Positions 1 through 64,000 of a DNA stretch of 64,000 bases are shown here, one piece after another. The stretch comes from Bradyrhizobium sp. CCBAU 051011 (lineage in GTDB: Bacteria > Pseudomonadota > Alphaproteobacteria > Rhizobiales > Xanthobacteraceae), in contig NZ_CP022222.1 in the NCBI RefSeq assembly GCF_009930815.1, forward strand, positions 4,134,501-4,198,500. The letters run 5' to 3'. Both the position numbers and the translations under genes were made by a program. Position 1 is the stretch's first letter. The number at the start of each line of letters is the position of its first letter. Under the pieces are notes generated by a model, which was given only the letters and a program-made list of their open reading frames with translations, did not search any database and was not told where the DNA came from.

Positions 1-121
1 CGGTGACGTAGGGCGCAATATCGGCCGCATCGGTCACCGCATATTTGTCGCCAACGATGGCGCGGAATTTTGCGATCAGCTCGGCGGGAAGCGGCGGCAC
101 GGAATTCTGGACGACATTCAT
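1..121 (-). CDS. FAD-linked oxidase, N-terminal fragment cut by the window edge
   Basis: Only the first 40 codons of this minus-strand gene are inside the window, starting at an ATG at 121. The peptide begins MNVVQNSVPPLPAELIAKF and continues with a GDKYAVTD stretch. This resembles the start of glycolate oxidase/D-lactate dehydrogenase-type FAD-binding oxidases (GlcD family), which open with a short helix before the PCMH-type FAD domain. The gene starts 28 bases after the stop of the Sua5/TsaC gene on the same strand, so the two may be co-transcribed. The rest of the protein is outside the window, so the family call rests on a short N-terminus. Confidence 0.55.
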   Translation of the reverse strand, partial: MNVVQNSVPPLPAELIAKFRAIVGDKYAVTDAADIAPYVT

Positions 122-149
122 TTTCTTTTTCTCTTTCATTCTCGCCCAT

Positions 150-1142
150 TCATTCTCGGCCGACTGCTGCGCGGCGCAGCCGGTCGTTAATGGCTTCGCC
201 CAATCCCTCGTCCGGGATGGGCATCACTGCGATGGTGCGCGCCCCCTTGGCGTCGAGCGCGCGAAGATGGCCGAACAGGTTGGCGGCGGCCTCGTCGAGA
301 TCGCCGCGCTCCGACAGATTCATCACGTGAGAGGCGGCGTCAATTCCCGAAATTGCTCCGAGCCCGAACGCGAGCAATGCTTCGCCGGGCTCGAGCCCGA
401 CCGCGTTCAGCCGGACACGCGCGCGCGGTGCGTAGTGCGAGGCCAGCATGCCCGGCGCCAGCGGCTGCCCGTTGTCGCTTTCGGCATCAGCCGGCGGCTG
501 CGCAAGGGCGCGGCCGAGCACGCGCTCAATCTCGGCGCGCGGCAGGCCGCCGGGTCGCAGCAGCATCGGCTCGCCAAAGCAGCCGACGATGGTCGATTCA
601 ACGCCGACCTCGACCGCGCCGCCGTCGACGATCAGGTCGATCCGCCCTGCGAGGTCGCTCTGCACATGGGCGGCCGCGGTCGGTGAGACGTGGCCCGAAA
701 TGTTCGCGGATGGCGCCACCACCGGGCCGCCGAACACGCGCAGAATGTCGCGTGCGATCCTGTGGGCAGGGATGCGGACCGCGACCGTATCAAGGCCCGC
801 GGTCGCGAGATCAGCGACCGCGCAATCTTCCGTCTTCGGCAGCACCAGCGTCAGCGGACCCGGCCAGAACGCTTCGGCCAGCGCCGCCGCCGCGGCGTCA
901 AAACGGGCGATCAGTCGCGCGGCGGTGATATCACCGACATGGGCGATCAGCGGGTTGAAGGCCGGCCGGCCCTTGGCCTGGTAGAGGCGGGCGATCGCGG
1001 CCGGATTGGTGGCGTCGGCGCCGAGGCCGTAGACGGTCTCGGTCGGGAACGCGACCAGCCCGCCTGCCGCCAGCGCGCGCGCGGCAGCCACCACGGCGGT
1101 CTCGCTGGCGGGCAAAATCTGGGTTTTCAGACCAACATTCAC
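150..1142 (-). CDS. tsaC: L-threonylcarbamoyladenylate synthase (Sua5/YrdC/TsaC family)
   Basis: This enzyme makes threonylcarbamoyl-AMP from threonine, bicarbonate and ATP, the first step of t6A37 modification of ANN-decoding tRNAs in the cytoplasm. The 330-residue product is the long Sua5 form. The YrdC domain fills roughly residues 10-200, with the KGRPAFNPL and SANISG signatures, and a C-terminal Sua5 domain follows the PGMLASHYAP linker. The frame stays open upstream to 1337, but that part is antisense of tRNA-Pro. I therefore chose the GTG at 1142, which has an AAGGA-like ribosome site about 11 bases upstream. It is a core gene in a normal setting. Confidence 0.9.
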   Translation of the reverse strand: MNVGLKTQILPASETAVVAAARALAAGGLVAFPTETVYGLGADATNPAAIARLYQAKGRPAFNPLIAHVGDITAARLIARFDAAAAALAEAFWPGPLTLVLPKTEDCAVADLATAGLDTVAVRIPAHRIARDILRVFGGPVVAPSANISGHVSPTAAAHVQSDLAGRIDLIVDGGAVEVGVESTIVGCFGEPMLLRPGGLPRAEIERVLGRALAQPPADAESDNGQPLAPGMLASHYAPRARVRLNAVGLEPGEALLAFGLGAISGIDAASHVMNLSERGDLDEAAANLFGHLRALDAKGARTIAVMPIPDEGLGEAINDRLRRAAVGRE

Positions 1143-1211
1143 TGTGATTAATTTCCTTAATTCGGCTGCTTGCGGTCGCCGAAACCCAAGGCTATAAGCC
1201 GCGTTCCAAGT

Positions 1212-1288
1212 CGGAGTGTGGCTCAGCCCGGTAGAGCACTGCGTTCGGGACGCAGGGGTCGCAGGTTCGAATCCTGCCACTCCGACCA
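1212..1288 (+). tRNA. tRNA-Pro (CGG anticodon)
   Basis: The sequence folds as a complete cloverleaf. The acceptor arms are CGGAGTG (1212-1218) and CACTCCG (1278-1284). The D arm is GGCTCAGCCCGGTAGAGC. The anticodon stem is CTGCG/CGCAG around the loop TTCGGGA, giving anticodon CGG. The T arm is GCAGG-TTCGAAT-CCTGC. The 3' ACCA end is encoded at 1285-1288. An integrase gene ends nine bases downstream, so the tRNA 3' end was probably used as an attachment site and stayed intact. Confidence 0.95.
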
Positions 1289-1296
1289 TGAAATTC

Positions 1297-2544
1297 TTAT
1301 GCTTTTCGTCTTTTTTCACGATAGGCAGCCAAGTCAACCCCGGGAATAACCCCAGATACGCTGTTCTCCTTTGGTTTCGATGTGATTGCGGTGGCCGCGT
1401 CGCGTAAGAACTCCGGATGGTGATGGCCGTAGGTGTCGAGCAGAACCTCGACGGACATGCCGAGGAACCCGGCCGCTTTCCAGGGATCAGCCCCGCGCTG
1501 CATCAGCCTCGTTGCAGCCGTGTGCCGCAAGGTGTGGGGCGTGACCTTTCCCTGCTCGGTGGATAGGCGCGCAAGCCTGACCGCACTCCGGGATCCGGTC
1601 TTCACGGATTTCACGGCCGCTCCATTGAACTCAACGAAGTGCGATATGATTGCATCCGTTCGAACCCAGCGCCGCATATGTGCGAGCAGGCGATCGGGTA
1701 ATGGCGCCGGTGGCTGGCGCTTCTTGGTGCCTGTCTGACCCTGTGCAAGCCGGTAGAAGATGCCGTGCTCCAGATCGACATATGATCGACCTTCATCGCG
1801 ATACGGCGACGCGGATGCGATGGCGCCGGCACGCGTGCCCGTGTAGAGGCCAATCAGGATGAAGCGTGCGATATGACGCAGCGGACGCCTATCCGTTTCT
1901 ATTTTCTGATTTTTCAAGGCGCCGCGATGTTGCGTCTGCACCTCGCGATATCGCCAGCAGGTCCACAAAAGAGCAGCCGCTTCGCTGCGGGTTAGCCATC
2001 GGTCGCGGCCGCGCCCTTTGGCCGGCAGCGCCACACGAACCAGGCCGCGGTGAAGGCCCTCGCGCGAATGGTGGTTTATCGCGGCGCGCAGATCTTCGAG
2101 ATCACGGCGGGCCCCACCTGGTCGACGGCGCGCCTTGACGTACTTTGCGCAGGTATGCGCATTCACTTCAACCAGCATCATGCCCCCAAAAAAATCGTTC
2201 AGGCGGCCAATGCGATCGGCAAATTCTGTGATGTCGGTTTGCTTGGCTTTGCGCTCGAGATAAATACCCTCGCGATGGGCGTGGTAGATTGCGAGCACGT
2301 CCGCGATATCGATATCCTCAATGTCGCGGGTCCGACGTGAAGGTCGATATTTTGAGACAATGTAGTTGGCTAGGGCGTCCTCAGCGGCCTTTGGCGGCTT
2401 TCTTTCAGCTTCGCCCGCAAAGATTCCTGTGGCAACTTCCCGGTCTCCGTCACGGATGGTCCAGACGGCGTTGGCAATGATGCGCCCGTTCTTTCGCTTC
2501 GCCTTTCGTTTGTAGAGCCTTGGGCCCTTACTGATACGCGGCAT
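1297..2544 (-). CDS. Tyrosine-type site-specific integrase
   Basis: This 415-residue protein would catalyse integration and excision of a genomic island. The C-terminal catalytic domain shows the expected residues: Arg238 in YTGTRAG, the H-x-x-R pair in [11 protein letters not shown] (His337, Arg340) and a nucleophilic Tyr372 in [10 protein letters not shown]. The N-terminal 150 residues are basic and probably form the core-binding domain. The gene points toward the 3' end of tRNA-Pro and stops nine bases from it, the classic layout of a tRNA-targeted integrase. An excisionase-like gene precedes and overlaps it. No second copy of the tRNA-Pro 3' end was seen by eye, so the far island boundary is not defined. 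The reading frame is intact. Confidence 0.9.
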
Positions 2545-2747
2545 AGTTCCCTCATGCGCTCAATATGTGCCAGCGTCGTAAAATCCTTGCCCGCGATGCG
2601 CTCGATGACAAGTCGACCGCGCAATGCTTCTTTGCGAAGCCCGGAGCTGGTCATCGATCCGTCGGGAAACGCCAACGCAGCTGCTGTCGACAGTCGAATG
2701 GGATCGTCGGGCTTGACGTCGGTTCGGCGTGTTGACGATGCACTCAT
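2370..2747 (-). CDS. Excisionase-like small DNA-binding protein
   Basis: The 125-residue product contains RLSTAAALAFPDG, then GLRKEALRGRLVIERI and a GKDFTTLAHIERM stretch. This pattern is typical of small MerR/Xis-like winged-helix proteins encoded directly upstream of integrases in Bradyrhizobium islands. It would bind the att region and set the direction of recombination. The ATG at 2747 was chosen because residues upstream do not fit the family. The last ~58 codons overlap the integrase start (2544) in another frame, so the C-terminal tail is low-complexity and may not be under selection. Assignment is by sequence style and position. Confidence 0.6.
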   Translation of the reverse strand: MSASSTRRTDVKPDDPIRLSTAAALAFPDGSMTSSGLRKEALRGRLVIERIAGKDFTTLAHIERMRELCRVSVRAQGSTNERRSERTGASLPTPSGPSVTETGKLPQESLRAKLKESRQRPLRTP

Positions 2748-3024
2748 TGTAGCACGTTCGCGGGATGTACGCTGCGCGCACGATTGCGCACCTTTGCGAT
2801 GGTGATCCTCGCGATGACGAATGAAAACGATATTTTCGCTGCATGCTAATAACCCGCATCGAGTGCCCGCGTGTTTCCTCTGGTCCGCTCGTAGACAAAC
2901 GTAAATCAACCTGACGCTGCGTAGTAGAAAAACCTGCGCGTTTCGCCGAACGGATTCGACATGACGAACAGCAATTTAATCCTATGGCGCGCGACGATAT
3001 GTGAATTGCGGCGCACTGGCCGCG

Positions 3025-3071
3025 TCAGGTTCATAACCTGAAGGCCATAGGTTCAAATCCTATCCCTCCAC
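3025..3071 (+). tRNA. 3' half of a tRNA-Met-like gene (CAT loop), attachment-site relic
   Basis: The anticodon arm (TCAGG, loop TTCATAA, CCTGA), variable loop and T arm (ATAGG, TTCAAAT, CCTAT) fold well, followed by CCCTCCA. The matching 5' acceptor strand and D arm are absent upstream, so this is a 3' fragment and not a working tRNA. Fragments of this kind arise when an island recombines at a tRNA 3' end. A terminator follows 16 bases later. Confidence 0.7.
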
Positions 3072-3086
3072 GCAACCGGTTATCAG

Positions 3087-3120
3087 GCCCTTGAGAACAC
3101 ATCGTTTTCGAGGGCTTTTT
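3087..3120 (+). terminator. Rho-independent terminator after the tRNA-Met fragment
   Basis: GCCCTTGAGAAC (3087-3098) pairs with GTTTTCGAGGGC (3104-3115) in a 12-base-pair stem with two G-T pairs. The loop is five bases, and a run of five T follows. It is probably the original terminator of the tRNA whose 3' half remains next to it. Confidence 0.8.
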
Positions 3121-3339
3121 GCTACTCTGAACTTGGCCGGAAATTTCGCTCGTGGAAGCGGCGATAGGAAAGTGGCAGCGTAAATTCGGCGACGGCGGAC
3201 GGGGCGCGATGACTCAATTGTGATCACAGCTCGATAGCTAGCGCCCCAATCACGTCAGATCAGATCTCGGCTCGAGTAGACGTCCACGATCTTTGCTGGC
3301 CGGTCACGCTGCCTCACCGATAAATTACGAATCTGGGGG

Positions 3340-3368
3340 ACGGGAGTTCGAATCTCTTCGGCGCGCCA
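3340..3368 (+). tRNA. T-arm and 3' acceptor fragment of a tRNA-like gene
   Basis: GGGAG-TTCGAAT-CTCTT has the length and conserved loop of a T arm and is followed by CGGCGCGCCA, which resembles an acceptor 3' strand with CCA. No D or anticodon arm precedes it. It is the second tRNA 3' fragment within 350 bases, and I read it as another integration scar. The tRNA identity cannot be told from this piece. Confidence 0.45.
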
Positions 3369-3551
3369 AACTACGAAATTCCACGACATTCTTCGATATC
3401 GCACGATGCAGCTCCGGTCTGGTAGGGATTCGTTGCAATGTTCGGTGCAGCGGATAGGGCCCTGTACAACACGGCTAGGAACAAAGCCCTATCCTCTGTA
3501 TTCATTCCGGAGCAGGGTCTAGCGAGCGGCGTGAACGCGACGCTATTATTT

Positions 3552-3876
3552 CGAGCCGCACCCTCGGCGAGACCGGCGAGGAAGAATACGGCATCCAGTA
3601 TGCGGCGCCATCCAAGCATCTGATCCGCGATGCCCGCTGCAACAACCAGTCGCAGAACCACCTCTACAAGCTTTTGCATCGCGGCTACACCGGAAGATCA
3701 ATTCCGGCGAAAGCGCGCGAGGCGTCGCCGCCTGTCCCTACGATTTTTATTCGAAATTGATCGCCGATCCGGAAGGCAAGCGCGAAATGGTCGAGGCGCT
3801 GACGCGCTCCACCGCCGGCACCGAGGAATGCCCGATCGACGGCATCCCGAACGAGCTGACGGGTAGCAATTACTAG
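3552..3876 (+). pseudogene. C-terminal remnant of an aliphatic amidase/formamidase (AmiE/AmiF)
   Basis: The translation [16 protein letters not shown] followed by [19 protein letters not shown] and RGYTG matches the C-terminal region of nitrilase-superfamily aliphatic amidases and formamidases. These enzymes hydrolyse short amides to ammonia and acid. After GYTG the frame shifts, and the match resumes with [17 protein letters not shown] and [11 protein letters not shown], ending at a TAG at 3874-3876. The N-terminal two thirds, including the catalytic Glu-Lys-Cys residues, are missing. It lies next to tRNA fragments, so it was probably cut by island insertion. The product cannot be active. 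Confidence 0.75.
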
Positions 3877-4134
3877 AGCCACCGCGCCATCCACCGGCTT
3901 AGTTCAGCCTCTGGGGCAGGCCAAGGCAACCAGCTTGCTCTGGACCTGACGTCAAGCGAGGACGCTGCGACAAACGTGTTCGGAATTCGCCCTGAGCATC
4001 CTGGCCGCAGGATCACGCGCGCCCAGGCGGCGCCGGGGGGCCTTCCTATCCTTGCCGACTCCTTGGCGCAAGATTTGCTTAACTTGCATCGATGGAGGCG
4101 TTTTTTGGCAGGCAAGCTGGCAAATACCTGGAAG
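3877..4134. other. Intergenic, no gene seen
   Basis: Nothing convincing is coded between the amidase remnant and the regulator. The regulator frame is open back to 3976, but those codons do not resemble the family. Confidence 0.5.
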
Positions 4135-4911
4135 ATGCAAGCCAGCCTCGGCTGGGCTGACCAAGCTCGTTTTGGCGCCATGCTGATGCCCGACGAGAAG
4201 GCGCGGGGAGACGGCCCGGCGCCACTCTTCCAAGGTCTTTCCGAGGCGGAAATCCAGCAGGTCGTCAGCGCCAGCAAGCGCAAGGTCTACTACCGCGGTG
4301 CGCAGGTCTTCAGTCAGGGCAGCCCGCAGGACGGCATCTATCTGGTCGAGAGCGGGCGCATTCGCGTCTTCTACATCGGCCCTTCTGGACGCGAGATCAC
4401 GTTGGCCTATTGGCATCCCGGCAATTTCGTCGGGGGTCCCGACGTGTTCAATCGAGGAATTCACGTCTGGTCAGGCGCGGCTGCGATCAACAGTTCCGTC
4501 CTGCATCTGCCCGGAGACGTGTTGCGCCAGATGGTCCTGAAAATCCCTGCGTTGGCGCTGGGCATCATCGAAGGTCTCAGCTTCAAGGGACGCTGTTATT
4601 CCTCGCTGGCGCAGATGCTCGGCACGCGCTCGCCAACGGAGCGGCTCGCCCATCTGCTGCTGCACTTGATGGATCTTTACGGCGTGAAGGAGCGTAGCGG
4701 CACATTGATCGCAGCCTCATTCACCCATGCCGATCTTGCAAACATGGTAGGCGTAACCCGCCAATGGGTGACCACCACGATCAAGCGCCTAACCGAGATG
4801 GGCGCGCTAGATGCACACGGGACCAATATCCTGATCAAGGATACCGCGCCGCTGGCAAAGATGCGCGACGGCAAGGCAGCCAAGGGTGGTCTTCAGGACG
4901 ACGCAGACTGA
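4135..4911 (+). CDS. Crp/Fnr-family transcriptional regulator
   Basis: The product (258 residues from the ATG at 4135) has a cyclic-nucleotide-binding-like beta-barrel at roughly residues 20-130. The stretch QDGIYLVESGRIRVFYIGP contains the usual turn. A C-terminal winged helix lies around 170-235, with the recognition segment HADLANMVGVTRQWVTTTIK. No Cys cluster of the Fnr type is visible, so an Fe-S oxygen sensor is unlikely. The start is uncertain: the frame opens at 3976, and further ATGs lie at 4180 and 4186. The gene points at the sulfate-ester ABC operon 400 bases downstream, which makes it a candidate regulator of that module, but no binding site was identified. Confidence 0.8.
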   Translation: MQASLGWADQARFGAMLMPDEKARGDGPAPLFQGLSEAEIQQVVSASKRKVYYRGAQVFSQGSPQDGIYLVESGRIRVFYIGPSGREITLAYWHPGNFVGGPDVFNRGIHVWSGAAAINSSVLHLPGDVLRQMVLKIPALALGIIEGLSFKGRCYSSLAQMLGTRSPTERLAHLLLHLMDLYGVKERSGTLIAASFTHADLANMVGVTRQWVTTTIKRLTEMGALDAHGTNILIKDTAPLAKMRDGKAAKGGLQDDAD

Positions 4912-5317
4912 CAACTGGCAACCTCTCGCTTGACTTAATGCGGCGAGCCGCTCCGAGGCGCGTCATGTCGCCCAATATTTCATCAGCAGCTCCCTCGTCT
5001 CTGGCTATTTCCTGAGCAGGCGGACTTTTTCGGCAAGGATTTGCGTGCTGCCGCCGTTCCTTGTTTTAAGAACTGCTTTCCAAGCCCAGAACTCACGTCA
5101 AGCACGACAATTCGGTCGTCTTGAGGGGTTTCGCGAGTGGGCTTCATCGCCGCCGTTTCTTCCTTCGTTAATTCGGTGCGTCGCATGCGGCGGACGGGGA
5201 CAACCTGTCGCGCAAGCAGGGTACAAGCTGGCTTGGCCCTTGCACCCCCGATAGCGCCGAGCGCAGCCCAACGGCGGGCTGCCATCAAAATCCGCGGCAA
5301 ATTAAGGGGTTAACGTG
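4912..5317. other. Intergenic region upstream of the sulfate-ester operon
   Basis: No gene is supported in these ~400 bases. They must contain the promoter of the ABC/sulfatase operon, but I could not pick a convincing -35/-10 pair or a symmetrical Crp/Fnr-type site by eye. An AAGGGG ribosome site precedes the next gene at 5303-5308. Confidence 0.4.
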
Positions 5318-6754
5318 ATGAACATCGCCACACTCGTGTCTTGCGGTTCAAAGGTCGCCCCCTGGTGCGTGGCGGTGGCACTTGTGCTCCCTTCCGGGGA
5401 TTCGCGCGCGCAGGTGTTGGAGATCGGCATCGGCACGCAGAACACGACGACAAATACGGTGACAGGCGGCGTCGTTATCAAGGAGCTTGGTCTTCTCGAG
5501 AAGAACCTGCCGAAGACCGGAAAGTACAAAGATTTCCAATACAAACTCAACTGGCAGAACGCGACGTCGGGTCCGCCGATTACCAACGGCATGATGGCCA
5601 ACAACATCCAGATCGGGATGATGGGTGACTACCCGCTGATGGTGAACGGCGCCACCGGCCAGGCCACCAACAATCCGACCCAGCTCATCGCCATCATCGC
5701 CTACAACGCCGTCGGCGGCGGCAATGGCATCGTGGTCCACAAGGACTCGCCGTTCTATGAGCTCGCCGACCTCAAGGGCAAGAACGTCTCGGTGCCGTTC
5801 GGCTCCGCCGCGCACGGCATGATGCTGACGTCGCTGCAGAAGAAGGGGCTGCCGCCGGATTTCTGGAGCCTCGTCTCGCAGTCGCCGGAAGTCGGCACCA
5901 CCAATCTGCAGGAAAAGCGCATCGACGCCCATGGCGACTTCGTGCCCTTCGCCGAGCTGCTGCCATTTAAGGGCTTCGCCCGCAAGATCTATGACGGTGC
6001 CGAGACCAAGGTGCCAACCTTCCATGGCGTCACCGTGCGTAAGGACTTTGCGGAAAAATATCCGGAGATCGTGATCGCCTACCTGAAGTCGCTGATCGAG
6101 GCCAACGAGTGGATGCGCAAGAATCCGAAGCTCGCCGCCGAGAGGATCGAGGAATGGACCAAGATCAACAAGGAAGTGGTCTATATCTTTCTCGGCCCGG
6201 GCGGCGTGCATACGCTGGACCCCACCATCAAGAAGCTGCAGATCGAATCCGCAGGCGGCAGTTATGCGATCCTGCAGAAACTCAACATGATCAAGCCGCT
6301 CGATATGGGCGCATGGATCAACGACAGCTACATCCGTCAGACTTACAAGGAGCTCGGGCTCGACTACGACAAGCAGCTCGCGGCCTTCGATACCTACAAC
6401 GTCACCGGTACCGATCCCGTCTGCAACGCGCCGGTCAACGATCCAAAGCTGGTCGGCGAAGTCTGGATCCAGGGCGGCGACATCGTCCCCTTCAGCTCGC
6501 CGGTTTGCACACTGCTCGGCGTCAAGAAATACACCGGCGAAGGCAAGAAGCTCAACGCGGTTTACCTGGTCGACCATGAACTCGGGATCAAGGTGTTCGC
6601 CGACGCCGCCTTCTACGCCATCAAGCCTGATGCCAAGAAGCCGGAGGTGGTGCCGTTCCTGCTCAAGAAGGATGCCGAGGCCCATGCTGCGAAGAATGGC
6701 GGCAAGCTTGCCACCTACGCCGAAGCCTTGAGCGCGATCAACGTCGGACAATAG
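5318..6754 (+). CDS. NMT1/TauT-type ABC substrate-binding protein with C-terminal NosL-like domain
   Basis: This is a periplasmic binding protein of the nitrate/sulfonate/sulfate-ester class. A hydrophobic signal peptide ends near residue 31 (DSRAQ). The binding lobes run to about residue 360, with GNGIVVHKDSPFYELADLKG and VSVPFGSAAHGMML as family landmarks. The last ~105 residues are extra. They read DPVCNAPV, then WIQGGDIVPFSSPVC, LNAVYLVDHELGIKVFADAA and PFLLKKDAEAHAAKNGGKL, which is the pattern of NosL, the Cu(I)-binding accessory lipoprotein of nitrous oxide reductase. At 478 residues it is well above the usual ~330. The ATG at 5318 was chosen over the adjacent GTG because AAGGGG lies at good spacing. 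Next to permease, ATPase, sulfatase and FGE genes, a sulfate-ester ligand is likely. Confidence 0.85.
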   Translation: MNIATLVSCGSKVAPWCVAVALVLPSGDSRAQVLEIGIGTQNTTTNTVTGGVVIKELGLLEKNLPKTGKYKDFQYKLNWQNATSGPPITNGMMANNIQIGMMGDYPLMVNGATGQATNNPTQLIAIIAYNAVGGGNGIVVHKDSPFYELADLKGKNVSVPFGSAAHGMMLTSLQKKGLPPDFWSLVSQSPEVGTTNLQEKRIDAHGDFVPFAELLPFKGFARKIYDGAETKVPTFHGVTVRKDFAEKYPEIVIAYLKSLIEANEWMRKNPKLAAERIEEWTKINKEVVYIFLGPGGVHTLDPTIKKLQIESAGGSYAILQKLNMIKPLDMGAWINDSYIRQTYKELGLDYDKQLAAFDTYNVTGTDPVCNAPVNDPKLVGEVWIQGGDIVPFSSPVCTLLGVKKYTGEGKKLNAVYLVDHELGIKVFADAAFYAIKPDAKKPEVVPFLLKKDAEAHAAKNGGKLATYAEALSAINVGQ

Positions 6755-6763
6755 GGGGCGGCG

Positions 6764-7792
6764 ATGGGCAGCATGGCGCGAGCGAAAGTTGCGGCAATCC
6801 CGATCCTCAATGGGCAAATCGATCCGGAGCGGGTCGTCGAGAGCATGATGACGTCAAAACCAGAAACCCCGGTGCCCGCACCGTCGGCCACCGAGGCATC
6901 TGGGCAGCCGAGCCCGGCCGTGGCAGCGGAGCCGGCGGCGACCGAGCCCGAGGTGGTGCCGACAACCTCCCTGCGCGATATCGCGAACGCCGTGCTCAGG
7001 CAGATCACGCGCGACCGACTCATCACGGCGGCCCTCGGCTGCATCTCGATCGGTGCGCTGTTCCTGGTCTGGTATCTCGGAACGAAGTACCGGTTCGAGT
7101 TCTACATCCGCTTCAAGAACGTTCCGACGCCGGCGGAAGTGTTTAACCAGTTGACCCAGGTCGGCCTGTCGAACAAGTACCTCGTCAACATCGCGATCTC
7201 CGTGCGCCGCATCCTGACCGGCTTCTTCATTGCGATCGCCATCGGCGTGCCGCTCGGCCTCCTGATCGGCAAATATCAGCGCGTGCGCGATTTCTTCATG
7301 CCGTGCGTCGAGATCCTGCGGCCGATCCCCGCGATCGCCTGGGTGCCGATGTCGATCATGCTGTGGCCGAACAACGAGGCCGCGATCGTCTACATCACCT
7401 TCATCGGCGCGTTCTTCCCGATCCTGCTCAACACCATCCACGGCGTGCATTCGCTCGACGGCGTGCTGGTCCGTGCAGGCAAATGCCTCGGCGCCAATGA
7501 GGCGCAATTGTTCTGGAACGTGATCCTGCCGGGCTCGCTGCCGCACATCTTTACAGGCCTTGCCGTCGGCATGGGCGTCGCATGGGTATCGCTGATCGCC
7601 GCCGAGATGATCTCGGGCCAGTTCGGCGTCGGTTACTTCACCTGGGAGGCGTACTCGCTGGTGGATTATCCCGCGATCATGCTCGGCATGATCACGATCG
7701 GCGTGCTGGGACTCGCCTGCAGCGGCGTCATCCGCATGGTCGGCGCCTTGTTGATGCCGTGGCTCGCCTTCGCACCGGGAGGGAAGCGATGA
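6764..7792 (+). CDS. ABC transporter permease (SsuC/TauC/AtsB type)
   Basis: This 342-residue inner-membrane protein is the translocation subunit for the binding protein encoded 9 bases upstream. The first ~70 residues are a Pro/Ala/Glu-rich cytoplasmic tail, longer than usual. About six membrane segments follow, from LITAALGCISIGALFLVW to the C-terminus. The EAA loop that docks the ATPase is visible as VRAGKCLGANEAQLFWNVI followed by LPGSLPHIF. A GGGGG-containing ribosome site precedes the ATG. The stop overlaps the ATPase start (ATGA), indicating translational coupling. The family is that of nitrate, sulfonate and taurine importers. The sulfatase neighbour suggests organic sulfate esters as cargo. 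Confidence 0.88.
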   Translation: MGSMARAKVAAIPILNGQIDPERVVESMMTSKPETPVPAPSATEASGQPSPAVAAEPAATEPEVVPTTSLRDIANAVLRQITRDRLITAALGCISIGALFLVWYLGTKYRFEFYIRFKNVPTPAEVFNQLTQVGLSNKYLVNIAISVRRILTGFFIAIAIGVPLGLLIGKYQRVRDFFMPCVEILRPIPAIAWVPMSIMLWPNNEAAIVYITFIGAFFPILLNTIHGVHSLDGVLVRAGKCLGANEAQLFWNVILPGSLPHIFTGLAVGMGVAWVSLIAAEMISGQFGVGYFTWEAYSLVDYPAIMLGMITIGVLGLACSGVIRMVGALLMPWLAFAPGGKR

Positions 7793-8700
7793 CAATGACC
7801 CACGCATACGCTGCTCCGGCGGGGACCGTCAGGGATGCCGTCAATGACAACCCCAAGGGCTTCATCGACGTCCGCAACATGGGAGTCGTATTCGGCAGCA
7901 ACGACAACGAGGTGGTCGCCGTCAGCGACGTTTCCCTCAACGTGAAGCCCGGCGAGTTCGTCTCCCTGATCGGACCGTCCGGCTGCGGCAAGTCGACCCT
8001 GCTCAGCGTCGTCGCCGGCTTCGTCAAGCCGACGCGTGGCGAGGCCATACTGGACGGCAAGCCGATTACCCGGCCCGGCTCGGACCGCGGTGTGGTGTTC
8101 CAGCAATACTCGCTGTTTCCGTGGCTCTCGGTGCGCAAGAACGTCGAGTTCGGGCTGAAGATGGCCGGCGTCGACAGGTACAAGCGCAGCACCACGGCGC
8201 GCTCGCTGCTCGATCTCGCCGGACTTCTCTCGTTCGAGAACCATTATCCCGACCAGCTTTCCGGCGGCATGAAACAGCGCATCGGCATCGTCCGCGCGCT
8301 GGCGACCAGCCCCCAGGTGCTGCTGATGGACGAGCCGTTCGGCGCGCTCGATACGCAGACCCGCGTCGTGATGCAGGAGATCCTGACCAACATCTGGCAG
8401 CAGTTCCGTATCTCGGTGCTGTTCATCACCCACGACATCGAGGAATCGATTTTCCTCTCTGACCGCATCTACGTCATGACGGCACGGCCCGGACGCATCA
8501 AGGCCGAGATCAAGGTGCCGCTACCGCGTCCGCGCACGCCCGAAATGACCGACACACCGGAGTTCATAAACCTGGTGCAGGAGCTCAAGGGGCTGATCCG
8601 CGAAGAGTCGCTCGCCGCCATGGCCCCCGAGATCAAGGATCGGGGTCTCTCGGGCTTTGGAATGAAAGTGGGACCGAAAGGAGTGGGCGAACTCTACTGA
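7789..8700 (+). CDS. ABC transporter ATP-binding protein (SsuB/TauB/AtsC type)
   Basis: The 303-residue protein powers the importer. Walker A is GPSGCGKST, the Q-loop lies in VVFQQYSLFPWLSV, the signature is LSGGMKQRIGIVRAL, Walker B is VLLMDEPFGALD and the switch histidine is in FITHDIEES. The LFPWLSV segment is typical of the nitrate/taurine/sulfonate ATPase subfamily. The ATG at 7789 overlaps the permease stop. A ~35-residue C-terminal tail extends past the usual end. After the stop there is a ~110-base gap containing a strong hairpin before the next translated region, so the sulfatase could be expressed at a different level. Confidence 0.92.
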   Translation: MTMTHAYAAPAGTVRDAVNDNPKGFIDVRNMGVVFGSNDNEVVAVSDVSLNVKPGEFVSLIGPSGCGKSTLLSVVAGFVKPTRGEAILDGKPITRPGSDRGVVFQQYSLFPWLSVRKNVEFGLKMAGVDRYKRSTTARSLLDLAGLLSFENHYPDQLSGGMKQRIGIVRALATSPQVLLMDEPFGALDTQTRVVMQEILTNIWQQFRISVLFITHDIEESIFLSDRIYVMTARPGRIKAEIKVPLPRPRTPEMTDTPEFINLVQELKGLIREESLAAMAPEIKDRGLSGFGMKVGPKGVGELY

Positions 8701-8776
8701 TACCTCAGACTTCGCTGCCGGGCAGGGAGCGAAACAACAACTCAAGGAAAATGACGCGTGACCCGCGTCGTTAAGG

Positions 8777-8800
8777 GATTGGCGCGCTTTAGCGCCAATC
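8777..8800 (+). promoter_or_regulatory. Perfect 9-bp hairpin between transporter and sulfatase genes
   Basis: GATTGGCGC (8777-8785) pairs exactly with GCGCCAATC (8792-8800) around the loop GCTTTA. No T run follows, so it is not a standard terminator. It could be a processing or stability element that separates transporter and sulfatase expression, or a protein-binding palindrome. The function is inferred only. Confidence 0.4.
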
Positions 8801-8814
8801 GATCGGAGCGTTCT

Positions 8815-9021
8815 ATGGCAAGGAAACCAAGCATTGTTCATGCCGGCAACTTCGGCATGGCTGAGTTCGGTGCGCCGCTCAGAGCAGTGTGGCGCCGGCT
8901 CGCCGCGATCATTGGCAGCAGATACCAGCCCGAGCGGCACTACATGCGCGGACCAGGCCCGAAATGGCAGGAAAACCATTCCGCAAGTCACGCACAACCG
9001 AAAATCAAGGACCCGGCGTGA
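8815..9021 (+). CDS. Short ORF resembling a decayed copy of the sulfatase N-terminus
   Basis: The ATG at 8815 is preceded by CGGAG, and the peptide begins MARKPSIVHAGNFGMAEFG. The true sulfatase begins MAKKPNILFFHVDNLGMGEL after the same CGGAG-type site. The DNA around both starts is also alike, which suggests that the ribosome site and first ~20 codons were duplicated and then diverged. The remaining ~48 residues have no sulfatase resemblance. It may be a non-functional relic, or a translated leader that affects initiation of the sulfatase 23 bases downstream. Whether it is translated is unknown. Confidence 0.35.
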   Translation: MARKPSIVHAGNFGMAEFGAPLRAVWRRLAAIIGSRYQPERHYMRGPGPKWQENHSASHAQPKIKDPA

Positions 9022-9044
9022 GCAACGCCTCTAACGGAGCTACT

Positions 9045-10406
9045 ATGGCCAAAAAACCAAACATTCTGTTCTTTCACGTCGACAACCTCGGCATGGGTGA
9101 GCTCGGCTGCTACGGCGGCGGCATGCTGCGCGGCGCCGACACCAAGCGATTTGACGCGTTCGCCAAGGAAGGCATGAAGCTGACGCATTACGTCGTCGAG
9201 CCCCAGTGCACACCGACCCGTTCTGCGCTGATGACCGGACGCTTCCCGATCCGCTCGGGCAATCACACCATCGCGCTCGGCGGCAATGGCGGAGGCATCG
9301 TCACTTGGGAGCGCACCATCGCCTCGATCTTGGCGGAGGCCGGCTATACCTCGTCGATCTACGGCAAGTGGCACATCGGCGCCGAGGACGGCCGCTTCCC
9401 CACCGATCACGGCTTTGACGAGTGGTACGGACCCTTGCGCACCTATGACGAGTGCATGTGGCTGGAAGATCCGCACTACGTGCCGGAGCGCGACGGCTAT
9501 TCCCACATGCATGAGGGCGTGAAAGGCAAGGGCGCCTGGCCGGTCAAGGACCAGCAGCTCACCATGGAGACCAAGAAGACCTGCGACCTCGAATACCAGA
9601 AGCGGGCGATCAAGTTCATGGAGAAGGCGGTCAAGGACGACAAGCCGTTCTACTGCTACTTCAACCACTCGCTGATGCATTTCCCGATGAGCCCGCGCGA
9701 CGAATTCGTCGGCAAGAGCGACAACGGCGACTGGGGCGATTGTCTCTTGATGCTCGACCACGATTTCGGCGTGCTGCTCGACACGCTAGACCGGCTCGGC
9801 ATTCGCGACAACACCATCGTGGTCGCATGTGGCGACAACGGCGCGGAGGATCATCTTGCCGGCCGCGGCACCGGCGGCTTCTTCGACGGTTCCTACTTTT
9901 CCTCGGCGGAAGGCGGCATCCGCACTCCGCTCTTGATCCGTTACCCGAACCACATCAAGGCCGGCGCCGAGAGCAATGAGATGGTGCATGTCACCGACAT
10001 GTTCACCACGCTGCTCAAGTTCGTCGGCTGCGAGGCACCGAAGGATCGCCTGATCGATGGCGTCGACCAGACCCCGTTCTTCACCGGTAAGCAGCCGGCC
10101 TCCAACCGCGAATCCTGCATCGTCTGGCTCAAGGACGAGTTGCATGCGGTGAAGTGGAAGGACTTCAAGATCAACTTCAAGCGGCAGCAGCATTTCCACG
10201 ATCCGGAACTAGACCTCGGCTTTGCCCGCATCACACATCTGAAGGAGGACCCGAAGGAGCGCGAGGCGGTCAACCAGCGCTATGTGCGCTGGTGGGTCAT
10301 GCAGCACGCCCATCGCGTCGTACGCGACTTCGAGAACAGCGTGAAGAAGGAAGAGCTGATCCCGCCGGGATCGCCGCTCGACTTCGTTCCGAAGAAGTTC
10401 GCTTAA
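9045..10406 (+). CDS. Cysteine-type sulfatase (arylsulfatase family)
   Basis: Sulfatases hydrolyse sulfate esters using a formylglycine made from Cys or Ser. Here the modification motif is CTPTRSALMTGR with Cys55, so the enzyme is of the Cys type that needs an aerobic formylglycine-generating enzyme. Metal-ligand segments are HVDNLGMGELGCYGG near the N-terminus, with the usual second Asp replaced by Asn, and VACGDNGAEDH around residue 260. No signal peptide is present, so hydrolysis should be cytoplasmic, after import by the ABC system. The frame is open upstream to 8889, but the ATG at 9045 has GGAG six bases away and fits the family start. The length (453) is normal. The substrate is not determined. 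Confidence 0.9.
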   Translation: MAKKPNILFFHVDNLGMGELGCYGGGMLRGADTKRFDAFAKEGMKLTHYVVEPQCTPTRSALMTGRFPIRSGNHTIALGGNGGGIVTWERTIASILAEAGYTSSIYGKWHIGAEDGRFPTDHGFDEWYGPLRTYDECMWLEDPHYVPERDGYSHMHEGVKGKGAWPVKDQQLTMETKKTCDLEYQKRAIKFMEKAVKDDKPFYCYFNHSLMHFPMSPRDEFVGKSDNGDWGDCLLMLDHDFGVLLDTLDRLGIRDNTIVVACGDNGAEDHLAGRGTGGFFDGSYFSSAEGGIRTPLLIRYPNHIKAGAESNEMVHVTDMFTTLLKFVGCEAPKDRLIDGVDQTPFFTGKQPASNRESCIVWLKDELHAVKWKDFKINFKRQQHFHDPELDLGFARITHLKEDPKEREAVNQRYVRWWVMQHAHRVVRDFENSVKKEELIPPGSPLDFVPKKFA

Positions 10407-10427
10407 ACGATCAGGCGAGGCCCGGCC

Positions 10428-11399
10428 GTGGATATCATCGCATCGCATTGCTGTTCGAAGCGCGGCACTTCGCTGGATGCCGGTGTGTCCGTGGCCGGTG
10501 ACCCGAGGACAACGGCCCGCCGGAAAGACATGGTCTTCATTCCCGGCGGAACGTTTCTTATGGGCTCCAACGCGTTCTACCGCGAGGAGCGGCCGGTGCG
10601 CAGCGAGACCGTCGACGGATTTTGGATCGACCGCTTTCCGGTGACCAATGGGGAATTCTCCCGCTTTACTGCGGCTACCGGCTACGTCACATTCTCCGAG
10701 CGCGTGCCGACCCGGAAAATGTATCCGGACGCGGCGCCCGAATTCCTCGTTCCGGGTTCGCTCGTCTTCGTCAAGCCGCCGCGCCCGGTGAGCCTTCGCG
10801 ATTACCGGGCATGGTGGGCCTATGTGCCCGGCGCCAACTGGCGTCACCCCAACGGGCCAAGCTCTTCGATTCAACACAAAGACAAGTATCCCGTCGTGCA
10901 TGTCACTTACGAGGACGCGCAGGCCTACGCGGCCTGGGCCGGCAAGGAATTGCCGGACGAGGCACAGTGGGAATTCGCCGCGCGCGGCGGCCTCGAGGGT
11001 GCCGCCTATGCGTGGGGCGATGCTGCCAATCCCGAAGGCCGCTACATGGCCAATACCTGGCAGGGACGTTTTCCCTTCGAGAACCTGAGCCAGGACGGCT
11101 TTGAGGGTACGTCGCCGGTCGATGCATTCCCGCCGAACGGCTTTGGGCTGCACGACATGGCCGGCAATGTCTGGGAGTGGACCTCGTCGCTTTACTCGCC
11201 GCAGGGCGGTGCCGACAAATCATGCTGCCAGCGCGACGACGCCGATCCGCGCAGGCAGCTCTACGTGGTGAAGGGCGGCTCGCATCTGTGTGCTCCCAAT
11301 TACTGCCTGCGCTTTCGCCCTGCCGCGCGGCAGGGCGAGAGTACCGATTCATCGACATGTCACATCGGCTTCCGCTGCGTCGTGCGCGGGTCGAACTGA
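10428..11399 (+). CDS. Formylglycine-generating enzyme (SUMF1/FGE family)
   Basis: FGE oxidises the sulfatase motif cysteine to formylglycine using O2 and Cu(I). The core starts with MVFIPGGTFLMGS and ends with GFRC. The copper-binding cysteine pair is conserved in VVKGGSHLCAPNYCLRFRP (C-x4-C, as in authentic FGE). That separates it from non-catalytic SUMF1-fold proteins. Other landmarks are the GNVWEWTSS and NGFGLHDMAG segments. The start is a GTG at 10428; an ATG at 10530 right at the domain edge is an alternative. No signal peptide is seen, which matches the cytoplasmic sulfatase encoded 21 bases upstream. The tight pairing strongly implies that it matures that enzyme. Confidence 0.92.
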   Translation: MDIIASHCCSKRGTSLDAGVSVAGDPRTTARRKDMVFIPGGTFLMGSNAFYREERPVRSETVDGFWIDRFPVTNGEFSRFTAATGYVTFSERVPTRKMYPDAAPEFLVPGSLVFVKPPRPVSLRDYRAWWAYVPGANWRHPNGPSSSIQHKDKYPVVHVTYEDAQAYAAWAGKELPDEAQWEFAARGGLEGAAYAWGDAANPEGRYMANTWQGRFPFENLSQDGFEGTSPVDAFPPNGFGLHDMAGNVWEWTSSLYSPQGGADKSCCQRDDADPRRQLYVVKGGSHLCAPNYCLRFRPAARQGESTDSSTCHIGFRCVVRGSN

Positions 11400-11417
11400 G
11401 AATCTGAGGAAAAACCT

Positions 11418-12617
11418 ATGCGCGCATCCTATCTCTTCACCAGCGAGTCCGTGTCGGAAGGCCATCCCGACAAGGTATGCGACCGCATCTCCGACGAGAT
11501 TGTCGACCTGTTCTTTCGCGAGGGCGCCAAGGCCGGCGTAGACCCCTGGAGCATCCGCGCCGCCTGCGAGACGCTCGCAACCACGAACAAGGTGGTGATC
11601 GCGGGCGAGACGCGCGGGCCATCCTCAGTGACCAACGAGCAGATCGAGCAGGTCGCGCGCGGGGCAATCAAGGACATTGGTTACGAGCAGGAGGGCTTCC
11701 ATTGGAAAAATGCCGACGTGCAAGTGTTGCTGCATCCGCAGTCGGCCGATATCGCGCAGGGCGTCGACGCACACCAGCCCGGCACCAACCGCGAGGAGGG
11801 CGCCGGCGACCAGGGCATCATGTTTGGCTATGCCACCAATGAGACATCGGAGTTGATGCCTGCGCCGATCTTCTATGCGCACAAGATCCTGCGGCTGATT
11901 TCGGAAGCGCGGCGTGCAGGTGAGGAAAAGGTGCTGGGCCCCGACTCCAAGAGCCAGGTCACGGTGCAGTACGAGAGTGGCAAGCCGATCGGCATCCGCG
12001 AGATCGTGGTCTCCCACCAGCACCTGATCGAGGACATGAGTTCCAGCCAGGTGCGCGAGCGGGTCGAGCCCTATGTGCGCGCAGCGCTGCCAGAAGATTG
12101 GATCTCGGACAAGACCATCTGGCACATCAACCCGACCGGCAAATTCTTCGTCGGCGGTCCGAACGGCGATGCCGGGCTCACCGGCCGAAAGATCATCGTC
12201 GATACCTATGGCGGCGCGGCGCCACATGGCGGCGGCGCGTTCTCCGGCAAGGATTCAACCAAGGTGGACCGTTCTGCGGCCTATGCGGCGCGCTACCTCG
12301 CAAAAAACATCGTTGCCGCCGGGCTCGCCGACAGGGTGACCTTGCAGCTCTCCTACGCGATCGGGGTAGCGCGACCGCTGTCGATCTATATCAACACCCA
12401 CGCCACTGGAAAGGTCGCCGACGACAAGCTGGAAAAGGCCATCGCCGAGTCGATGGATCTGACGCCACGCGGCATCCGCAGGCATCTCCAGCTCAACAAG
12501 CCGATCTATGCCCGCACCGCGGCCTATGGCCATTTCGGCCGCACGCCGGAAAGCGACGGCGGTTTCTCCTGGGAAAAAACCGATCTCACCGACGCGCTGA
12601 AGCGCGCCGTGCAATAG
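11418..12617 (+). CDS. metK: S-adenosylmethionine synthetase
   Basis: This cytoplasmic enzyme makes S-adenosylmethionine from methionine and ATP. The 399-residue protein is full length, with the N-terminal [18 protein letters not shown] segment, the [13 protein letters not shown] motif and the [19 protein letters not shown] phosphate-binding loop. It lies 18 bases after the FGE gene and 9 bases before SulP, in the same operon. Alphaproteobacteria usually carry metK next to a tRNA methyltransferase gene, so this may be a second copy tied to sulfur supply. That is an inference, because the rest of the genome is not visible. FGE itself does not need SAM, so the link is metabolic and not mechanistic. 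Confidence 0.95.
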
Positions 12618-12626
12618 GGCAGTGCC

Positions 12627-14141
12627 ATGACCGCGATCGACGACCGCACGGCGCAGAGGACATTCGAGGATTCGCCCTCGATCGGCTCGATGCTGACCTC
12701 GCCGAGGGAATTCACACGCGAGACGCTGGCTGGCGTGGTAACGGCACTCGCGCTGATCCCCGAGGTGATTTCGTTCTCCTTTGTCTCTGGCGTCGACCCC
12801 AAGGTCGCGTTGTTCTCGTCGGTCGTGCTCGGGCTTGTGATGTCCGTGCTCGGTGGCCGGCCCGCCATGGTGACGGCGGCTGCAGGCTCGATTGCGCTCG
12901 TGATCGGGCCGATGGTGAAGGCCTATGGGCCCGGCTACATCCTGCCGACCATCATCCTGGCCGGTATCGTCCAGATCGCATTTGGCCTTTTGGGGATGGC
13001 GCGACTGACCCGCTTCATCCCGCGTTCAGTGATGATCGGCTTCGTCAATTCGCTGGGCATCCTGATCTTCTTCGCCCAAGTGCCCCACATTTTGAACGTT
13101 CTCTGGATCGTCTATCCCCTGTTCGCGCTGACAATTGCAATCGTGCTGCTGGCGCCACGGGTGATCACCATAATTCCGGCGCCGCTGATCGCCATTGTCA
13201 TTGTCACGGCGATCGTCATCTCAGGTCATCTCACGGTGCCCAATGTCGGCGGCAGTGGCGGCGCGATGGCGCCGGGCCTGCCGGGCATCACGCATTTCGT
13301 AGTGCCGCTCAATCTGGAGACGCTCAGCATCGTCTGGCCGACCGCGCTCAGCGTGGCTTTTGTCGGACTGCTGGAGACGCTGCTCACGGCAAAACTGGTC
13401 GATGACGTCACCGACAGCCGCTCGCACAAGGGCAAGGAATCCTGGGCGCTCGGCGTCGCCAATATCGCGGCCGGTTTCTATGGCGGCATCGCCGGCTGCG
13501 CCATGATTGCGCAGACTGTCGTCAATGTGAAGATCGGCGGCGGCCGCTCGCGGATATCGACTGTTGCTGCGGCGATCGTGCTGCTGGTGCTGGTTACGGT
13601 GCTTAGCAGTCTGATGGCGCAGATTCCGCTCGTGGCGTTGGCGGCCGTCATGATGATTGCCGCGGTGAAGACGTTCGATTGGCACAGCGTGATGCCCTCC
13701 ACGCTCAAGCGCATGCCGAAGTCGGAAACCGCAGTGCTGGTAGTGACGGTGGTCATCACGGTCGCAACCGGCAATCTCGCCTTCGGCATCGCCGGCGGCG
13801 TGCTGCTTGCCATGGTGCTCTTCGCCAGACGCGTCGCTCATGTCATCCGCGTCGAGCGAGTGCCGAGCGAGGACGGCAGTTCAGTCCGCTACGCCGTGCA
13901 CGGACCCTTGTTCTTCGGGAGCAGCAACGACTTCGTCGAGCGCTTTTCGTATCGTGCGGATCCAAAGGAGATCACTGTCGATCTCACATCGTCCCAGATA
14001 TGGGATGCTTCAAGTGTCGCCGCACTCGACGCGATCGAAACGAAGTACCGCGCGCTGGGTCACTCCATCAAATTCACCGGGCTCGATCCGCGAAGTCTTG
14101 CCTTTCACGGAAGGCTGACGGGTCAATTGAACGGACAATAG
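12627..14141 (+). CDS. SulP-family anion (sulfate) permease with STAS domain
   Basis: The 504-residue protein has about 10-12 hydrophobic segments, beginning with LAGVVTALALIPEVISFSFV, a signature of the SulP/SLC26 family. A C-terminal STAS domain occupies about residues 420-500 (VRYAVHGPLFFGSSNDFVE, then VDLTSSQIWDASSVAALDAI). The family exchanges or co-transports sulfate, bicarbonate and dicarboxylates across the inner membrane. As the last gene of the sulfatase operon it could take up sulfate or export excess sulfate released in the cytoplasm; direction cannot be read from sequence. It is separated from metK by only nine bases. A terminator lies about 230 bases downstream. Confidence 0.9.
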   Translation: MTAIDDRTAQRTFEDSPSIGSMLTSPREFTRETLAGVVTALALIPEVISFSFVSGVDPKVALFSSVVLGLVMSVLGGRPAMVTAAAGSIALVIGPMVKAYGPGYILPTIILAGIVQIAFGLLGMARLTRFIPRSVMIGFVNSLGILIFFAQVPHILNVLWIVYPLFALTIAIVLLAPRVITIIPAPLIAIVIVTAIVISGHLTVPNVGGSGGAMAPGLPGITHFVVPLNLETLSIVWPTALSVAFVGLLETLLTAKLVDDVTDSRSHKGKESWALGVANIAAGFYGGIAGCAMIAQTVVNVKIGGGRSRISTVAAAIVLLVLVTVLSSLMAQIPLVALAAVMMIAAVKTFDWHSVMPSTLKRMPKSETAVLVVTVVITVATGNLAFGIAGGVLLAMVLFARRVAHVIRVERVPSEDGSSVRYAVHGPLFFGSSNDFVERFSYRADPKEITVDLTSSQIWDASSVAALDAIETKYRALGHSIKFTGLDPRSLAFHGRLTGQLNGQ

Positions 14142-14368
14142 TTACGACGAGGTAGGGCTGCGAGGCACAGTCATGGGATTCGCAATACTCTCAATCTTCG
14201 TTTTGCTCGCACTAGAACATATCGTCCTCCACTAAGAGGACCACGAAGTTCGACATCCGCACCTCCGATTTACCGCGTAAATTCGGGTGGTAGGATTTGG
14301 TTCACTGCGGTGGTGACAGGAAGGATACATCCCATAGATTGTTCGAGTTTCCTGCGAAGTCGTTAAGA

Positions 14369-14410
14369 ATGCTCGCCGTGGCCCTCGAAGCGCGGCGGGC
14401 ATTTTCTTTT
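14369..14410 (+). terminator. Rho-independent terminator-like hairpin
   Basis: ATGCTCGCCG (14369-14378) pairs with CGGCGGGCAT (14393-14402) with one G-T pair, and is followed by TTTTCTTTT. It could end the sulfatase operon, 228 bases after the SulP stop. The bases between 14142 and 14368 show no supported gene, only a 20-codon open stretch at 14174 of unknown meaning. Confidence 0.65.
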
Positions 14411-14437
14411 GTGAGTTGCGTTGTGTCACGTATTTCC

Positions 14438-15154
14438 ATGCCGGGGTTCATTAAGCCCCAGCTCGCCACGTTGAAGTCCAAGGCACCCAAGGGTGACCAG
14501 TAGCTGCATGAAATTAAGTACGACGGCTACCGCATTCAGCTTCATGTCAATAGGGGCAGGAAGAAAGTCTACACGCGGAGCGGCCTCGATTGGACCAAGC
14601 GTTTTTCCACCATCGCAGGCGCACTGGACATTCCTGGCGAAGCAATCATCGACGGTGAGGTGGTTGTCACCCATGAGGGGCGCACCAACTTCTCCGAATT
14701 GCAGGCAGAGCTGGCAGCGGGCAGGCAGGATCGATTGGTTTTCTACGCCTTTGACCTCCTATGGCGTGATGGTGACCTCCGCAAGCTGCCGACGATTGAA
14801 CGCAAGCAGGCGCTGCTGGACTTGCTCGGCGAAAACGGCATCGAGGCTCCCATCGTGTACAGCGAACATCTTGTTGGCGACGGGCAATCGATGTTCGAGC
14901 ATGCGGCCAAGCTGAATTGGGAGGGCGTCATTTCTAAGCGGGCTGACGCCCCTTATCGTTCGGAGCGCAATGAGAACGGGAGGCCCGCCTCAAGCCCCGC
15001 CCGCTCCATCATTCGAGCGAACCCGGCTGTCGTGAACGGACCAGCCCGCTCACTGGTGAACACGAAAGGTGACTTCGGCTCTTGCTCCCGCTGCAACCGA
15101 CAAAGGCCCGCAGTTCATCACATGATCGGATGGGAGCTGGGTGTGCTCGCTTGA
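14438..15154 (+). pseudogene. Broken ATP-dependent DNA ligase (LigD ligase-domain type)
   Basis: The frame begins MPGFIKPQLATLKSKAPKGD, then hits a TAG at 14501-14503 where LigD-type ligases have a Trp. It continues without shift through LHEIKYDGYRIQLHV (the KYDG lysine is the nucleotidyl-transfer residue), GEAIIDGEVVV and WEGVISKRADAPYRS. After about 14975 the homology stops and unrelated sequence runs to 15154. The OB domain and remaining motifs are lost. The family seals strand breaks in bacterial end joining. A TGG-to-TAG change plus truncation makes this a pseudogene. It lies at the start of an accessory zone. Confidence 0.85.
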
Positions 15155-15214
15155 CCCTACGCACATGCAGGCGGTAGCTATCGATCTGATCCCAGGTCAA
15201 AGCCCTGATTGGCC

Positions 15215-16867
15215 TTAGATGGATTCGGACACGCGGAAGACACCATGGAGCATCTGATGGACCCTAATTGATACATCTGAATCTGGTGTTTGAGCCACTC
15301 GCAGTAATGGATGGCCGTTGTAGGCGAATTGGTGAGGTGCGCTCTTGTCGAGTTTCACGCCGATCGCGCCTACGCGGTATAGGATACTGACAATGGTCTT
15401 GGCAAAAATTCTGGTGCCTGGATTTTCGCAATGCTCTCTTGCGGCATCATGAAGTGGATCGTAATGGCGCTTTGGTTCGCTGTAAATTAATAGGGCCATT
15501 TCGTCCATTTCGCTTTGCGGGCAAAATTCATCGAATGAAAGAAGCACCTTCCTCTTGGAGGCCAAGAAAGCCGTGAGTTTTGCGATTGTTGGGTAGGCGC
15601 TCTGCCATTCCTGCTCAAGATTGGTCAGTCGCTTCGAGGAATAGGTGGCTTCGGCCTTTTTAATGGTTTGGGCCGAAACTTCGTAGTTGCCCTGCGCTTC
15701 ATTTAGACATTCGTTCACAAACGCGATGATGTCGCGTGGGCGCATTAGAGTGCGCTCGACCATGTAGTCGAAAGGAAGAGAGGCTGAGACACGATTTTTG
15801 AAGATGTCATCGAATACGATGTCATCGCCGGTATATTGCTTCTTAAACAGTTTTGTAATTCGAAGATCGATGAGTTGCTTGAGTAGGGGCTTAGACCACT
15901 TCAGCTGGATAAAATAGTCTTCGAGCTTCTCGCGCTGGAACGTGAGGTCTCTGGTTTCTTGGACGACGCGTTCAAGTACATCTGAGCGCGCTGCAACCAG
16001 AATCTTGAGGTCGCGTATTTTACGGAAAGCCTTTAAGGATTCGACGAGGCCGCGAATAAGTTTAAAGCGAACAGAGATGTCGACCCATCCCTCATCAAGT
16101 CTATCAATGATAATGTAGTAGTGCTTGAAGTTTCCTTCATCAGCCCCCAGCTCGGAAAGCAAATCGATGACTGCCCCAAGTTCGCTGGCTTGTTCAGCGC
16201 TGATGATTTTCTTGACCCGCGATATAAACTCGGACTTCTTGTCGACGCTTAATCGCTTGTCGTATTGACCGCCAAGCTTAAACTTTTCAATCTCACCACC
16301 AAGCTCGGCCTTGACTGCGTTTTCGATTTTTTCGGTAAGTTCCTTGATGTTCTGATCCATCGTGATCCAGTACTTGCCCTCCCATGAGCGCAGATACGCG
16401 ATTGCCTTTGTCCGACGAGCGTCGTGATAGAACTTATCGGCTATCCAGCTGAAAACTCCTTTTGAGGAGGTCTCGTCCACGATTGAGAATCTCAAGCGGA
16501 TGAATTCTATGCAGAGGACATGCTTCCACAGAACCTGAAACATGAGGTCGAGGTCTGCACCGATGGCATGGAGGAAAGACAATACATCGGAGTTAGACAC
16601 GTAGCTCATGGACATGTCGAAGGGGTCGACTTCGGAGCAATGCTCTACGCGGGATTCAATGTATTTCAGGATCGCTGTCTTTCCGGAGCCGGTGCGTCCT
16701 TCAATCACCGTGCCACGAGAATTTAGGTCCAAGCAAAGGTCGACGGGCGGGTAGTGAACAAAGCAAGGTAGAAGGAACTCGTCATCCATCTCAGCGGCGC
16801 TTGAGCCGATGCTCATTCCAGGCTTCAAAACTACGGGGTTGGTCCGCCTTGGTTCGGTTTTGGTCAT
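15215..16867 (-). CDS. P-loop ATPase of the Sll1717 family
   Basis: The 550-residue protein has KPGMSIGSSAAEMDDEFLL near its start, a Walker A motif GRTGSGKTAILKYIE and a Walker B-like strand HYYIIIDRLDEGW. These match the Sll1717 family of P-loop ATPases, a group related to STAND/KAP-like NTPases found in accessory regions of cyanobacteria and proteobacteria. Its C-terminal half is helical and contains no recognisable effector. The frame extends to a TTG at 16942, but the ATG at 16867 fits the family start. The gene is visibly more A+T-rich than its neighbours, which supports transfer. A small membrane-protein gene precedes it on the same strand. Function is unknown; a defence role is only a hypothesis. 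Confidence 0.8.
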   Translation of the reverse strand: MTKTEPRRTNPVVLKPGMSIGSSAAEMDDEFLLPCFVHYPPVDLCLDLNSRGTVIEGRTGSGKTAILKYIESRVEHCSEVDPFDMSMSYVSNSDVLSFLHAIGADLDLMFQVLWKHVLCIEFIRLRFSIVDETSSKGVFSWIADKFYHDARRTKAIAYLRSWEGKYWITMDQNIKELTEKIENAVKAELGGEIEKFKLGGQYDKRLSVDKKSEFISRVKKIISAEQASELGAVIDLLSELGADEGNFKHYYIIIDRLDEGWVDISVRFKLIRGLVESLKAFRKIRDLKILVAARSDVLERVVQETRDLTFQREKLEDYFIQLKWSKPLLKQLIDLRITKLFKKQYTGDDIVFDDIFKNRVSASLPFDYMVERTLMRPRDIIAFVNECLNEAQGNYEVSAQTIKKAEATYSSKRLTNLEQEWQSAYPTIAKLTAFLASKRKVLLSFDEFCPQSEMDEMALLIYSEPKRHYDPLHDAAREHCENPGTRIFAKTIVSILYRVGAIGVKLDKSAPHQFAYNGHPLLRVAQTPDSDVSIRVHQMLHGVFRVSESI

Positions 16868-17127
16868 TCCGGATTTGCCCGCTTGCGACACGCCGAATCT
16901 GTCAGGAAAGTAGTAACGTCCAGAGAGCCGACCTTTCCCCAAAGGTATTACTGGGTCGCGAACAGAAGTTCGAAGCCCAAATCCACAGCGAGCAAGCAGG
17001 CGCTCGACAGTGAGAGGGTTCGTGAGGGCTTGAAGGATGCCTTGCTTGGGCCAGCTCAGCTCTATGAGGCGCTCAGGAAGAAGGCAGGGCAGGCCGCGAA
17101 CCGAACGAGCCTGTTGCTTAGATGCCG

Positions 17128-17604
17128 CTAACGGCGGCGCAAGGTCTCATAGACCGCAAAATAGATCATGAAGATCAAATAGGCGCCGCCATATAGGAAA
17201 ACTGCGGCGACCAAGATCGGAAACAGAGGTGGAATGATAGCCTGGACGAGAGCCAAGGCGAACAGAATGATAAGTATTGCCCCACTGTTGATGAAGCGGC
17301 CTATATCGGCAGCGACGGCTTTAATGGGTGAATTGTTCCGTACCTTCGGAGAGATCAGGTGGGATTTTCCATCGAGGGCGGTAGCAGTCGGTGGCGGCTT
17401 AGTGGCGTCTGTTTTTCGAGAACGCTTCTCTTGGGCAGCAGTCGTGAATACCACGAAGGGCAGGCTTTCCTCGACTGCTCGCTTTGGGTCTTCACCTTTC
17501 CGTTCAGCTTCGTAAGCAACGTGGCGGATCAGAATCTCCTGGCCGCTGAGTTGATCGGCCGTACCATTCAAGATTGCCCTAAAGCGCGTCTCATCGATCT
17601 TCAC
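17128..17604 (-). CDS. Hypothetical protein with two C-terminal membrane segments
   Basis: I do not recognise a family. The 158-residue product starts at a GTG (17604) with a GGGAG ribosome site seven bases upstream. The first ~100 residues are soluble, with a helical start (ETRFRAILNGTADQLSGQEI) and a Lys/Arg/Thr-rich linker. Two hydrophobic segments follow, SGAILIILFALALVQAIIP and LVAAVFLYGGAYLIFMIYF, then a basic tail RRR. It lies 260 bases upstream of the Sll1717-family ATPase start on the same strand and may form an operon with it. A membrane partner or effector for the ATPase is a possible role. Confidence 0.6.
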   Translation of the reverse strand: MKIDETRFRAILNGTADQLSGQEILIRHVAYEAERKGEDPKRAVEESLPFVVFTTAAQEKRSRKTDATKPPPTATALDGKSHLISPKVRNNSPIKAVAADIGRFINSGAILIILFALALVQAIIPPLFPILVAAVFLYGGAYLIFMIYFAVYETLRRR

Positions 17605-18004
17605 TGCAGTCTCCCAGTCGATACAATTGGCATACTTGCGTCGCGAATGGCCAGCGACCTATACCTTGGTCGCAAGCCCCCTTGCGCCGAAAACTCGGAC
17701 CTCTGCTACGCTTTGACTGAAAATGTATGGCATCCAGCAGTTGTCGAAATTGGACGGAGGAAGACGACCGTAGGCTTCTTGAGCTGCACGAAGCCGGACG
17801 GTCGGCCCTCTCTTGATTGCAGCGGCCCTGAAGCGAACCAAGGCGGCCGTGCATTCCCGTCTGAGCATTCTACGAGCGGACGCCCAGGAGACCCAGGCGC
17901 TGGTGGACCGAATTCCGCAATCAGATCTCGTGAACAGTTGGGTAGGCGGCAGGACATGGTCCAGCACTATGCCTGAGGTTTCGATGCGATGATCCTGGCG
18001 TGTG
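17605..18004. other. Intergenic, no supported gene
   Basis: Open frames exist on both strands (for example 17659-18102 on the minus strand), but none has a plausible ribosome site together with protein-like composition. I see no RNA gene or repeat. Confidence 0.4.
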
Positions 18005-18194
18005 CTAGCTAAGGTCGGCCTTGAAGCCCGAGGGCATGGCGGGGAAGTCCTCTGGATCGTCCGCATCAACCTTGTTGCAGGCCGGGCAGGGCGCGCCAGC
18101 ACCGTCGCAGGCAGGCCCGTTCACCCAGGAACGGCCGATCAAAATGGTTTTCGCAGACCCACCGCGTGTTGTCGCATCTGGGGCAGTACCGCAT
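18005..18194 (-). pseudogene. Small zinc-ribbon-like protein, broken by a 4-bp duplication
   Basis: From an ATG at 18194 the peptide reads MRYCPRCDNTRWVCENHFD and RPFLGER. The sequence then carries CCTG twice in tandem, which shifts the frame. Removing one copy gives ACDGAGAPCPACNKVDADD, ending FKADLS and a stop at 18005. The restored ~60-residue protein has CxxC-type pairs typical of small rhizobial zinc-ribbon proteins of unknown function. The defect is a clean tandem duplication, so it may be a recent mutation or an assembly error. Confidence 0.55.
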
Positions 18195-18215
18195 CACTCC
18201 AACCCCAGGCGCTCC

Positions 18216-18383
18216 TCACGTCTTGGCAGCTTCCTTGCTGATAGCCGAGATCGAATTTCCGGTCTTGCGTACGATGGCGGCCAATTCGACGTTCGATAGC
18301 TTGAGCCGCCGACGCAAAACTTTGACCTGCACCTTGCTGTTCATATCCAGAGAGTTACGAAAATTGGGCCTTCGCTTGATCAT
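18216..18383 (-). CDS. DUF3606-like small protein
   Basis: The 55-residue product (ATG at 18383, GAG about eight bases upstream) contains VLRRRLKLSNVELAAIVRK followed by TGNSISAISKEAAK. This is the DUF3606 pattern of a short helical repeat ending in VGxSxxAVxKEL. DUF3606 proteins are common, small and uncharacterised in Bradyrhizobium. No partner gene is evident nearby. Confidence 0.6.
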   Translation of the reverse strand: MIKRRPNFRNSLDMNSKVQVKVLRRRLKLSNVELAAIVRKTGNSISAISKEAAKT

Positions 18384-18955
18384 GATGCACTCGCGATGAT
18401 GGGCGCGACGCAACCGCCTTGGCTGCTCGCAAAGATTCCGTCTCTGGCAGCCAAACTGACTTAACCGGGTTATTGTTCCTAAGTCGCGTGATGGCGGCGG
18501 CTAACTTTTGTTGTAGCGAGAGGCGGCCATCGGGTGCTTTGGATCAGCGCGGCCCTGATTGGTTCTCCGGGCTGGCAAGGGCTCCAGCTTCGACACCCCG
18601 CAGCTGGGGCTCTTGCGCGTTTGGGGTTGGCGAGGAGCATGGAGCGCTCGGTCCGCGACGGAACCTAAGATTGATCTAAGTGACCTCACAATCTTGAGGG
18701 GCCACTGGCGCAAGTTGTTCTTGCAATCCGCCAAGGTTGTGTTTGACTTGCAATGCTCGCTCCTTCGAACGAGATCGGCGGATCGGGTGGTCCCGGCGCA
18801 GGCCCCGTCCTTCTGCGCCGAGGCCCCATAGGTGGAGCACACCATGACGCCATCCACGCGCAGGGACATGTTCCGGGTAATCGCAATCGGGATCACGTCG
18901 TCGGTGCTGCTGGTCGCCGCGTTTGACCTTCTGCATTAGGCAGGGTGAACCGCTT
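18384..18955. other. Intergenic, one possible membrane peptide
   Basis: No recognised gene. A 31-codon frame on the plus strand at 18844-18939 encodes a short hydrophobic peptide (VIAIGITSSVLLVAAFDLL) with no clear ribosome site. It could be a small membrane peptide or chance. Confidence 0.25.
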
Positions 18956-19369
18956 CTATTTTTGGGAGGCGGTTATGGATTCAAGGACCACGGCGCATGC
19001 CGCTGGAGGACCGCCGAAGCGACGACAAATGGACGAAAGAACCACGACGCCCTGGGTGGGCGTCGCCTTTGTGATTGTTGAACTCAATTCCTCGGCTGTG
19101 TTCTGCCGCGGGCAATATAAGTCGTAGAGCTTGCGGTGCTCATCTGTCATGTACGCAGCGGCACCTGTCACGTCTGCACATTTCGCGTCGGTGGCCACCC
19201 ATGATCCCTTCTGGCATTGCAGTCTTCTGCTGACCACCGATCCAGACGGCCCTCCCGTTGCATACCCAACCTCTGTCTTGAGGCTTGGGCATTCGCAAAT
19301 GGTCGCGCCTTCGGTGTATTTCCGCTGCAATAATCCCGAGCGAGCGGGCCACCTTTGATGTCGAACCAA
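18956..19369 (-). CDS. Hypothetical cysteine-containing protein, low support
   Basis: The frame encodes up to 137 residues. The central part is protein-like, with CECPSLKTEVGYATGG, then RRLQCQKGSWVATDAKCAD and MTDEHRKLYDLYC. The spaced cysteines could be disulfides of a small secreted or phage-type domain. The first residues and the tail look random, no signal peptide is in frame and no ribosome site decides the start. It may be a real gene, a fragment of one or chance. No function is proposed. Confidence 0.3.
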   Translation of the reverse strand: MVRHQRWPARSGLLQRKYTEGATICECPSLKTEVGYATGGPSGSVVSRRLQCQKGSWVATDAKCADVTGAAAYMTDEHRKLYDLYCPRQNTAEELSSTITKATPTQGVVVLSSICRRFGGPPAACAVVLESITASQK

Positions 19370-19532
19370 TCCTCCCAGTCATGCCGTGGCCGACCGGAGC
19401 GCTCGTCAGAGCAACGACGGGGAGAGGTAGATTTTTGCGCGGCGGGTAGATGCGGTCCATGCAGAGCCGAAGCGCTACCACGTCACTGGCGACCGCGCGA
19501 TGTGATGCGTTGAATGGCGATAGAGCTTTTGA

Positions 19533-19790
19533 TCAGGCTGGGCGGATCAGGTGCGCGAGCATGGCGGTGCAAGCGATCTCAGCCTCGACAAGCGTCTGAA
19601 AGGGGGAGCCGCCGACCTTTATGGCGCATCGGCTTTGGTGGATCGGGCGCCAAGATGCCAAGTAACCATGGCGTCCGCGGAGGCCGGGACCGCTGCAAGT
19701 TTCAAAGCTAATCACGAAGGAGAAGCCGTTGCTTGTCGCACTCCATATATGCAGGTCCTCGACGAGACCGCTGACGCGGTTGAATTGCAT
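19533..19790 (-). CDS. Conserved-type small hypothetical protein
   Basis: The 85-residue product starts MQFNRVSGLVEDLHIWSAT and contains GYLASWRPIHQSRCAIKV and GGSPFQTLVEAEIACTAML. The pattern WRP followed by I-x-V-x-GSPF-x-T and an amphipathic A-E-x-A-C helix is that of a short soluble family seen often in Bradyrhizobium, without known function. I chose the ATG at 19790 over a GTG at 19829. It has no operon partner. Confidence 0.5.
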   Translation of the reverse strand: MQFNRVSGLVEDLHIWSATSNGFSFVISFETCSGPGLRGRHGYLASWRPIHQSRCAIKVGGSPFQTLVEAEIACTAMLAHLIRPA

Positions 19791-20695
19791 GACAATTCCA
19801 CACGAGCCCCCATCAGGAGGAAACAGCACTTCGCTGATTCGGAAAATGCAGTTGTTCTGACCTAACCTTGTTTGCCCAGAGTGGCCACAGCGCAGGCTCG
19901 TCGTCTAATTTCTTTGAACGACTACTGCCAAACAACTGTCCATCACCGACTTGATAACATGCGCCATCGAGATAAGAGCCGTCGTCCGCACGGATTTTGC
20001 GTCCAAACGAAAAGGACCACCGGAACGACCGATGGTCCTGAAAGCCTTGCGGCTTTCGTATCGCATTTCGTTGCCAGTTAGCTGCGGACAGACTGGCGGC
20101 AGCCGCAGGGTTGACCCTCGCTTTGCACTGGCCGTTTGGACTCTGACCTTTGGACCCTTTGCCGTTGAGACGTCGGTCCCGTCGGACGCCTGTCACCCTT
20201 GGCTTTGGTCGTTATCGGCACTCGTCACTGTTGGCGCGGGATGGTGCGAGAAACCACGCAATCAACCGAACAATCCAACGCTCGACGAAAGCGCCGGTTC
20301 CCGCAGGGAGAGAGCAACGGACCCAAAATCCGATGACCGCCCGACGCGTGCGGAGCAGTTCACCCGCACCGAATTGATCCGCATCGCTGTGCTAAGGCAC
20401 GTCTGGCACAGACTGTATAGTCTAATACCGTAGGATGCCTGCCAGTTTTTGAGACATCCAGCGCTGTCCAAAGCATGCTTTCGCCATTGTAGCCGACTTT
20501 CCCACGCAATTGACCTGTGAGCCAGCAGGGCCACGGGATTGAATCGCGTCAGGTACCGGTACCGGTTACCGCCGGATCAGGGTGAGATTAACGTCCGCCC
20601 ATGAGGACACGCTTGGCCGGGACGGCGTGGAGACGTCCGCTCTTTGAGGGTACAACGGACGTGCCACGCAAACAGGAACACTTCTGAGTTTGACC
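19791..20695. other. Intergenic, no supported gene
   Basis: About 900 bases with frames on both strands (19813-20196 minus, 19951-20433 plus, 20262-20534 minus), none protein-like enough to call. A short GGTACC/GGTTACC-type palindromic patch lies near 20551. The stretch is probably decayed accessory DNA next to the IS element. Confidence 0.4.
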
Positions 20696-22134
20696 CTGGC
20701 TGTGTGAAAACGCTGTGCCGCTGTTATGATTCTCCCGTGATTCTAGGGGGAATTGATGAAGCGCTTCGTTGCGGGGGCGGATCGTGGCGCCGGCGGCGAC
20801 GGGTCGGCCGTCGTACCATCCCTCGGTTCTGCTGAAGCTGTACATCTATGGCTATCTGAACCGAGTGCAATCGAGCCGGCGGCTGGAGCGCGAGGCCGGG
20901 CGCAATGTCGAGGTCATGTGGCTGTTGGGTCGGCTCGCTCCTGATCACAAGACGATCGCGGACTTCCGCAAAGACAATGGCCTGGCGCTGCGCAAGGTAT
21001 GTGCGCTTTGTCGAACTCTGCCGCGAGATGGGACTCCTTGCGACGGCGAGCGTCGCCATCGATGGCAGTAAGTTCAAGGCCGTGAACAACCGGGACAAGA
21101 ACTTCACACGGGCGAAAGTGGAGCGGCGGCGCGCCCAGCTGGAGGAGAGCGTCGCGCGCTATTTGAGCCAACTTGATACCGCCGATCGACAGGAACCGAC
21201 GGAGGCGCTGGCGGAGAAAGTAACAAGGCTCACCGAGAAACTGACGAAGCTGAAGGCGGAAATGGGCAAGCTTGCCGTCTACGAGAAGCAGATGCTCGCG
21301 TCGCCCGACCAGCAAATCTCCCTGACCGATCCCGACAGCCGATCGATGGCGACGAGCGGCCGTGGTTCCGGCGTTGTCGGCTATAATGTGCAGGTCGCCG
21401 TGGATACCGAGCACCATCTGATTGTGGTGCACGAGGTAACGAACAGCGGCTCTGATCGGGCGCAACTTGCCAATATGGCCAAGCAGGCGAAGGCTGTTCT
21501 TAAGACCGAGACGCTCGAGGCCGTGGCCGATCGCGGCTACTTCAGCAGCCCGGAGATCCTCGCGTGCCACGAGGCCGGCATCACGGTAACTCTGCCCAAG
21601 CCGCAGACGTCGGGTGCCAAATCGGAGGGACGCTTCGGCAAGCAGGGCTTTGTCTATTTGCCAGAGGAGGACGCCTATCGCTGTCCAGCTGGGGAGCAAC
21701 TGCCATATCGCTTTACGAGCGAGGAAGACGGCAAGCGGCTACGGCGCTACTGGACCACAGCCTGTCAAGATTGTTCGCTTAAATCGCAGTGCACGACAGG
21801 ACCAGAGCGGCGGATTCCACGATGGGAGCATGAGCATCTGCTCGAGGCCGTGCAGCAGCGCCTTGATGCAAATCCACAAGCCATGCGCCGGCGTCGCGAG
21901 ACGGTCGAGCATCCGTTCGGCACGATGAAGGCCCGCATGGGAGCGACACACTTCCTCACCAAAACGCTTCCAAAAGTAGCAGCCGAGATGGCGCTCTCGG
22001 TGCTGGCCTATAATCTGACACGGGTCATGAACATCGTCGGGACCAAGCCGCTGATCGCTGCGATCGTGGCCTGAAACACACCCGTTCCGGCCCTCTGGAT
22101 AGCTTATCTCTGAAGACCGTTTTTACACGGCCAA
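20696..22134 (+). mobile_element. Decayed IS1182-type insertion sequence
   Basis: The ends carry imperfect inverted repeats of about 21 bases: CTGGCTGTGTGAAAACGCTG starting at 20696, and its partner AGACCGTTTTTACACGGCCA starting at 22114. They match at 16 of 21 positions when one is reversed and complemented. Between them lies a single transposase gene with lesions. No clear target-site duplication was found by eye. Confidence 0.7.
20756..22074 (+). pseudogene. IS1182-family transposase, internally deleted and frameshifted
   Basis: The start MKRFV matches IS1182-type transposases, but the next ~45 residues of the family are missing. The sequence jumps, in another frame, to APAATGRPSYHPSVLLKLY and IYGYLNRVQSSRRLERE. 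Near 21000 a further shift moves the frame to FVELCREMGLLATASVAIDG and SKFKAVNNRDKNF, which then stays open to 22074. The DDE-type core includes the AIDGSKFKAVN aspartate, EAVADRGYFSSPEI and EHPFGTMKARMGATHFLTK. With two lesions the element cannot make active transposase by itself. Confidence 0.85.
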
Positions 22135-22316
22135 GACCCGTTGCAGACATTGCAGCGGCCTTGGCCGATGTCGGATACGACCCAAAGCGGCAAGGGAAAT
22201 GAAGAGAGGGGCACTGGCTTGGCGCCTCAATACCCCTCATGCTTCTCTTCCGCGCTATCTTGTCACTCCTCGCCCGGTCCGGTCTGCGATAGCCTTTGGG
22301 GCGGCGAGGGCACCTA

Positions 22317-22480
22317 ATGAAGCGACGTGAATTCGTGGGTCTCCTGGGTGGCGTGGCGGTATGGCCGTTGGGGGCGCGCGCCCAACCGCCTTCACCTCAG
22401 TCGGGAACGCGACCAGCGGCCGGCGCCTCTCGTGGCAATCGGCCCTTCCCAAAACATGAGGCTGCCAAAGAAGGAGGATG
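22317..22480 (+). pseudogene. Signal-peptide fragment of an ABC substrate-binding protein
   Basis: MKRREFVGLLGGVAVWPLGA followed by RAQ is the twin-arginine-like leader of the ABC binding proteins (TIGR/DUF534-like group) that are abundant in Bradyrhizobium. After the leader the translation is unrelated and compositionally odd, so only the N-terminal ~25 codons survive. A matching C-terminal fragment lies at 23401-23481 in the same orientation. Confidence 0.65.
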
Positions 22481-22579
22481 GGGTTGGCCCTCAGTCACAG
22501 TCACAGTGAGATGCCATAGAGGCATCCACGGAGCGTGCGAACGCGATGGCGAAAATGAGTTGATGCCGCGTCCGCCTGC

Positions 22580-22828
22580 TCAGGGCTGCTTTTCAACCAG
22601 GGCGATCGCTAGTTCTACGCGTCCGAGCTTGTTCTCCTCACCGCCACCCATCCCTTCAGACTCGGCAACCGACAGGCTGCGTGCAGTCTGTTCCCACTGC
22701 CGCAGCAGTGCAAGCTTCATCTCCCGCGACAGCTGGGGATGTGCGACAATATCATTAGGTTCCGAAAAAATTGCTGTGGGATCGCGAAGAGCTGTTGCGA
22801 AATCGATTGTGGATGATGCTTGGCCCAT
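22580..22828 (-). CDS. Small conserved-type hypothetical protein
   Basis: The 82-residue product has a strong ribosome site (GGGAGGA about eight bases before the ATG at 22828). It reads DPTAIFSEPNDIVAHPQLSR, EMKLALLRQWEQTARSLSVA and ESEGMGGGE, then an amphipathic helix. This pattern (P-x-x-V/I-F, LS-x-x-x-K-x-x-L-x-x-W, EGM-x-GG) is a common short rhizobial family of unknown function. It lies inside the interval between the two ends of the disrupted ABC binding-protein gene. Confidence 0.75.
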   Translation of the reverse strand: MGQASSTIDFATALRDPTAIFSEPNDIVAHPQLSREMKLALLRQWEQTARSLSVAESEGMGGGEENKLGRVELAIALVEKQP

Positions 22829-23041
22829 ACATCAGTCCTCCCTTGAAGGGTCCCAGCGGATGCGGCCACTGTTGCTAATCGAAGACTATGCCATGGGTGG
22901 TTTGACGTCTAGGGCTGCACTGTTACGGGCAAGACGTTTAGCGTCAGTCAGCCCATCGAGGTCGTTGTGTTGAACTGATGGGTGACCCAGACAAAGAACA
23001 CGCCGTCACCTTGCGTCATCCTCAAACCAAAGGAGATCGAC

Positions 23042-23176
23042 ATGGCCAAGGGCCAACAAAGGAGCAATCGGGAGGCCAAGAAACCCAGAAAGAAGAAGAT
23101 CAAAGTCATTGCCGCAGCACCAAGCCAAAAGGGTGCGGGATGGCAACCGACCTTCGCTGAGGGCAAAAGGAAATAG
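23042..23176 (+). CDS. Small basic hypothetical protein
   Basis: A 44-residue, Lys/Arg-rich peptide, MAKGQQRSNREAKKPRKKKI and so on, ending FAEGKRK. GGAG lies seven bases before the ATG at 23042. Similar tiny basic proteins starting MAKGQxRxNREAKKPK are common in Bradyrhizobium and related genera. The charge suggests nucleic-acid or ribosome association, but no function is established. Confidence 0.65.
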   Translation: MAKGQQRSNREAKKPRKKKIKVIAAAPSQKGAGWQPTFAEGKRK

Positions 23177-23400
23177 AAATGGCTAGCGTCATCTGACGCG
23201 TTGTCGGGGGATTCAAAAGATCCGCGTCCGTCCGGCGGCTGCATGTGCTGAGTGCTGCACGACAGCTATTGCCAAAGATTGGCTGGTAAACGTCATAGAC
23301 GCACCGGCGCAGATCGATGTCGTCGCGCGTTCAAAGCTCGGTGGGTAAGCCGTCGCGTAAAACGATCGGACAGTTACAAGCGTCGGGCGGTTGACCTGAT

Positions 23401-23481
23401 CTCAATCTCAAGACGGCTAAGGCGCTTGGCCTTGAGATTCCGCACACCTTTCTTGCCCGCGCCGACGGGGTGATCGAATAG
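23401..23481 (+). pseudogene. C-terminal fragment of an ABC substrate-binding protein
   Basis: LNLKTAKALGLEIPHTFLAR followed by ADGVIE and a stop is the typical C-terminus of DUF534-type ABC binding proteins. The upstream part is not recognisable. With the leader at 22317 it appears to be the other end of one gene that was interrupted and eroded. Confidence 0.7.
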
Positions 23482-23679
23482 GTCACCTTGTTGCGGTGCA
23501 TGAGTCTGCTTCTGGCACTTTTCGGAAGTGGTGGTCCCGAAGCGTGATGTCCGCAGTTAGGGGAAGACCGGAAGTAGTCGGCCGACGACCAAGATGACGC
23601 GATTGACCCGTTGGGGACTCCAGAGATCGGAAGTTTCAGCTTTGCGCCGAGAGGGGCGGCATGAGACCGTGGATCGGAG

Positions 23680-25794
23680 CTACCCGGTCAGCACATCTTC
23701 AATTCGGATCGGCAGGGTGCGCACGCGTTTGCCGGTCGCGTGAAAGACGGCGTTGGCGATGGCTGGAGCCATGCCGACGAGCGCGATCTCGCCGAGGCCT
23801 TTGACGCCAAGCGCGTTGACGTGTGGATCCAGCTCCTCGACGAAGTGCGCTTCGAGTTGGGGAACGTCGAGATTCACGGGCAGGAGGTAATCGGCCATGT
23901 GGGCATTGACCGGGCGTCCGTCGCGCGGATCGAGGACAGTGCGCTCCATGAGCGCCATACCCATACCGCCGATCATGCCGCCAATGCATTGGCTCCTCGC
24001 AAGTCGCGGATTAACGACGCGGCCGATGCCATAGGCGCCTACTGCACGGCGCAGCCGGATCGTCCCGACGTCCGGATCGACAGCCACCTCCGCAAATACG
24101 GCTCCAAAGGAGTGCATGGAAAATCGGGCCGCAACATCGGGATCGCGCTGAGCCGAAGCCGTAGCCTCGATGGGTCGGCCATCCTGAGGGCCTTTTGCGG
24201 CTTCTTCCTGCACGGCCATGCAGGCGGCACGGACCGCAGAGCCGACCGAGGCCATCGTCCAGGAGCCACCATGGGATGGAGCGGGCGGATAGTCAGAGCG
24301 GCCCAGGCTGAAGCGCACCCGTTCAATAGGCAGTCCTAGCGTCTCGGCGGCAACTTGCGTCATGGACGTGTAGGTGCCAGGGCCCATGTCGCTTGCCGCC
24401 ACTTCAACTTCGGCCGTGCCGTCCGCGAGCAGCCGCGCCCGCGCACTCGCCGGCGCGTGGAAGGCCGGATAGCTCGCCGATGCGACACCCATGCCGACCA
24501 GCAGCCGGCCATCGCGCATCGAACGCGGCTCGGGTAACCGCCGCGACCAGCCGAAACGTTCGGCGGCGAGGTCATGGCATTTCATGAGGGATCGGCTGGA
24601 GAAGGGCTTGTTCTCGCCCTCATCGATCGCCGGCTCGTTGCGGCGCCGCAGATCTATGGAATCGATCCCGAGCTTGTACGACAATTCATCGACGGCACAT
24701 TCGAGCGCAAAGACACCGCTGGCCTCGCCAGGACCACGCATATGGTTCGGGGTGCCGATATCGAGTGGCAGCAGCCGGTAGCGGGTCCGCACGTTCGGCG
24801 TGGAGTACAGGAAGGTCGTCACTGACGTCAGAGCCTCCATGAACTCTTCATAGCGGCTCGTCTCTCCGGTGCCTTCGTGAACAATGCTGGTGAGCTTGCC
24901 GTCCGCCGTGGCGCCGAGCGCCATCCGCTGCAAGGTGCGGGGGCGATGGCCCGTCATGAAGAACATCTGCTTGCGCGTGAGCACGAGCTTGACGGGACGC
25001 CCCACTTGCCGCGCCGCCATGGCCGCAAGCGTCACGTGTGGCCACGTCCTCAGCGTCGTACCGAAGGCGCCACCGATAAACGGACAGATCACCTGTACGT
25101 TCTCGGACGGCAGGCCGAAGACGGCCGCGACCTCGGCCTGTTCGTTGACGACGAACTGGCTCTTGCTCCACAGCGTCAGCCGATTGCCATTCCAGGCCGC
25201 GACGGTGGCATGCGGCTCCATTGGACTGTGGTTCTCGCGCGCGATTTCGTAGATCTCGTCGACCCTCACCGGCGCATCCGCGAGAGCGCTGTTGGCATTG
25301 CCGCGCGCGGTGTCGGCTGGCAGCCTCGCATCCGGCTGCTTCCCGGCTTCCGGGACGACAGGCCGGGCTTTTGCGTCGGCAGGATCAATGATCGGCCGCT
25401 CGGCCGTGTAGGAGATACGTAGCGCGGCAGCCGCGCGCTCCGCCTGCTCGAGCGTATCGGCGACGACGATCGCTACCGGTTGCCCATAGAAACGCACGTG
25501 GTCCTCCTGCAACACATGCAGCCGCTCGCCCGTGGCCGGATCGATGTAGCTCTTGTGGGGTGCATACGGCAGGCGTGGCGCATTGCGATGCGTGATGACT
25601 GCAATGACGCCTGGCATCTTCTCAACCGGCGCGGCGTCGATGCCGGTCACGCGGCCGAGACCGACCGTGGCACCGGCGACCACCGCGTAGGCCTGGCTGG
25701 GCTGGTTGAAGTCAGCGGCATAGCGCGCGACGCCGGTGACCTTGGCGCGACCATCCACGCGCGGCAGCGGCTTCCCGATCACGTTCGTCGTCAT
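23680..25794 (-). CDS. paoC: Molybdopterin-binding subunit of aldehyde oxidoreductase (PaoC/XdhA type)
   Basis: This is the large catalytic subunit of a periplasmic xanthine-dehydrogenase-family enzyme that oxidises aldehydes with water. The 704-residue product starts at an ATG overlapping the stop of the FAD subunit gene. The first ~130 residues form the a/b hammerhead domain (GRAKVTGVARYAADF). The Mo-cofactor domains follow, with CPFIGGAFGT and the C-terminal GLGEIALVGMAPAIANAVF, whose Glu is the catalytic base of the family. Its own Tat signal is absent. In PaoABC only the 2Fe-2S subunit carries one and the complex is exported folded. No dedicated cofactor chaperone gene (PaoD) is next to it. 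Confidence 0.9.
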   Translation of the reverse strand: MTTNVIGKPLPRVDGRAKVTGVARYAADFNQPSQAYAVVAGATVGLGRVTGIDAAPVEKMPGVIAVITHRNAPRLPYAPHKSYIDPATGERLHVLQEDHVRFYGQPVAIVVADTLEQAERAAAALRISYTAERPIIDPADAKARPVVPEAGKQPDARLPADTARGNANSALADAPVRVDEIYEIARENHSPMEPHATVAAWNGNRLTLWSKSQFVVNEQAEVAAVFGLPSENVQVICPFIGGAFGTTLRTWPHVTLAAMAARQVGRPVKLVLTRKQMFFMTGHRPRTLQRMALGATADGKLTSIVHEGTGETSRYEEFMEALTSVTTFLYSTPNVRTRYRLLPLDIGTPNHMRGPGEASGVFALECAVDELSYKLGIDSIDLRRRNEPAIDEGENKPFSSRSLMKCHDLAAERFGWSRRLPEPRSMRDGRLLVGMGVASASYPAFHAPASARARLLADGTAEVEVAASDMGPGTYTSMTQVAAETLGLPIERVRFSLGRSDYPPAPSHGGSWTMASVGSAVRAACMAVQEEAAKGPQDGRPIEATASAQRDPDVAARFSMHSFGAVFAEVAVDPDVGTIRLRRAVGAYGIGRVVNPRLARSQCIGGMIGGMGMALMERTVLDPRDGRPVNAHMADYLLPVNLDVPQLEAHFVEELDPHVNALGVKGLGEIALVGMAPAIANAVFHATGKRVRTLPIRIEDVLTG

Positions 25795-26768
25795 GCGGCT
25801 TCTCCCGTCATCTCAAGGGCGCGAACGATCGTGCGGGGCAGGAGTTCGAGCTTGTAGTGATTGCCCGACAGCGGACGGGCTCCTTCGACTGCCAACCGGG
25901 CGGCTGTCTCGAACACTTTGCGATCCGGCGCCTTGCCGATCAGCGTTTTCTCCACCGCGCGCAGGCGCCACGGCCGAGTACCCACACCGCCGACAGCGAG
26001 CCGCGCCTGGCGGATCACACCGCCGCCAACGTCGAGTGCGGCGGCCGCGGACACCAGCGCGAACTCATAGGAGGCGCGGTCGCGCACCTTGAGATAGCGC
26101 GCCCGCCGGCTGTACGGGCCGCCGGGGACCCGCACCGCGAGGATGAGTTCGCCAGGCAGCAGCGTGTGTTCGAGATGGGGCGTGTCGCCTGGCAGACGAA
26201 AGAGTTCCTCGATTGGAAAGCTGCGCTCGCCGCGCGGTCCACTCACCTGCATCGTAGCTTCGAGGGCGACCAGGACGACGGCGAGGTCCGAAGGATGCGT
26301 CGCGACGCAATGATTGCTGGTGCCGAGAATGGCGTGGCCGGCATTGAGTCCATCGATGGCGGCGCAACCGGAGTTCGGGGTGCGCTTATTGCAGGGCGCA
26401 TCGTGCATCCGGAAATAGGGGCAGCGCACGCGCTGGAGCAGATTGCCGCCGATGGAGGCCATGTTGCGCAGTTGCGGCGAGGCGCCCTCGATCAGGCTTT
26501 CGGCGACGAGCGGGTGCAGGCGCTGCACGTCGGGATGGGCGGCGACATCGGCCATGCGGGCGAGCGCGCCGATCACGAGATCGGAGCCATCGATACGGAC
26601 TTCGGAAAGCGGGAGCGTGTTGATGTCGACAAGGTGCTCCGGCTGCTCCACCTCCTCCCGCATGAGGTCGATCAACGTCGTACCACCGGCGATGAAACGT
26701 CGGCCGGACGATGCAGCGGCGATAGCGTCTTGGACGGAGGTCACCTTCTCGAGCGTGAATGGAAGCAT
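25791..26768 (-). CDS. paoB: FAD-binding subunit of aldehyde oxidoreductase (PaoB type)
   Basis: The 325-residue subunit transfers electrons from the Fe-S clusters to FAD. FAD-binding segments are AASSGRRFIAGGTTLIDLM near residue 30 and SIGGNLLQRVRC near 110. The insertion CPYFRMHDAPCNK followed by NSGCAAIDGLN and NHCVATHPSDLA contains the four cysteines that hold the extra 4Fe-4S cluster of E. coli PaoB. I chose the ATG at 26768, two bases after the stop of the 2Fe-2S gene, over the longer frame to 26828. Its stop overlaps the start of the molybdenum subunit gene. Confidence 0.9.
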   Translation of the reverse strand: MLPFTLEKVTSVQDAIAAASSGRRFIAGGTTLIDLMREEVEQPEHLVDINTLPLSEVRIDGSDLVIGALARMADVAAHPDVQRLHPLVAESLIEGASPQLRNMASIGGNLLQRVRCPYFRMHDAPCNKRTPNSGCAAIDGLNAGHAILGTSNHCVATHPSDLAVVLVALEATMQVSGPRGERSFPIEELFRLPGDTPHLEHTLLPGELILAVRVPGGPYSRRARYLKVRDRASYEFALVSAAAALDVGGGVIRQARLAVGGVGTRPWRLRAVEKTLIGKAPDRKVFETAARLAVEGARPLSGNHYKLELLPRTIVRALEMTGEAA

Positions 26769-26770
26769 GG

Positions 26771-27397
26771 TCAGGCCCTCTTGGCAGCGTCGGCGACCGC
26801 GGCGACGATCCCCGGATAGGCCCCGCAACGGCAGATATTGCCGCTCATCCAGAACCTGATTTCATCCGGCGTACCCGCATGGCCTTCCGCGATGCAGCCT
26901 ATTCCCGACATGATCTGTCCCGGGGTGCAGAAGCCGCACTGCAAACCATCGTGCTCGACGAATGCAGTCTGGAGCGGATGAAGCTCGCCATTCGTTTCAA
27001 GGCCCTCGATCGTCTTGATCTCAGCCCCGTCATGCATCGCGGCCAGCGTCAGGCAGGAGACGATCCGCCTGCCGTTGAGAAGCACGGTGCAAGCGCCGCA
27101 GGCGCCCTGATTGCAGCCCTTCTTCGTCCCGATGAGATCGAGCGTTTCGCGCAGCACGTCGAGCAGTGAGCGGCGGGGGTCCAGGTCAAGCTCATGCTGC
27201 TTTCCGTTGACGACCAAGCGGACCCGTCCCGTGGATGCGATGGGAGGCTGTTCAGATATAGGTTGCGCGGCAACTTCCGACGCGGCCGCGAGAGTGGCCA
27301 CTCCCCCGACCGTAAGCAGGATCGAACGGCGCGATAATCCGCCACGCCTATGTTCGATCTCGACAGCACCGTCGGTGAACGGCTCTTCGTTTTTCAT
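26771..27397 (-). CDS. paoA: 2Fe-2S subunit of aldehyde oxidoreductase with Tat signal (PaoA type)
   Basis: The 208-residue product begins with a twin-arginine leader (LSRRSILLTVGGVATLAAAS, cleavage near AAAQ) that would export the folded PaoABC complex to the periplasm. The plant-ferredoxin domain has CNQGACGACTVLLNGRRIVSC, and the second cluster domain has CGFCTPG and ICRCGAYPGI. These supply the eight cysteines of two 2Fe-2S clusters. It is the first gene of the three-gene operon. An AraC-type regulator gene lies 232 bases upstream on the same strand. E. coli PaoABC detoxifies aromatic aldehydes; the substrate here is not known. Confidence 0.92.
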   Translation of the reverse strand: MKNEEPFTDGAVEIEHRRGGLSRRSILLTVGGVATLAAASEVAAQPISEQPPIASTGRVRLVVNGKQHELDLDPRRSLLDVLRETLDLIGTKKGCNQGACGACTVLLNGRRIVSCLTLAAMHDGAEIKTIEGLETNGELHPLQTAFVEHDGLQCGFCTPGQIMSGIGCIAEGHAGTPDEIRFWMSGNICRCGAYPGIVAAVADAAKRA

Positions 27398-27629
27398 GGT
27401 CGTCTGCTCGCTTGCTTATGAGGTGATGAGTTCGCTGATTGCGACAAGATGGCCCATAATTCCTCTTCGACGCTCGGAAGCGGATCGGATTGCGCTGCGC
27501 ACCGGAGTATCAAGCGCAGCCAAGCCATCGCCTCAGATGAGCACCGCGAACTAAGCACGAACTCGATGGGTGTACCGTTCGGATTTTGCGGCGACTATCT
27601 CGGTGTTGCGATGAATTGCCACCGGGCAC

Positions 27630-28484
27630 CTACAGAGCGCGTCGGAACCCCGATGGGGTCACTCCGACAATCGTACGGAAAGCCGCCGTGAAGGCTGATG
27701 GCGTCTCGTAACCGACTGCAAGCGCGACCTGTGTGACACTCAGGCCTGACTGGGTGAGAAGCTCGCGGGCGCGGCGCATGCGTTGCGCGGTCAACCATGC
27801 ATGCGGGGTATGGCCGGTCGAGTGCCGAAAAGCCGTGCAGAAGTGGAAGCGGCTCAGGCCGACAAGGGCGGCGAGCTCATTGAGCCCGATATGCTGTTCG
27901 AGATTCTCGCGCATGAACGTCGTAACACGCCGCACCTGCCAGTCAGCAAGGCCGCCCTTTCTAACGGGAGCAGGCAAGCTGCCAAATGATGAATGCTCCC
28001 GGATCAGCCGCGAGCAGAGAAGATCAATCGCCTGCTCCACGAACAGACGGGACGATGCGCTGTCCCGCGTCGCCTCGTGACTCAGAATTTCAAGCAGCCC
28101 CGCCGCCGCTGGATCGGCGAAAGCCACGCGCGGAACAATCTCGATACGTCTTCCACCCGCAATCTCGTCGGCGCATGCCTGGATGCGTTCCTGAGTGAGG
28201 TAGACATGCGAAACGACCACCGGGCCAGCAATGTTCCAGTGGCCGTCAACGCCTTTCGGAATGAGGGTGAAGGCCTTCGAGTTGGTCCTGGAAGTCAGGC
28301 GCTTGTTCTCAATCCGCCAGGATATCTGGTGCTGTCCTTCGTAGCAGCCGACAGCCACGTGCCCAGCAACGCCCCGCATGTAATCCTCTTGCAACCCGCC
28401 ATGCGCCCACTTCCGAGTCAGGCGCGTATCACCGTGCAAAACCTCAGGCACCAGTACCGGCGGCTCGTCCAGAATGCGGGTCAT
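27630..28484 (-). CDS. AraC-family transcriptional regulator
   Basis: The 284-residue protein (ATG at 28484, a longer frame reaches 28586) has a variable N-terminal sensor half. A C-terminal AraC domain with two helix-turn-helix units lies at about residues 185-280: HIGLNELAALVGLSRFHFCT, then GLSVTQVALAVGYETPSAFT followed by AAFRTIVGVTPSGFRR. It lies directly upstream of paoABC in the same orientation and could control it, perhaps in response to an aldehyde or aromatic compound. That link is by position only. The ribosome site is weak for either start. Confidence 0.88.
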   Translation of the reverse strand: MTRILDEPPVLVPEVLHGDTRLTRKWAHGGLQEDYMRGVAGHVAVGCYEGQHQISWRIENKRLTSRTNSKAFTLIPKGVDGHWNIAGPVVVSHVYLTQERIQACADEIAGGRRIEIVPRVAFADPAAAGLLEILSHEATRDSASSRLFVEQAIDLLCSRLIREHSSFGSLPAPVRKGGLADWQVRRVTTFMRENLEQHIGLNELAALVGLSRFHFCTAFRHSTGHTPHAWLTAQRMRRARELLTQSGLSVTQVALAVGYETPSAFTAAFRTIVGVTPSGFRRAL

Positions 28485-28861
28485 CTCAATGGCAGCATCA
28501 GGAGTTGAGTGGTCCGCTGCAGATCCGCGCAGGCCGCGTGGACTCGGCGCAGCCCTGCTTCGGGAAGGGAACAGCCGCTGGTCCAAACTGTCGCCCTCCT
28601 CGAGCTGCTAAAATATTTGGAATGATTGAGATTGAGGCTCAATTACTCAATTATACGGAAAGGGCCCGCAGGGCGATACGAAGGTTGTGGTGTCTCGAGC
28701 CTGGGATGCGCGCTGTGGATACCAATGCAAAAAGACTCGGCCATGTGTAGAAAAAGATCCGCGCCACTCGTGAGTGCTGTCCGTCGTCTGCCCACAAACT
28801 GGTCAGCGCATTGTTGATGGTCGGGAGGCCTAGGGCCTCGTGGCGACGTGGTAGCTCCTGG
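28485..28861. other. Intergenic, nothing seen
   Basis: No gene, RNA or repeat is supported. The stretch around 28610-28665 is locally A+T-rich. Confidence 0.4.
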
Positions 28862-28974
28862 CTATCCCGAGCTGCGGCTGACCGCCGGTTGTGCAACGCA
28901 CAGGACTTCGCCGCTCTTGATGCGGCACCGCACCTTATTACCGCCGCGAACGTCTCGATCTGGCGAAGATTCAT
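28862..28974 (-). pseudogene. Short N-terminal remnant of a LysR-type regulator
   Basis: From the ATG at 28974 the peptide MNLRQIETFAAVIRCGAASR followed by AA is a LysR helix-turn-helix start. A frameshift follows, and the other frame continues with VLCVAQPAVSRSS, which matches the recognition helix. Homology stops after that. Only about 35 codons remain. Confidence 0.7.
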
Positions 28975-29076
28975 ACGGGAAACGCCTCGCTGATCGCTCC
29001 CGAAGTGAAGCAGTAATTCCACCATAATGGGGTCTGTTCTTGGCACCTTTGAGACATGGCGACGCCACCGGCGCAT

Positions 29077-29362
29077 TCATAAATCAGACGATCGCAGAAC
29101 TCGACGAGATCTCGGGAAAATACGAGACCGGAGGCGTTTGGTCGACGACCCGGAGGTATTGGGCGTGGACGCGGACAGGATTCGATGCCGCTTCACCGGG
29201 ACTGTCAGCGTCACGCTGATGGCGGGCGGCAAACATGACCCGGTCGACTTCAACGAGAGCTTTCCCTTCGAGTGCACCACCTCGGCGCCGGCGACCACGC
29301 CGGAGGACTTCGATCTCGACGACACAGCGATAAACGTCGACACTTCGTCGTGGAGGGAATGA
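29077..29362 (+). pseudogene. Hypothetical gene fragment upstream of a HEPN-type gene
   Basis: The last ~75 codons look like real protein: VDDPEVLGVDADRIRCRFTG, then TVSVTLMAGGKHDPVDFNES and FPFECTTSAPATTPEDFDLD, ending SSWRE. Upstream, the reading QTIAELDEISGKYETGG in another frame suggests a frameshifted start. The family is not recognised. It ends six bases before the next gene, so the two were probably an operon. It is likely a partner of the HEPN-type gene. Confidence 0.4.
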
Positions 29363-29368
29363 GGTCGA

Positions 29369-30150
29369 ATGCAGGTCTATTGTCGGGGAACCGCTCGAAT
29401 CAGGCACCGCGAAACCGGTGAGATCCATGAGATCGAAAGCGACGAGCTCGACTGGGAGATCGTCGACAGCGACGAAAGGGGCATGGGCCCGGAGCTGCAC
29501 CACGAAGCGTCCGTCGATCACCCGGCTCTGGGGATGCTGACCTGGGGCCTGTGGGAATATCCGGTCGGCGTTGAAAATTATGACGACACCAACGTCGGTC
29601 AGCACGAGATCCTCGAAGACTTCGACTACGGTCTCGAGCACGAAATGCCCGACCCCGACGAATGGCTGGATCTCACGCCTCCCCACGATCCCTGTTTCGT
29701 TTTTCTGGGCTCGTTCAGGGACACGACCGACCTCCTCGCGAGCCACGGCTCGGACGACGGGGGACATCTGGTCAACCGGCTGGTGTTCTCACATCAGATC
29801 ACGGCATTGGAGACCTATCTCGGCGACACTCTGCTCAATGAGGTCTTCGCCGATACCGATGCCTTGCAGCGCCTGGTCGACGAGAGCGAAGACCTAAAGA
29901 AGGAGAAGTTCACTCTTTCCGAGATCTCCAAAGACCCCGCGCTGGTCAAGGGAAGGTCCGCAGCCATCTGCGCGGCATCCTGTACCACAACCTCGCGAAG
30001 GTCGACGTGCTCTACCGAATTGCACTGGCATACGGGTGCTCGACCTCGCGGCCGACAAGGAATTCTTGTTTCGAGTCGTCGGCCTCCGACACGATTGCGT
30101 CCATCGCAACGGAAACGACAAGGATGGGAACGAGCAAAGAGTCGTTCTTA
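29369..30150 (+). pseudogene. Frameshifted HEPN-domain protein
   Basis: The first ~190 codons are intact (MQVYCRGTARIRHRETGEIH, then LVNRLVFSHQITALETYLGD). Near 29950 the frame shifts: +1 continues VRSHLRGILYHNLAKVDVLY and RIALAYG. A second shift near 30033 gives VLDLAADKEFLFRVVGLRHD followed by CVHRNGNDKDGNE. The RHDCVHRNG segment is the R-x4-H motif of HEPN domains, which are RNase or structural modules in toxin-antitoxin and phage-defence systems. The gene is then cut at the tRNA fragment at 30.2 kb. As it stands it is inactive unless the shifts are sequencing errors. Confidence 0.6.
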
Positions 30151-30197
30151 AAGCGGGAAGCGAGTCGTTTTCAAAGTGTCCGCATACGCGAGCGAAG

Positions 30198-30246
30198 GCT
30201 GGTGGGCCCGGCAGGACTCGAACCTGCAACCAGACCGTTATGAGCG
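30198..30246 (-). tRNA. 3' fragment of a tRNA with CAT anticodon, attachment-site relic
   Basis: Read on the minus strand, the sequence ends GCAGG-TTCGAGT-CCTGC-CGGGCCCACCA, a perfect T arm and acceptor with CCA. It begins in the anticodon arm (CCG-CTCATAA-CGG). The D arm and 5' acceptor are missing. This suits tRNA-Ile2 or elongator tRNA-Met. The break inside the anticodon stem is typical of an island attachment site. The nearly identical copy at 41151-41171 is described separately. Confidence 0.8.
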
Positions 30247-30833
30247 GGAGATCGGCTTTGTTGATTTTGCTGCGCCATTGCTTGAGTTCGATTGCGTGCG
30301 TTGCGCTTTGGCGAGGTCGTTTCTGGTGCGAAAGCTGGTGTGATCCACCGCAATGGCAGATTTCGGCCGACGGGGAGACTGCTCGCGCTCTCAATCGCTT
30401 TGTTGAACGTTCAGTAAGTTAGTTTGCTAAACATGCTGGCTATGTCCAGTCTTCTGGCGCTCCTGTTATCCAGGTGGGCCGAATTATCTCCGCCGGACCA
30501 GATCGGCAATCGTGCTTACAACAACCGTCGGGAATTTGCTGCGTTGCGAACATCCCGCTTGCTCACGCGAACGCCGCAAATCTTTTAGCCAGGCTCGCGA
30601 GAAACCGGCTTGACGGCCTCCGAAATTTAGTAATACGTTTAGTATTACAAAAAACTAAACATCACGCATTCGAGTGCATGTGTGGGAGGAGCCCAAGCCT
30701 TCTGGACCCGTTTCCAGAAATGGTGCGTCTCGTCCTTCACTCATCGCTCCTCAAACTCGGTTTCAGGGTCTTGGCGTCGTTCCGGCAGGGACCGCCGAGC
30801 AGGTTAGATGCTTCAACGAGAGAGGAAACGGAT
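30247..30833. other. Promoter/regulatory region of the CUT1-dihydroxyacetone kinase operon
   Basis: No gene is supported in these ~590 bases. The region becomes A+T-rich from about 30620 and contains GTTTAG/CTAAAC-type half sites near 30417-30431 and 30654-30660, plus the palindrome listed separately. The operon's promoter should lie here. Confidence 0.5.
30630..30648 (+). promoter_or_regulatory. Perfect palindrome, probable operator
   Basis: GTAATAC (30630-30636) and GTATTAC (30642-30648) form an exact inverted repeat with a five-base spacer GTTTA, about 190 bases before the binding-protein gene. Related TTTAG/CTAAA half sites flank it. The layout fits a repressor operator overlapping an A+T-rich promoter. 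The regulator is not identified. Confidence 0.5.
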
Positions 30834-32192
30834 ATGCGGACATTAAATTGTTTAAGAAGCTCGGCGGCAGCCACGGTCCTTGGGGCGGCGCTGCTGGGGA
30901 TGTTTGGCGGGAACGAAGCCGCAGCACAGAGTAAGCAGCTCACACTGTGCTGGGCGGCATGGGATCCGGCCAACGCGCTGGTCGAGCTCGGCAAGGACTT
31001 CACCAAGCAATCCGGCATCGAGATGAAGTACGAGTTCGTCCCATGGACGAGCTATGCCGATCGCTTCCTGAACGAGCTCAATTCCCACGGCAAGCTCTGC
31101 GACCTGATCATCGGCGACAGCCAGTGGATCGGCGGGGCCGCCGAAAACAAGTGGTACGTCAAGCTCAACGATTTCTTCGACAAAGAGAAGATCTCGATGG
31201 ACGACTTCGTCCCGGCGACGGTCGTCGGCTATTCGCAGTGGCCGAAGAACTCGCCGAACTATTGGGCGCTGCCGGCCATGGCAGACGCGGTGGGCTGGAC
31301 CTATCGCAAGGACTGGTTCTCGCGGCCCGAAATTCAATCCGCGTTCAAGGCCAAATACGGCCGCGATCTGGCGCCGCCGAAAACCTATGACGAGCTGAAG
31401 CAGATCGCGGAGTTCTTCCAGGGCCGCGAGATCGACGGCAAGAAGGTCTATGGCGCATACATCTTCACCGAGCGCGGCTCGGAGGGCATCACCATGGGCG
31501 TGACGAACGTGCTCTACAATTCTGGCTTCAGCTACGACAATCCGAAGAAGCCGTACCAGATGCAGGGCGTCGTCAATTCATCCGACGCGGCCAAAGGGCT
31601 CGAGTTCTATAAGGAGCTCTACAAGTGCTGCACGGCGCCGGGCATGACCAACGCCTACATGCAGGAGGGGCTCGATGCTTTCAAGTCCGGCCAGGTAGCG
31701 ATGCAGATGAACTGGTTCGCCTTCTTCCCCGGCCTCTACAAGGATCCGAATGTCGGCGGCGACAAGATCGGCTTCTTCGTCAATCCGGCCGGTCCGAACG
31801 GACACTTCACCCAGCTCGGCGGGCAGGGCATCTCGGTCGTCGCGACATCCGACCGCAAGAACGACGCGCTCGCCTACATCAAATGGTTCGCGCAGCCCGC
31901 CGTGCAGCAGAAGTGGTGGCAGCTCGGCGGCTACTCGGCCCTGAAGGCGGTGGTCGATGCGCCCGACTTCCCGAAGAGCGCGGCATTCGCCCCGCAATTC
32001 CTGGAGTCGATGGGCATCGTCAAGGACTTCTGGGCCGAGCCGTCCTATGCGCAACTGCTGCTCGACATGCAGAAGCGCGTGCATGATTACGTCGTCGCCG
32101 ACAAGGGCACTGCGCAGCAGGCGCTCGATCTCCTGGTTAAGGACTGGACCAAGGTCTTCAAGGAGCAGGGCAAGCAGGTCGCGTCGCAATAG
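30834..32192 (+). CDS. CUT1-family ABC sugar/polyol-binding protein
   Basis: The 452-residue periplasmic binding protein has a signal peptide ending around residue 32 (GNEAAAQS). The mature start KQLTLCWAAWDPANALVELG leads into the extracellular solute-binding protein family 1 fold, with QGISVVATSDRKNDALAYIK near the C-terminus. The frame opens at 30474, but GAGAGGA lies eight bases before the ATG at 30834. It is the first gene of a long operon that also encodes dihydroxyacetone kinase, so the ligand is probably a polyol, a ketose or dihydroxyacetone itself. That is inferred from context, not from ligand residues. Confidence 0.88.
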   Translation: MRTLNCLRSSAAATVLGAALLGMFGGNEAAAQSKQLTLCWAAWDPANALVELGKDFTKQSGIEMKYEFVPWTSYADRFLNELNSHGKLCDLIIGDSQWIGGAAENKWYVKLNDFFDKEKISMDDFVPATVVGYSQWPKNSPNYWALPAMADAVGWTYRKDWFSRPEIQSAFKAKYGRDLAPPKTYDELKQIAEFFQGREIDGKKVYGAYIFTERGSEGITMGVTNVLYNSGFSYDNPKKPYQMQGVVNSSDAAKGLEFYKELYKCCTAPGMTNAYMQEGLDAFKSGQVAMQMNWFAFFPGLYKDPNVGGDKIGFFVNPAGPNGHFTQLGGQGISVVATSDRKNDALAYIKWFAQPAVQQKWWQLGGYSALKAVVDAPDFPKSAAFAPQFLESMGIVKDFWAEPSYAQLLLDMQKRVHDYVVADKGTAQQALDLLVKDWTKVFKEQGKQVASQ

Positions 32193-32262
32193 ACATGGCA
32201 ATCGCATCAACTGAACTGGTTTCCCCGGGGACGTGCCTCGGGGAAGCCGAACCAGCCAGCCG

Positions 32263-33237
32263 ATGGACCAGATGACGACGATCCTTCAACCTGATGATGC
32301 TACGATTGCCAGTATGAGCGAGCCCGCCAGATCTCGCGCCACGCGGCGCGTCCGCGGCCTGTCGGACCGGACCATCGCCTGGCTGTTCGTTGCGCCGACG
32401 ATCGCGCTGTTGCTGGCGATCAACATCTTTCCGCTGGTGTGGATGATCCGGCTATCCTTCACCAGCCTCAACCTCAGCATGTCCTATCTGCCGTTGCGGT
32501 TCGTCGGGCTCGATAATTTCCGCGACATCCTCACCGACGAGGACGTCTGGTTCCGGCTTCAGACCACGGCGCAATTCGTGATCTGGTCGGTGGCGTTACA
32601 GGTGGTCATCGGGTATGGCCTGGCGCTGTTGATCAACCGCCAGTTCCGCGGTCACAGCTTCTGGACCACGATCATCCTGCTGCCGATGATGTTGTCGCCG
32701 GCCGTGGTCGGCAATTTCTGGACGCTGCTGTTGCAGCCCCAGATCGGTCCGTTCAACTACGTGATCAGCCTGTTCACGGGGGTGCCGCCGAGCTCGTTCA
32801 GCATGACCGGACAGGTCGCGCTCGCACCGTGGACAATCGTGCTCGTCGACACGTGGATGTGGACGCCTTACGTGATGCTGATTTGCCTCGCCGGGCTTCG
32901 CTCCATTCCCGATTACATCTACGAGGCGGCCGAAGTCGATCGCGCCTCGGCCTGGCGGCAATTCTGGTCGATCACGCTGCCGATGACCGTGCCGTTCCTG
33001 ATGCTCGCGGTGCTGTTCCGCGCGATCGAGAACTTCAAGATGTTCGACATGGTCAATCTACTGACGTCGGGAGGACCGGGGTCGACCACCGAACTGGTGT
33101 CGATCACGCTGAAGCGCGCGGCGTTCGAGAAATGGCGCACCGGCTATTCCTCCGCGCTCGCCATCATCCTGTTCGTGACCGTGTTCGGTGCCGCCAACAT
33201 CTACGTCAAAGTGCTCAAAAAGGTGAAGCAACGATGA
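32263..33237 (+). CDS. CUT1 ABC transporter permease 1 (MalF/UgpA type)
   Basis: The 324-residue inner-membrane protein has about six hydrophobic segments, starting with TIAWLFVAPTIALLLAINIF. The EAA motif is YIYEAAEVDRASAWRQFWSI followed by TLPM near residue 225. It pairs with the second permease to form the channel. I chose the ATG at 32263; a GTG at 32233 and an ATG at 32314 are alternatives. The stop overlaps the next start by ATGA, showing translational coupling. Confidence 0.88.
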   Translation: MDQMTTILQPDDATIASMSEPARSRATRRVRGLSDRTIAWLFVAPTIALLLAINIFPLVWMIRLSFTSLNLSMSYLPLRFVGLDNFRDILTDEDVWFRLQTTAQFVIWSVALQVVIGYGLALLINRQFRGHSFWTTIILLPMMLSPAVVGNFWTLLLQPQIGPFNYVISLFTGVPPSSFSMTGQVALAPWTIVLVDTWMWTPYVMLICLAGLRSIPDYIYEAAEVDRASAWRQFWSITLPMTVPFLMLAVLFRAIENFKMFDMVNLLTSGGPGSTTELVSITLKRAAFEKWRTGYSSALAIILFVTVFGAANIYVKVLKKVKQR

Positions 33238-34196
33238 CCGCCGCCGTCGCCAATTCCACCGCTCACTCCATCGTCGAAGCCTCGCCACGCGCAAAGGCCG
33301 TGGCCGGTGGCCTCGTCATTCTCTATGCCGTGATCACGATCCTGCCGCTGCTCTGGATCGTCGCCACCGCATTCAAGTCGCAGAGCGACGCCATTGCCTA
33401 TCCGCCCAAGGTGATCTTCGAGCCGACACTCGAGGGCTATGTGAACCTGTTCACCGTGCGCACCCGCCAGACGCCGGACTTCATCGCCAAGCTGCCGCCG
33501 CCGGAGACATGGTACGACAAGCTCGTGCGTGAGCGGGACATGGTCATTGCCGGACCGTCGAAGGTCGTGCCGCGTTTCGTCAACTCGCTGATTATCGGGT
33601 TCGGATCGACGTTCCTGGCCGTCTTTCTCGGCACGCTCGCGGCCTATGCCTTCTCGCGCTTTCGCATTCCCCTGGCGGACGATCTCCTGTTCTTCATCCT
33701 CTCGACGCGAATGATGCCGCCAGTTGCGGTCGCGATCCCGATCTATCTGATGTACCGGCAGCTCAATCTGACCGACACCAGGCTCGGAATGATCCTGCTC
33801 TACACCGCCGTGAACGTGTCGCTCGCGGTCTGGCTGCTCAAGGGCTTCATCGACGAGATCCCGCGCGAGTATGAGGAGGCCGCTCTCGTCGACGGTTACA
33901 CGCGACTGCAGGCCCTGCGCAAGGTGGTGTTGCCGCAGGCCGTCACGGGAATTGCGGCGACAGCGATCTTCTGCCTGATCTTCTCGTGGAACGAATACGC
34001 CTTCGCGGTTCTCCTGACCAGCGGCGAAGCGCAGACCATGCCGCCCTTCATTCCCTTCATCATCGGTGAGGGCGGACAGGATTGGCCGGCCGTAGCCGCC
34101 GCGACCACGCTGTTCGTCGTGCCGATCGTCCTGTTCACCGTGTTGTTGCGCAAGCATCTGTTGCGCGGCATCACCTTCGGAGCTGTGCGCAAATGA
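33234..34196 (+). CDS. CUT1 ABC transporter permease 2 (MalG/UgpE type)
   Basis: The 320-residue permease has six hydrophobic segments, from AVAGGLVILYAVITILPLLW to LFVVPIVLFTVLLRKHLLRG. The docking loop is EYEEAALVDGYTRLQALRKV followed by VLPQ. A ~60-residue soluble loop (TRQTPDFIAKLPPPETWYDK) between the first two membrane segments is longer than in MalG. The ATG overlaps the preceding stop and its own stop overlaps the small membrane protein gene, so all three are probably translated as a coupled set. Confidence 0.9.
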   Translation: MTAAVANSTAHSIVEASPRAKAVAGGLVILYAVITILPLLWIVATAFKSQSDAIAYPPKVIFEPTLEGYVNLFTVRTRQTPDFIAKLPPPETWYDKLVRERDMVIAGPSKVVPRFVNSLIIGFGSTFLAVFLGTLAAYAFSRFRIPLADDLLFFILSTRMMPPVAVAIPIYLMYRQLNLTDTRLGMILLYTAVNVSLAVWLLKGFIDEIPREYEEAALVDGYTRLQALRKVVLPQAVTGIAATAIFCLIFSWNEYAFAVLLTSGEAQTMPPFIPFIIGEGGQDWPAVAAATTLFVVPIVLFTVLLRKHLLRGITFGAVRK

Positions 34197-34393
34197 GCGC
34201 TTCTGCGGTCGCCAAGGGTAGAGTTTCTCGCTGGTTCCATCGCGGACCTTGGGAGACAGGCGCGATGACCCTGATCGGGGGCGGCATCATCATGCTGGTG
34301 CAGCCCTGGTCGATCGATTTGTACAGCTATTCCTTCGTGACGATCCTCGCCGGCACGGTTGGATACGTCATCGTCAGCCATTTTCCGGAATAG
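34193..34393 (+). CDS. Small two-helix membrane protein of the ABC operon
   Basis: The 66-residue product begins at an ATG overlapping the permease stop. It has two hydrophobic stretches, GAMTLIGGGIIMLVQPW and YSFVTILAGTVGYVIVSHF. Its place between permease and ATPase genes recalls GlpU in the rhizobial glycerol importer glpSTPQUV, which also has two ATPases and two permeases. The sequence does not look like the GlpU (DUF2160) family, so this is a layout parallel only. A role in transporter assembly is possible. Confidence 0.75.
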   Translation: MSASAVAKGRVSRWFHRGPWETGAMTLIGGGIIMLVQPWSIDLYSYSFVTILAGTVGYVIVSHFPE

Positions 34394-34403
34394 GGTGGCA
34401 GCC

Positions 34404-35501
34404 ATGGCACAGATCCGCGTCGAAAACCTGCGCAAGTCGTTCGATCAGTTCACGGCCGTGCAAGGCTCTAACTTCACCATCGACGACGGCACCTTCTTTG
34501 CGATGCTGGGGCCTTCCGGCTGCGGCAAGACGACCACGCTGCGCATGATTGCGGGCCTTGAACTGCCGACCGAGGGAAAGATCCTGCTCGACGGCGAGGA
34601 CGTGACATTCCGCCGCGCGGCCGCCCGCGACATCGCCTTCGTCTTCCAGCTTTTCGCGCTCTATCCGCACATGAATGTCGCTGACAATATCGGCTTTCCC
34701 CTGAAGTGCCAGGGCATGGGTCGACGCGAGGTTCGCGCGCGGGTGCAGGAGACGGCGCGGCTCCTGCGGATCGAGCATCTCTTGTCGAGCAAGACGTCAA
34801 GGCTGTCGGGCGGCGACCGCCAGCGCGTAGCACTTGGGCGCGCCATGGTCAGGCGGCCGAAGGCCTTTCTGATGGACGAGCCGCTGGGGGCGCTCGATGC
34901 CGAGTTTCGTCATCTGATGTGCGGCGAGCTTCGCGATCTGCACGATCGCATCGGCGCGACGACGGTCTACGTGACGCACGACCAGCTCGAGGCAATGTCG
35001 ATGGCGGACCAGATCGCCGTCATGAACAAGGGGCGCGTCGAACAGATCGGCTCGCCGCAGGAGGTCTATCACCGGCCCGCGAGCATGTTCGTGGCCGACT
35101 TCATCGGCTCGCCGCCCATGAACTTCCTGCGCTTTGAGAGCAGCCTGCGCTCCGGCGATCGGGCTGTCGCCTTTCACGGCGTCAATGTCCCAGTCCCCGA
35201 GATCCACGAGGATCGCGCGAGCGCCCCGCTGGCGCTCGGAATCCGTCCGGAGCATATCCGTTTCGTCGACGCGGCGCCCGTTCGCGGCGAGGTGTTCGGC
35301 GCGGAATATCTCGGCACCACACAGATCGTCACCGTCGACACGACGCATGGCCGCGTCGCGGCGCGGCTGCCCTCCAGCGCGTCGGTGCGGATCGGCGAAA
35401 CGGTGGGTCTTGAATTCCACTCCAAACGCCTCGCGCTGTTTGATGTCGGCAGCGGCCTGGCGATCCGGACCGCCAATGAGGGGAGCGCGCGCCATGGCTG
35501 A
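34404..35501 (+). CDS. CUT1 ABC transporter ATPase 1 (UgpC/MalK type)
   Basis: The 365-residue ATPase has Walker A GPSGCGKTT, Q-loop VFQLFALYPHMNV, signature LSGGDRQRVALGRA (Asp in place of the usual Gln), Walker B FLMDEPLGALDA and the switch region VYVTHDQLEAM. A C-terminal regulatory TOBE/OB region (residues 240-365, LALGIRPEHIRF) is typical of the MalK group. The frame opens at 34359; I chose the ATG at 34404. Its last eight bases overlap the second ATPase gene, pointing to a heterodimeric ATPase like the GlpS/GlpT pair. Confidence 0.9.
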   Translation: MAQIRVENLRKSFDQFTAVQGSNFTIDDGTFFAMLGPSGCGKTTTLRMIAGLELPTEGKILLDGEDVTFRRAAARDIAFVFQLFALYPHMNVADNIGFPLKCQGMGRREVRARVQETARLLRIEHLLSSKTSRLSGGDRQRVALGRAMVRRPKAFLMDEPLGALDAEFRHLMCGELRDLHDRIGATTVYVTHDQLEAMSMADQIAVMNKGRVEQIGSPQEVYHRPASMFVADFIGSPPMNFLRFESSLRSGDRAVAFHGVNVPVPEIHEDRASAPLALGIRPEHIRFVDAAPVRGEVFGAEYLGTTQIVTVDTTHGRVAARLPSSASVRIGETVGLEFHSKRLALFDVGSGLAIRTANEGSARHG

Positions 35502-36522
35502 CGTCACCCTGCGTAACATCACCAAGCGCTTCGGTGCGGTCGAGGCGGTGCGCGAACTCTCGCTGGCGGTGAATGACGGGGAGTTCCTGGTTCTGCTCGG
35601 GCCGAGCGGCGCTGGCAAGACCACGACGCTGCGGCTGATCACCGGGCTCGAGAGTCCCGACGCCGGCTCGGTCATGATCAACGGGCGCGACGTCACGCTT
35701 GATCCACCGGGATCGCGCGATATCGCCTTTGTCTTCCAGCAATATTCGCTGTATCCGCATCTCACTGTCTACGACAATCTGGCGTTTCCGCTACGCTCGC
35801 CCGCGCGGCGCGTGCCGGAGCCCATCATCCGCAAGCGTGTCGAACAGACAGCGGAGCTCTTGCATATCGCAAGCAAGCTGAACAACCGTGCCACCCGTCT
35901 GTCCGGCGGCGAGATGCAGCGCGTGGCTATCGGCCGCGCGCTGGTTCGCGATCCCTCGATCTACTTGATGGACGAGCCGCTTTCGTCGCTGGATGCGAAG
36001 CTTCGCGCAGAGCTTCGTCTCGAGCTCAAGCGGATTCAGCTCGAGCTCGGTGCGACCATCCTCTACGTGACTCACGATCAGGTCGAGGCCATGACCATGG
36101 CTTCCCGGATCGGCGTGATCAAAGACGGCCAGCTTCTTCAGCTCGGCACGCCGCGGGAGATCTACGAAAGCCCGTCCAGCAGCTATGTCGCTTCGCGGCT
36201 CGGGACGCCGCAGATCAACTTCCTTCCTGCCCGCCTGCTGTCCGACGTAGCAGTGCCGCCCGGAACCGAGACCGTCGGCATCCGCACCGAGCATCTGAAG
36301 GTTGCCGCGCGCAATGGCGGGCGGATGGTCGGTCGCGTGCACCGCGTCGAGCACCTTGGCGAGCAGAATCACGTTCACCTGGACTATAAGGGCGAGATAC
36401 TGGTGACGCTGGCGGATCCCCATCAGCAGCCGTTGAAGGCCGGTCAGGAGGTCGAATTGCGTCTGGTTCATCCGCTCTGTTTCGATCGCGCGGGGCAACG
36501 TATCCCCGCGATGATGCACTAA
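35494..36522 (+). CDS. CUT1 ABC transporter ATPase 2 (UgpC/MalK type)
   Basis: The 342-residue protein has Walker A GPSGAGKTT, Q-loop VFQQYSLYPHLTV, signature LSGGEMQRVAIGRA, Walker B YLMDEPLSSLDA and switch histidine LYVTHDQVEAMT. The TOBE domain is at the C-terminus (VGIRTEHLKV). It overlaps the first ATPase gene by eight bases. Two ATPases in one CUT1 operon are unusual; most importers of this class use a homodimer. The stop is 12 bases before dhaL. Confidence 0.9.
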   Translation: MADVTLRNITKRFGAVEAVRELSLAVNDGEFLVLLGPSGAGKTTTLRLITGLESPDAGSVMINGRDVTLDPPGSRDIAFVFQQYSLYPHLTVYDNLAFPLRSPARRVPEPIIRKRVEQTAELLHIASKLNNRATRLSGGEMQRVAIGRALVRDPSIYLMDEPLSSLDAKLRAELRLELKRIQLELGATILYVTHDQVEAMTMASRIGVIKDGQLLQLGTPREIYESPSSSYVASRLGTPQINFLPARLLSDVAVPPGTETVGIRTEHLKVAARNGGRMVGRVHRVEHLGEQNHVHLDYKGEILVTLADPHQQPLKAGQEVELRLVHPLCFDRAGQRIPAMMH

Positions 36523-36534
36523 AGGATAAACTCG

Positions 36535-37158
36535 ATGTCGCTGCAACCCGAGACGTTCAAGTCGTTGGTCAAGGTGGCCGCAGAGCAGGTCATTGCCAGC
36601 GCGCCGGAGCTTACAAGCCTGGATCAGGCGATCGGCGACGGCGACCACGGAATAAACATGAAGCGCGGCTTCGAAGCCGTGCTCGGCAAGCTCGACGCCA
36701 TCTCCACGCAACCGCTCGACGAGGCGCTGAAGATGATCGGCAAGACCTTGGTGATGACGGTCGGCGGCGCGTCGGGGCCGCTTTACGGCAGCTTCTTTCT
36801 CGCCGCCGGCGAAGCGCTCTCGCACGACAGACATTTGCCGGACGATCTCGCCGACGTCTTCGGTAGCGGCGTCAACGCGGTCAGTGCGCGTGGCCGCTCG
36901 CAGGCCGGTGAAAAGACGATGCTCGACGTGCTTGTTCCCGTCCTGGAGACGCTGAAGGCGTCGGCCGGCCAGCCGGACCTGATTGGGCGGGTCCGAGCCA
37001 CTGCCGCCGAAGCGGTCGAGCGGACCGCGCCGATGCAGGCCACCAAGGGGCGGGCGTCGTTCCTTGGACCGCGCAGCATCGGCCATATCGATCCCGGCGC
37101 ACGCTCGAGCTGCGTTCTCGTGCAGGCGGTCTGCGCTAGCCTGGAGGGACAGCAATGA
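36535..37158 (+). CDS. dhaL: Dihydroxyacetone kinase subunit DhaL
   Basis: DhaL is the nucleotide-binding subunit of PTS-dependent dihydroxyacetone kinase. It holds ADP as a cofactor and passes phosphate from DhaM to dihydroxyacetone bound on DhaK. The 207-residue product has LDQAIGDGDHGINMKRGF, the Mg-binding Asp cluster, and GGASGPLYGSFF and GARSSCVLVQ further on. A length of about 210 is normal. The stop overlaps the dhaM start (ATGA). All partners needed for phosphotransfer are encoded in the next four genes. Confidence 0.95.
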   Translation: MSLQPETFKSLVKVAAEQVIASAPELTSLDQAIGDGDHGINMKRGFEAVLGKLDAISTQPLDEALKMIGKTLVMTVGGASGPLYGSFFLAAGEALSHDRHLPDDLADVFGSGVNAVSARGRSQAGEKTMLDVLVPVLETLKASAGQPDLIGRVRATAAEAVERTAPMQATKGRASFLGPRSIGHIDPGARSSCVLVQAVCASLEGQQ

Positions 37159-37547
37159 CCGACACTGTGGGTATCGTGATCGTCTCGCATTCGAAGGACA
37201 TCGCCAAGGGCACCGCCGACATGGTGCGGCAGATGGTCGGCAGCGAGGTAAAGGTGGCATTCTGCGGCGGCAATCCCGACGGCGGACTGGGCACCAGCGT
37301 CTCGCTGATCATCGACGCCATCAATGATGCCTGGTCCGCCAAAGGCGTCGCGATCCTCGTTGACCTCGGCGGTGCCGAAACCAACAGCGAAATGGCGGTC
37401 GAAATGCTGGAGCCCGCGCGGCGCGATCTCGTTGTCGTATGCAACGCACCGATCGTCGAGGGGGCCGTGATGGCGGCGACCGAGGCGGCAGGCGGTAGCT
37501 CATTGGCCCAGGTGAAGGCCGTGGCCGAGGAACTCTCTGCCGACTGA
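37155..37547 (+). CDS. dhaM: Dihydroxyacetone kinase phosphoryl donor subunit DhaM (EIIA domain only)
   Basis: The 130-residue protein is the mannose-type EIIA domain of DhaM. The phosphorylated His is in GIVIVSHSKDIAKGTADMVR, and AILVDLGGAETNSEMAVE is the conserved switch. In E. coli DhaM this domain is fused to HPr and an enzyme I-like domain. Here those are separate genes immediately downstream. It overlaps dhaL by four bases. It would relay phosphate from HPr to DhaL in the cytoplasm. Confidence 0.93.
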   Translation: MTDTVGIVIVSHSKDIAKGTADMVRQMVGSEVKVAFCGGNPDGGLGTSVSLIIDAINDAWSAKGVAILVDLGGAETNSEMAVEMLEPARRDLVVVCNAPIVEGAVMAATEAAGGSSLAQVKAVAEELSAD

Positions 37548-37578
37548 GACGTCGGCGAAGCGAAGATGGAATATAGGT

Positions 37579-37878
37579 ATGCTGGACAAAGCGGACGGAC
37601 AGATTTTCACCGGCAATGTGCGGCTGGTGCACGCAGTGGGCATGCACGCGCGCCCGGCGGTCAAGCTGACCAAGCTTGCCAAGAAGTTCCAGGCCCAGAT
37701 TTCCGTGCGGGTCGCAGGCGCAACCGAGTGGATCAACGCCAAGAGCATCGCCAAGATCATGGCGATGCGCGCGGCGCACGGCAGCATGATCGAGATCAAG
37801 GCGTCCGGCAGTGACGCAGAAGCCGCGGTTGCGGCGCTGGTCGATCTGATTGCAACCGATTTTCCGGAGGGGGCCTAG
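37579..37878 (+). CDS. HPr-family phosphocarrier protein
   Basis: The 99-residue protein has the HPr active site VGMHARPAVKLTKLAKKF with the phosphorylated His. The Ser region reads NAKSIAKIMAMRAAHGS. About ten N-terminal residues precede the usual start. It probably carries phosphate from the enzyme I encoded 4 bases downstream to DhaM. The genome of such bacteria normally has a separate Ntr-type HPr, so this one seems dedicated to the kinase. That is inferred from operon position. Confidence 0.92.
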   Translation: MLDKADGQIFTGNVRLVHAVGMHARPAVKLTKLAKKFQAQISVRVAGATEWINAKSIAKIMAMRAAHGSMIEIKASGSDAEAAVAALVDLIATDFPEGA

Positions 37879-37882
37879 CAGC

Positions 37883-39502
37883 ATGCAGGGTGGCGCGACA
37901 GGACTGGCCTACCGCGGCAGAACCGCCTCGATCGGCTTTGCCCATGGTCCGTTCGTCCGGGTCGACGCTGATACGAGCGGCGAGCGTGTCGCGGGTAATC
38001 TCGCCGAAGAAGCGCTTGCCCTTCGTGCTGCGATTGACACGGCAAGCGGGCAGATCGCGGATTTGGCCGGGATCGCCGGCGGCGAGGCCGCGCAAATTCT
38101 CGAATTCCAGGTCGCGCTCCTGGAGGACGAGGATTTCATCGAGGCTATTTTCGCGTCGATCGGAGAGGGGGATGCGGCTGACGTCGCATGGCGTTCGGCG
38201 CTCGATACGCAGATCGCGGATTACAATTCGGCGGCGGACGAATATCTGAAGGCGCGCTCCTCCGATCTTGCTGACCTGCGCGACCGCGTGATCAACATTC
38301 TGCGAGGCGGTGGAGGTAAGGCGCTGGAGATTCCAAATGGCGCCGTCGTCTGCGCCGACGATCTGCCGCCCTCGCGATTCCTCGAGATCGACTGGTCCGG
38401 CGGTGGCGGTCTCGCGCTCTTGCGTGGCAGTCCCACCAGCCACGTCGCGATGCTGGCGCGCGCGCGGGGCATCCCCATGGTCGTGCAACTCGGCGCGATT
38501 CCGGACGTCGGAGCCACCGCGTTGCTCGACGGCGAAGGCGCGACGCTCGAACTTGATCCCGGCGCCGAGCAGGTCCGCCTGTTCGAGAAGCGGCGCGAAA
38601 GCCATCGCAAGAGCAGGGCGTCCGCCCGTGCGATCCTGCGTCGGCCCACGGCAGCGTGGCGCGGCGAGCGGATCAAGTTGTTCATCAATATCCAGCGAGT
38701 CGACGATCTCGAGCACGCCGACGCGCAATATGCCGATGGCATCGGCCTGATGCGCACCGAATTTCTGCTGACGGAGCGGGGCGGCCTGCCCGACGAGGAG
38801 ACGCAGTTTCAGGCTTACGATGCAGTGTTGCGTTGGGCCGACCGGCGCCCGGTCACCATTCGCACGTTTGACGCGGGCGGCGACAAGCCGGTGCCGGGCT
38901 TCACGCTGGACGGCGAAGCCAATCCGTTCCTCGGGGTTCGGGGCTTGCGGCTTTGCCTGGCCCGGCCCGAGATCTTTGCCATTCAGCTCCGCGCGCTGGC
39001 GCGCGCTGCCGTGCGTGGAAACCTCAGGGTCATGTTTCCGATGGTCACATCGGCGGACGAGCTTGAGGCGGGGCGGAAGCTGTTCTCCGACGTCGTGCAG
39101 CGCTTGCAGGCGGACGGTATTGCCGCAATGCTTCCCGAACTGGGAATCATGGTCGAAGTCCCGGCGGCGGCCCTGGCGATTACGAGCTTCAAGGCTTCCT
39201 TCTTCTCGATCGGCTCGAACGATCTCGCACAATATGTCCTTGCCTGCGATCGTTCCAATGGAGCGCTCGCCCCGTTGATGGACCCGCTGCATCCGGCAGT
39301 GCTCGAACTGATCGCGCGGACCGCCGAGCACGGGCGGCGCGCCGGGATCAGTGTCAGCCTCTGTGGCGACATGGCGGGCGATCCGCGCTGTCTCCCCGCA
39401 TTGCTGAACTGCGGCTTGCGCGAGCTTTCCGTGAACGCGTCGGCGCTTGCGCAGATCAAGCAGACGATCGACCGGCTGAGCAGCGGAGGCGGTGTTGGCT
39501 GA
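37883..39502 (+). CDS. PTS enzyme I (phosphoenolpyruvate-protein phosphotransferase)
   Basis: The 539-residue protein transfers phosphate from phosphoenolpyruvate to HPr. The active His lies in LLRGSPTSHVAMLARARGIP. The PEP-binding domain shows YADGIGLMRTEFLL, FDAGGDKPVPGF, FFSIGSNDLAQYVLACDRSN and the catalytic Cys in GISVSLCGDMAGDP. There is no N-terminal GAF domain, so it is not the PtsP/EINtr type. The ATG at 37883 is chosen within a frame open from 37850. It gives the kinase its own full PEP-driven chain. Confidence 0.93.
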   Translation: MQGGATGLAYRGRTASIGFAHGPFVRVDADTSGERVAGNLAEEALALRAAIDTASGQIADLAGIAGGEAAQILEFQVALLEDEDFIEAIFASIGEGDAADVAWRSALDTQIADYNSAADEYLKARSSDLADLRDRVINILRGGGGKALEIPNGAVVCADDLPPSRFLEIDWSGGGGLALLRGSPTSHVAMLARARGIPMVVQLGAIPDVGATALLDGEGATLELDPGAEQVRLFEKRRESHRKSRASARAILRRPTAAWRGERIKLFINIQRVDDLEHADAQYADGIGLMRTEFLLTERGGLPDEETQFQAYDAVLRWADRRPVTIRTFDAGGDKPVPGFTLDGEANPFLGVRGLRLCLARPEIFAIQLRALARAAVRGNLRVMFPMVTSADELEAGRKLFSDVVQRLQADGIAAMLPELGIMVEVPAAALAITSFKASFFSIGSNDLAQYVLACDRSNGALAPLMDPLHPAVLELIARTAEHGRRAGISVSLCGDMAGDPRCLPALLNCGLRELSVNASALAQIKQTIDRLSSGGGVG

Positions 39503-39917
39503 CACGGCGATCGATGAACCGGCCGACGCCGGCGCTGTTGCGGTTTACAAGCGCATCTTCAAGGAGGTGCTGGACAGCCGCCCGTCGGGCATGCGGCTGC
39601 GTCTTGCCCATGCGATGGGGAAGAACCGCAGCTTCGTCAGTCAGATCAGCAATCCTGCCTACCCGGTGCCAATACCCGTGCAGCATCTCAACACGATCTT
39701 CGATGTCTGCCACTTCCCGCCGCAGGCGAAGGCCGCCTTTCTTCGCGCCTATGCCCGCGCGCATCCGCGCCGGATCGGCCGGCTGACCGAAGGACCGCAC
39801 GAACGGACCTTGACACTGCACTTGCCGGATCTTGGCAATGCCAAGCGGAACGCAGAGCTCGACACGTTGCTCCAGGAATTCGCGCGGCGCTTGATAGCCA
39901 TCATGCAGGAAAAATAG
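39492..39917 (+). CDS. Predicted DNA-binding protein of the dha operon
   Basis: The 141-residue product starts at a GTG that overlaps the enzyme I stop. The middle, MRLRLAHAMGKNRSFVSQIS followed by NPAYPVPIPVQHL, looks like an XRE-type helix-turn-helix. FLRAYARAHPRR follows, then a helical tail. Proteins of this kind occur beside dhaKLM genes, and a regulatory role is likely, perhaps at the palindrome upstream of the operon. The domain call is by pattern, not by a database match. Confidence 0.65.
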   Translation: MLADTAIDEPADAGAVAVYKRIFKEVLDSRPSGMRLRLAHAMGKNRSFVSQISNPAYPVPIPVQHLNTIFDVCHFPPQAKAAFLRAYARAHPRRIGRLTEGPHERTLTLHLPDLGNAKRNAELDTLLQEFARRLIAIMQEK

Positions 39918-39952
39918 GCGTGAGGCGGTGGGGAGGAAACGGGGAGGAGACA

Positions 39953-40936
39953 ATGAAGAAGTTCATCAATTCGGTCGACGGCGTGCTCGCGGAGAGCCTC
40001 GACGGGCTTGCGGCCGCGCATGCCGATCTCGTCGCGCTTGGGCCGGAGCGGAAATTCGTGCGGCGCCGTGAGCTGACCCCGAAGAAGGTCGCGCTCGTTT
40101 CGGGCGGTGGCAGCGGGCACGAGCCGCTGCATGCGGGCTTCGTCGGCTATGGCATGCTCGACGCCGCCTGTCCGGGACAGGTCTTCACGTCGCCGACGCC
40201 GGACCAGATCGTTGAGGCCGCGCAGGCTGTTTCCGGTGAGGCCGGTGTGCTGTTCATCGTGAAGAACTATGCGGGAGACCGCATGAACTTCGAGATGGCG
40301 GCCGAGATCGCCGAGGGCCGCACGGCGACCATCGTGACCGACGATGACGTCGCGGTCGAGAACTCGACCCACAGCATCGGGCGCCGCGGCGTGGCCGGTA
40401 CGCTCATCGTCGAGAAGATCGTCGGCGCGGCCGCCGAAAAGGGCACTGATCTGGCGGGCTGCGTTGCGCTCGGCGAGCGCGTCAACGCCCGCACCCGCTC
40501 GATGGGCGTGGCGCTGACGAGCTGCACGGTCCCTGCCGCGGGCACGCCGACCTTCTCGCTCGGTGAGGACGAGATGGAGATGGGGGTTGGCATTCACGGC
40601 GAGCCGGGACGTCGCCGCGTCAAGCTGGAGCGAGCTGACGCGATCGCGGACGAGATGACGACGGCCATCGCGCAGGATCTCGACGCGCGCGACGGGGCCG
40701 AGGCCCTCCTGCTCGTCAACGGATTTGGCGGCACGCCCACGATCGAGCTCTACCTGATGTACAATGCGGCGCGACGGATGCTCGAGAAGCGAGGGCTGCG
40801 CATTGCCCGCTCGCTGGTCGGCAGCTTCGTCACCTCGCTCGATATGGCCGGCTGCTCGCTCACGGTGAGCCTGCTCGACACTGAGACGACCGCGCTCTGG
40901 GATCATCCCGTGCGCACGGCCGCACTGAAATGGTGA
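39953..40936 (+). CDS. dhaK: Dihydroxyacetone kinase subunit DhaK
   Basis: DhaK binds dihydroxyacetone as a covalent hemiaminal on a histidine, here in [13 protein letters not shown]. Substrate-site segments are [20 protein letters not shown] and [15 protein letters not shown]. The 327-residue length fits the PTS-type subunit. The ATG at 39953 has GGGGAGGAG just upstream. It is the last gene of the operon, separated from dhaLM by HPr, enzyme I and the DNA-binding protein gene. A terminator-like hairpin lies ~110 bases downstream. Confidence 0.95.
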
Positions 40937-40979
40937 TCGCGGTGTAAGCGGTCGCTGAGTTTCGGATTGCGCTCCGGCC

Positions 40980-41075
40980 GACGATCCGCGGGCAACGGTT
41001 CACGCATGCACCGGGAGTTTCTCGGTTCACCCTCCCTGAAACTTGCCGTGTCCCTCGGGCACGGCATCTTTTTGT
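40980..41075 (+). ncRNA. Candidate small RNA ending in a rho-independent terminator
   Basis: The stem GCCGTG-T-CCC / GGG-CACGGC (41045-41065) with a two-base loop is followed by ATCTTTTT. Just before it is the single-stranded-looking ACCCTCCCTGAAACTT, which could pair with Shine-Dalgarno sequences. The same arrangement occurs at 42460-42508. It can act as the terminator of the dha operon and may also be a trans-acting small RNA like those with exposed CCUCC motifs in rhizobia. The 5' end is not defined. Confidence 0.45.
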
Positions 41076-41150
41076 GCCGAGTGGAAGGCCATGCGTCTGG
41101 TGCGATACTCCAACGACCAGGAAAATGAGAAACCTGATGCGCCTTGATTT

Positions 41151-41171
41151 GCTGGTGGACCCGGCAGGACT
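41151..41171 (-). repeat. Near-copy of the tRNA 3' fragment at 30.2 kb
   Basis: These 21 bases match 30198-30218 at 20 positions, in the same orientation. In both places they correspond to the last bases of a tRNA (T-arm 3' strand, acceptor and CCA) read on the minus strand. Beyond 41171 the sequences diverge. The two copies flank the whole CUT1/dihydroxyacetone kinase operon, as attachment-site repeats would. Confidence 0.5.
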
Positions 41172-41275
41172 GTCGCATTTCAAGGAATACAAGCGCTTAG
41201 CCAGGACTGAGACAGCCAGAAATCCAGATATTTCCCTATGTTTGTCTCAGCCGCGCGTCTCAATGGAGGTGCGCA

Positions 41276-41476
41276 ATGCGCAGACCACCTGATCCGAAAA
41301 GCGAAAGGGCGCCCCTGCCAGGACGCGCCAAGCACAAAGCCGATTTCCATAAGCCCAAAGAGTCTACCGACACAGTCCCCGAACTTCAAGCGCGGATTCT
41401 TCGCCGACGATTTGCGCTCGCATACTATTTTGCGTCCGCAATTGCGGCCCTTGTATTCGCGGGGGGACCGCGATGA
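41276..41476 (+). CDS. Small hypothetical protein of a VapE cassette
   Basis: The 66-residue product has GGAGG eight bases before the ATG. It is basic and Pro-rich at first (MRRPPDPKSERAPLPGRAKH), with a hydrophobic end (LAYYFASAIAALVFAGG). Its stop overlaps the next start by ATGA. No family is recognised. The tight packing with two following genes is typical of island replication cassettes. Confidence 0.6.
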   Translation: MRRPPDPKSERAPLPGRAKHKADFHKPKESTDTVPELQARILRRRFALAYYFASAIAALVFAGGPR

Positions 41477-41700
41477 ACGCGCACTTCAAACCGCCGTCGC
41501 GCGACCCGGACGCCGAGTACCTACTGGCTGCGCTTCGCTGCGCGAGCCGCCGGCTAAAGCTGATCGACGAGGAAGTCATTCTAATCGGCCTTGCTCTTCA
41601 GAAGGGCCTAATCACGTCACAGGAAGCCGTGGCCCGGACCGAGGAGATCGCACCAGGGTGTCTGGATGCCGTCGCCACTTCGATGTGGGTGACGGCATGA
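41473..41700 (+). CDS. Small helical hypothetical protein of a VapE cassette
   Basis: The 75-residue product reads MNAHFKPPSRDPDAEYLLAA, LRCASRRLKLIDEEVILIGL and ALQKGLITSQEAVARTEEI. The middle and end are amphipathic helices. It overlaps both neighbours by four bases, which supports real translation. Similar short proteins precede VapE/primase genes in rhizobial islands. The function is unknown. Confidence 0.65.
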   Translation: MNAHFKPPSRDPDAEYLLAALRCASRRLKLIDEEVILIGLALQKGLITSQEAVARTEEIAPGCLDAVATSMWVTA

Positions 41701-42290
41701 GCGATTGGAAAAGCCGACTGCTGGTCACAAGCACAGGCGCGCCGCGCCCGTTGCTTGCCAACGCGATCACAGCGCTCCGCGAGGCGCCAGCCTGGTTCGG
41801 CGTTCTCGCCTATGACGAATTCTCGCGTGAGACCGTCATCAAGGCCGCACCTCCGTGGGACATCAAACTGGCCCCATGGTCTGAGCGCGCTTGGTCGTCG
41901 TATGACGACTTGCTCGCGACCGAATGGCTGCAGCGCGAGGGCATCGCCGTCAACACCCAGACGACGGCGCAGGCGGTTGAGGCCGTGGCCGGCGATCGAG
42001 CCTTTCATCCGGTGATCGATTATCTGTCGGACCTTCAGCACGACGGCAAATCACGCGTGACCACTTGGCTACGTACGTGTCTTGGTGCCGAGCAAACCTC
42101 CTACAACGAGACCGTGGGCAGAGCGATGCTTATTGCCGCGGTGGCGCGGATCTTCGATCCGGGTTGCAAGGTCGACACAGTACCGATCTTTGAAGGCGCG
42201 CAGGGGGCAAGGAAATCAACGGCGGTGAAGGCCCTGTTTGATCCGTCGCCTAACCGACGCCAACGGCGAAGCGGAAGCAGACTTTCATGC
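41697..42290 (+). pseudogene. Truncated VapE/VirE-type NTPase
   Basis: Starting at an ATG overlapping the preceding stop, the product reads MSDWKSRLLVTSTGAPRPLL and later LREAPAWFGVLAYDEFSRET. The Walker A-like loop is FEGAQGARKSTAVKALFD, followed at once by loss of homology. Virulence-associated E proteins are primase-linked superfamily 3-like ATPases of phages and islands, and usually have ~300 more residues after Walker A. The second Gly of the loop is Arg here. The frame runs on to 42341, but the codons after ~42240 do not fit. It is a broken replication gene. Confidence 0.75.
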
Positions 42291-42454
42291 TGTTCGCATA
42301 TCCGACCGGTGTGCAGGGTAACGTGGTCTCGGCGGGAGTGAACGAGTTCATCATTCCCAATTACAAACAAACTTGGGGCGGCATCCGCAAAATTGCAGAT
42401 GCACCCGAGGGCGTGAAACATTTGACCTTCAAGTCAAACGAATACGTCGCCTGA
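42286..42454 (+). pseudogene. Unidentified C-terminal protein fragment
   Basis: In a different frame from VapE, the translation QTFMLFAYPTGVQGNVVSAG, then VNEFIIPNYKQTWGGIRKIA and DAPEGVKHLTFKSNEYVA, ends at a TGA. Codon use and composition look like a real protein end, but the family is not recognised and there is no start. It is followed within 23 bases by a strong terminator. Confidence 0.35.
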
Positions 42455-42459
42455 TCTCA

Positions 42460-42508
42460 ATGCTCCTCCCCAAAACTTGCCCGGGCGCCTGCGTCCCGGG
42501 CAACTTTT
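42460..42508 (+). terminator. Strong terminator hairpin, possible small RNA 3' end
   Basis: TTGCCCGGG (42477-42485) and CCCGGGCAA (42495-42503) form a perfect nine-base-pair stem with a nine-base loop, followed by CTTTT. Immediately upstream is GCTCCTCCCCAAAAC, an exposed anti-Shine-Dalgarno-like stretch. The layout copies that at 40980-41075, so both may be members of one small-RNA family. Confidence 0.65.
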
Positions 42509-43008
42509 CAAGTATCGAAGAGGAATGCAACCTTCGACCGTCGCGACCGGCCGTAGATCGCCACGTCGATTTTCATTCGTCTTGCCAGCTTTTCGGCAAG
42601 TTCCGTCCAACCGGTCCGAGATCTGTTGGATGGCCTGTAGGTCGCCTTGCTCTGCTTTCTCAGCCAACTTGCGATCTTTGCTCGCACCGTGGCTCGTTCA
42701 GTCAATCCAGTCCTCAAGAACAACAGCCACCCCGATCCCAAACGCAAGAGAACCGGGCTCCGCACCCGGCTTTCCATCGCATTTAGATCTTCGAGCAGGT
42801 GGCGCTCGAATGGATCACCCACATGCTGAGGCACGCCTGCGGCTTCGCCCTGGGGAATCTCCCCAGATCCACCTACTTGGGAGCGCTCAAATTCCGCGAT
42901 TGCCGTGCTCTCCTCGTTGGGCTTCTCCGAGAATCCGCGCGGGAAGATGAGTCCCCTGCAAACGATGGCGAGGCCAATGACAGTCAGGGCGATACCTAGT
43001 GCATCCAT
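42508..43008 (-). CDS. Hypothetical protein with N-terminal membrane anchor
   Basis: The 166-residue product begins MDALGIALTVIGLAIVCRGL, a probable membrane anchor or signal. A soluble part with basic, helical segments follows (LLRLGSGWLLFLRTGLTERA, then TVRAKIASWLRKQSKA). It ends in IYGRSRRSKVAFLFDT. I do not recognise a family. It is convergent with the VapE remnants, with its stop next to the terminator hairpin. The frame is long for chance, but the ribosome site is weak. Confidence 0.45.
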   Translation of the reverse strand: MDALGIALTVIGLAIVCRGLIFPRGFSEKPNEESTAIAEFERSQVGGSGEIPQGEAAGVPQHVGDPFERHLLEDLNAMESRVRSPVLLRLGSGWLLFLRTGLTERATVRAKIASWLRKQSKATYRPSNRSRTGWTELAEKLARRMKIDVAIYGRSRRSKVAFLFDT

Positions 43009-43249
43009 TTTTCGACCGCCAAACGGCTACTAATGAAATGCGAATAAGTTCAAACGAATGGGTCCGGCCAGTCGGTTCGAAATCCGACCGAGAGACGCTT
43101 TTGCGCTCGCACTGTGGGAATTAGGACACTATCGGCGGCGCCGCGGCGTGCCCCCATGCAATGCGAGCGACCAGGAAAAGGCGCCGACGTCAGGCCGGAT
43201 CGGCAGAGCGTGGAGTCGCAATTCCTGCCGCTGGTGACTATGTGAGGGT

Positions 43250-43474
43250 ATGGAGAAGCCGAGAATTAGAGCGCTCCGGCAAGCTCGGCTGTACGGATAC
43301 CTTATCGACCGAACTGACAGGCTCTACTACCCCGGCGGCAGTCATCCTGTTTGTAGCGTGCAGACTGCGCAGGAGATGGTCAGAGCTGGGTGGCTGGTAC
43401 GCCGCCCAGATGGCAGATACGAGATTACACCCGCTGGACTGCGCGTGCTGGAACTAGAGCACCCAGCGGCTTGA
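43250..43474 (+). CDS. Small winged-helix-like hypothetical protein
   Basis: The 74-residue product reads MEKPRIRALRQARLYGYLID, then VQTAQEMVRAGWLVRRPDGR and YEITPAGLRVLELE. The end (GWLxR-x-DGRYEITPAGLRVL) has the shape of the last helix and wing of a winged-helix domain. It could be a small regulator, but no partner is next to it. Short proteins of this form occur in Bradyrhizobium genomes. Confidence 0.6.
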   Translation: MEKPRIRALRQARLYGYLIDRTDRLYYPGGSHPVCSVQTAQEMVRAGWLVRRPDGRYEITPAGLRVLELEHPAA

Positions 43475-43641
43475 TAAGCCCAGATAGCTGCGAGACGGAG
43501 TCTGCTTAGCCCTGACGACCTTCAATCGCCGCCGCCACGCGTCGGCGCACGCCGCATCTACGGGCGTCGCGGCGAAGGTCCGCGACGCCCTGCGACGGCA
43601 ACCTGATGATGCACGTATTCCGCCGCGGTGCTTCTGCTCTG

Positions 43642-44360
<719 letters not shown>

Positions 44361-44422
44361 GCAGTTGGACGGAGAGCGTCAAGCCAGCATGTAAAGACGG
44401 AAGTCGACAACTGCATCTGGTC

Positions 44423-44572
44423 CTGACGCTGCAGCGTCTGAACAAGAAGAACGCCCTGACAGGTGCGATGTATGATCGACGCGCTCGAGCGCGCCGAGGC
44501 CGACAGTAGTATCAGGGTGGTCCTGTTCCATGGCGACGGCGACAGCTTTACCGCCGGCAATCAGCAGAACGC
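44423..44572 (+). pseudogene. N-terminal fragment of an enoyl-CoA hydratase
   Basis: LTLQRLNKKNALTGAMY, a frameshift, then IDALERAEADSSIRVVLFHG followed by DGDSFTAGN is the crotonase N-terminal pattern. It ends abruptly and joins SRAP-like sequence within ~13 bases. Confidence 0.65.
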
Positions 44573-44584
44573 CGCAATTCATAT

Positions 44585-45204
44585 CTACTCAATCACCATC
44601 AACCAAGCCGCCTTCCGCGTCGTCAACCGCTACGTCGGCAACCTGCCGCCTTTGCCCGGCATCTTCCCCGACTATCCGGCGCCAGTGGCGCGCAACCCGG
44701 GCGGCGAGCGCGAGATGACAATGATGCGCTGGGGCATGCCGCCACACCGCGCACTGTGGGCCACCGGTCACGAACATCCGCAACACGTTCTCGCCGCACT
44801 GGCGAGGCTGGCTCAAGCCGGAAACAGCTTCGCGGAGTACGCGCCAGAGCCGAACCCCGAGACCAAAAAGAAAGACATCGTCTGGTTCGGGCTCGGTGAT
44901 GATCGACCGCTCGCGACCTTCGTCGGTATATGGACCGAGTACAAGGGCGACCGCGGCACAGAGTCCAAGCCGATCCCCGGCGCTGCATCTTGTGTACGGC
45001 TTCTTGACCCACCGCACCAAACGCGATCGTCGAGGCGATCCATCCCAAAGCGATGCCGGTGATCCTGACCACACCTATGAAGAACGCGATGTTCGGATGC
45101 GTGCGCCATGGGAAGAAGCGAGGCGTTGCAGCGACCGCTGCCGGACGAGGCCGTGAAGGTCGTGGCACGCGGTACTGAAAAAGAGGACGCCGCCGGAGCT
45201 GCAT
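44585..45204 (+). pseudogene. Degenerate SRAP (YedK/HMCES-type) gene
   Basis: YSITINQAAFRVVNRYVGNL, then [37 protein letters not shown] and FGLGDDRPLATFVGIWTEY match SOS-response-associated peptidases. These proteins cap abasic sites in single-stranded DNA through Cys2. The family start MCG is absent (the codons read differently just before YSIT). The frame shifts at least twice after 44980, with LVYGFLTHRTK, ERDVRMRAPWEEA and VKVVARGTEKED in other frames. A better preserved homologue lies at 56670-57371. Confidence 0.75.
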
Positions 45205-45497
45205 GACCGATGGTTTGAGAAGAACTCGGCGTGCACCTCATCAGCGTTTATTCCAGCCTGAACTTGCACCAGCATCAAGCTCGCGTTTTGATGTGGTTTT
45301 ACGGTCCATAAGAGTCCACTCATCCAAACGTGATCGAGTTTTTTTAATAGCAGGTTCCATCGAAATGATTTCCTCTTTTATCTCAATGGGGAGCCGCAAT
45401 GCGAGGCAACGTGCATAGTTCAGCAGCGCCCATGGGTCCTTGAACCTTGCATCGAGCTGTCGAACGAACCTTCGTGGAAGGAAACCGGAGGTTTCCC
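45205..45497. other. Intergenic, nothing seen
   Basis: No gene or RNA is supported here. A short A+T-rich patch surrounds 45340. Confidence 0.4.
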
Positions 45498-45674
45498 ATG
45501 AAAAATCTGATCATATCCGCGATTGCGGCCGTTGCCCTTCTCACTTCTGCAACCACCATGCTGTCGTCGTACTCACCTTCGATCGAGCGTCATGCCGCCG
45601 GTACAGTCATAGGTCATTGCAAGAACTTCCACAGCCTGGCTGGGACAAAAGCTTCCGAGCTTTTGCCTTACTAA
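45498..45674 (+). CDS. Small secreted hypothetical protein
   Basis: The 58-residue product starts MKNLIISAIAAVALLTSATT, a signal peptide, and continues to GTVIGHCKNFHSLAGTKASE. GGAGG lies upstream of the ATG. Small exported proteins with a GHCKNFHSLAG-like segment are found in Bradyrhizobium and have no known role. It is shorter than expected and may have lost its end. Confidence 0.55.
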   Translation: MKNLIISAIAAVALLTSATTMLSSYSPSIERHAAGTVIGHCKNFHSLAGTKASELLPY

Positions 45675-45794
45675 GCGCTAACAGCCGCTAAAAAGGGGCT
45701 GCCACTTTCTTTAGAATCTGGTTTCCTTGGTTGCCGGAGAGTTCGTGTGATTCGCGGATGCTAAAATTAGTGACAGTCCACAATGGAGGCTGCC

Positions 45795-46160
45795 ATGAAA
45801 GCGTTCGGTCGCGTACTTACGATGTTCGGTATTCTTCTGATGTCCTTTCGTGCTGACGCTCACGATCCGTCGATGGCGCACCACGAATGGTTCAAGAGAC
45901 AGGAAATGAACCCCGCCGCTCAACACCGGCTCGGCGTTCCGTGGAAATCGTGTTGCGATAACGGCGATGTTTTCAAAACACGCTTCCGCGTCGCAGACGA
46001 CCATTCGGACCAGTGGCAATACCTCAAAGACGGCCAATGGAAAGTCATCCCACCCGACATCATCAAGGCTGAAGACACCCCAGATCGTTTGCCCGTGCTG
46101 TTCATAAACAAGAGCACGGGGGACGAGCTCTGCTTCTTCGTGCCGCGTGGTGGACTGTGA
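45795..46160 (+). CDS. Secreted hypothetical protein with CCDNGD motif
   Basis: The 121-residue product has a signal peptide (AFGRVLTMFGILLMSFRADA) and a mature part starting HDPSMAHHEWFKRQEMNP. It contains WKSCCDNGDVFKTRFRV and a late Cys in DELCFFVPRGG. The CCDNGD segment occurs in short exported rhizobial proteins of unknown function. Three cysteines and histidines could bind metal or form a disulfide. GGAGG precedes the ATG at 45795. Confidence 0.7.
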   Translation: MKAFGRVLTMFGILLMSFRADAHDPSMAHHEWFKRQEMNPAAQHRLGVPWKSCCDNGDVFKTRFRVADDHSDQWQYLKDGQWKVIPPDIIKAEDTPDRLPVLFINKSTGDELCFFVPRGGL

Positions 46161-46249
46161 ACTAAGGCGCACGCACCTCAAAAATGGGTGCGGGACTGTC
46201 GCGTTCAAAATCTGTTCGTCATCGCTCGCACTTCAAGCTTTACCCTACA

Positions 46250-46362
46250 AAGGCAAAGCTGTCGACGTCAAATGGGTTGGCCGCGAGCTTGACGTTCGCT
46301 ACGTGCTGTAGGGTAGTGTCCGCAAGGCAGACAACCGCGGTCGCATTACCGGGCTGTTGAGC
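46250..46362 (+). pseudogene. Fragment of an adenylate cyclase/TPR-type protein
   Basis: KGKAVDVKWVGRELDVRYVL, a stop, then GSVRKADNRGRITGLL resembles the ARYVLEGSVRKxGNRVRITxQL linker of class III cyclase-TPR proteins common in Bradyrhizobium. The Glu codon before GSVRK has become a stop. Only ~37 codons remain. Confidence 0.55.
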
Positions 46363-46376
46363 AACACGCAACTTCC

Positions 46377-46884
46377 AGGAAGGGCCGCTAGTGGCGCAAG
46401 GCGGTCGTTGACTTTCAGACGCCGCATGCCCTCGATCGAGCCTATATTGATAACGCGGCGTAGTCCTGCTTCGAGCCGACTGCTGCCAGCAGCTTGAAAA
46501 CACGTTGAGTCATGAAGAAGGCCGATTTGACGTTGAGGTCCATGACTTTGTCCCAACCGGACTCGGGAGACGATTGAAAATCCGCTCCCCAGCGCGCCGG
46601 CGTTATTGACCAGAATGTCAAGCCTCCGCTCGCGCCGTTCGATTTCGGTGCCGAGACGATCGATTTCGTCCATGCGGGAAATATCGGCTGTGATTGAGAT
46701 GCATTCGCCGGTTTTCGAAAAGTTGGGAGGCGAGAGCATCGCTGGCTTCCGCTTTCCGGGCCGTGATATAGACCTTGGCGCCATTCTCGACATAAGCGCG
46801 CGCGATCATCTCCCCAATGCCGCGGCCGCCGCCGGTCACTAGAGCAATCTTGCCCCGGACGCTAAACAGCTCCTCAATCTTCAT
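46377..46884 (-). pseudogene. Frameshifted short-chain dehydrogenase/reductase
   Basis: The start MKIEELFSVRGKIALVTGGG followed by RGIGEMIARAYVENGAKVYI is a clear SDR cofactor-binding region (TGGGRGIG). After about residue 57 the frame shifts to ECISITADISRMDEIDRLGT and LDILVNNAGALG, with more shifts before RRVINIGSIEGMR. The active-site YxxxK is not found, and the C-terminal half is missing. The gene is inactive. Confidence 0.8.
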
Positions 46885-47082
46885 CGATCTCCAAGTTCAT
46901 TGTCGGTCAGGCGGATCGTTATGCGACCGCTCCGTCCGCATGAAGTTCCTCGATCAAGGCTGCGTCAAATCCGGCTTCGCATAGGTGCTGGGTTCATGGC
47001 CTGCGGCGATTGCCGGAAGATTGTCCAGAGACATCCCCAGGTGACATTCGAGCGGAGGCGAAGTTTGCAGCCGGAGCGGAAG

Positions 47083-47298
47083 CTACTGCTCGCCTTCGTA
47101 TTTAAAGGAAACCTTGACCTTCGCCCGGTAGGCCTCGACCTTGCCTTCAGTGATTTGCATGTCGAGTTCGACGACTTCGGCCACGCGAAGGTCTCGCAGA
47201 CTTTGCGAAGCACGTTCTACAGCTGCGCGTGCAGCCTTTTCCCAGGAGTCGGTACTGGTGCCGACCAATTCGATAACCTTATAAGCGCTATCAGCCAT
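47083..47298 (-). CDS. Dodecin family flavin-binding protein
   Basis: Dodecins form 12-subunit shells that store or buffer flavins. The 71-residue product MADSAYKVIELVGTSTDSWE continues AARAAVERASQSLRDLRVAE and VVELDMQITEGKVEAYRAKV. The conserved S-x-x-SWE-x-A helix start and KVSFKYEG end are present. I chose the ATG at 47298 with AGGAG-like sequence upstream (GGAGGACGCC). It has no operon partner. Function follows from the family. Confidence 0.93.
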   Translation of the reverse strand: MADSAYKVIELVGTSTDSWEKAARAAVERASQSLRDLRVAEVVELDMQITEGKVEAYRAKVKVSFKYEGEQ

Positions 47299-47320
47299 GG
47301 CGTCCTCCGTTGTGACTGTT

Positions 47321-48848
47321 TCATTTCGACCTCTCATGGGCCGTTGCGGAAGCGATAACGCGTCGATCGGAGACCGACCAGCGACTGCAATTCAGGCCGA
47401 CCGTCGGGCGGCGTTCGCTTCCCTTATTTCGATCTTTTTTCACCTTTGGCTCACCGCCGCTCGCTGCCTTCTTCAAGCGCCCAAATTCGTCGATCAGGAA
47501 ATCCACCAGTTTTTCAATGTCGGGAACGGCGGTTCGGCAGGCGATCAGCCCGAAGTCGAGATTGTCCAAATAGCTTTGAACGGTGATATTGAGGACGCTG
47601 CCGTTCGACGGAATCGAGACCGGAAAATAGTTGATCATCCTCGCGCCAGCGCAATAGAGCGTTTCTCTAGGTCCCGGCACGTTCGATATCAGGACGTTCA
47701 CGATGGCGGGGAGTTGCTCGGCAAGCTTGGCCTGTCCCATCAATCGTGCCAAGCCGGTGATGATGATTGGTGCACCCAGCCAGGTCATGTCGGTCCGGAT
47801 GACGTCGCGAATATCTTCGAGCCGCTTCTTGGAATCGGTCGATGAGGCCACGATTGCCTCCAGTTGGCGTATCGGGTCGGCAATGTCGGTAGCCAGGTTG
47901 CACAGCATCGCCGTGACCTGGTTGTTCATGTCTGAGTTGCCCGCCTTTCGCAGTGAAACCGGCACAGCTGCGATCAGCGGCCCATCGGGAAGTGCGTCCG
48001 TTGTTTCCAGGTAGCGCCGCAGGGCGCCGGCGCTGATCGTCATGACAACGTCGTTCAGCTTCGACCTTGTTAGCTTGGCGACCGCCTTCGCTTCACGAAG
48101 CGAGATGGTGCAGGTTGCAAATGATCGCTGGCCCCGATAGCGACGCATTGAAGAGGGTTTTCGGTGCGATCGGAAGCATGCGAGGCGGGTTTGCCAAATC
48201 TTCCGTAACGCGTTGTCCCACTTTCGCGATCGCTTTGCCGATATCGGTCCACGACTGATAGAACTCCCGCTGCTGGGTGAAGAACTTGTCGTAGGAATCG
48301 CGGATCAGCTGGAAGAGCTCGGGAGGCCTGCTGTCCCTGGTTGTCGGGGAGGGCAGTTGCACCGGCTCCGGATCGGGTGAGGTGGCGAATATGATAGGAA
48401 GCGCGGCCATGCCCGCGCCGCCGTCGATGCCAGCGTGGTGCATCTTGATGTAGATCGCGAAGCCGCCGCCCTCCACACCCTCGATCACATAATACTGCCA
48501 AAGCGGTCGGCTACGATCGAGCAGGATCATGTGCAGTCGAGCCACCAGGGTCTCGAGCTGCTCGCGCGTTCCCGGCTTCGGCAAGGAGACGTGGCGGAAG
48601 TGATATTCGAGATCGAGATTGTTGTCATGGACCCAGACCGGATGATCGAGCTGGATCGGCGCCAGGGCCAGCTTGCGCTCGAAGAAAGGAACGAGATGAA
48701 GCCTGCTCTTGAGATGGTCACGAAACGCCACGAAAACGTTGGCATCTGCGGGAGGCGGATCGAATATTGCCAGGCCAGCAACGTGCATCGGTGATTCCGG
48801 TGTTTCGCCGTACAGAAAGCTGGCATCGAGAGCTGACAATCTGTCCAT
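47321..48848 (-). pseudogene. Wax ester synthase/diacylglycerol acyltransferase, frameshifted
   Basis: The family makes wax esters or triacylglycerol from acyl-CoA at the membrane. The N-terminal part (from MDRLSALDASFLYGETPESP) contains the HHxxxDG catalytic motif as IKMHHAGIDGG (His137-His138, Asp142). Near 48130 the frame shifts at a run of four G, and the second frame continues QRSFATCTISLREAKAVAKL, then RSKLNDVVMTISAGALRRYL and VPGPRETLYCAGARMINYF to 47321. Removing one base restores one ~500-residue protein of normal length. It may be a recent mutation or a homopolymer sequencing error. Confidence 0.85.
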
Positions 48849-48975
48849 GGTATCGTCCGATCCGTTTCTGAGCCTCAACCGCAGTCTACAGTCGGGCTCT
48901 GCACTCAAGGCGAGCTCCTCTTCTCCATGGCGGTGGGGTCAGCTCCGATTGTTGACCGGGCTACCCACGCCCGGC

Positions 48976-49674
48976 TCAAACCTCCAGCCATTCCTTTCTG
49001 ACCGCGGCGTTGCGTGTAAGATCCGCGGGGGTGCCCTCGAAAACGATGCGACCGTGACCCATCACGTAAACGCGGTGCGATATCCGCATGGCGATGGAGA
49101 GCTTCTGTTCGACGAGCAGGATAGCCACTCCGCGCCGCGCGATTTCTGCGATCAGGTCGCCGACCTGATGAACGATGAGGGGCGCCAACCCTTCAGTCGG
49201 CTCATCAATCATAATCAGTTCAGGGTCACCCATCAGCGTGCGGCACATCGTCAGCATCTGCTTCTCGCCGCCCGACATGACGCCGGCGGTGGTGTCCGCA
49301 CGCGCCGCGAGGTTAGGGAACATTTGCAGCATATCGTCGAGCCGCCATTTGCCAGGCTTGCGCGGGTCCTTGATCCCGAGCATCAGGTTTTGACGTACGG
49401 TGAGGCCTGGAAAAATATCACGGTGCTCAGGGACGTATCCGAGGCCGAGATGGGCGATGCGAAAGCTTGGAAGCCCGGCGATGTCGGTCCCCTTGAACCT
49501 GATGGTTCCCTGAGGCGGTACCTCGCCCATGATCGCCTTGACAGTCGTCGAACGCCCGACACCGTTCCGGCCCAATAGGCTTACGACTTCGCCGGCATCG
49601 ATGCGCAGATCGACGCCCTGGAGGATATGACTTTTGCCATAGTAGGCGTGCAGGTCCTTGACCTCGAGCATCAA
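48976..49674 (-). CDS. livF: Branched-chain amino acid ABC transporter ATPase LivF
   Basis: The 232-residue ATPase has Walker A LLGRNGVGRSTTVKAI (Arg in place of the usual Lys of GxxGxGKST), signature VMSGGEKQMLTMCRTL, Walker B LIMIDEPTEGLAP and a switch region ILLVEQKLSIAM. The replacement of the Walker A Lys by Arg (GRNGVGRSTT) is unusual and could lower ATPase activity. The start overlaps the livG stop by four bases. The gene is the last of the liv operon. Substrates of this family include branched-chain and other amino acids, amides and aromatic compounds. Confidence 0.88.
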   Translation of the reverse strand: MMLEVKDLHAYYGKSHILQGVDLRIDAGEVVSLLGRNGVGRSTTVKAIMGEVPPQGTIRFKGTDIAGLPSFRIAHLGLGYVPEHRDIFPGLTVRQNLMLGIKDPRKPGKWRLDDMLQMFPNLAARADTTAGVMSGGEKQMLTMCRTLMGDPELIMIDEPTEGLAPLIVHQVGDLIAEIARRGVAILLVEQKLSIAMRISHRVYVMGHGRIVFEGTPADLTRNAAVRKEWLEV

Positions 49675-50423
49675 GCCGCCTCCTCGCCAAGATAGGCTTC
49701 CTTGACCTTGGGATCCGATCGAATTTGGTCCGGCGTTCCGGTCGCAATGATGTGGCCATAGACCAGCACCGAAATTCGGTCGGCCAGTCCGAACACGACG
49801 CTCATGTCATGTTCTACGATCACCAATGTGCGGCCCTCGGTGAGGCGACGAATGAGCGAAACTGCCCGCTCCGTTTCTGCGTGGCTCATGCCTGCGGTCG
49901 GCTCGTCGAGCAGGATGACGTCGGCGCCGCCGGCAATAGTGATGCCGATCTCCAGCGCGCGCTGTTCGGCATATGTCAGCAGCCCGGCCGGTACGTCGCG
50001 GCGTGCAGTGAGACCGATGTCCGACAGCACCTGCGCCGTTCGGTCGCGGACCTCCTTCAGATTATCGATGTTCTTCCAGAACGAGTAATGATGACCGTCG
50101 GTCCAGAGCACGGCGCAACGCAGGTTTTCCCATACGCTCAGGTTGGCGAACACATTGGTGACCTGGAAGCTGCGCGACAGGCCGCGGCGGTTGATCTGAT
50201 AGGGTGGCAGGCCCGAAATCACCTCTCCGCGAAGCGTGACGGTTCCCGACGTCGGTCTGATGTAGCCGCTGATGAGGTTGAACGTTGTCGATTTGCCCGC
50301 ACCATTGGGGCCGATCAGCGCGTGCCGTTCGCCTTGTACCACGCTCAAGTTCAGGTCGCGGATGATCGAGATGTTGCCGAAGCTTTTCTGGACGTCCTTG
50401 ATTTCAATGGCAGGCGCGGTCAT
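49671..50423 (-). CDS. livG: Branched-chain amino acid ABC transporter ATPase LivG
   Basis: The 250-residue ATPase shows Walker A IGPNGAGKSTTFNLI, signature LLTYAEQRALEIGITI (a relaxed LSxGxQR form typical of LivG), Walker B VILLDEPTAGMSHAE and switch IVEHDMSVVFGLA. It would dimerise with LivF. It overlaps both neighbours by four bases. In contrast to LivF here, its Walker A lysine is intact. Confidence 0.92.
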   Translation of the reverse strand: MTAPAIEIKDVQKSFGNISIIRDLNLSVVQGERHALIGPNGAGKSTTFNLISGYIRPTSGTVTLRGEVISGLPPYQINRRGLSRSFQVTNVFANLSVWENLRCAVLWTDGHHYSFWKNIDNLKEVRDRTAQVLSDIGLTARRDVPAGLLTYAEQRALEIGITIAGGADVILLDEPTAGMSHAETERAVSLIRRLTEGRTLVIVEHDMSVVFGLADRISVLVYGHIIATGTPDQIRSDPKVKEAYLGEEAA

Positions 50424-51721
50424 GCGTGGTATCCTCTTTCATGCGCCGCCGTCAGCGCGTCGTCCCAGGCGCGCGCAAGCCTGCGCCAAGTCTCTCGCGC
50501 AACGAAAAATCCGCCGACGATCAGGAATAGAGCAATTGCCCACGTGATCGGACTCGAGGCGTTGAAGTTCATACCGAAGGCTTTGATATTCGGGTCGTCG
50601 CCCGGATTCACGGTGTGATGCACGATAGTTTCGATCGCAAGAACGAGGCCAGCGACCAAGGCGAGCGTCGGAATCAGCGCTATCAAATAGGACGGCAATA
50701 CCTTGCCCAATGTGCCGCCCTTGAGCAGCGGTCGGTGCATCATCAGAAGTCCTGTGATGCCACCCGGCGCAAACGTCACGACCGCTATGAAGAACAGTCC
50801 GAAGTAAAGCTGCCAGACAGATGTCAAATCGCTTAGGCTCAACGACAGCACTGTAACGAATATCGCGCCGACAATCGGCCCGATGAAGTATCCGACGCCA
50901 CCGATGTAAGTCGAGAACAGTACGGTGCCGGACTGCACGGCGCCAAGATAAGCTGAGTTGGCGATCTCGAAATTGATCGCGGCGAGTGCGCCCGCGATGC
51001 CAGCAAAGAAGCCGGCGAAGCAAAAGGCCAAATAGCGAATGACGTGGGGGTCATAGCCAACGAACTGAACGCGCTCCGGATTGTCACGAACGGCATTGCA
51101 CATGCGGCCGAGCGGCGTGCGCGTCAGCGCGTACATGGCGATGACCGCCAGCAGCGTCCATGCGGCGACAAGATAGTAGATTTGAATCTGCGGTCCGAAA
51201 CTCCAGTCGAACAGCCGAAACAATTTGGTTCGATTCGCCGAGATGCCGGCTTCGCCCCCGAAGAACGTGCGCAGGATGAGAGCCGACGAGGCGATCAGTT
51301 CGGCGACGCCAAGCGAGATCATCGCGAACGCCGTTCCGCTGCGCTGGGTCGAGACCCATCCAAGCAGTGCAGCGAAGAATAATCCAGTCAGGCCTCCGAC
51401 CAGGGGAACCACGGGCAACGGGATCGGGAGTTTGTTGGCGCTGATGATGTTGATGGCGTGAATCACCAGAAAGCCGCCAAGGCCGTAGTAGACGGCGTGT
51501 CCGAACGAAAGCAGTCCGGTTTGGCCGAGCAGGATGTTGTAGGAGAGGGAGAAAATGATGGAGATGCCGATCAGGCTAAAGGTCGTCAGCGCGCCGCCCG
51601 AGCTGAAAATCGTCGGCAGCACCAGGAGCAGCAGCGCTACGGAAACCCAGACGCCGTAGAATTTCAGCCTTTCGCTGAGGGCCGGATGAGGCGGCGCTAC
51701 GCTTGAAGCCAATTCGGTCAT
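50420..51721 (-). CDS. livM: Branched-chain amino acid ABC transporter permease LivM
   Basis: The 433-residue inner-membrane protein has about nine hydrophobic segments. Family landmarks are SYNILLGQTGLLSFGHAVYY and TPLGRMCNAVRDNPERVQFV. It forms the channel with LivH. The ~60-residue C-terminal part after the last family segment (EYQ-like region to RETWRRLARAWDDAL) is longer than usual. Start and stop overlap livH and livG by four bases. Confidence 0.92.
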   Translation of the reverse strand: MTELASSVAPPHPALSERLKFYGVWVSVALLLLVLPTIFSSGGALTTFSLIGISIIFSLSYNILLGQTGLLSFGHAVYYGLGGFLVIHAINIISANKLPIPLPVVPLVGGLTGLFFAALLGWVSTQRSGTAFAMISLGVAELIASSALILRTFFGGEAGISANRTKLFRLFDWSFGPQIQIYYLVAAWTLLAVIAMYALTRTPLGRMCNAVRDNPERVQFVGYDPHVIRYLAFCFAGFFAGIAGALAAINFEIANSAYLGAVQSGTVLFSTYIGGVGYFIGPIVGAIFVTVLSLSLSDLTSVWQLYFGLFFIAVVTFAPGGITGLLMMHRPLLKGGTLGKVLPSYLIALIPTLALVAGLVLAIETIVHHTVNPGDDPNIKAFGMNFNASSPITWAIALFLIVGGFFVARETWRRLARAWDDALTAAHERGYHA

Positions 51722-52665
51722 GTTTCACGTGTCCCCAGCAGCCCCATCGGACGAAAGATCAGAATGAGCACCAGCAGCACGTACGGCATGATCGGCGCGA
51801 TCTGAGCGACGGTTACGCCCCAGATGTCCGACAGCCAGGTTTGCGCATAGTCCGGACCAAGCGGGCCAAATGCGCCGGCAAGTGAACCATTCATCGAGAC
51901 CGCGAAGGTCTGGACGAGGCCGATCAGCAGCGACGCAACGAAGGCGCCCGGTAGCGAACCGAGGCCACCGACGACCACGACGACGAACAGAATTGGTCCG
52001 AGCAGCGCCGCCATGTTCGATTGCGTCACCAGCGCGGGGCCTGCGATCACGCCGGCGACGGCGGCGAGCGCCGTACCGACGCCGAACACCAGCATGAAGA
52101 TGCGCCCGACATTGTGGCCGAGATGGCCGACCATATGCGGATGGGTGAGGGCTGCCTGAACGATCAGGCCGACGCGCGACTTCTTGAGGACGATGAGCAG
52201 GCCAACGAAGATCGCGATCGAGACCAGCAGCATAAACATCTTGTAGGCCGGGTAATTGGTCGAGAAGATTCTAAAGGCTGGAAAATCCAGCGACGCCGGA
52301 ATGCGGAAATCGACCGGGCTCTTGCCCCAAATGATCTGTACGATCTCCTCGATCGCGAAGGCCAGGCCGAACGTAAACAGGAGCTCTGCGACATGACCGT
52401 TACGGTGAACCCGTCGCAGCCCAAATCGCTCGACCGCCGCGCCGAGCGCTCCTGCCAGCAACGGGGCAATAAAGAGCGCGGGCCAGAAGCCAACCCATCG
52501 GCTGATCTGGAAGCCAAAGAATGCGCCGAGCATGTAGAAGCTTGCATGCGCGAAATTGAGAACGCCGAGCATGCTGAAGATGACGGTCAGGCCGCTTGCC
52601 ATCAAGAACAGCAGCATTCCGAATAAAACGCCGTTCAGCGTGGAAATGACGAAAAGTTCGAGCAC
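51718..52665 (-). CDS. livH: Branched-chain amino acid ABC transporter permease LivH
   Basis: The 315-residue permease starts MLELFVISTLNGVLFGMLLF and has eight or so membrane segments. The family pattern includes GLTVIFSMLGVLNFAHASFY and GVGTALAAVAGVIAGP, then VVVVGGLGSLPGAFVASLLI. It lies between the binding-protein gene (75 bases upstream) and livM. The ligand cannot be told from the permease. Confidence 0.92.
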   Translation of the reverse strand: MLELFVISTLNGVLFGMLLFLMASGLTVIFSMLGVLNFAHASFYMLGAFFGFQISRWVGFWPALFIAPLLAGALGAAVERFGLRRVHRNGHVAELLFTFGLAFAIEEIVQIIWGKSPVDFRIPASLDFPAFRIFSTNYPAYKMFMLLVSIAIFVGLLIVLKKSRVGLIVQAALTHPHMVGHLGHNVGRIFMLVFGVGTALAAVAGVIAGPALVTQSNMAALLGPILFVVVVVGGLGSLPGAFVASLLIGLVQTFAVSMNGSLAGAFGPLGPDYAQTWLSDIWGVTVAQIAPIMPYVLLVLILIFRPMGLLGTRET

Positions 52666-52740
52666 GACACCACCCCCGAGAGATAAACCAACCTCGCTCC
52701 GGCGATTGCCGGAGCGAGGAAGCTTGCGCGGAGACGACGG

Positions 52741-53976
52741 TTAGTTCGGGCGCTCCATCTTGCAGGTGGTCGGGAGCATGGTCTGCTCAGGGTCGATCTT
52801 TGCAGCTTGCCGCCAGCCCCAACCGGTCTTTTCCTCGTCGAACGGCTCCTTCTCCGTGCGCTCACCGAACGAGGCGATATACATCGGCTGGAAGAATTGG
52901 TGATCGTCCTTGCGCATGGTGCCCTTGCCACCACCGTTATAGACGTCGAACTGCATGCCTTCGAGCGCTGCAGCGACCTTGACCGGATCCAGCGACTTGG
53001 CCTTTTCCGCCGCGGCCGCAAACATCCGCATCTGGTTCACGGCCCGGGGATAGAACAGGCTGAAGTCATACTTCGCCCGCAGAGCCTTCTCGAAAGCGTC
53101 TGCTGACGGATTGCCGAGATTCGGAATCCCCTCGGCGATCTGGAACACCTGGTGATTGAGGTTCGCCTGCTTGATCGCGGTGGGACCGCCGGTCCCGCCC
53201 GCATAGTAGGTGTACCAGTTCACCTTCAGTCCGGCATCGGCACTTGCTTTGAGGAGCAGCGCAAAATCCTGCCCCCAGTTGCCGGTGATGACGCTGTCAG
53301 CACCAGACGCCTTGATCTTCGCAACGTACGGTGCGAAGTCGGTGATCTTCAGCAACGGATGCAGTTCGTCGCCAACGATCTGAATGTCCGGTCGTTTCGT
53401 CTTCAGCATGGTTTTTGCGGCTGAACGGACCGACTCGCCGAACGAATAATCTTGGTTGATCAGATATAGCTTCTTGATATCCGCGGCGCTCTTCATGTAG
53501 TTCGTGAGCGCTTCCATCTTGATGTCGGAATTTGCATCCCATCGGAAATGCCAGAAGCTACACTTTGCATTGGTGAGCACCGGATCCACGGCGGCATAGT
53601 TGAAATAGAGGATTTCCTTGCCGGGATTACGTTCGTTGTACTTTGTCACGAAATCGGTCAGCGCACCGGCAACAGACGACCCGTTGCCCTGGGTGATGTA
53701 GCGCACGCCGCCGTCGATCGCCTTTTGCGCCTGGATCAAGCTTTCCTGAGGATTGGTCTTGTTATCGAAGGGAACAATCTCGACCTTCTTGCCGAGGATG
53801 CCACCCTTGGCATTCAACTCTTCTGCAAGAAACTGGAAGGTCTTGAAGCCGACCTCGCCGATGCTGGCACCGCCGCCCGAGAGCGGATCGATATAGCCGA
53901 TTTTGACCGTCTGTTGCGCAAGCGCCGTACCGCCGAGCATCGGCAGCAAGGCAGCAGCCATCATCCACTGACGCAT
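52741..53976 (-). CDS. livK: Branched-chain amino acid ABC substrate-binding protein (LivK family)
   Basis: The 411-residue periplasmic protein has a signal peptide ending at ALAQQ (residue ~21). The mature start TVKIGYIDPLSGGGASIGEV and the central LYLINQDYSFGESVRSA are typical of type I periplasmic binding proteins (HAAT family). It is the first gene of the liv operon. The ligand is uncertain, because HAAT proteins bind amino acids, amides, urea or aromatic acids. The start is supported by an AGGGAGTA ribosome site about seven bases upstream. Confidence 0.92.
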   Translation of the reverse strand: MRQWMMAAALLPMLGGTALAQQTVKIGYIDPLSGGGASIGEVGFKTFQFLAEELNAKGGILGKKVEIVPFDNKTNPQESLIQAQKAIDGGVRYITQGNGSSVAGALTDFVTKYNERNPGKEILYFNYAAVDPVLTNAKCSFWHFRWDANSDIKMEALTNYMKSAADIKKLYLINQDYSFGESVRSAAKTMLKTKRPDIQIVGDELHPLLKITDFAPYVAKIKASGADSVITGNWGQDFALLLKASADAGLKVNWYTYYAGGTGGPTAIKQANLNHQVFQIAEGIPNLGNPSADAFEKALRAKYDFSLFYPRAVNQMRMFAAAAEKAKSLDPVKVAAALEGMQFDVYNGGGKGTMRKDDHQFFQPMYIASFGERTEKEPFDEEKTGWGWRQAAKIDPEQTMLPTTCKMERPN

Positions 53977-54511
53977 GGCACTACTCCCTCTTGGTCGTTC
54001 TTTTTCGAAGGCTTATAGGAATCGCCGACCGAGAAAAACAGACCGGAAGACGAGCGCCTCCTGCTTTGTAAGTGTTGTCCAATAGTTCGGAGGCCGCAAG
54101 GGAATAAATCGAACCGGCGTTTGAAGTGTCGAGCTTTCACTGAGAGCAAGGCTGGGATCCCAGAAAGCTCACGGGAAGCCTTCAGGACGCGGAGCTCCGG
54201 CTCGCGACCTGCGCCAATGGGCGCGCGACGGCTCAAGATAGTGTGCGCCCGTCACTGCTCCTGCTTGGGGGCGTTGATTCCTGCCGCGGAAACGTCATTC
54301 GAAGCGACGGTAGTCCGTTAGGCGAGACCGTCGTTTAGTATGTTAGCCTCCGCGGCGACATCGTCATCCGTTGCGTCGTGCCGGCCGATGCGAGTCAGAG
54401 ATCGAACAGAGAGGTCCTCGGAACTTGGATTGTCGATTTGGGTTGTGGGAGCGACGATCCATGTCAGGAATAACAGGCGGACAACACTGCTTGCTGATTG
54501 TGGAGGTTCGC
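53977..54511. other. Intergenic, upstream region of the liv operon
   Basis: No gene is supported in these ~535 bases. An imperfect dyad (GAGCTTTCACTGAG and CAGAAAGCTC) lies at about 54130-54170. The liv promoter should lie just above 53980, but I cannot pick it with confidence. Confidence 0.4.
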
Positions 54512-54782
54512 ATGAACAGCCCCCCCGTCGCCCAACGATCCAACTCAGTATCTCGAAGACCTGATGCATGCGGGCCAGCAATCGATCAAGCAATTCGACG
54601 ATGCGCTTGCGGCTACCATGGGAGTGCGCCGCAATAATGCGGCGCCAAGCGGGCAGGTCTTCTCACCGCTTGCGTTCGCGATGGATATGCAGCGCGAGTA
54701 CTTCACACAATTCTGGCGGTTCTGGAACGCTGCCTTCATCGCGGCGATGACCGGCGGGCTCCCATTGTCATCTATTCCATGA
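54512..54782 (+). pseudogene. Small gene frameshifted in a C7 run
   Basis: The ATG at 54512 has GGAGG five bases upstream. The start is MNSPPV, but with one C fewer in the run of seven at 54521-54527 the frame becomes MNSPPSPNDPTQYLEDLMHA. It then continues GQQSIKQFDDALAATMGV and DMQREYFTQFWRFWNAAFIA to the TGA at 54780. The restored ~90-residue protein is helical and has the look of a phasin or polyhydroxyalkanoate-granule-associated protein, but the family is not certain. The lesion is in a homopolymer, so it may be a sequencing error. Confidence 0.5.
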
Positions 54783-55119
54783 CGACTTCCAGTCACGCGG
54801 GTGCTCCGCGCGGGATGGAGTTTCTTTACAGCGCCAACAACTGAACGTCGCGGTTTCGCGAGCGAAGTGCATCTGCATCGTGGTTGCGTCACCACGCTTA
54901 TTCGAGGCCGAATGTCGGACGCCTCGAGCTCGCCAATGCGTTTTGTCGGTACAATGCGTTTTGTCGGTACGCGGAATTGGCGTTGGTTATGTAAGGAGTG
55001 CCTGCAAATTTGCATCGACACGGGATTTGTTAGCCGTAAGCGATCTCTGCGACAGGGATACACCCTATTTCCCTCGTGAGGTCCGCACCGCGCGGCTTAC
55101 CGGCGCTGCCTATTCCGGT
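54783..55119. other. Intergenic, contains a short tandem repeat
   Basis: No gene is supported. The only notable feature is the 18-base tandem repeat at 54935-54970. Confidence 0.4.
54935..54970 (+). repeat. Perfect 18-bp tandem duplication
   Basis: AATGCGTTTTGTCGGTAC occurs twice in a row without mismatch. It is a simple local duplication in apparently non-coding DNA. Confidence 0.9.
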
Positions 55120-56224
55120 TCAAATCCCGAAATCCAGTTGCGGCTCCGTGTCGTTTTCGCCTTGCAGGGAAGACAGCGACACTCCCAGGAGGCGCACCGC
55201 TTTTGAAAGGGGCATGGCGTCTTCCAGCAGGCCGATCGCCAGACGCGCGAGATCGTCGCGGTTCGCGACCACCGCAGACACGGATCGGCTGCGCGTGATG
55301 ATCTCGAAGTCAGCGAACTTCACTTTAAGTGTCACCGTTCGTCCCCTGGTGCCCGCCAACTCGCAAATGTCCCCAGACCTTATCTATCAGCGGCTGGAGC
55401 TCGGCGACCATTGCGTCGAATTCCGTGAGATCTGTGAAGAAAGTGTTCTCGGCGCCGACCGATTTGCGGACACGATTGGCCCGTACGGGGCGCTCGTCGA
55501 TGCCGCGCGAAATCCAGTAGTAATAGGTGCCGGACTTGCCGAAGTTCTCCTGCAGAAAGGTGAGGGACTGGTTGCGAATGTCGAGGCCGGTCCAAATCCC
55601 GAACGCGTTGAATTTGGCAGCGGTTGCCGGCCCGATGCCGTGAAACTTCTCGACCGGTAGCGTCTCGACGAAGGCCGGTCCCATCTGCGGCGAAATGACA
55701 TACTGCCCATTGGGTTTGCGATGATCGGAGGCGAGCTTCGCCAGGAACTTGTTGTAAGAGATGCCCGCCGACGCGTTTAGGCCGGTCTCGGCTTTGATCT
55801 TCTCGCGGATCCTCATCGCGATGTCTCTGGCCAGCAGGATGCCTTGCAGGTTTTCGGTGACATCGAGATAGGCCTCGTCGAGCGAAAGTGGCTCGATAAT
55901 TGGCGTGTGCTCGGCGAAGATCTGGCGAATCTGTCGGCTGACCGCCTTGTAAACTTCGAAGCGTGGCTTGACGAAGATCAGGTCCGGACACTGCCGTTTC
56001 GCGGTGACCGACGGCATGGCCGAGCGAACGCCGTACTGGCGGGCTTCGTAGCTCGCGGCAGCGACGACGCCGCGCTCGGCCGAACCGCCCACTGCCACCG
56101 GCTTGCCCCGCAGGTCCGGATTATCGCGCTGCTCGACCGACGCGTAGAAAGCATCCATGTCGATATGGATGATCTTGCGGTGAGACGTTGTCGAAACGCT
56201 GTGTGCCGGATCGGGAGGGACCAT
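55120..56224 (-). pseudogene. dinB: DNA polymerase IV, frameshifted near the C-terminus
   Basis: Pol IV is an error-prone Y-family polymerase used for lesion bypass. From the ATG at 56224 the catalytic segments are IIHIDMDAFYASVEQRDNPD and PLSLDEAYLDVTE, with the thumb and helix-hairpin-helix following (EKFHGIGPATAAKFNAFGI). Near residue 290 the frame shifts (KVWGHLRVGGHQG in frame, ELAGTRGRTVTLKVKFADFE in the next). The little-finger domain continues in the new frame to 55120. One base restores a full ~365-residue enzyme. As written, the truncated product lacks its DNA-gripping domain. Confidence 0.88.
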
Positions 56225-56272
56225 GGGCGGATTGTACAGCGCACCGCAAGCCAAGTCGCGGCCAAGTCAGCC

Positions 56273-56539
56273 TTAATCCGCCGGGGGGCATTCAGGGCAG
56301 GTGTCGCCGATCGAGTCCAGCACCTCGGCGATCGCGACGGCAGCCACTTGGGACGAAACGCCGGCCGGCGGATCGGTCCGAGCGATCTGGAATGCGCGGT
56401 CGCGGGCATGCGGGTCGGCGCGGTCCTGCATCCACCCGTGCTCCTCGCATTCGCGAATGGCGCCGGCCTCGCTGAGCACCGAAATCGCCCAGCCGCGTAG
56501 CGTCCGGATGGCTGGTTGCCTCTCCTTCGTCATCAGCAT
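56273..56539 (-). CDS. Small conserved-type hypothetical protein
   Basis: The 88-residue product contains ECEEHGWMQDRADPHARDRA followed by FQIARTDPPAG and ends IGDTCPECPPAD. The E-HG-x-MQDRADP-x-ARDRA and GDTCPEC patterns are those of a short protein that occurs near DNA-repair genes in Bradyrhizobium. The last CPEC could be half of a zinc knuckle. It lies 49 bases upstream of dinB on the same strand and may be co-transcribed with it. Confidence 0.7.
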   Translation of the reverse strand: MLMTKERQPAIRTLRGWAISVLSEAGAIRECEEHGWMQDRADPHARDRAFQIARTDPPAGVSSQVAAVAIAEVLDSIGDTCPECPPAD

Positions 56540-56669
56540 TCGAAATCGCTCCTACGGGGCCGAATCCTCTCGCCCCGCCGTCCGTTCCCGGGCTGCTAAC
56601 ACAGGTCAGGGATTCCGAATTGCATGGCTATTGCTTTTCCACGTGTTCCGTCCGCCTGCGTGCAATATT

Positions 56670-57371
56670 TCAGGCGGCTAGCGCGGGATCTTCCTTTTCG
56701 CCGGTCGCAACGATCTTCAGCGCCCCGTCCGGCAACGGCCGCTGGAGCGCCTTGGCCTCGTCCCAAGGGGCGCGCAGCCAGACATCGTACTCTTCGGTTG
56801 TCGTCAGGATCACTGGCATCGCCTTCGGGTGCACGCGTTCCACCTCGGCATTCGGCTTGCAAGTCAGGAAGGCGTAGACATCGATCGTGACTTCTCCTTC
56901 CTTGGCCTTGCGGACGCTGGTCGAGTTCGTCCAGAGGCCGGCGAACGCCAGCAGTGGGCGGCTTTCGTCCGGAGCGAACCATACCGGAACCTTCTTGCCA
57001 TCGATCGTGTCGTACTCGCTGAATGACGTGAAGGGGACCAGGCAACGGTGCTCAGTCCCGAGCCATCGCTTCCAATGCGCACTGCCCACGTTTCGGATAT
57101 TGGTGGTGCCACTGTCCGGCTCCATCCGAAGCAATTCCTTGAAATCGACCGGCTTACCCTTGGCCTCGAGCTTCTGGGCTCGCTTCCTGGTGGCGTCCAG
57201 GAGCGCCTGCTGGGAGGACGGCATGCCCCATCGAGCCATGACGATCTCCCGATCGTCGGGCGCGTTGCGAACGATCGGCGCTGGGTAGTCCGGAAAGATG
57301 CCGGGCATTGAAGGCAAGTTGCCAACGCGACTGTTGAGTGCGACAGTCACGCGTGCTCCTGGTCTGGACAC
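56670..57371 (-). CDS. SRAP-family protein lacking its catalytic N-terminus
   Basis: SOS-response-associated peptidases (YedK in E. coli, HMCES in humans) form a DNA-protein crosslink with abasic sites through Cys2 of an MCGRY start. Here the family match begins only at [20 protein letters not shown] and then runs normally ([39 protein letters not shown], with the catalytic His region) for ~215 residues. The upstream codons [15 protein letters not shown] are antisense to a trbI fragment and contain no Cys. The missing ~20 residues include the nucleophile, so the protein should be inactive in crosslinking. Confidence 0.8.
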
Positions 57372-57730
57372 GCCTGATCATGCCAAACGGCCGATCGATC
57401 GTTCTTGAGCGCCAGCCGGGTGCCGACGCCGGGGGATATGCTGGGCTTCACGACGAGGTCGATCATCACTGGGGCGAGCTGTTCAAGGCGGCCTTGCTGT
57501 CGACTTTGCTTGGTGTCGGAGCCGAGCTTGGGTCCGGCTCGGATGCTGGCAACGGAGACAGCGCCATTCTGCAGGCCCTTCGCCGTGGGGCAGGGGATAC
57601 CCTGAACCAGACCGGTCAGCAGATCGTTCGGCGCAATCTCAACATCCAGCCGACCCTGACAATCCGGCCGGGTTTTCCGGTGCGGGTAATCGTCAATCGC
57701 GACCTCGTGCTCGAACCATACAGAGGCTGA
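57341..57730 (+). pseudogene. C-terminal fragment of TrbI/VirB10 conjugation protein
   Basis: [20 protein letters not shown], then ADAGGYAGLHDEVDHHWGEL and QQIVRRNLNIQPTLTIRPGF followed by PVRVIVNRDL is the C-terminal outer-membrane-core domain of TrbI, part of a type IV secretion channel. About two thirds of the protein is missing at the 5' side, where it abuts and overlaps the SRAP gene on the other strand. The end is normal. A DUF2274 gene follows as it does in trb operons. Confidence 0.85.
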
Positions 57731-57735
57731 AGAAA

Positions 57736-57975
57736 TTGGTGAAGTTAAAGCTCGGCGCCATTGCCGATGATAAGCCGGTAAAGCTCACCGTGGAACTGCC
57801 GGCCGACGTCCATCGCGACCTTGCTGCCTACGCCGACGTGCTTGCCCGAGAAACCGGCCAATCGATCTTGGACCCCGCAAAGCTGGTCGCGCCAATGCTG
57901 GCGCGATTCATGGCAACCGACCGAGCCTTTGCAAAGGCCCGCCGCAAGGGTCAGCCCTTGCAAGGCAAGGGATAG
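57736..57975 (+). CDS. DUF2274 protein of a trb conjugation operon
   Basis: The 79-residue product reads LKLGAIADDKPVKLTVELPA and DVHRDLAAYADVLARETGQS, and ends FMATDRAFAKARRKG. DUF2274 genes sit directly after trbI in conjugative-transfer operons of integrative elements. The N-terminal strand and helix pattern resembles ribbon-helix-helix proteins. It starts five bases after the trbI stop at a TTG or GTG. It is the only intact piece of a lost conjugation operon here. Confidence 0.85.
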   Translation: MVKLKLGAIADDKPVKLTVELPADVHRDLAAYADVLARETGQSILDPAKLVAPMLARFMATDRAFAKARRKGQPLQGKG

Positions 57976-58017
57976 CGCTCGCTCAACAATTTGAGAAAGT
58001 TTGCCAGCGCCGGATTG

Positions 58018-58884
58018 TCAATGTGCTGAATAATTGACCTGACTCGGCCCCGCGCCGTCTCGTACCTCGCGATAAGTCAGGCCCGCAAAAGTAACGCCGA
58101 TGTCGGATTCGGCCACCAGACTGACACCGAATCCTATGGATATGAGGGTCTTGATGATACCTCTGCTAACGTCATGGCGTTCGATCTTGGGACGGTCTGC
58201 TGTCGAGATCAGCTTCGCCAACAAGAGATCCTCAAGTTCTCGTCCCGGGTCGTAATGGCTGAGAAGGACCGTCTCGTTCCGCAGGTCGGTCCAGTAGATC
58301 GCCTTCTTCCCAGCCAGGTGATGTCCGTCAGGCAAGGCCACCAGGACGCGCTCGCTCCACAGCGGCAAGGCGTTGCTGTCAAAGACGTGTCCCCCGTCGG
58401 TCGCGATGACAACGTCGATTGCACCATTGCGTAAGGCGGTGACGAGGCGCATTCGCGATCGTTCGACCATGCCAAGTGCGACCTGTGGGCACCGCTGCCT
58501 GAAATCTACCAACGTCGCTCGTAAATTGCCGGCCGACAGCGACGTATAGAATCCCACAGACAACCGCCCAGCCTCGCCGCGTCCGTTAGACTTGGCTGAC
58601 GTAACCAGCGCATCCATTTGTTCGAGAATCGTTCGGAGAAAATCCCGGCCAGCCGACGTGGCGCAGACGCCGCCGCTCGATCGCTCGAACACAATCACGC
58701 CTATTGATTCCTCGAGTTCCCGAATGCAGCGGCTCAGAGTTGACTGCTGCGTCAACAACGCTTCTGCAGCCCGCCGGAAGCTTCCATACTCCGCGGAAAC
58801 AACCGCATATCGGAGGTGTTGAAGGGGGATCGTCGCAGATTGATTGCGGAGAGATAAATATCTGTGGTCTTGTTCGTCGGCCAT
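58018..58884 (-). CDS. LysR-family transcriptional regulator with altered C-terminus
   Basis: The 288-residue protein has a LysR helix-turn-helix at about residues 20-80 (HLRYAVVSAEYGSFRRAAEA, then LLTQQSTLSRCIRELEESIG) and an effector domain to the end. It stops at VNYSAH, about 20 residues earlier than expected. In the next frame the DNA still reads IDNPALANFLKLLSERYP, so a small deletion has shifted the frame at the very end. The DNA-binding part and most of the effector domain are intact. Its target is unknown. Confidence 0.85.
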   Translation of the reverse strand: MADEQDHRYLSLRNQSATIPLQHLRYAVVSAEYGSFRRAAEALLTQQSTLSRCIRELEESIGVIVFERSSGGVCATSAGRDFLRTILEQMDALVTSAKSNGRGEAGRLSVGFYTSLSAGNLRATLVDFRQRCPQVALGMVERSRMRLVTALRNGAIDVVIATDGGHVFDSNALPLWSERVLVALPDGHHLAGKKAIYWTDLRNETVLLSHYDPGRELEDLLLAKLISTADRPKIERHDVSRGIIKTLISIGFGVSLVAESDIGVTFAGLTYREVRDGAGPSQVNYSAH

Positions 58885-59469
58885 TCGCGACCATGGTGCT
58901 CTGAGACTGCAGGAGCATCGATAAGATATTTGGAATCGGGTGATTTCGTCGGCAGGTTGTGTTTTTTATTGGGCCGATCCGTGCCCTGCCGTCGGCGTCC
59001 GGCAGGCGATGGGGCGCCATCCGGACCGCGTGTCGCCCGAGTAGCGCACGCTTCTCTCAGATCGTCGGATAAGCGACATCGCGTTACGCTACGCGTGGCG
59101 ACTGCACCTCGTCGTGAACATCGCGCCCATTGCGAGGTTGATCGGCATCCGGTGAAAGCGCTTTACAGACCGGCAAGCATCACGTGATCAGAGCAGGGCG
59201 CAGCTTGTGCTCTGCTGTGGCAGCCGGCGCTTATACCAACGAGGGCGTTCTAGCGAATGCTTGCACCTGAATAGAGCGAGATGAAAATCGCTTTTAATGC
59301 CGCAAGTAAAGCTATCTTGCGCAAGGACTTGGGTCTCATTGCCTCTCCCGTCATCTGCGGTCGTATGCTCGCGCGTTGTCGGGCCGCTTTGTGGCGCTTG
59401 GACGTGCCGAGGCGGTGCCGCTTCGGTCACCGCCCATCGCGCGTGTGATGACTTTCCTCAGTTCGCGGG
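58885..59469. other. Intergenic, nothing seen
   Basis: About 585 bases without a supported gene, RNA or repeat. Confidence 0.4.
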
Positions 59470-59690
59470 CTACAGTGCAGAACTTGCGACCGTCTCGGGC
59501 ACGCGAACACTGGCGTAATCGCCGGCGTCGAGGCCGCTAGTCGAGAACGCTTCCTGCAGGAAGGGTACGTAAACAACGGCCGCGTGCAGAAAAAGCGACA
59601 AGGCGATGGCCGCCCAGAGCCAGCGCTTTCGGAAAAGGCCGCAAAGGCTGGGACCGGCACGATGCGCTACGGCCAGACGATGACCTTTAC
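59470..59690 (-). pseudogene. C-terminal remnant of a cation P-type ATPase
   Basis: GLFRKRWLWAAIALSLFLHA followed by AVVYVPFLQEAFSTSGLDAG is the last membrane helix pair of P-type cation ATPases. The rest of the protein, including the phosphorylation site, is missing, and the end is frameshifted. Confidence 0.65.
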
Positions 59691-59753
59691 GACCTGACAA
59701 GCAAGGGTTCGAGGGGCGTTCTGCGCTGGATTAGCTTGGTCTCCCGACCACGA

Positions 59754-60452
59754 TCAAGGTGTGACGCAGCGGTGGAGTTGCGGGTGCAAAGTAGATCCCG
59801 GAGGGCAGGTTGGCGCCGTAACGCAGCGGTGTAGTCGCGGATGCAAGGTAGATCCCGGAGGGCAGGTTGGCGCCGTAACGCAGCGGTGTAGTCGCGGATG
59901 CAAAGTATATCCCGCAGGGCATTCCGCGGCCACCAGCGTCACGTCCGGCACCGTAAGCTGAGAGTCATGAGGCGAGAACGGCATAGCTTGGGCGCTTACC
60001 GCGACCAACGATGCCGCCAAGGCAGCACGAGCAAGGGGAAAATAAGACCTGATCAGCATCATCCAGCCGTTCTGTCGCCAATGGGCGAAACTCAGGAGGC
60101 ATCGAATGGCGCCCGATGCGATGAGCAGCGCGCCGAGGAAATAGGTCAGGACCAGGGCGCCGGACGCTGGCTGCACGAGCAGCACGAGTCCGAAGGTGAG
60201 ATAGAGCACGCCAAGCAGGACCTGCCGCAGGAAGCCGCCCCATCCCTTGGTCCAGAAAGCATGCATGATCTCGAATGCGCCGGCCGCGATCGCCGTCAGC
60301 CCGATCAGCTTGACGCTGATGATGGTTGCGAACGCGACGTCAGTGAGCGCGAAGATGCCGGCGGCAATCAGCACGATGCCAAGAAGCGCGCAGACCCAGA
60401 GGGGAGGAGGACCCAGAGCTTCGATGCCGGTTCGGCTGTCATAGGCTGTCAT
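59754..60452 (-). CDS. Chimera of a truncated HdeD-type membrane protein and a secreted Cys-repeat protein
   Basis: From the ATG at 60452 the first ~130 residues are HdeD-like (PPPLWVCALLGIVLIAAGIF, then GVLYLTFGLVLLVQPASG and LTYFLGALLIASGAIRCLL), four membrane segments of the usual six. At WRQNGWMM the sequence switches to IRSYFPLARAALAASLVAVS followed by AQA, a signal peptide, and a small secreted protein. That part ends in three 19-residue repeats of the type CPPGSTLHPRLHRCVTAPT. Internal ATGs at 60059 and 60062 could start the secreted part alone. The fusion probably arose by deletion between two genes. HdeD proteins are linked to acid resistance. Confidence 0.65.
   Translation of the reverse strand: MTAYDSRTGIEALGPPPLWVCALLGIVLIAAGIFALTDVAFATIISVKLIGLTAIAAGAFEIMHAFWTKGWGGFLRQVLLGVLYLTFGLVLLVQPASGALVLTYFLGALLIASGAIRCLLSFAHWRQNGWMMLIRSYFPLARAALAASLVAVSAQAMPFSPHDSQLTVPDVTLVAAECPAGYTLHPRLHRCVTAPTCPPGSTLHPRLHRCVTAPTCPPGSTLHPQLHRCVTP
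59761..59931 (-). repeat. Three tandem 57-bp repeats encoding 19-residue Cys/His units
   Basis: Units begin at 59761, 59818 and 59875, with only a few differences. Each encodes CPxGxTLHPxLHRCVTAPT. Two cysteines and two histidines per unit suggest metal binding or disulfide-linked loops in the cell envelope. Confidence 0.85.
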
Positions 60453-61026
60453 GCCATCCTCCTGAGCGGTGATGGTTCGATTGGCACGCGCCGGATGGTA
60501 GCTTCCAGCCCGCAATGCCAACATCCGACGAAACCCTGAGCAACGGGCGGGAATGTTCCCATTGGCCTGACTCGAGCCGCATCGATCTCGCCCAAGATCC
60601 GCCAATACGAGCTCATCGCCGTCCTCTCGGACCCAGCGTCAAATTGGTTACGCCGGCGGCGAGATTGAATCCGATCGACCGCTCGATCGACAGTCAACGA
60701 GCTGAGCGGCTTCTACTTGACGATCAGATGGGCAAGGGTATCTACTTAAGCGGAGGCGGCGCTAGGAGTTCGTCTTAAGGGTGTCACACGCTGGCACCCT
60801 GCCTTGGATTGTCTTGGCCAGGAACTCGCGAATCGGCCCAGGCACCGTGCGAGGAAGTTACGTGGGCGCGAGCGGCGGGGCGGACTGACATTCACTAAGG
60901 GCTCGCGAGCTCAAGTACTGGACTTACTGGGCCCGCGGTGAGCAGGAAAGGAACTGGACCGATGCGGTGAACTGGAAGAAACCGGTGCCAGCGTACATGC
61001 AATTTGTTCATGGGATGGAGGTGAGG
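60453..61026. other. Intergenic, nothing seen
   Basis: Roughly 570 bases without a supported gene. Open frames on both strands near 60449-60778 have low-complexity translations and are not called. Confidence 0.4.
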
Positions 61027-61272
61027 ATGAATATACGGGCTGTATGCAGTGCATTGATCGTGAGCGGTTCGGTAGCGGTTGCTGCACCTTCAAGCCTTTC
61101 CTTGGCTCAGTCGAATGATGCCGGCTTATCCGCGAAGGATCGCGGCGCATCTGTGCCAAAGAGGGCAGCGCCAAATACAAATGCAACCCCGCTAACCCCG
61201 CGAAACCCCCGGTACTGGCGTCATCGCGGCGGTAAGCATCCGCACTTTGGCAGCCGGCGCGTTCGCACCTAG
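61027..61272 (+). CDS. Small secreted basic hypothetical protein
   Basis: The 81-residue product has a signal peptide (MNIRAVCSALIVSGSVAVAA, cleavage near SLAQ). The mature part is short, basic and Pro/Arg/His-rich, ending RYWRHRGGKHPHFGSRRVRT. GGAGG is present seven bases before the ATG at 61027. The composition suggests an envelope or nucleic-acid-binding peptide, but no family is recognised. Confidence 0.6.
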   Translation: MNIRAVCSALIVSGSVAVAAPSSLSLAQSNDAGLSAKDRGASVPKRAAPNTNATPLTPRNPRYWRHRGGKHPHFGSRRVRT

Positions 61273-61519
61273 GTCCAGGCGCCACAGAGCAGCGGCTTCG
61301 CCCCGTTGCCCAGTAGAAGCGCCTGGTCAGTTCCACTCGTGTAACTTGACCGATCGACCCTTCGCTATGATCGTGGCGTTAGCTGCCTTCCATACGCGCT
61401 GATCAAGGAAGCAGCGGAAGCCGTCGCTGTGCCACTCGCTCGTTCATCTGATACGCTCGTTGATGGCTGTGCTAAAAAACCGTCTCCGCCGTAGCTCGTG
61501 TTGGAACAGCGGTCGCGGA

Positions 61520-63166
61520 CTACGGCCTGGAGAGGTGTTGCTTCAGCCGCGTGATCTCGTCCGGGGACCAGTCGCGAACATCCGTCACCTCGATCCACGC
61601 GTCAACGTAGTGCGCCGGGGCGTAGACGTGGCCGTAGCCGATCGGCGCTGCGGTCGCCACGAACTTGTCCGCCGCCAGTTGAAGAAGAGTTACGACCGGG
61701 TACCACCGCAATTGCGGCGACACGTCCGGGCCGCGGGGCGGCGTCATCCAATCTGGTTCGCAATAGAGGCTGCGGTACTCGAAAAAAGTCACCGGGTCGC
61801 TTGCATATTGGAGATAAACGACCCGCATCCGCCCCCATGAGGCATTAGGAGCCGAGAATGGGCCGGCGGCGTCTCCGCCCTGGTTCATGAACCGCACGAA
61901 CGATCCGTCGCGGAACCGGGGAAGCCAAGCTGGCGATCCGGGATTGCGGCGGTCGGTGAGGAAACGCCAGAGCTTGCTTGAATAAGGCGGGCCGCTCCAC
62001 AGTGCGCCGGCGAACGGGTCGTCAAGTACTTCAATCAGATCTGTCGACTGTTCGGAGTTCTTGGCGCCAAGGCTAAGACCGTGCAGATAGAGTCGTGGCC
62101 GTTTGTCCTTGGGAAGCGTGGTCCAGTATCCGTAAACCTCCGTGAAGAGCGCGCGTGCAGCATCGGCGCCGTAGTCCGCTCCAACAAGCAGGTACAGCCA
62201 ACTCCCGAGATAGGAATATTGCAGGGCAACGCTCGCGACGGCACCACGGTGCAGATATTCGACGCTATCCAACGCCGCCGGGTCCACCCAGCCGGTGCCG
62301 GTCGGCGTCACCACGATAAGCACGGATCGGTCGAACCCGCCGACGCGCTTTAATTCTTCCAGAGCGAGCTTGGCGCGCGCTTCCAGCGTGTCTGCCGATC
62401 TTAGTCCGACATAGACGCGAATTGGCTCAAGCGATCTCCTGCCCGAGAAAGCACTGATCTCCTCGCGGGTCGCTCCCAAGGAGATGAACTCCCGTCCCGC
62501 CCGCCCGAGCTCATGCCAAGCCAGCAGGGAAGCGCTGCTGCCGGTCTTCAGAGGGTCCGTTGGTGGCCCCGTCTCCGGTTCGATCAGTTTGTCGAATTCC
62601 CGGTAAGACGCATCTGCGACGCGCAGGGTGACCCGGAAGAGAAGTCCATTGATAACCGATGAGAACAGCGCAAGCGTGGCGATGATGCCAATGATGTGGG
62701 AAACCCGCATCGGCAGAAGGCGGTTAACTCTTATAGCTACGAAGCGGAGCGTCAGCCGAAAGCACCGCGCTAGCGCCAGCAGGATTGCGAAGACCGCCAG
62801 TGCAATCAGGGCGACCTCGAATGGATACGCCGTTTCGACGTACTCGATCTCCATTAGCTCTCGGATCGAATTCTGCCACCCTGCCGCCTGCCAGAGGGAG
62901 GCGAGCGCAATCCCCGTGCAACTGATCGCGGCGGTGAGCCGCACAACCCGCATGAGGCGGCCCTTAGGCTGAGGGAGCTCCATATAGGCCCAGAGCCAAC
63001 GGCCGAATACGACGACGCCGTATCCGATCGTCAGAGAACATCCCGAGACAACGCCCTGCGTCAGAAAACTTCGCGGCAGCAGTGACGGCGTCAGAGAGGC
63101 GGCAAAAAACAGTGTTCCGAGGAGAAGGCCGCAGGTAGAGAATGAATGCCATCGCGCTCTCGCCAT
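61520..63166 (-). CDS. Integral-membrane alpha/beta-hydrolase-like protein
   Basis: The 548-residue protein starts at the ATG at 63166. The N-terminal half has about five membrane segments (GLLLGTLFFAASLTPSLLPR, then LIALAVFAILLALARCF and IIGIIATLALFSSVINGLLF). The C-terminal half is an alpha/beta-hydrolase domain with the nucleophile elbow LHGLSLGAKNSEQS (GLSLG). This pairing is that of the DUF2319/abhydrolase_9 family. The substrate is not known; a lipid or cell-wall ester is plausible. The DSVEYLHRGAVASVALQYSY segment is a family landmark. It is a single-gene unit. Confidence 0.8.
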   Translation of the reverse strand: MARARWHSFSTCGLLLGTLFFAASLTPSLLPRSFLTQGVVSGCSLTIGYGVVVFGRWLWAYMELPQPKGRLMRVVRLTAAISCTGIALASLWQAAGWQNSIRELMEIEYVETAYPFEVALIALAVFAILLALARCFRLTLRFVAIRVNRLLPMRVSHIIGIIATLALFSSVINGLLFRVTLRVADASYREFDKLIEPETGPPTDPLKTGSSASLLAWHELGRAGREFISLGATREEISAFSGRRSLEPIRVYVGLRSADTLEARAKLALEELKRVGGFDRSVLIVVTPTGTGWVDPAALDSVEYLHRGAVASVALQYSYLGSWLYLLVGADYGADAARALFTEVYGYWTTLPKDKRPRLYLHGLSLGAKNSEQSTDLIEVLDDPFAGALWSGPPYSSKLWRFLTDRRNPGSPAWLPRFRDGSFVRFMNQGGDAAGPFSAPNASWGRMRVVYLQYASDPVTFFEYRSLYCEPDWMTPPRGPDVSPQLRWYPVVTLLQLAADKFVATAAPIGYGHVYAPAHYVDAWIEVTDVRDWSPDEITRLKQHLSRP

Positions 63167-63780
63167 ACGCCCGCGCCTCCCGATTCCGACGGACCTCATT
63201 CGTCCAGCAGCTTGTCGCGAGCACCTCATGGCCTAGTCTCGCCGTATGTTGAACACCGTTGAACGTTGATTTGACATGCTATCTCAATTTGAGAGCCTAA
63301 CCGACTGGATAACTGCACATCTGAGCCGGCGGGCTAGCGGTGGCGATTGCCCCGCGTTTCGTTCTGCCGTCCTTGCTGAACTCGACGCCCGCAAGCGAAT
63401 TGAATGGGAATAGCCCGCACCGTTCGCGCCAACCATCGCGCGAGCGGCCTCAGGCCTGATGAGGTCGCAAACCAACGCAAATACTATGAAGGGTTTGGAG
63501 ACACTCATGATCGTGAACTCAATGTCGGCATCCACGGCGGAAGAGATGGTACCGTCCTCCCGACCACGCCATTGCCGAATACTCGCACGAGAGCTAGATG
63601 ACCTGAGATATCTCTCCCGGTCGCTGTCTTTGACGCGAGCGCGGGGCCAACCAGTCGCTGCACTTGCTCAGCTGGCGGAAGATGCCCAGTCTCTGCTTTC
63701 GATACCACCTGAACCAATTCGTACAATATCTACGAATCTCTCCGAACAATCGCGCGTCCGGCTAAGGCTTGAAATCCGCA
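63167..63780. other. Intergenic, one weak candidate gene
   Basis: The only candidate is a plus-strand frame from the ATG at 63486 to 63821, with a helical middle (ARELDDLRYLSRSLSLTRAR and LAQLAEDAQSLL). It overlaps the end of the next minus-strand gene and has no clear ribosome site, so I do not call it. Confidence 0.3.
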
Positions 63781-63984
63781 CTAATTCAGGGGCTGATTGC
63801 GACGCACAATCTTCAGAATAAGGAGCACCAGACCGACCACCAGCAAGAACGCGCCTATAGCTGTAAGTCCATCGTACGACAGACTTACACCCGTAGCCGT
63901 CAATAACAATCCCAATATCAGCAAAAGCACGCCCGCAATCTTTTTGATCAAGAGGACGGGATTTCCACCTGTAGACGTTGCCAT
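63781..63984 (-). CDS. Small two-helix membrane protein
   Basis: The 67-residue product has two hydrophobic segments, KIAGVLLLILGLLLTATGVS and AIGAFLLVVGLVLLILKIV, joined by a short loop (LSYDGLT). The last residues are basic (RRNQPLN). AGGAGCG precedes the ATG at 63984. Small proteins of this shape are common stress-related membrane proteins in Bradyrhizobium, but the role here is unknown. Confidence 0.7.
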   Translation of the reverse strand: MATSTGGNPVLLIKKIAGVLLLILGLLLTATGVSLSYDGLTAIGAFLLVVGLVLLILKIVRRNQPLN

Positions 63985-64000
63985 TGAATCGCTCCTAGAA

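Follow-up and report, generated by a model that had tools for sequence, protein, structure and literature searches.

What does a gene set that joins an ABC importer, a sulfatase, a formylglycine-generating enzyme (FGE), metK and a SulP permease on one strand do for its host, and which of these genes belong to it in the first place? We addressed this for a stretch of 64,000 nt (hereafter the window) from a Bradyrhizobium genome that consists of one 9.10-Mb contig. The initial annotation had seen a self-contained operon here, in which sulfate esters are imported intact and cleaved in the cytoplasm and the sulfur is passed to methionine/SAM or exported by SulP. Our analysis revealed a module that is real, conserved and mobile, and we favour, with a probability of roughly 0.6, its reading as a mobile, self-activating unit for organosulfate uptake, with import followed by cytoplasmic desulfation, aryl esters as the most likely substrates, and the sulfate handled by SulP.

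Open reading frames and profile searches confirmed the initial gene inventory, with all eight genes in their places on the plus strand. A Crp/Fnr-type regulator gene (4180..4911, start possibly 4135; PF00027 and PF13545, no equivalog cut-off reached) stands apart, 403 bp ahead of the gene for the ABC substrate-binding protein (5315..6754). The latter is followed after 9 bp by an ABC permease gene (6764..7792, PF00528), which overlaps an ABC ATPase gene (7789..8700, PF00005) by 4 bp. After a further 344 bp, a second block comprises the genes for an S1 (FGly-type) sulfatase without signal peptide (9045..10406), an FGE (10491..11399, alternative GTG start at 10428; PF03781), metK (11418..12617; TIGR01034, 473.9 bits, cut-off 309.4) and a SulP permease with a STAS domain (12627..14141; PF00916 and PF01740), separated by 84 bp (21 bp with the FGE start at 10428), 18 bp and 9 bp, respectively. 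The layout thus consists of two tight blocks on one strand with the 344-bp break between them and the regulator at a distance; a single transcript of all eight genes may be formed. A scan of 17 upstream stretches revealed no Crp/Fnr palindrome common to the loci before the binding-protein gene, which ruled out a common Crp/Fnr consensus site.

The distribution of the module was drawn from genome and plasmid collections. Scanning named genomes with the binding protein resulted in 27 loci, namely 21 with a sulfatase, three with an AprA-like flavoprotein and no sulfatase, two truncated at the end of a contig, and one in an actinobacterial MAG where just the importer was present. Together with loci from further genomes and from three plasmids (one of Paraburkholderia, two actinobacterial), this led to 30 sulfatase loci, the window included, which span Alpha- and Betaproteobacteria and the two actinobacterial plasmids. 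On the plasmid side, the binding protein had 453 matches, eight of which were examined among the 30 matches listed. FGE and SulP accompanied the sulfatase in 30/30 loci and a related binding protein in 29 (exception L159, at the threshold used), counts that are biased because either the binding protein or the sulfatase had served to find the loci, many of which are closely related. The core unit consists of the regulator, an SsuA/TauA-type importer, the signal-less sulfatase, FGE and SulP, and since this set recurs in unrelated contexts, it reflects more than chance. Among open-licence PMC papers, no description of this unit was found.

According to the favoured reading, the SsuA/TauA-type importer would carry a small sulfated organic anion, intact, into the cytoplasm, where FGE would oxidise Cys55 of the co-encoded, signal-less sulfatase to formylglycine. 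The sulfatase would then free sulfate in the cytoplasm, and SulP would take it across the inner membrane, either as export of a surplus or as recapture. Importer and Crp/GntR regulator would stem from a family that in most cases serves a cluster of AprA-like flavoprotein, ferredoxin and HEAT protein, and one lineage would have swapped in sulfatase, FGE and SulP for these enzymes. Import followed by cytoplasmic cleavage, as already suggested initially, agrees with the SsuA/TauA-like fold, with a leaderless FGly sulfatase served by FGE, and with the occurrence of the set together across phyla. In Pseudomonas, the AtsRBC importer and the arylsulfatase AtsA form such an import-then-cleave system. 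The module resembles it in combining a sulfonate/taurine-type ABC importer with a leaderless FGly sulfatase, whereas its regulator is of the Crp or GntR type, FGE and SulP lie inside the unit, and AtsA of P. aeruginosa (1hdh) is remote from the window sulfatase (E 6e-24, compared with 1.1e-59 for PsFucS1, 7aj0). The Slf-type alkylsulfatase operon, as far as presented in part of PMC3346939, was set aside as it involves another enzyme class. Sulfate esters are reported to be one of the two main organic sulfur forms in soil (PMC4267179, in part), and a portable importer-activator-sulfatase set found over several phyla would represent a compact route to them.

The substrate-binding protein combines an SsuA/TauA-like fold with a NosL-like C-terminal domain (approximately residues 365-475). 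In its structure model, the SsuA and TauA binders of sulfonates and taurine appeared as top matches, which is consistent with an importer of this type. The NosL domain scored only 17 bits in the window protein, under the cut-off of 24, and the same model matched 30 of 34 members of the binding-protein family at E <= 0.1 (best 2e-8), so that the domain is NosL-like and not a NosL. When the structure model was searched with VIA-align, one domain filled the matches listed, and the absence of NosL there is uninformative. Instead of CXM, the copper motif of NosL according to an excerpt of PMC6530538, the window protein has CNA, and the Cys is missing from the cyanobacterial and rhizobial AprA-type rows. 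Copper delivery via this domain was dropped, since the Cys residues vary across the family. The module also recalls the SAO (Sec-assisted organometallic) system, as the best NCBIfam models for permease and ATPase are SaoP and SaoA and a NosL/MerB-like partner domain is present, but with 153.1 of 295 bits for the permease, 273.9 of 360 for the ATPase and 21.3 of 300 for SaoX the scores fall far under the cut-offs, and SAO membership was rejected.

The same importer family also serves a different enzyme cluster. In a phylum-wide sample of 398 genomes, the binding protein was detected at E <= 1e-70 in 20, the window's own genome included; at the other 19 loci, an AprA-like flavoprotein was present in 18 (exception L123) and a sulfatase in none. 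Seven more plasmid loci, two of them cyanobacterial, belonged to this AprA type among the plasmid matches listed. Such clusters encode the flavoprotein, a small ferredoxin, a HEAT protein and a DUF971 (GBBH-like_N) protein, often along with FdxA and a ferredoxin-NADP reductase, and Crp or GntR regulators are common to both types of loci. When 42 binding proteins were placed in a tree, for which the cyanobacteria were chosen as root, the 15 sulfatase-type rows formed one clade (99/99) nested in AprA-type rows. Importer and regulator belong to this larger family, with the sulfatase branch as one nested clade, so that the label self-contained applies only in part.

A Rhodocyclales MAG (L073/L146) harbored both cassettes at one locus with a single importer. 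Among 265 Bradyrhizobium genomes, 22 possessed a sulfatase-type binding protein (at least 81% to that of the window) and 90 none; for the AprA type, subtracting these 22 and 9 genomes with a third type from the tally of 175 left 144. Both types never occurred in one Bradyrhizobium genome, compared with 12.0 cases expected (P 1.0e-8, phylogeny ignored), and no AprA-like flavoprotein over the cut-off was found in the window genome (best 87 bits, cut-off 587). A cassette swap behind one importer is novel, and the choice between a redox and a hydrolytic cassette provides a handle on the substrate of both. An exchange of the AprA and sulfatase types (A/S) at one chromosomal site was discarded, as the compared loci had no flanks in common.

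The best solved relatives of the sister flavoprotein are alpha subunits of PAPS/APS reductases (8a8o, E 1.6e-56; 2fja, 4.9e-39), with the PAPS reductase of M. thermolithotrophicus and the APS reductase AprBA as the known systems concerned. In APS reductase, Arg-A265 and Trp-A234 contact the sulfate (PMC2211403, in part), and as the sister flavoprotein carries Leu and Tyr at these positions in 30/30 rows (29 distinct loci), it likely acts on another substrate. In their composition, the AprA-type clusters are similar to the aromatic-sulfonate cluster asfRABC, for which a part of PMC4267179 gives a binding protein, an ABC transporter, a reductase then a ferredoxin, and a LysR regulator, with Variovorax and Cupriavidus among the genera with asfA. 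A LysR regulator is found in some AprA-type loci as well, and they occur in the same two genera; the window module differs from asfRABC in carrying a sulfatase instead. If the sister clusters were asf, an aromatic ligand would be favoured for the window importer, too. The AprA type was taken as a lead towards asf but not accepted as proven asf, since the best flavoprotein match on CHR2 of C. metallidurans CH34, said to carry AsfA/AsfB, reached only 28%, in a different neighbourhood.

Turning to the enzymes of the second block, we recovered both domain and fold of a sulfatase for the product of 9045..10406, with sulfatases as best matches at the fold and the sequence level. Its motif CTPTR corresponds to C-x-P-x-R, with Cys55 and Arg59 in 30/30 loci, and the active-site residues comprise D13, N14, C55 (FGly), R59, K108, H110, H212, D264, N265 and Y284. 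The most hydrophobic 12-residue stretch within the first 45 residues scores 1.07, indicating that a signal peptide is absent; the same was true for 15/15 sulfatase-type rows in alignment A4, compared with scores of 2.2-2.4 in 6 of 13 other rows. As a point against the favoured reading, L043 (55%), the nearest relative beyond the group, has no clear leader either. The initial description as a Cys-type sulfatase without signal peptide is upheld, and a cytoplasmic location of the enzyme is supported at the level of its predicted N-terminus. Formylglycine would form at Cys55, and sulfate esters would be cleaved.

The active site itself is atypical. Aligned to solved sulfatases, Tyr284 replaces the active-site Lys in 30/30 loci, leaving only His212 of the Lys/His pair, and Asn14 replaces one metal-site Asp, likewise in 30/30; Lys and Asp occupy these two positions in five chains that represent four solved sulfatases. 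The missing Lys corresponds to Lys302 in arylsulfatase A numbering. As most other active-site residues are kept, placement among the S1 sulfatases stands. In the structure model, pLDDT is below 50 over residues 270-286, the stretch with Tyr284, so its position in the active site is deduced from the sequence alignment. A Tyr-for-Lys sulfatase is novel, and its conserved site represents a testable departure from accepted sulfatase chemistry. Phenolates are good leaving groups, and such a leaving group would fit the loss of the leaving-group Lys; aryl sulfates are thereby favoured, with aromatic (phenolic) sulfate esters as the most probable substrate class. The BetC choline sulfatase cluster shares a rhizobial sulfatase of the cytoplasmic type for a small organosulfate, but the BetC model gave 78.1 bits (cut-off 433), and Lys309, the leaving-group Lys of SmCS according to part of PMC5870055, has no Lys counterpart in the window sulfatase.

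The FGE (PF03781, 277.1 bits) has solved FGEs as its best relatives (E 5e-75). Both copper-binding cysteines, pointed out initially, are present as a Cys-x4-Cys pair that aligns with solved FGEs and is kept in 22/22 ortholog rows. Three further loci with FGE domains exist in the genome, one adjoining two other sulfatases. SulP was found in 30/30 sulfatase loci, with or without metK, though not always in the same arrangement: in Acidisphaera (L076), it lies upstream of the binding protein, and in Gordonia (L160), it is in pieces across different frames and not annotated. The combination of metK and SulP had been called unusual; SulP is no oddity here, and metK is the rarity.

Regarding its genomic context, the module unit sits in an island of about 151 kb. 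A tRNA-Pro (CGG) gene (1212..1288, plus strand) is flanked by a gene for a tyrosine-type integrase (1297..2544, minus strand; PF00589), and the final 52 bases of the tRNA region (1238-1289) have a copy of 98% identity at G000:C1:4286516-4286567, corresponding to window coordinate 152016-152067. Integrase and far repeat together point to an island targeted to tRNA-Pro. Within it, DNA comparison with B. jicamae and G554 revealed a shared 10.6-kb unit (3550..14157, plus strand) of about 87.5% identity, over 3550-14149 in B. jicamae and 3555-14157 in G554. The flanks of this unit in the window differ from those in the two other genomes, which share theirs, and the Bradyrhizobium-type loci L060, L061, L064, L066, L069, L151, L152 and L154 have a common flank of their own. 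Repeats of at least 9 bases were not reported at the unit ends, and end repeats were therefore discarded. The island, the lineage specificity of metK and the NosL-like domain had all gone unseen in the initial annotation.

Extra copies of essential genes are a recurrent feature of these loci. An additional full-length gyrB (TIGR01059, over the cut-off) was found in the Rhodocyclales MAG and on plasmids of Mycobacterium adipatum and Gordonia amicalis, where it lies 5 bp downstream of SulP, 9 bp downstream of the sulfatase, and in a 4-bp overlap with FGE, respectively. The MAG copy is of a long, insert-bearing type and the plasmid copies are of a short type (74% identical mutually), which makes separate recruitment likely. 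metK was present in 3/30 loci, namely the window, B. jicamae and G554, all close Bradyrhizobium, and was missing at L058, where the binding protein is 93% identical to that of the window. It is thus ruled out as a core gene and was gained late, within a single lineage of Bradyrhizobium. The genome possesses another intact metK (8756670-8757845, 84% protein identity), besides a frameshifted copy (7604222-7605186, 78-80%). DUF202 proteins are encoded near the extra gyrB at all three loci.

Such recurrent extra essential genes are novel, and a nutrient role gives no explanation for the gyrB and metK copies, which could reveal the effect of the substrate on the cell. Target duplication is the boldest explanation: the substrate, or the alcohol or phenol left after its desulfation, would inhibit an essential enzyme, and the module would serve detoxification or tolerance by bringing a spare copy. 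The adjoining gyrB at three loci, with a second complete gyrB elsewhere in the MAG, on a separate contig, the extra metK of one Bradyrhizobium lineage and the nearby DUF202 proteins all fit. We nevertheless regard it as unlikely, since 24 of the 30 loci have neither gene in the stretches searched, an importer is an odd means of avoiding a toxin, and a sulfated inhibitor of both enzymes is not on record here; moreover, the MAG assignment could be wrong, and its two gyrB copies, 68% identical, carry no established tolerance-type change. A wider version, which we consider improbable, would unite these observations: one importer and regulator for sulfur anions with interchangeable cassettes, which would supply an AprA-like redox enzyme in most lineages and, in one, a cytoplasmic Tyr-for-Lys sulfatase acting on a sulfate with an unusually good leaving group, and a product or sulfated form that hits essential enzymes, so that the sulfatase cassette repeatedly gained a spare copy of what is hit (gyrB for Rhodocyclales, Mycobacterium and Gordonia, and metK for Bradyrhizobium). 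If true, the module would scavenge a nutrient and at the same time protect the targets of its own substrate or product.

A sulfur-starvation operon, with the sulfur channelled to methionine/SAM through metK and SulP as an added exporter, is quite doubtful. Intact and scoring above the TIGR01034 cut-off, metK does lie on the same strand 18 bp past FGE and 9 bp ahead of SulP, but its rarity together with the other intact copy leaves the methionine/SAM step without support, and SulP is constant regardless of metK.

The alkaline phosphatase superfamily includes enzymes that hydrolyse phosphonate or phosphate esters, and the missing Lys might alternatively point to a substrate that is not a sulfate. 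That the enzyme hydrolyses such an ester in vivo (a phosphonate or a phosphate mono- or diester) would accord with the invariant Tyr284 and Asn14 and with a weak match to the NCBIfam model PehA (47.5 bits, cut-off 900), but is hardly probable given that sulfatases are its best matches, SulP is its constant partner, and the binding-protein fold is nearest to sulfonate and taurine binders. Within the organosulfate-uptake module as favoured here, dN was compared for the six core genes in 11 cases, and the sulfatase had the lowest value in 10 of them; in the remaining one, with B. jicamae, binding protein and SulP lay below it.

The island has a size of about 151 kb, and both of its borders carry the 3' end of the tRNA-Pro gene as a repeat of 52 bp, located at positions 1238-1289 of the window and at G000:C1:4286516-4286567 of the same contig. 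Its integrase is encoded at 1297-2544. A further fragment resembling a tRNA lies within the island at 3010-3063 (32.8 bits against the tRNA model of Rfam, matching its positions 9-63). Directly past the sulfatase module, a truncated LigD-like DNA ligase frame was recognized by eye at 14493-15154, and a longer copy, likewise judged by eye, is found right outside the far island repeat (L147:7856-8764). Subunits of a molybdopterin-type dehydrogenase (PF02738, PF00941) are located at a separate island site (23680-26828).

A full-length extra gyrB was detected within the module of one Rhodocyclales MAG (L146:3073-5589) and two actinobacterial plasmids (L159:8579-10501 and L160:5855-7792), in all three cases close to DUF202 genes. 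The window's own genome harbors a third, frameshifted metK (L056, G000:C1:7604222-7605186) with 78-80% identity to that of the window.

A sister cluster, encoding an AprA-like flavoprotein, a ferredoxin, HEAT and DUF971 proteins and the importer, was identified at loci L112-L130 and L085-L091 in Alpha- and Betaproteobacteria and on cyanobacterial plasmids. Its flavoprotein revealed a strictly conserved NPL(I/M)KDYNGP motif at the position of the substrate arginine of APS reductase. Possibly, this cluster represents the asf system (asfRABC).

A relative of the sulfatase (43%) is encoded on a plasmid of Synechococcus elongatus UTEX 3055 (L161), inside a sulfonate-uptake cluster that includes ssuD and carries, by annotation, an anaerobic sulfatase maturase in place of the FGE.
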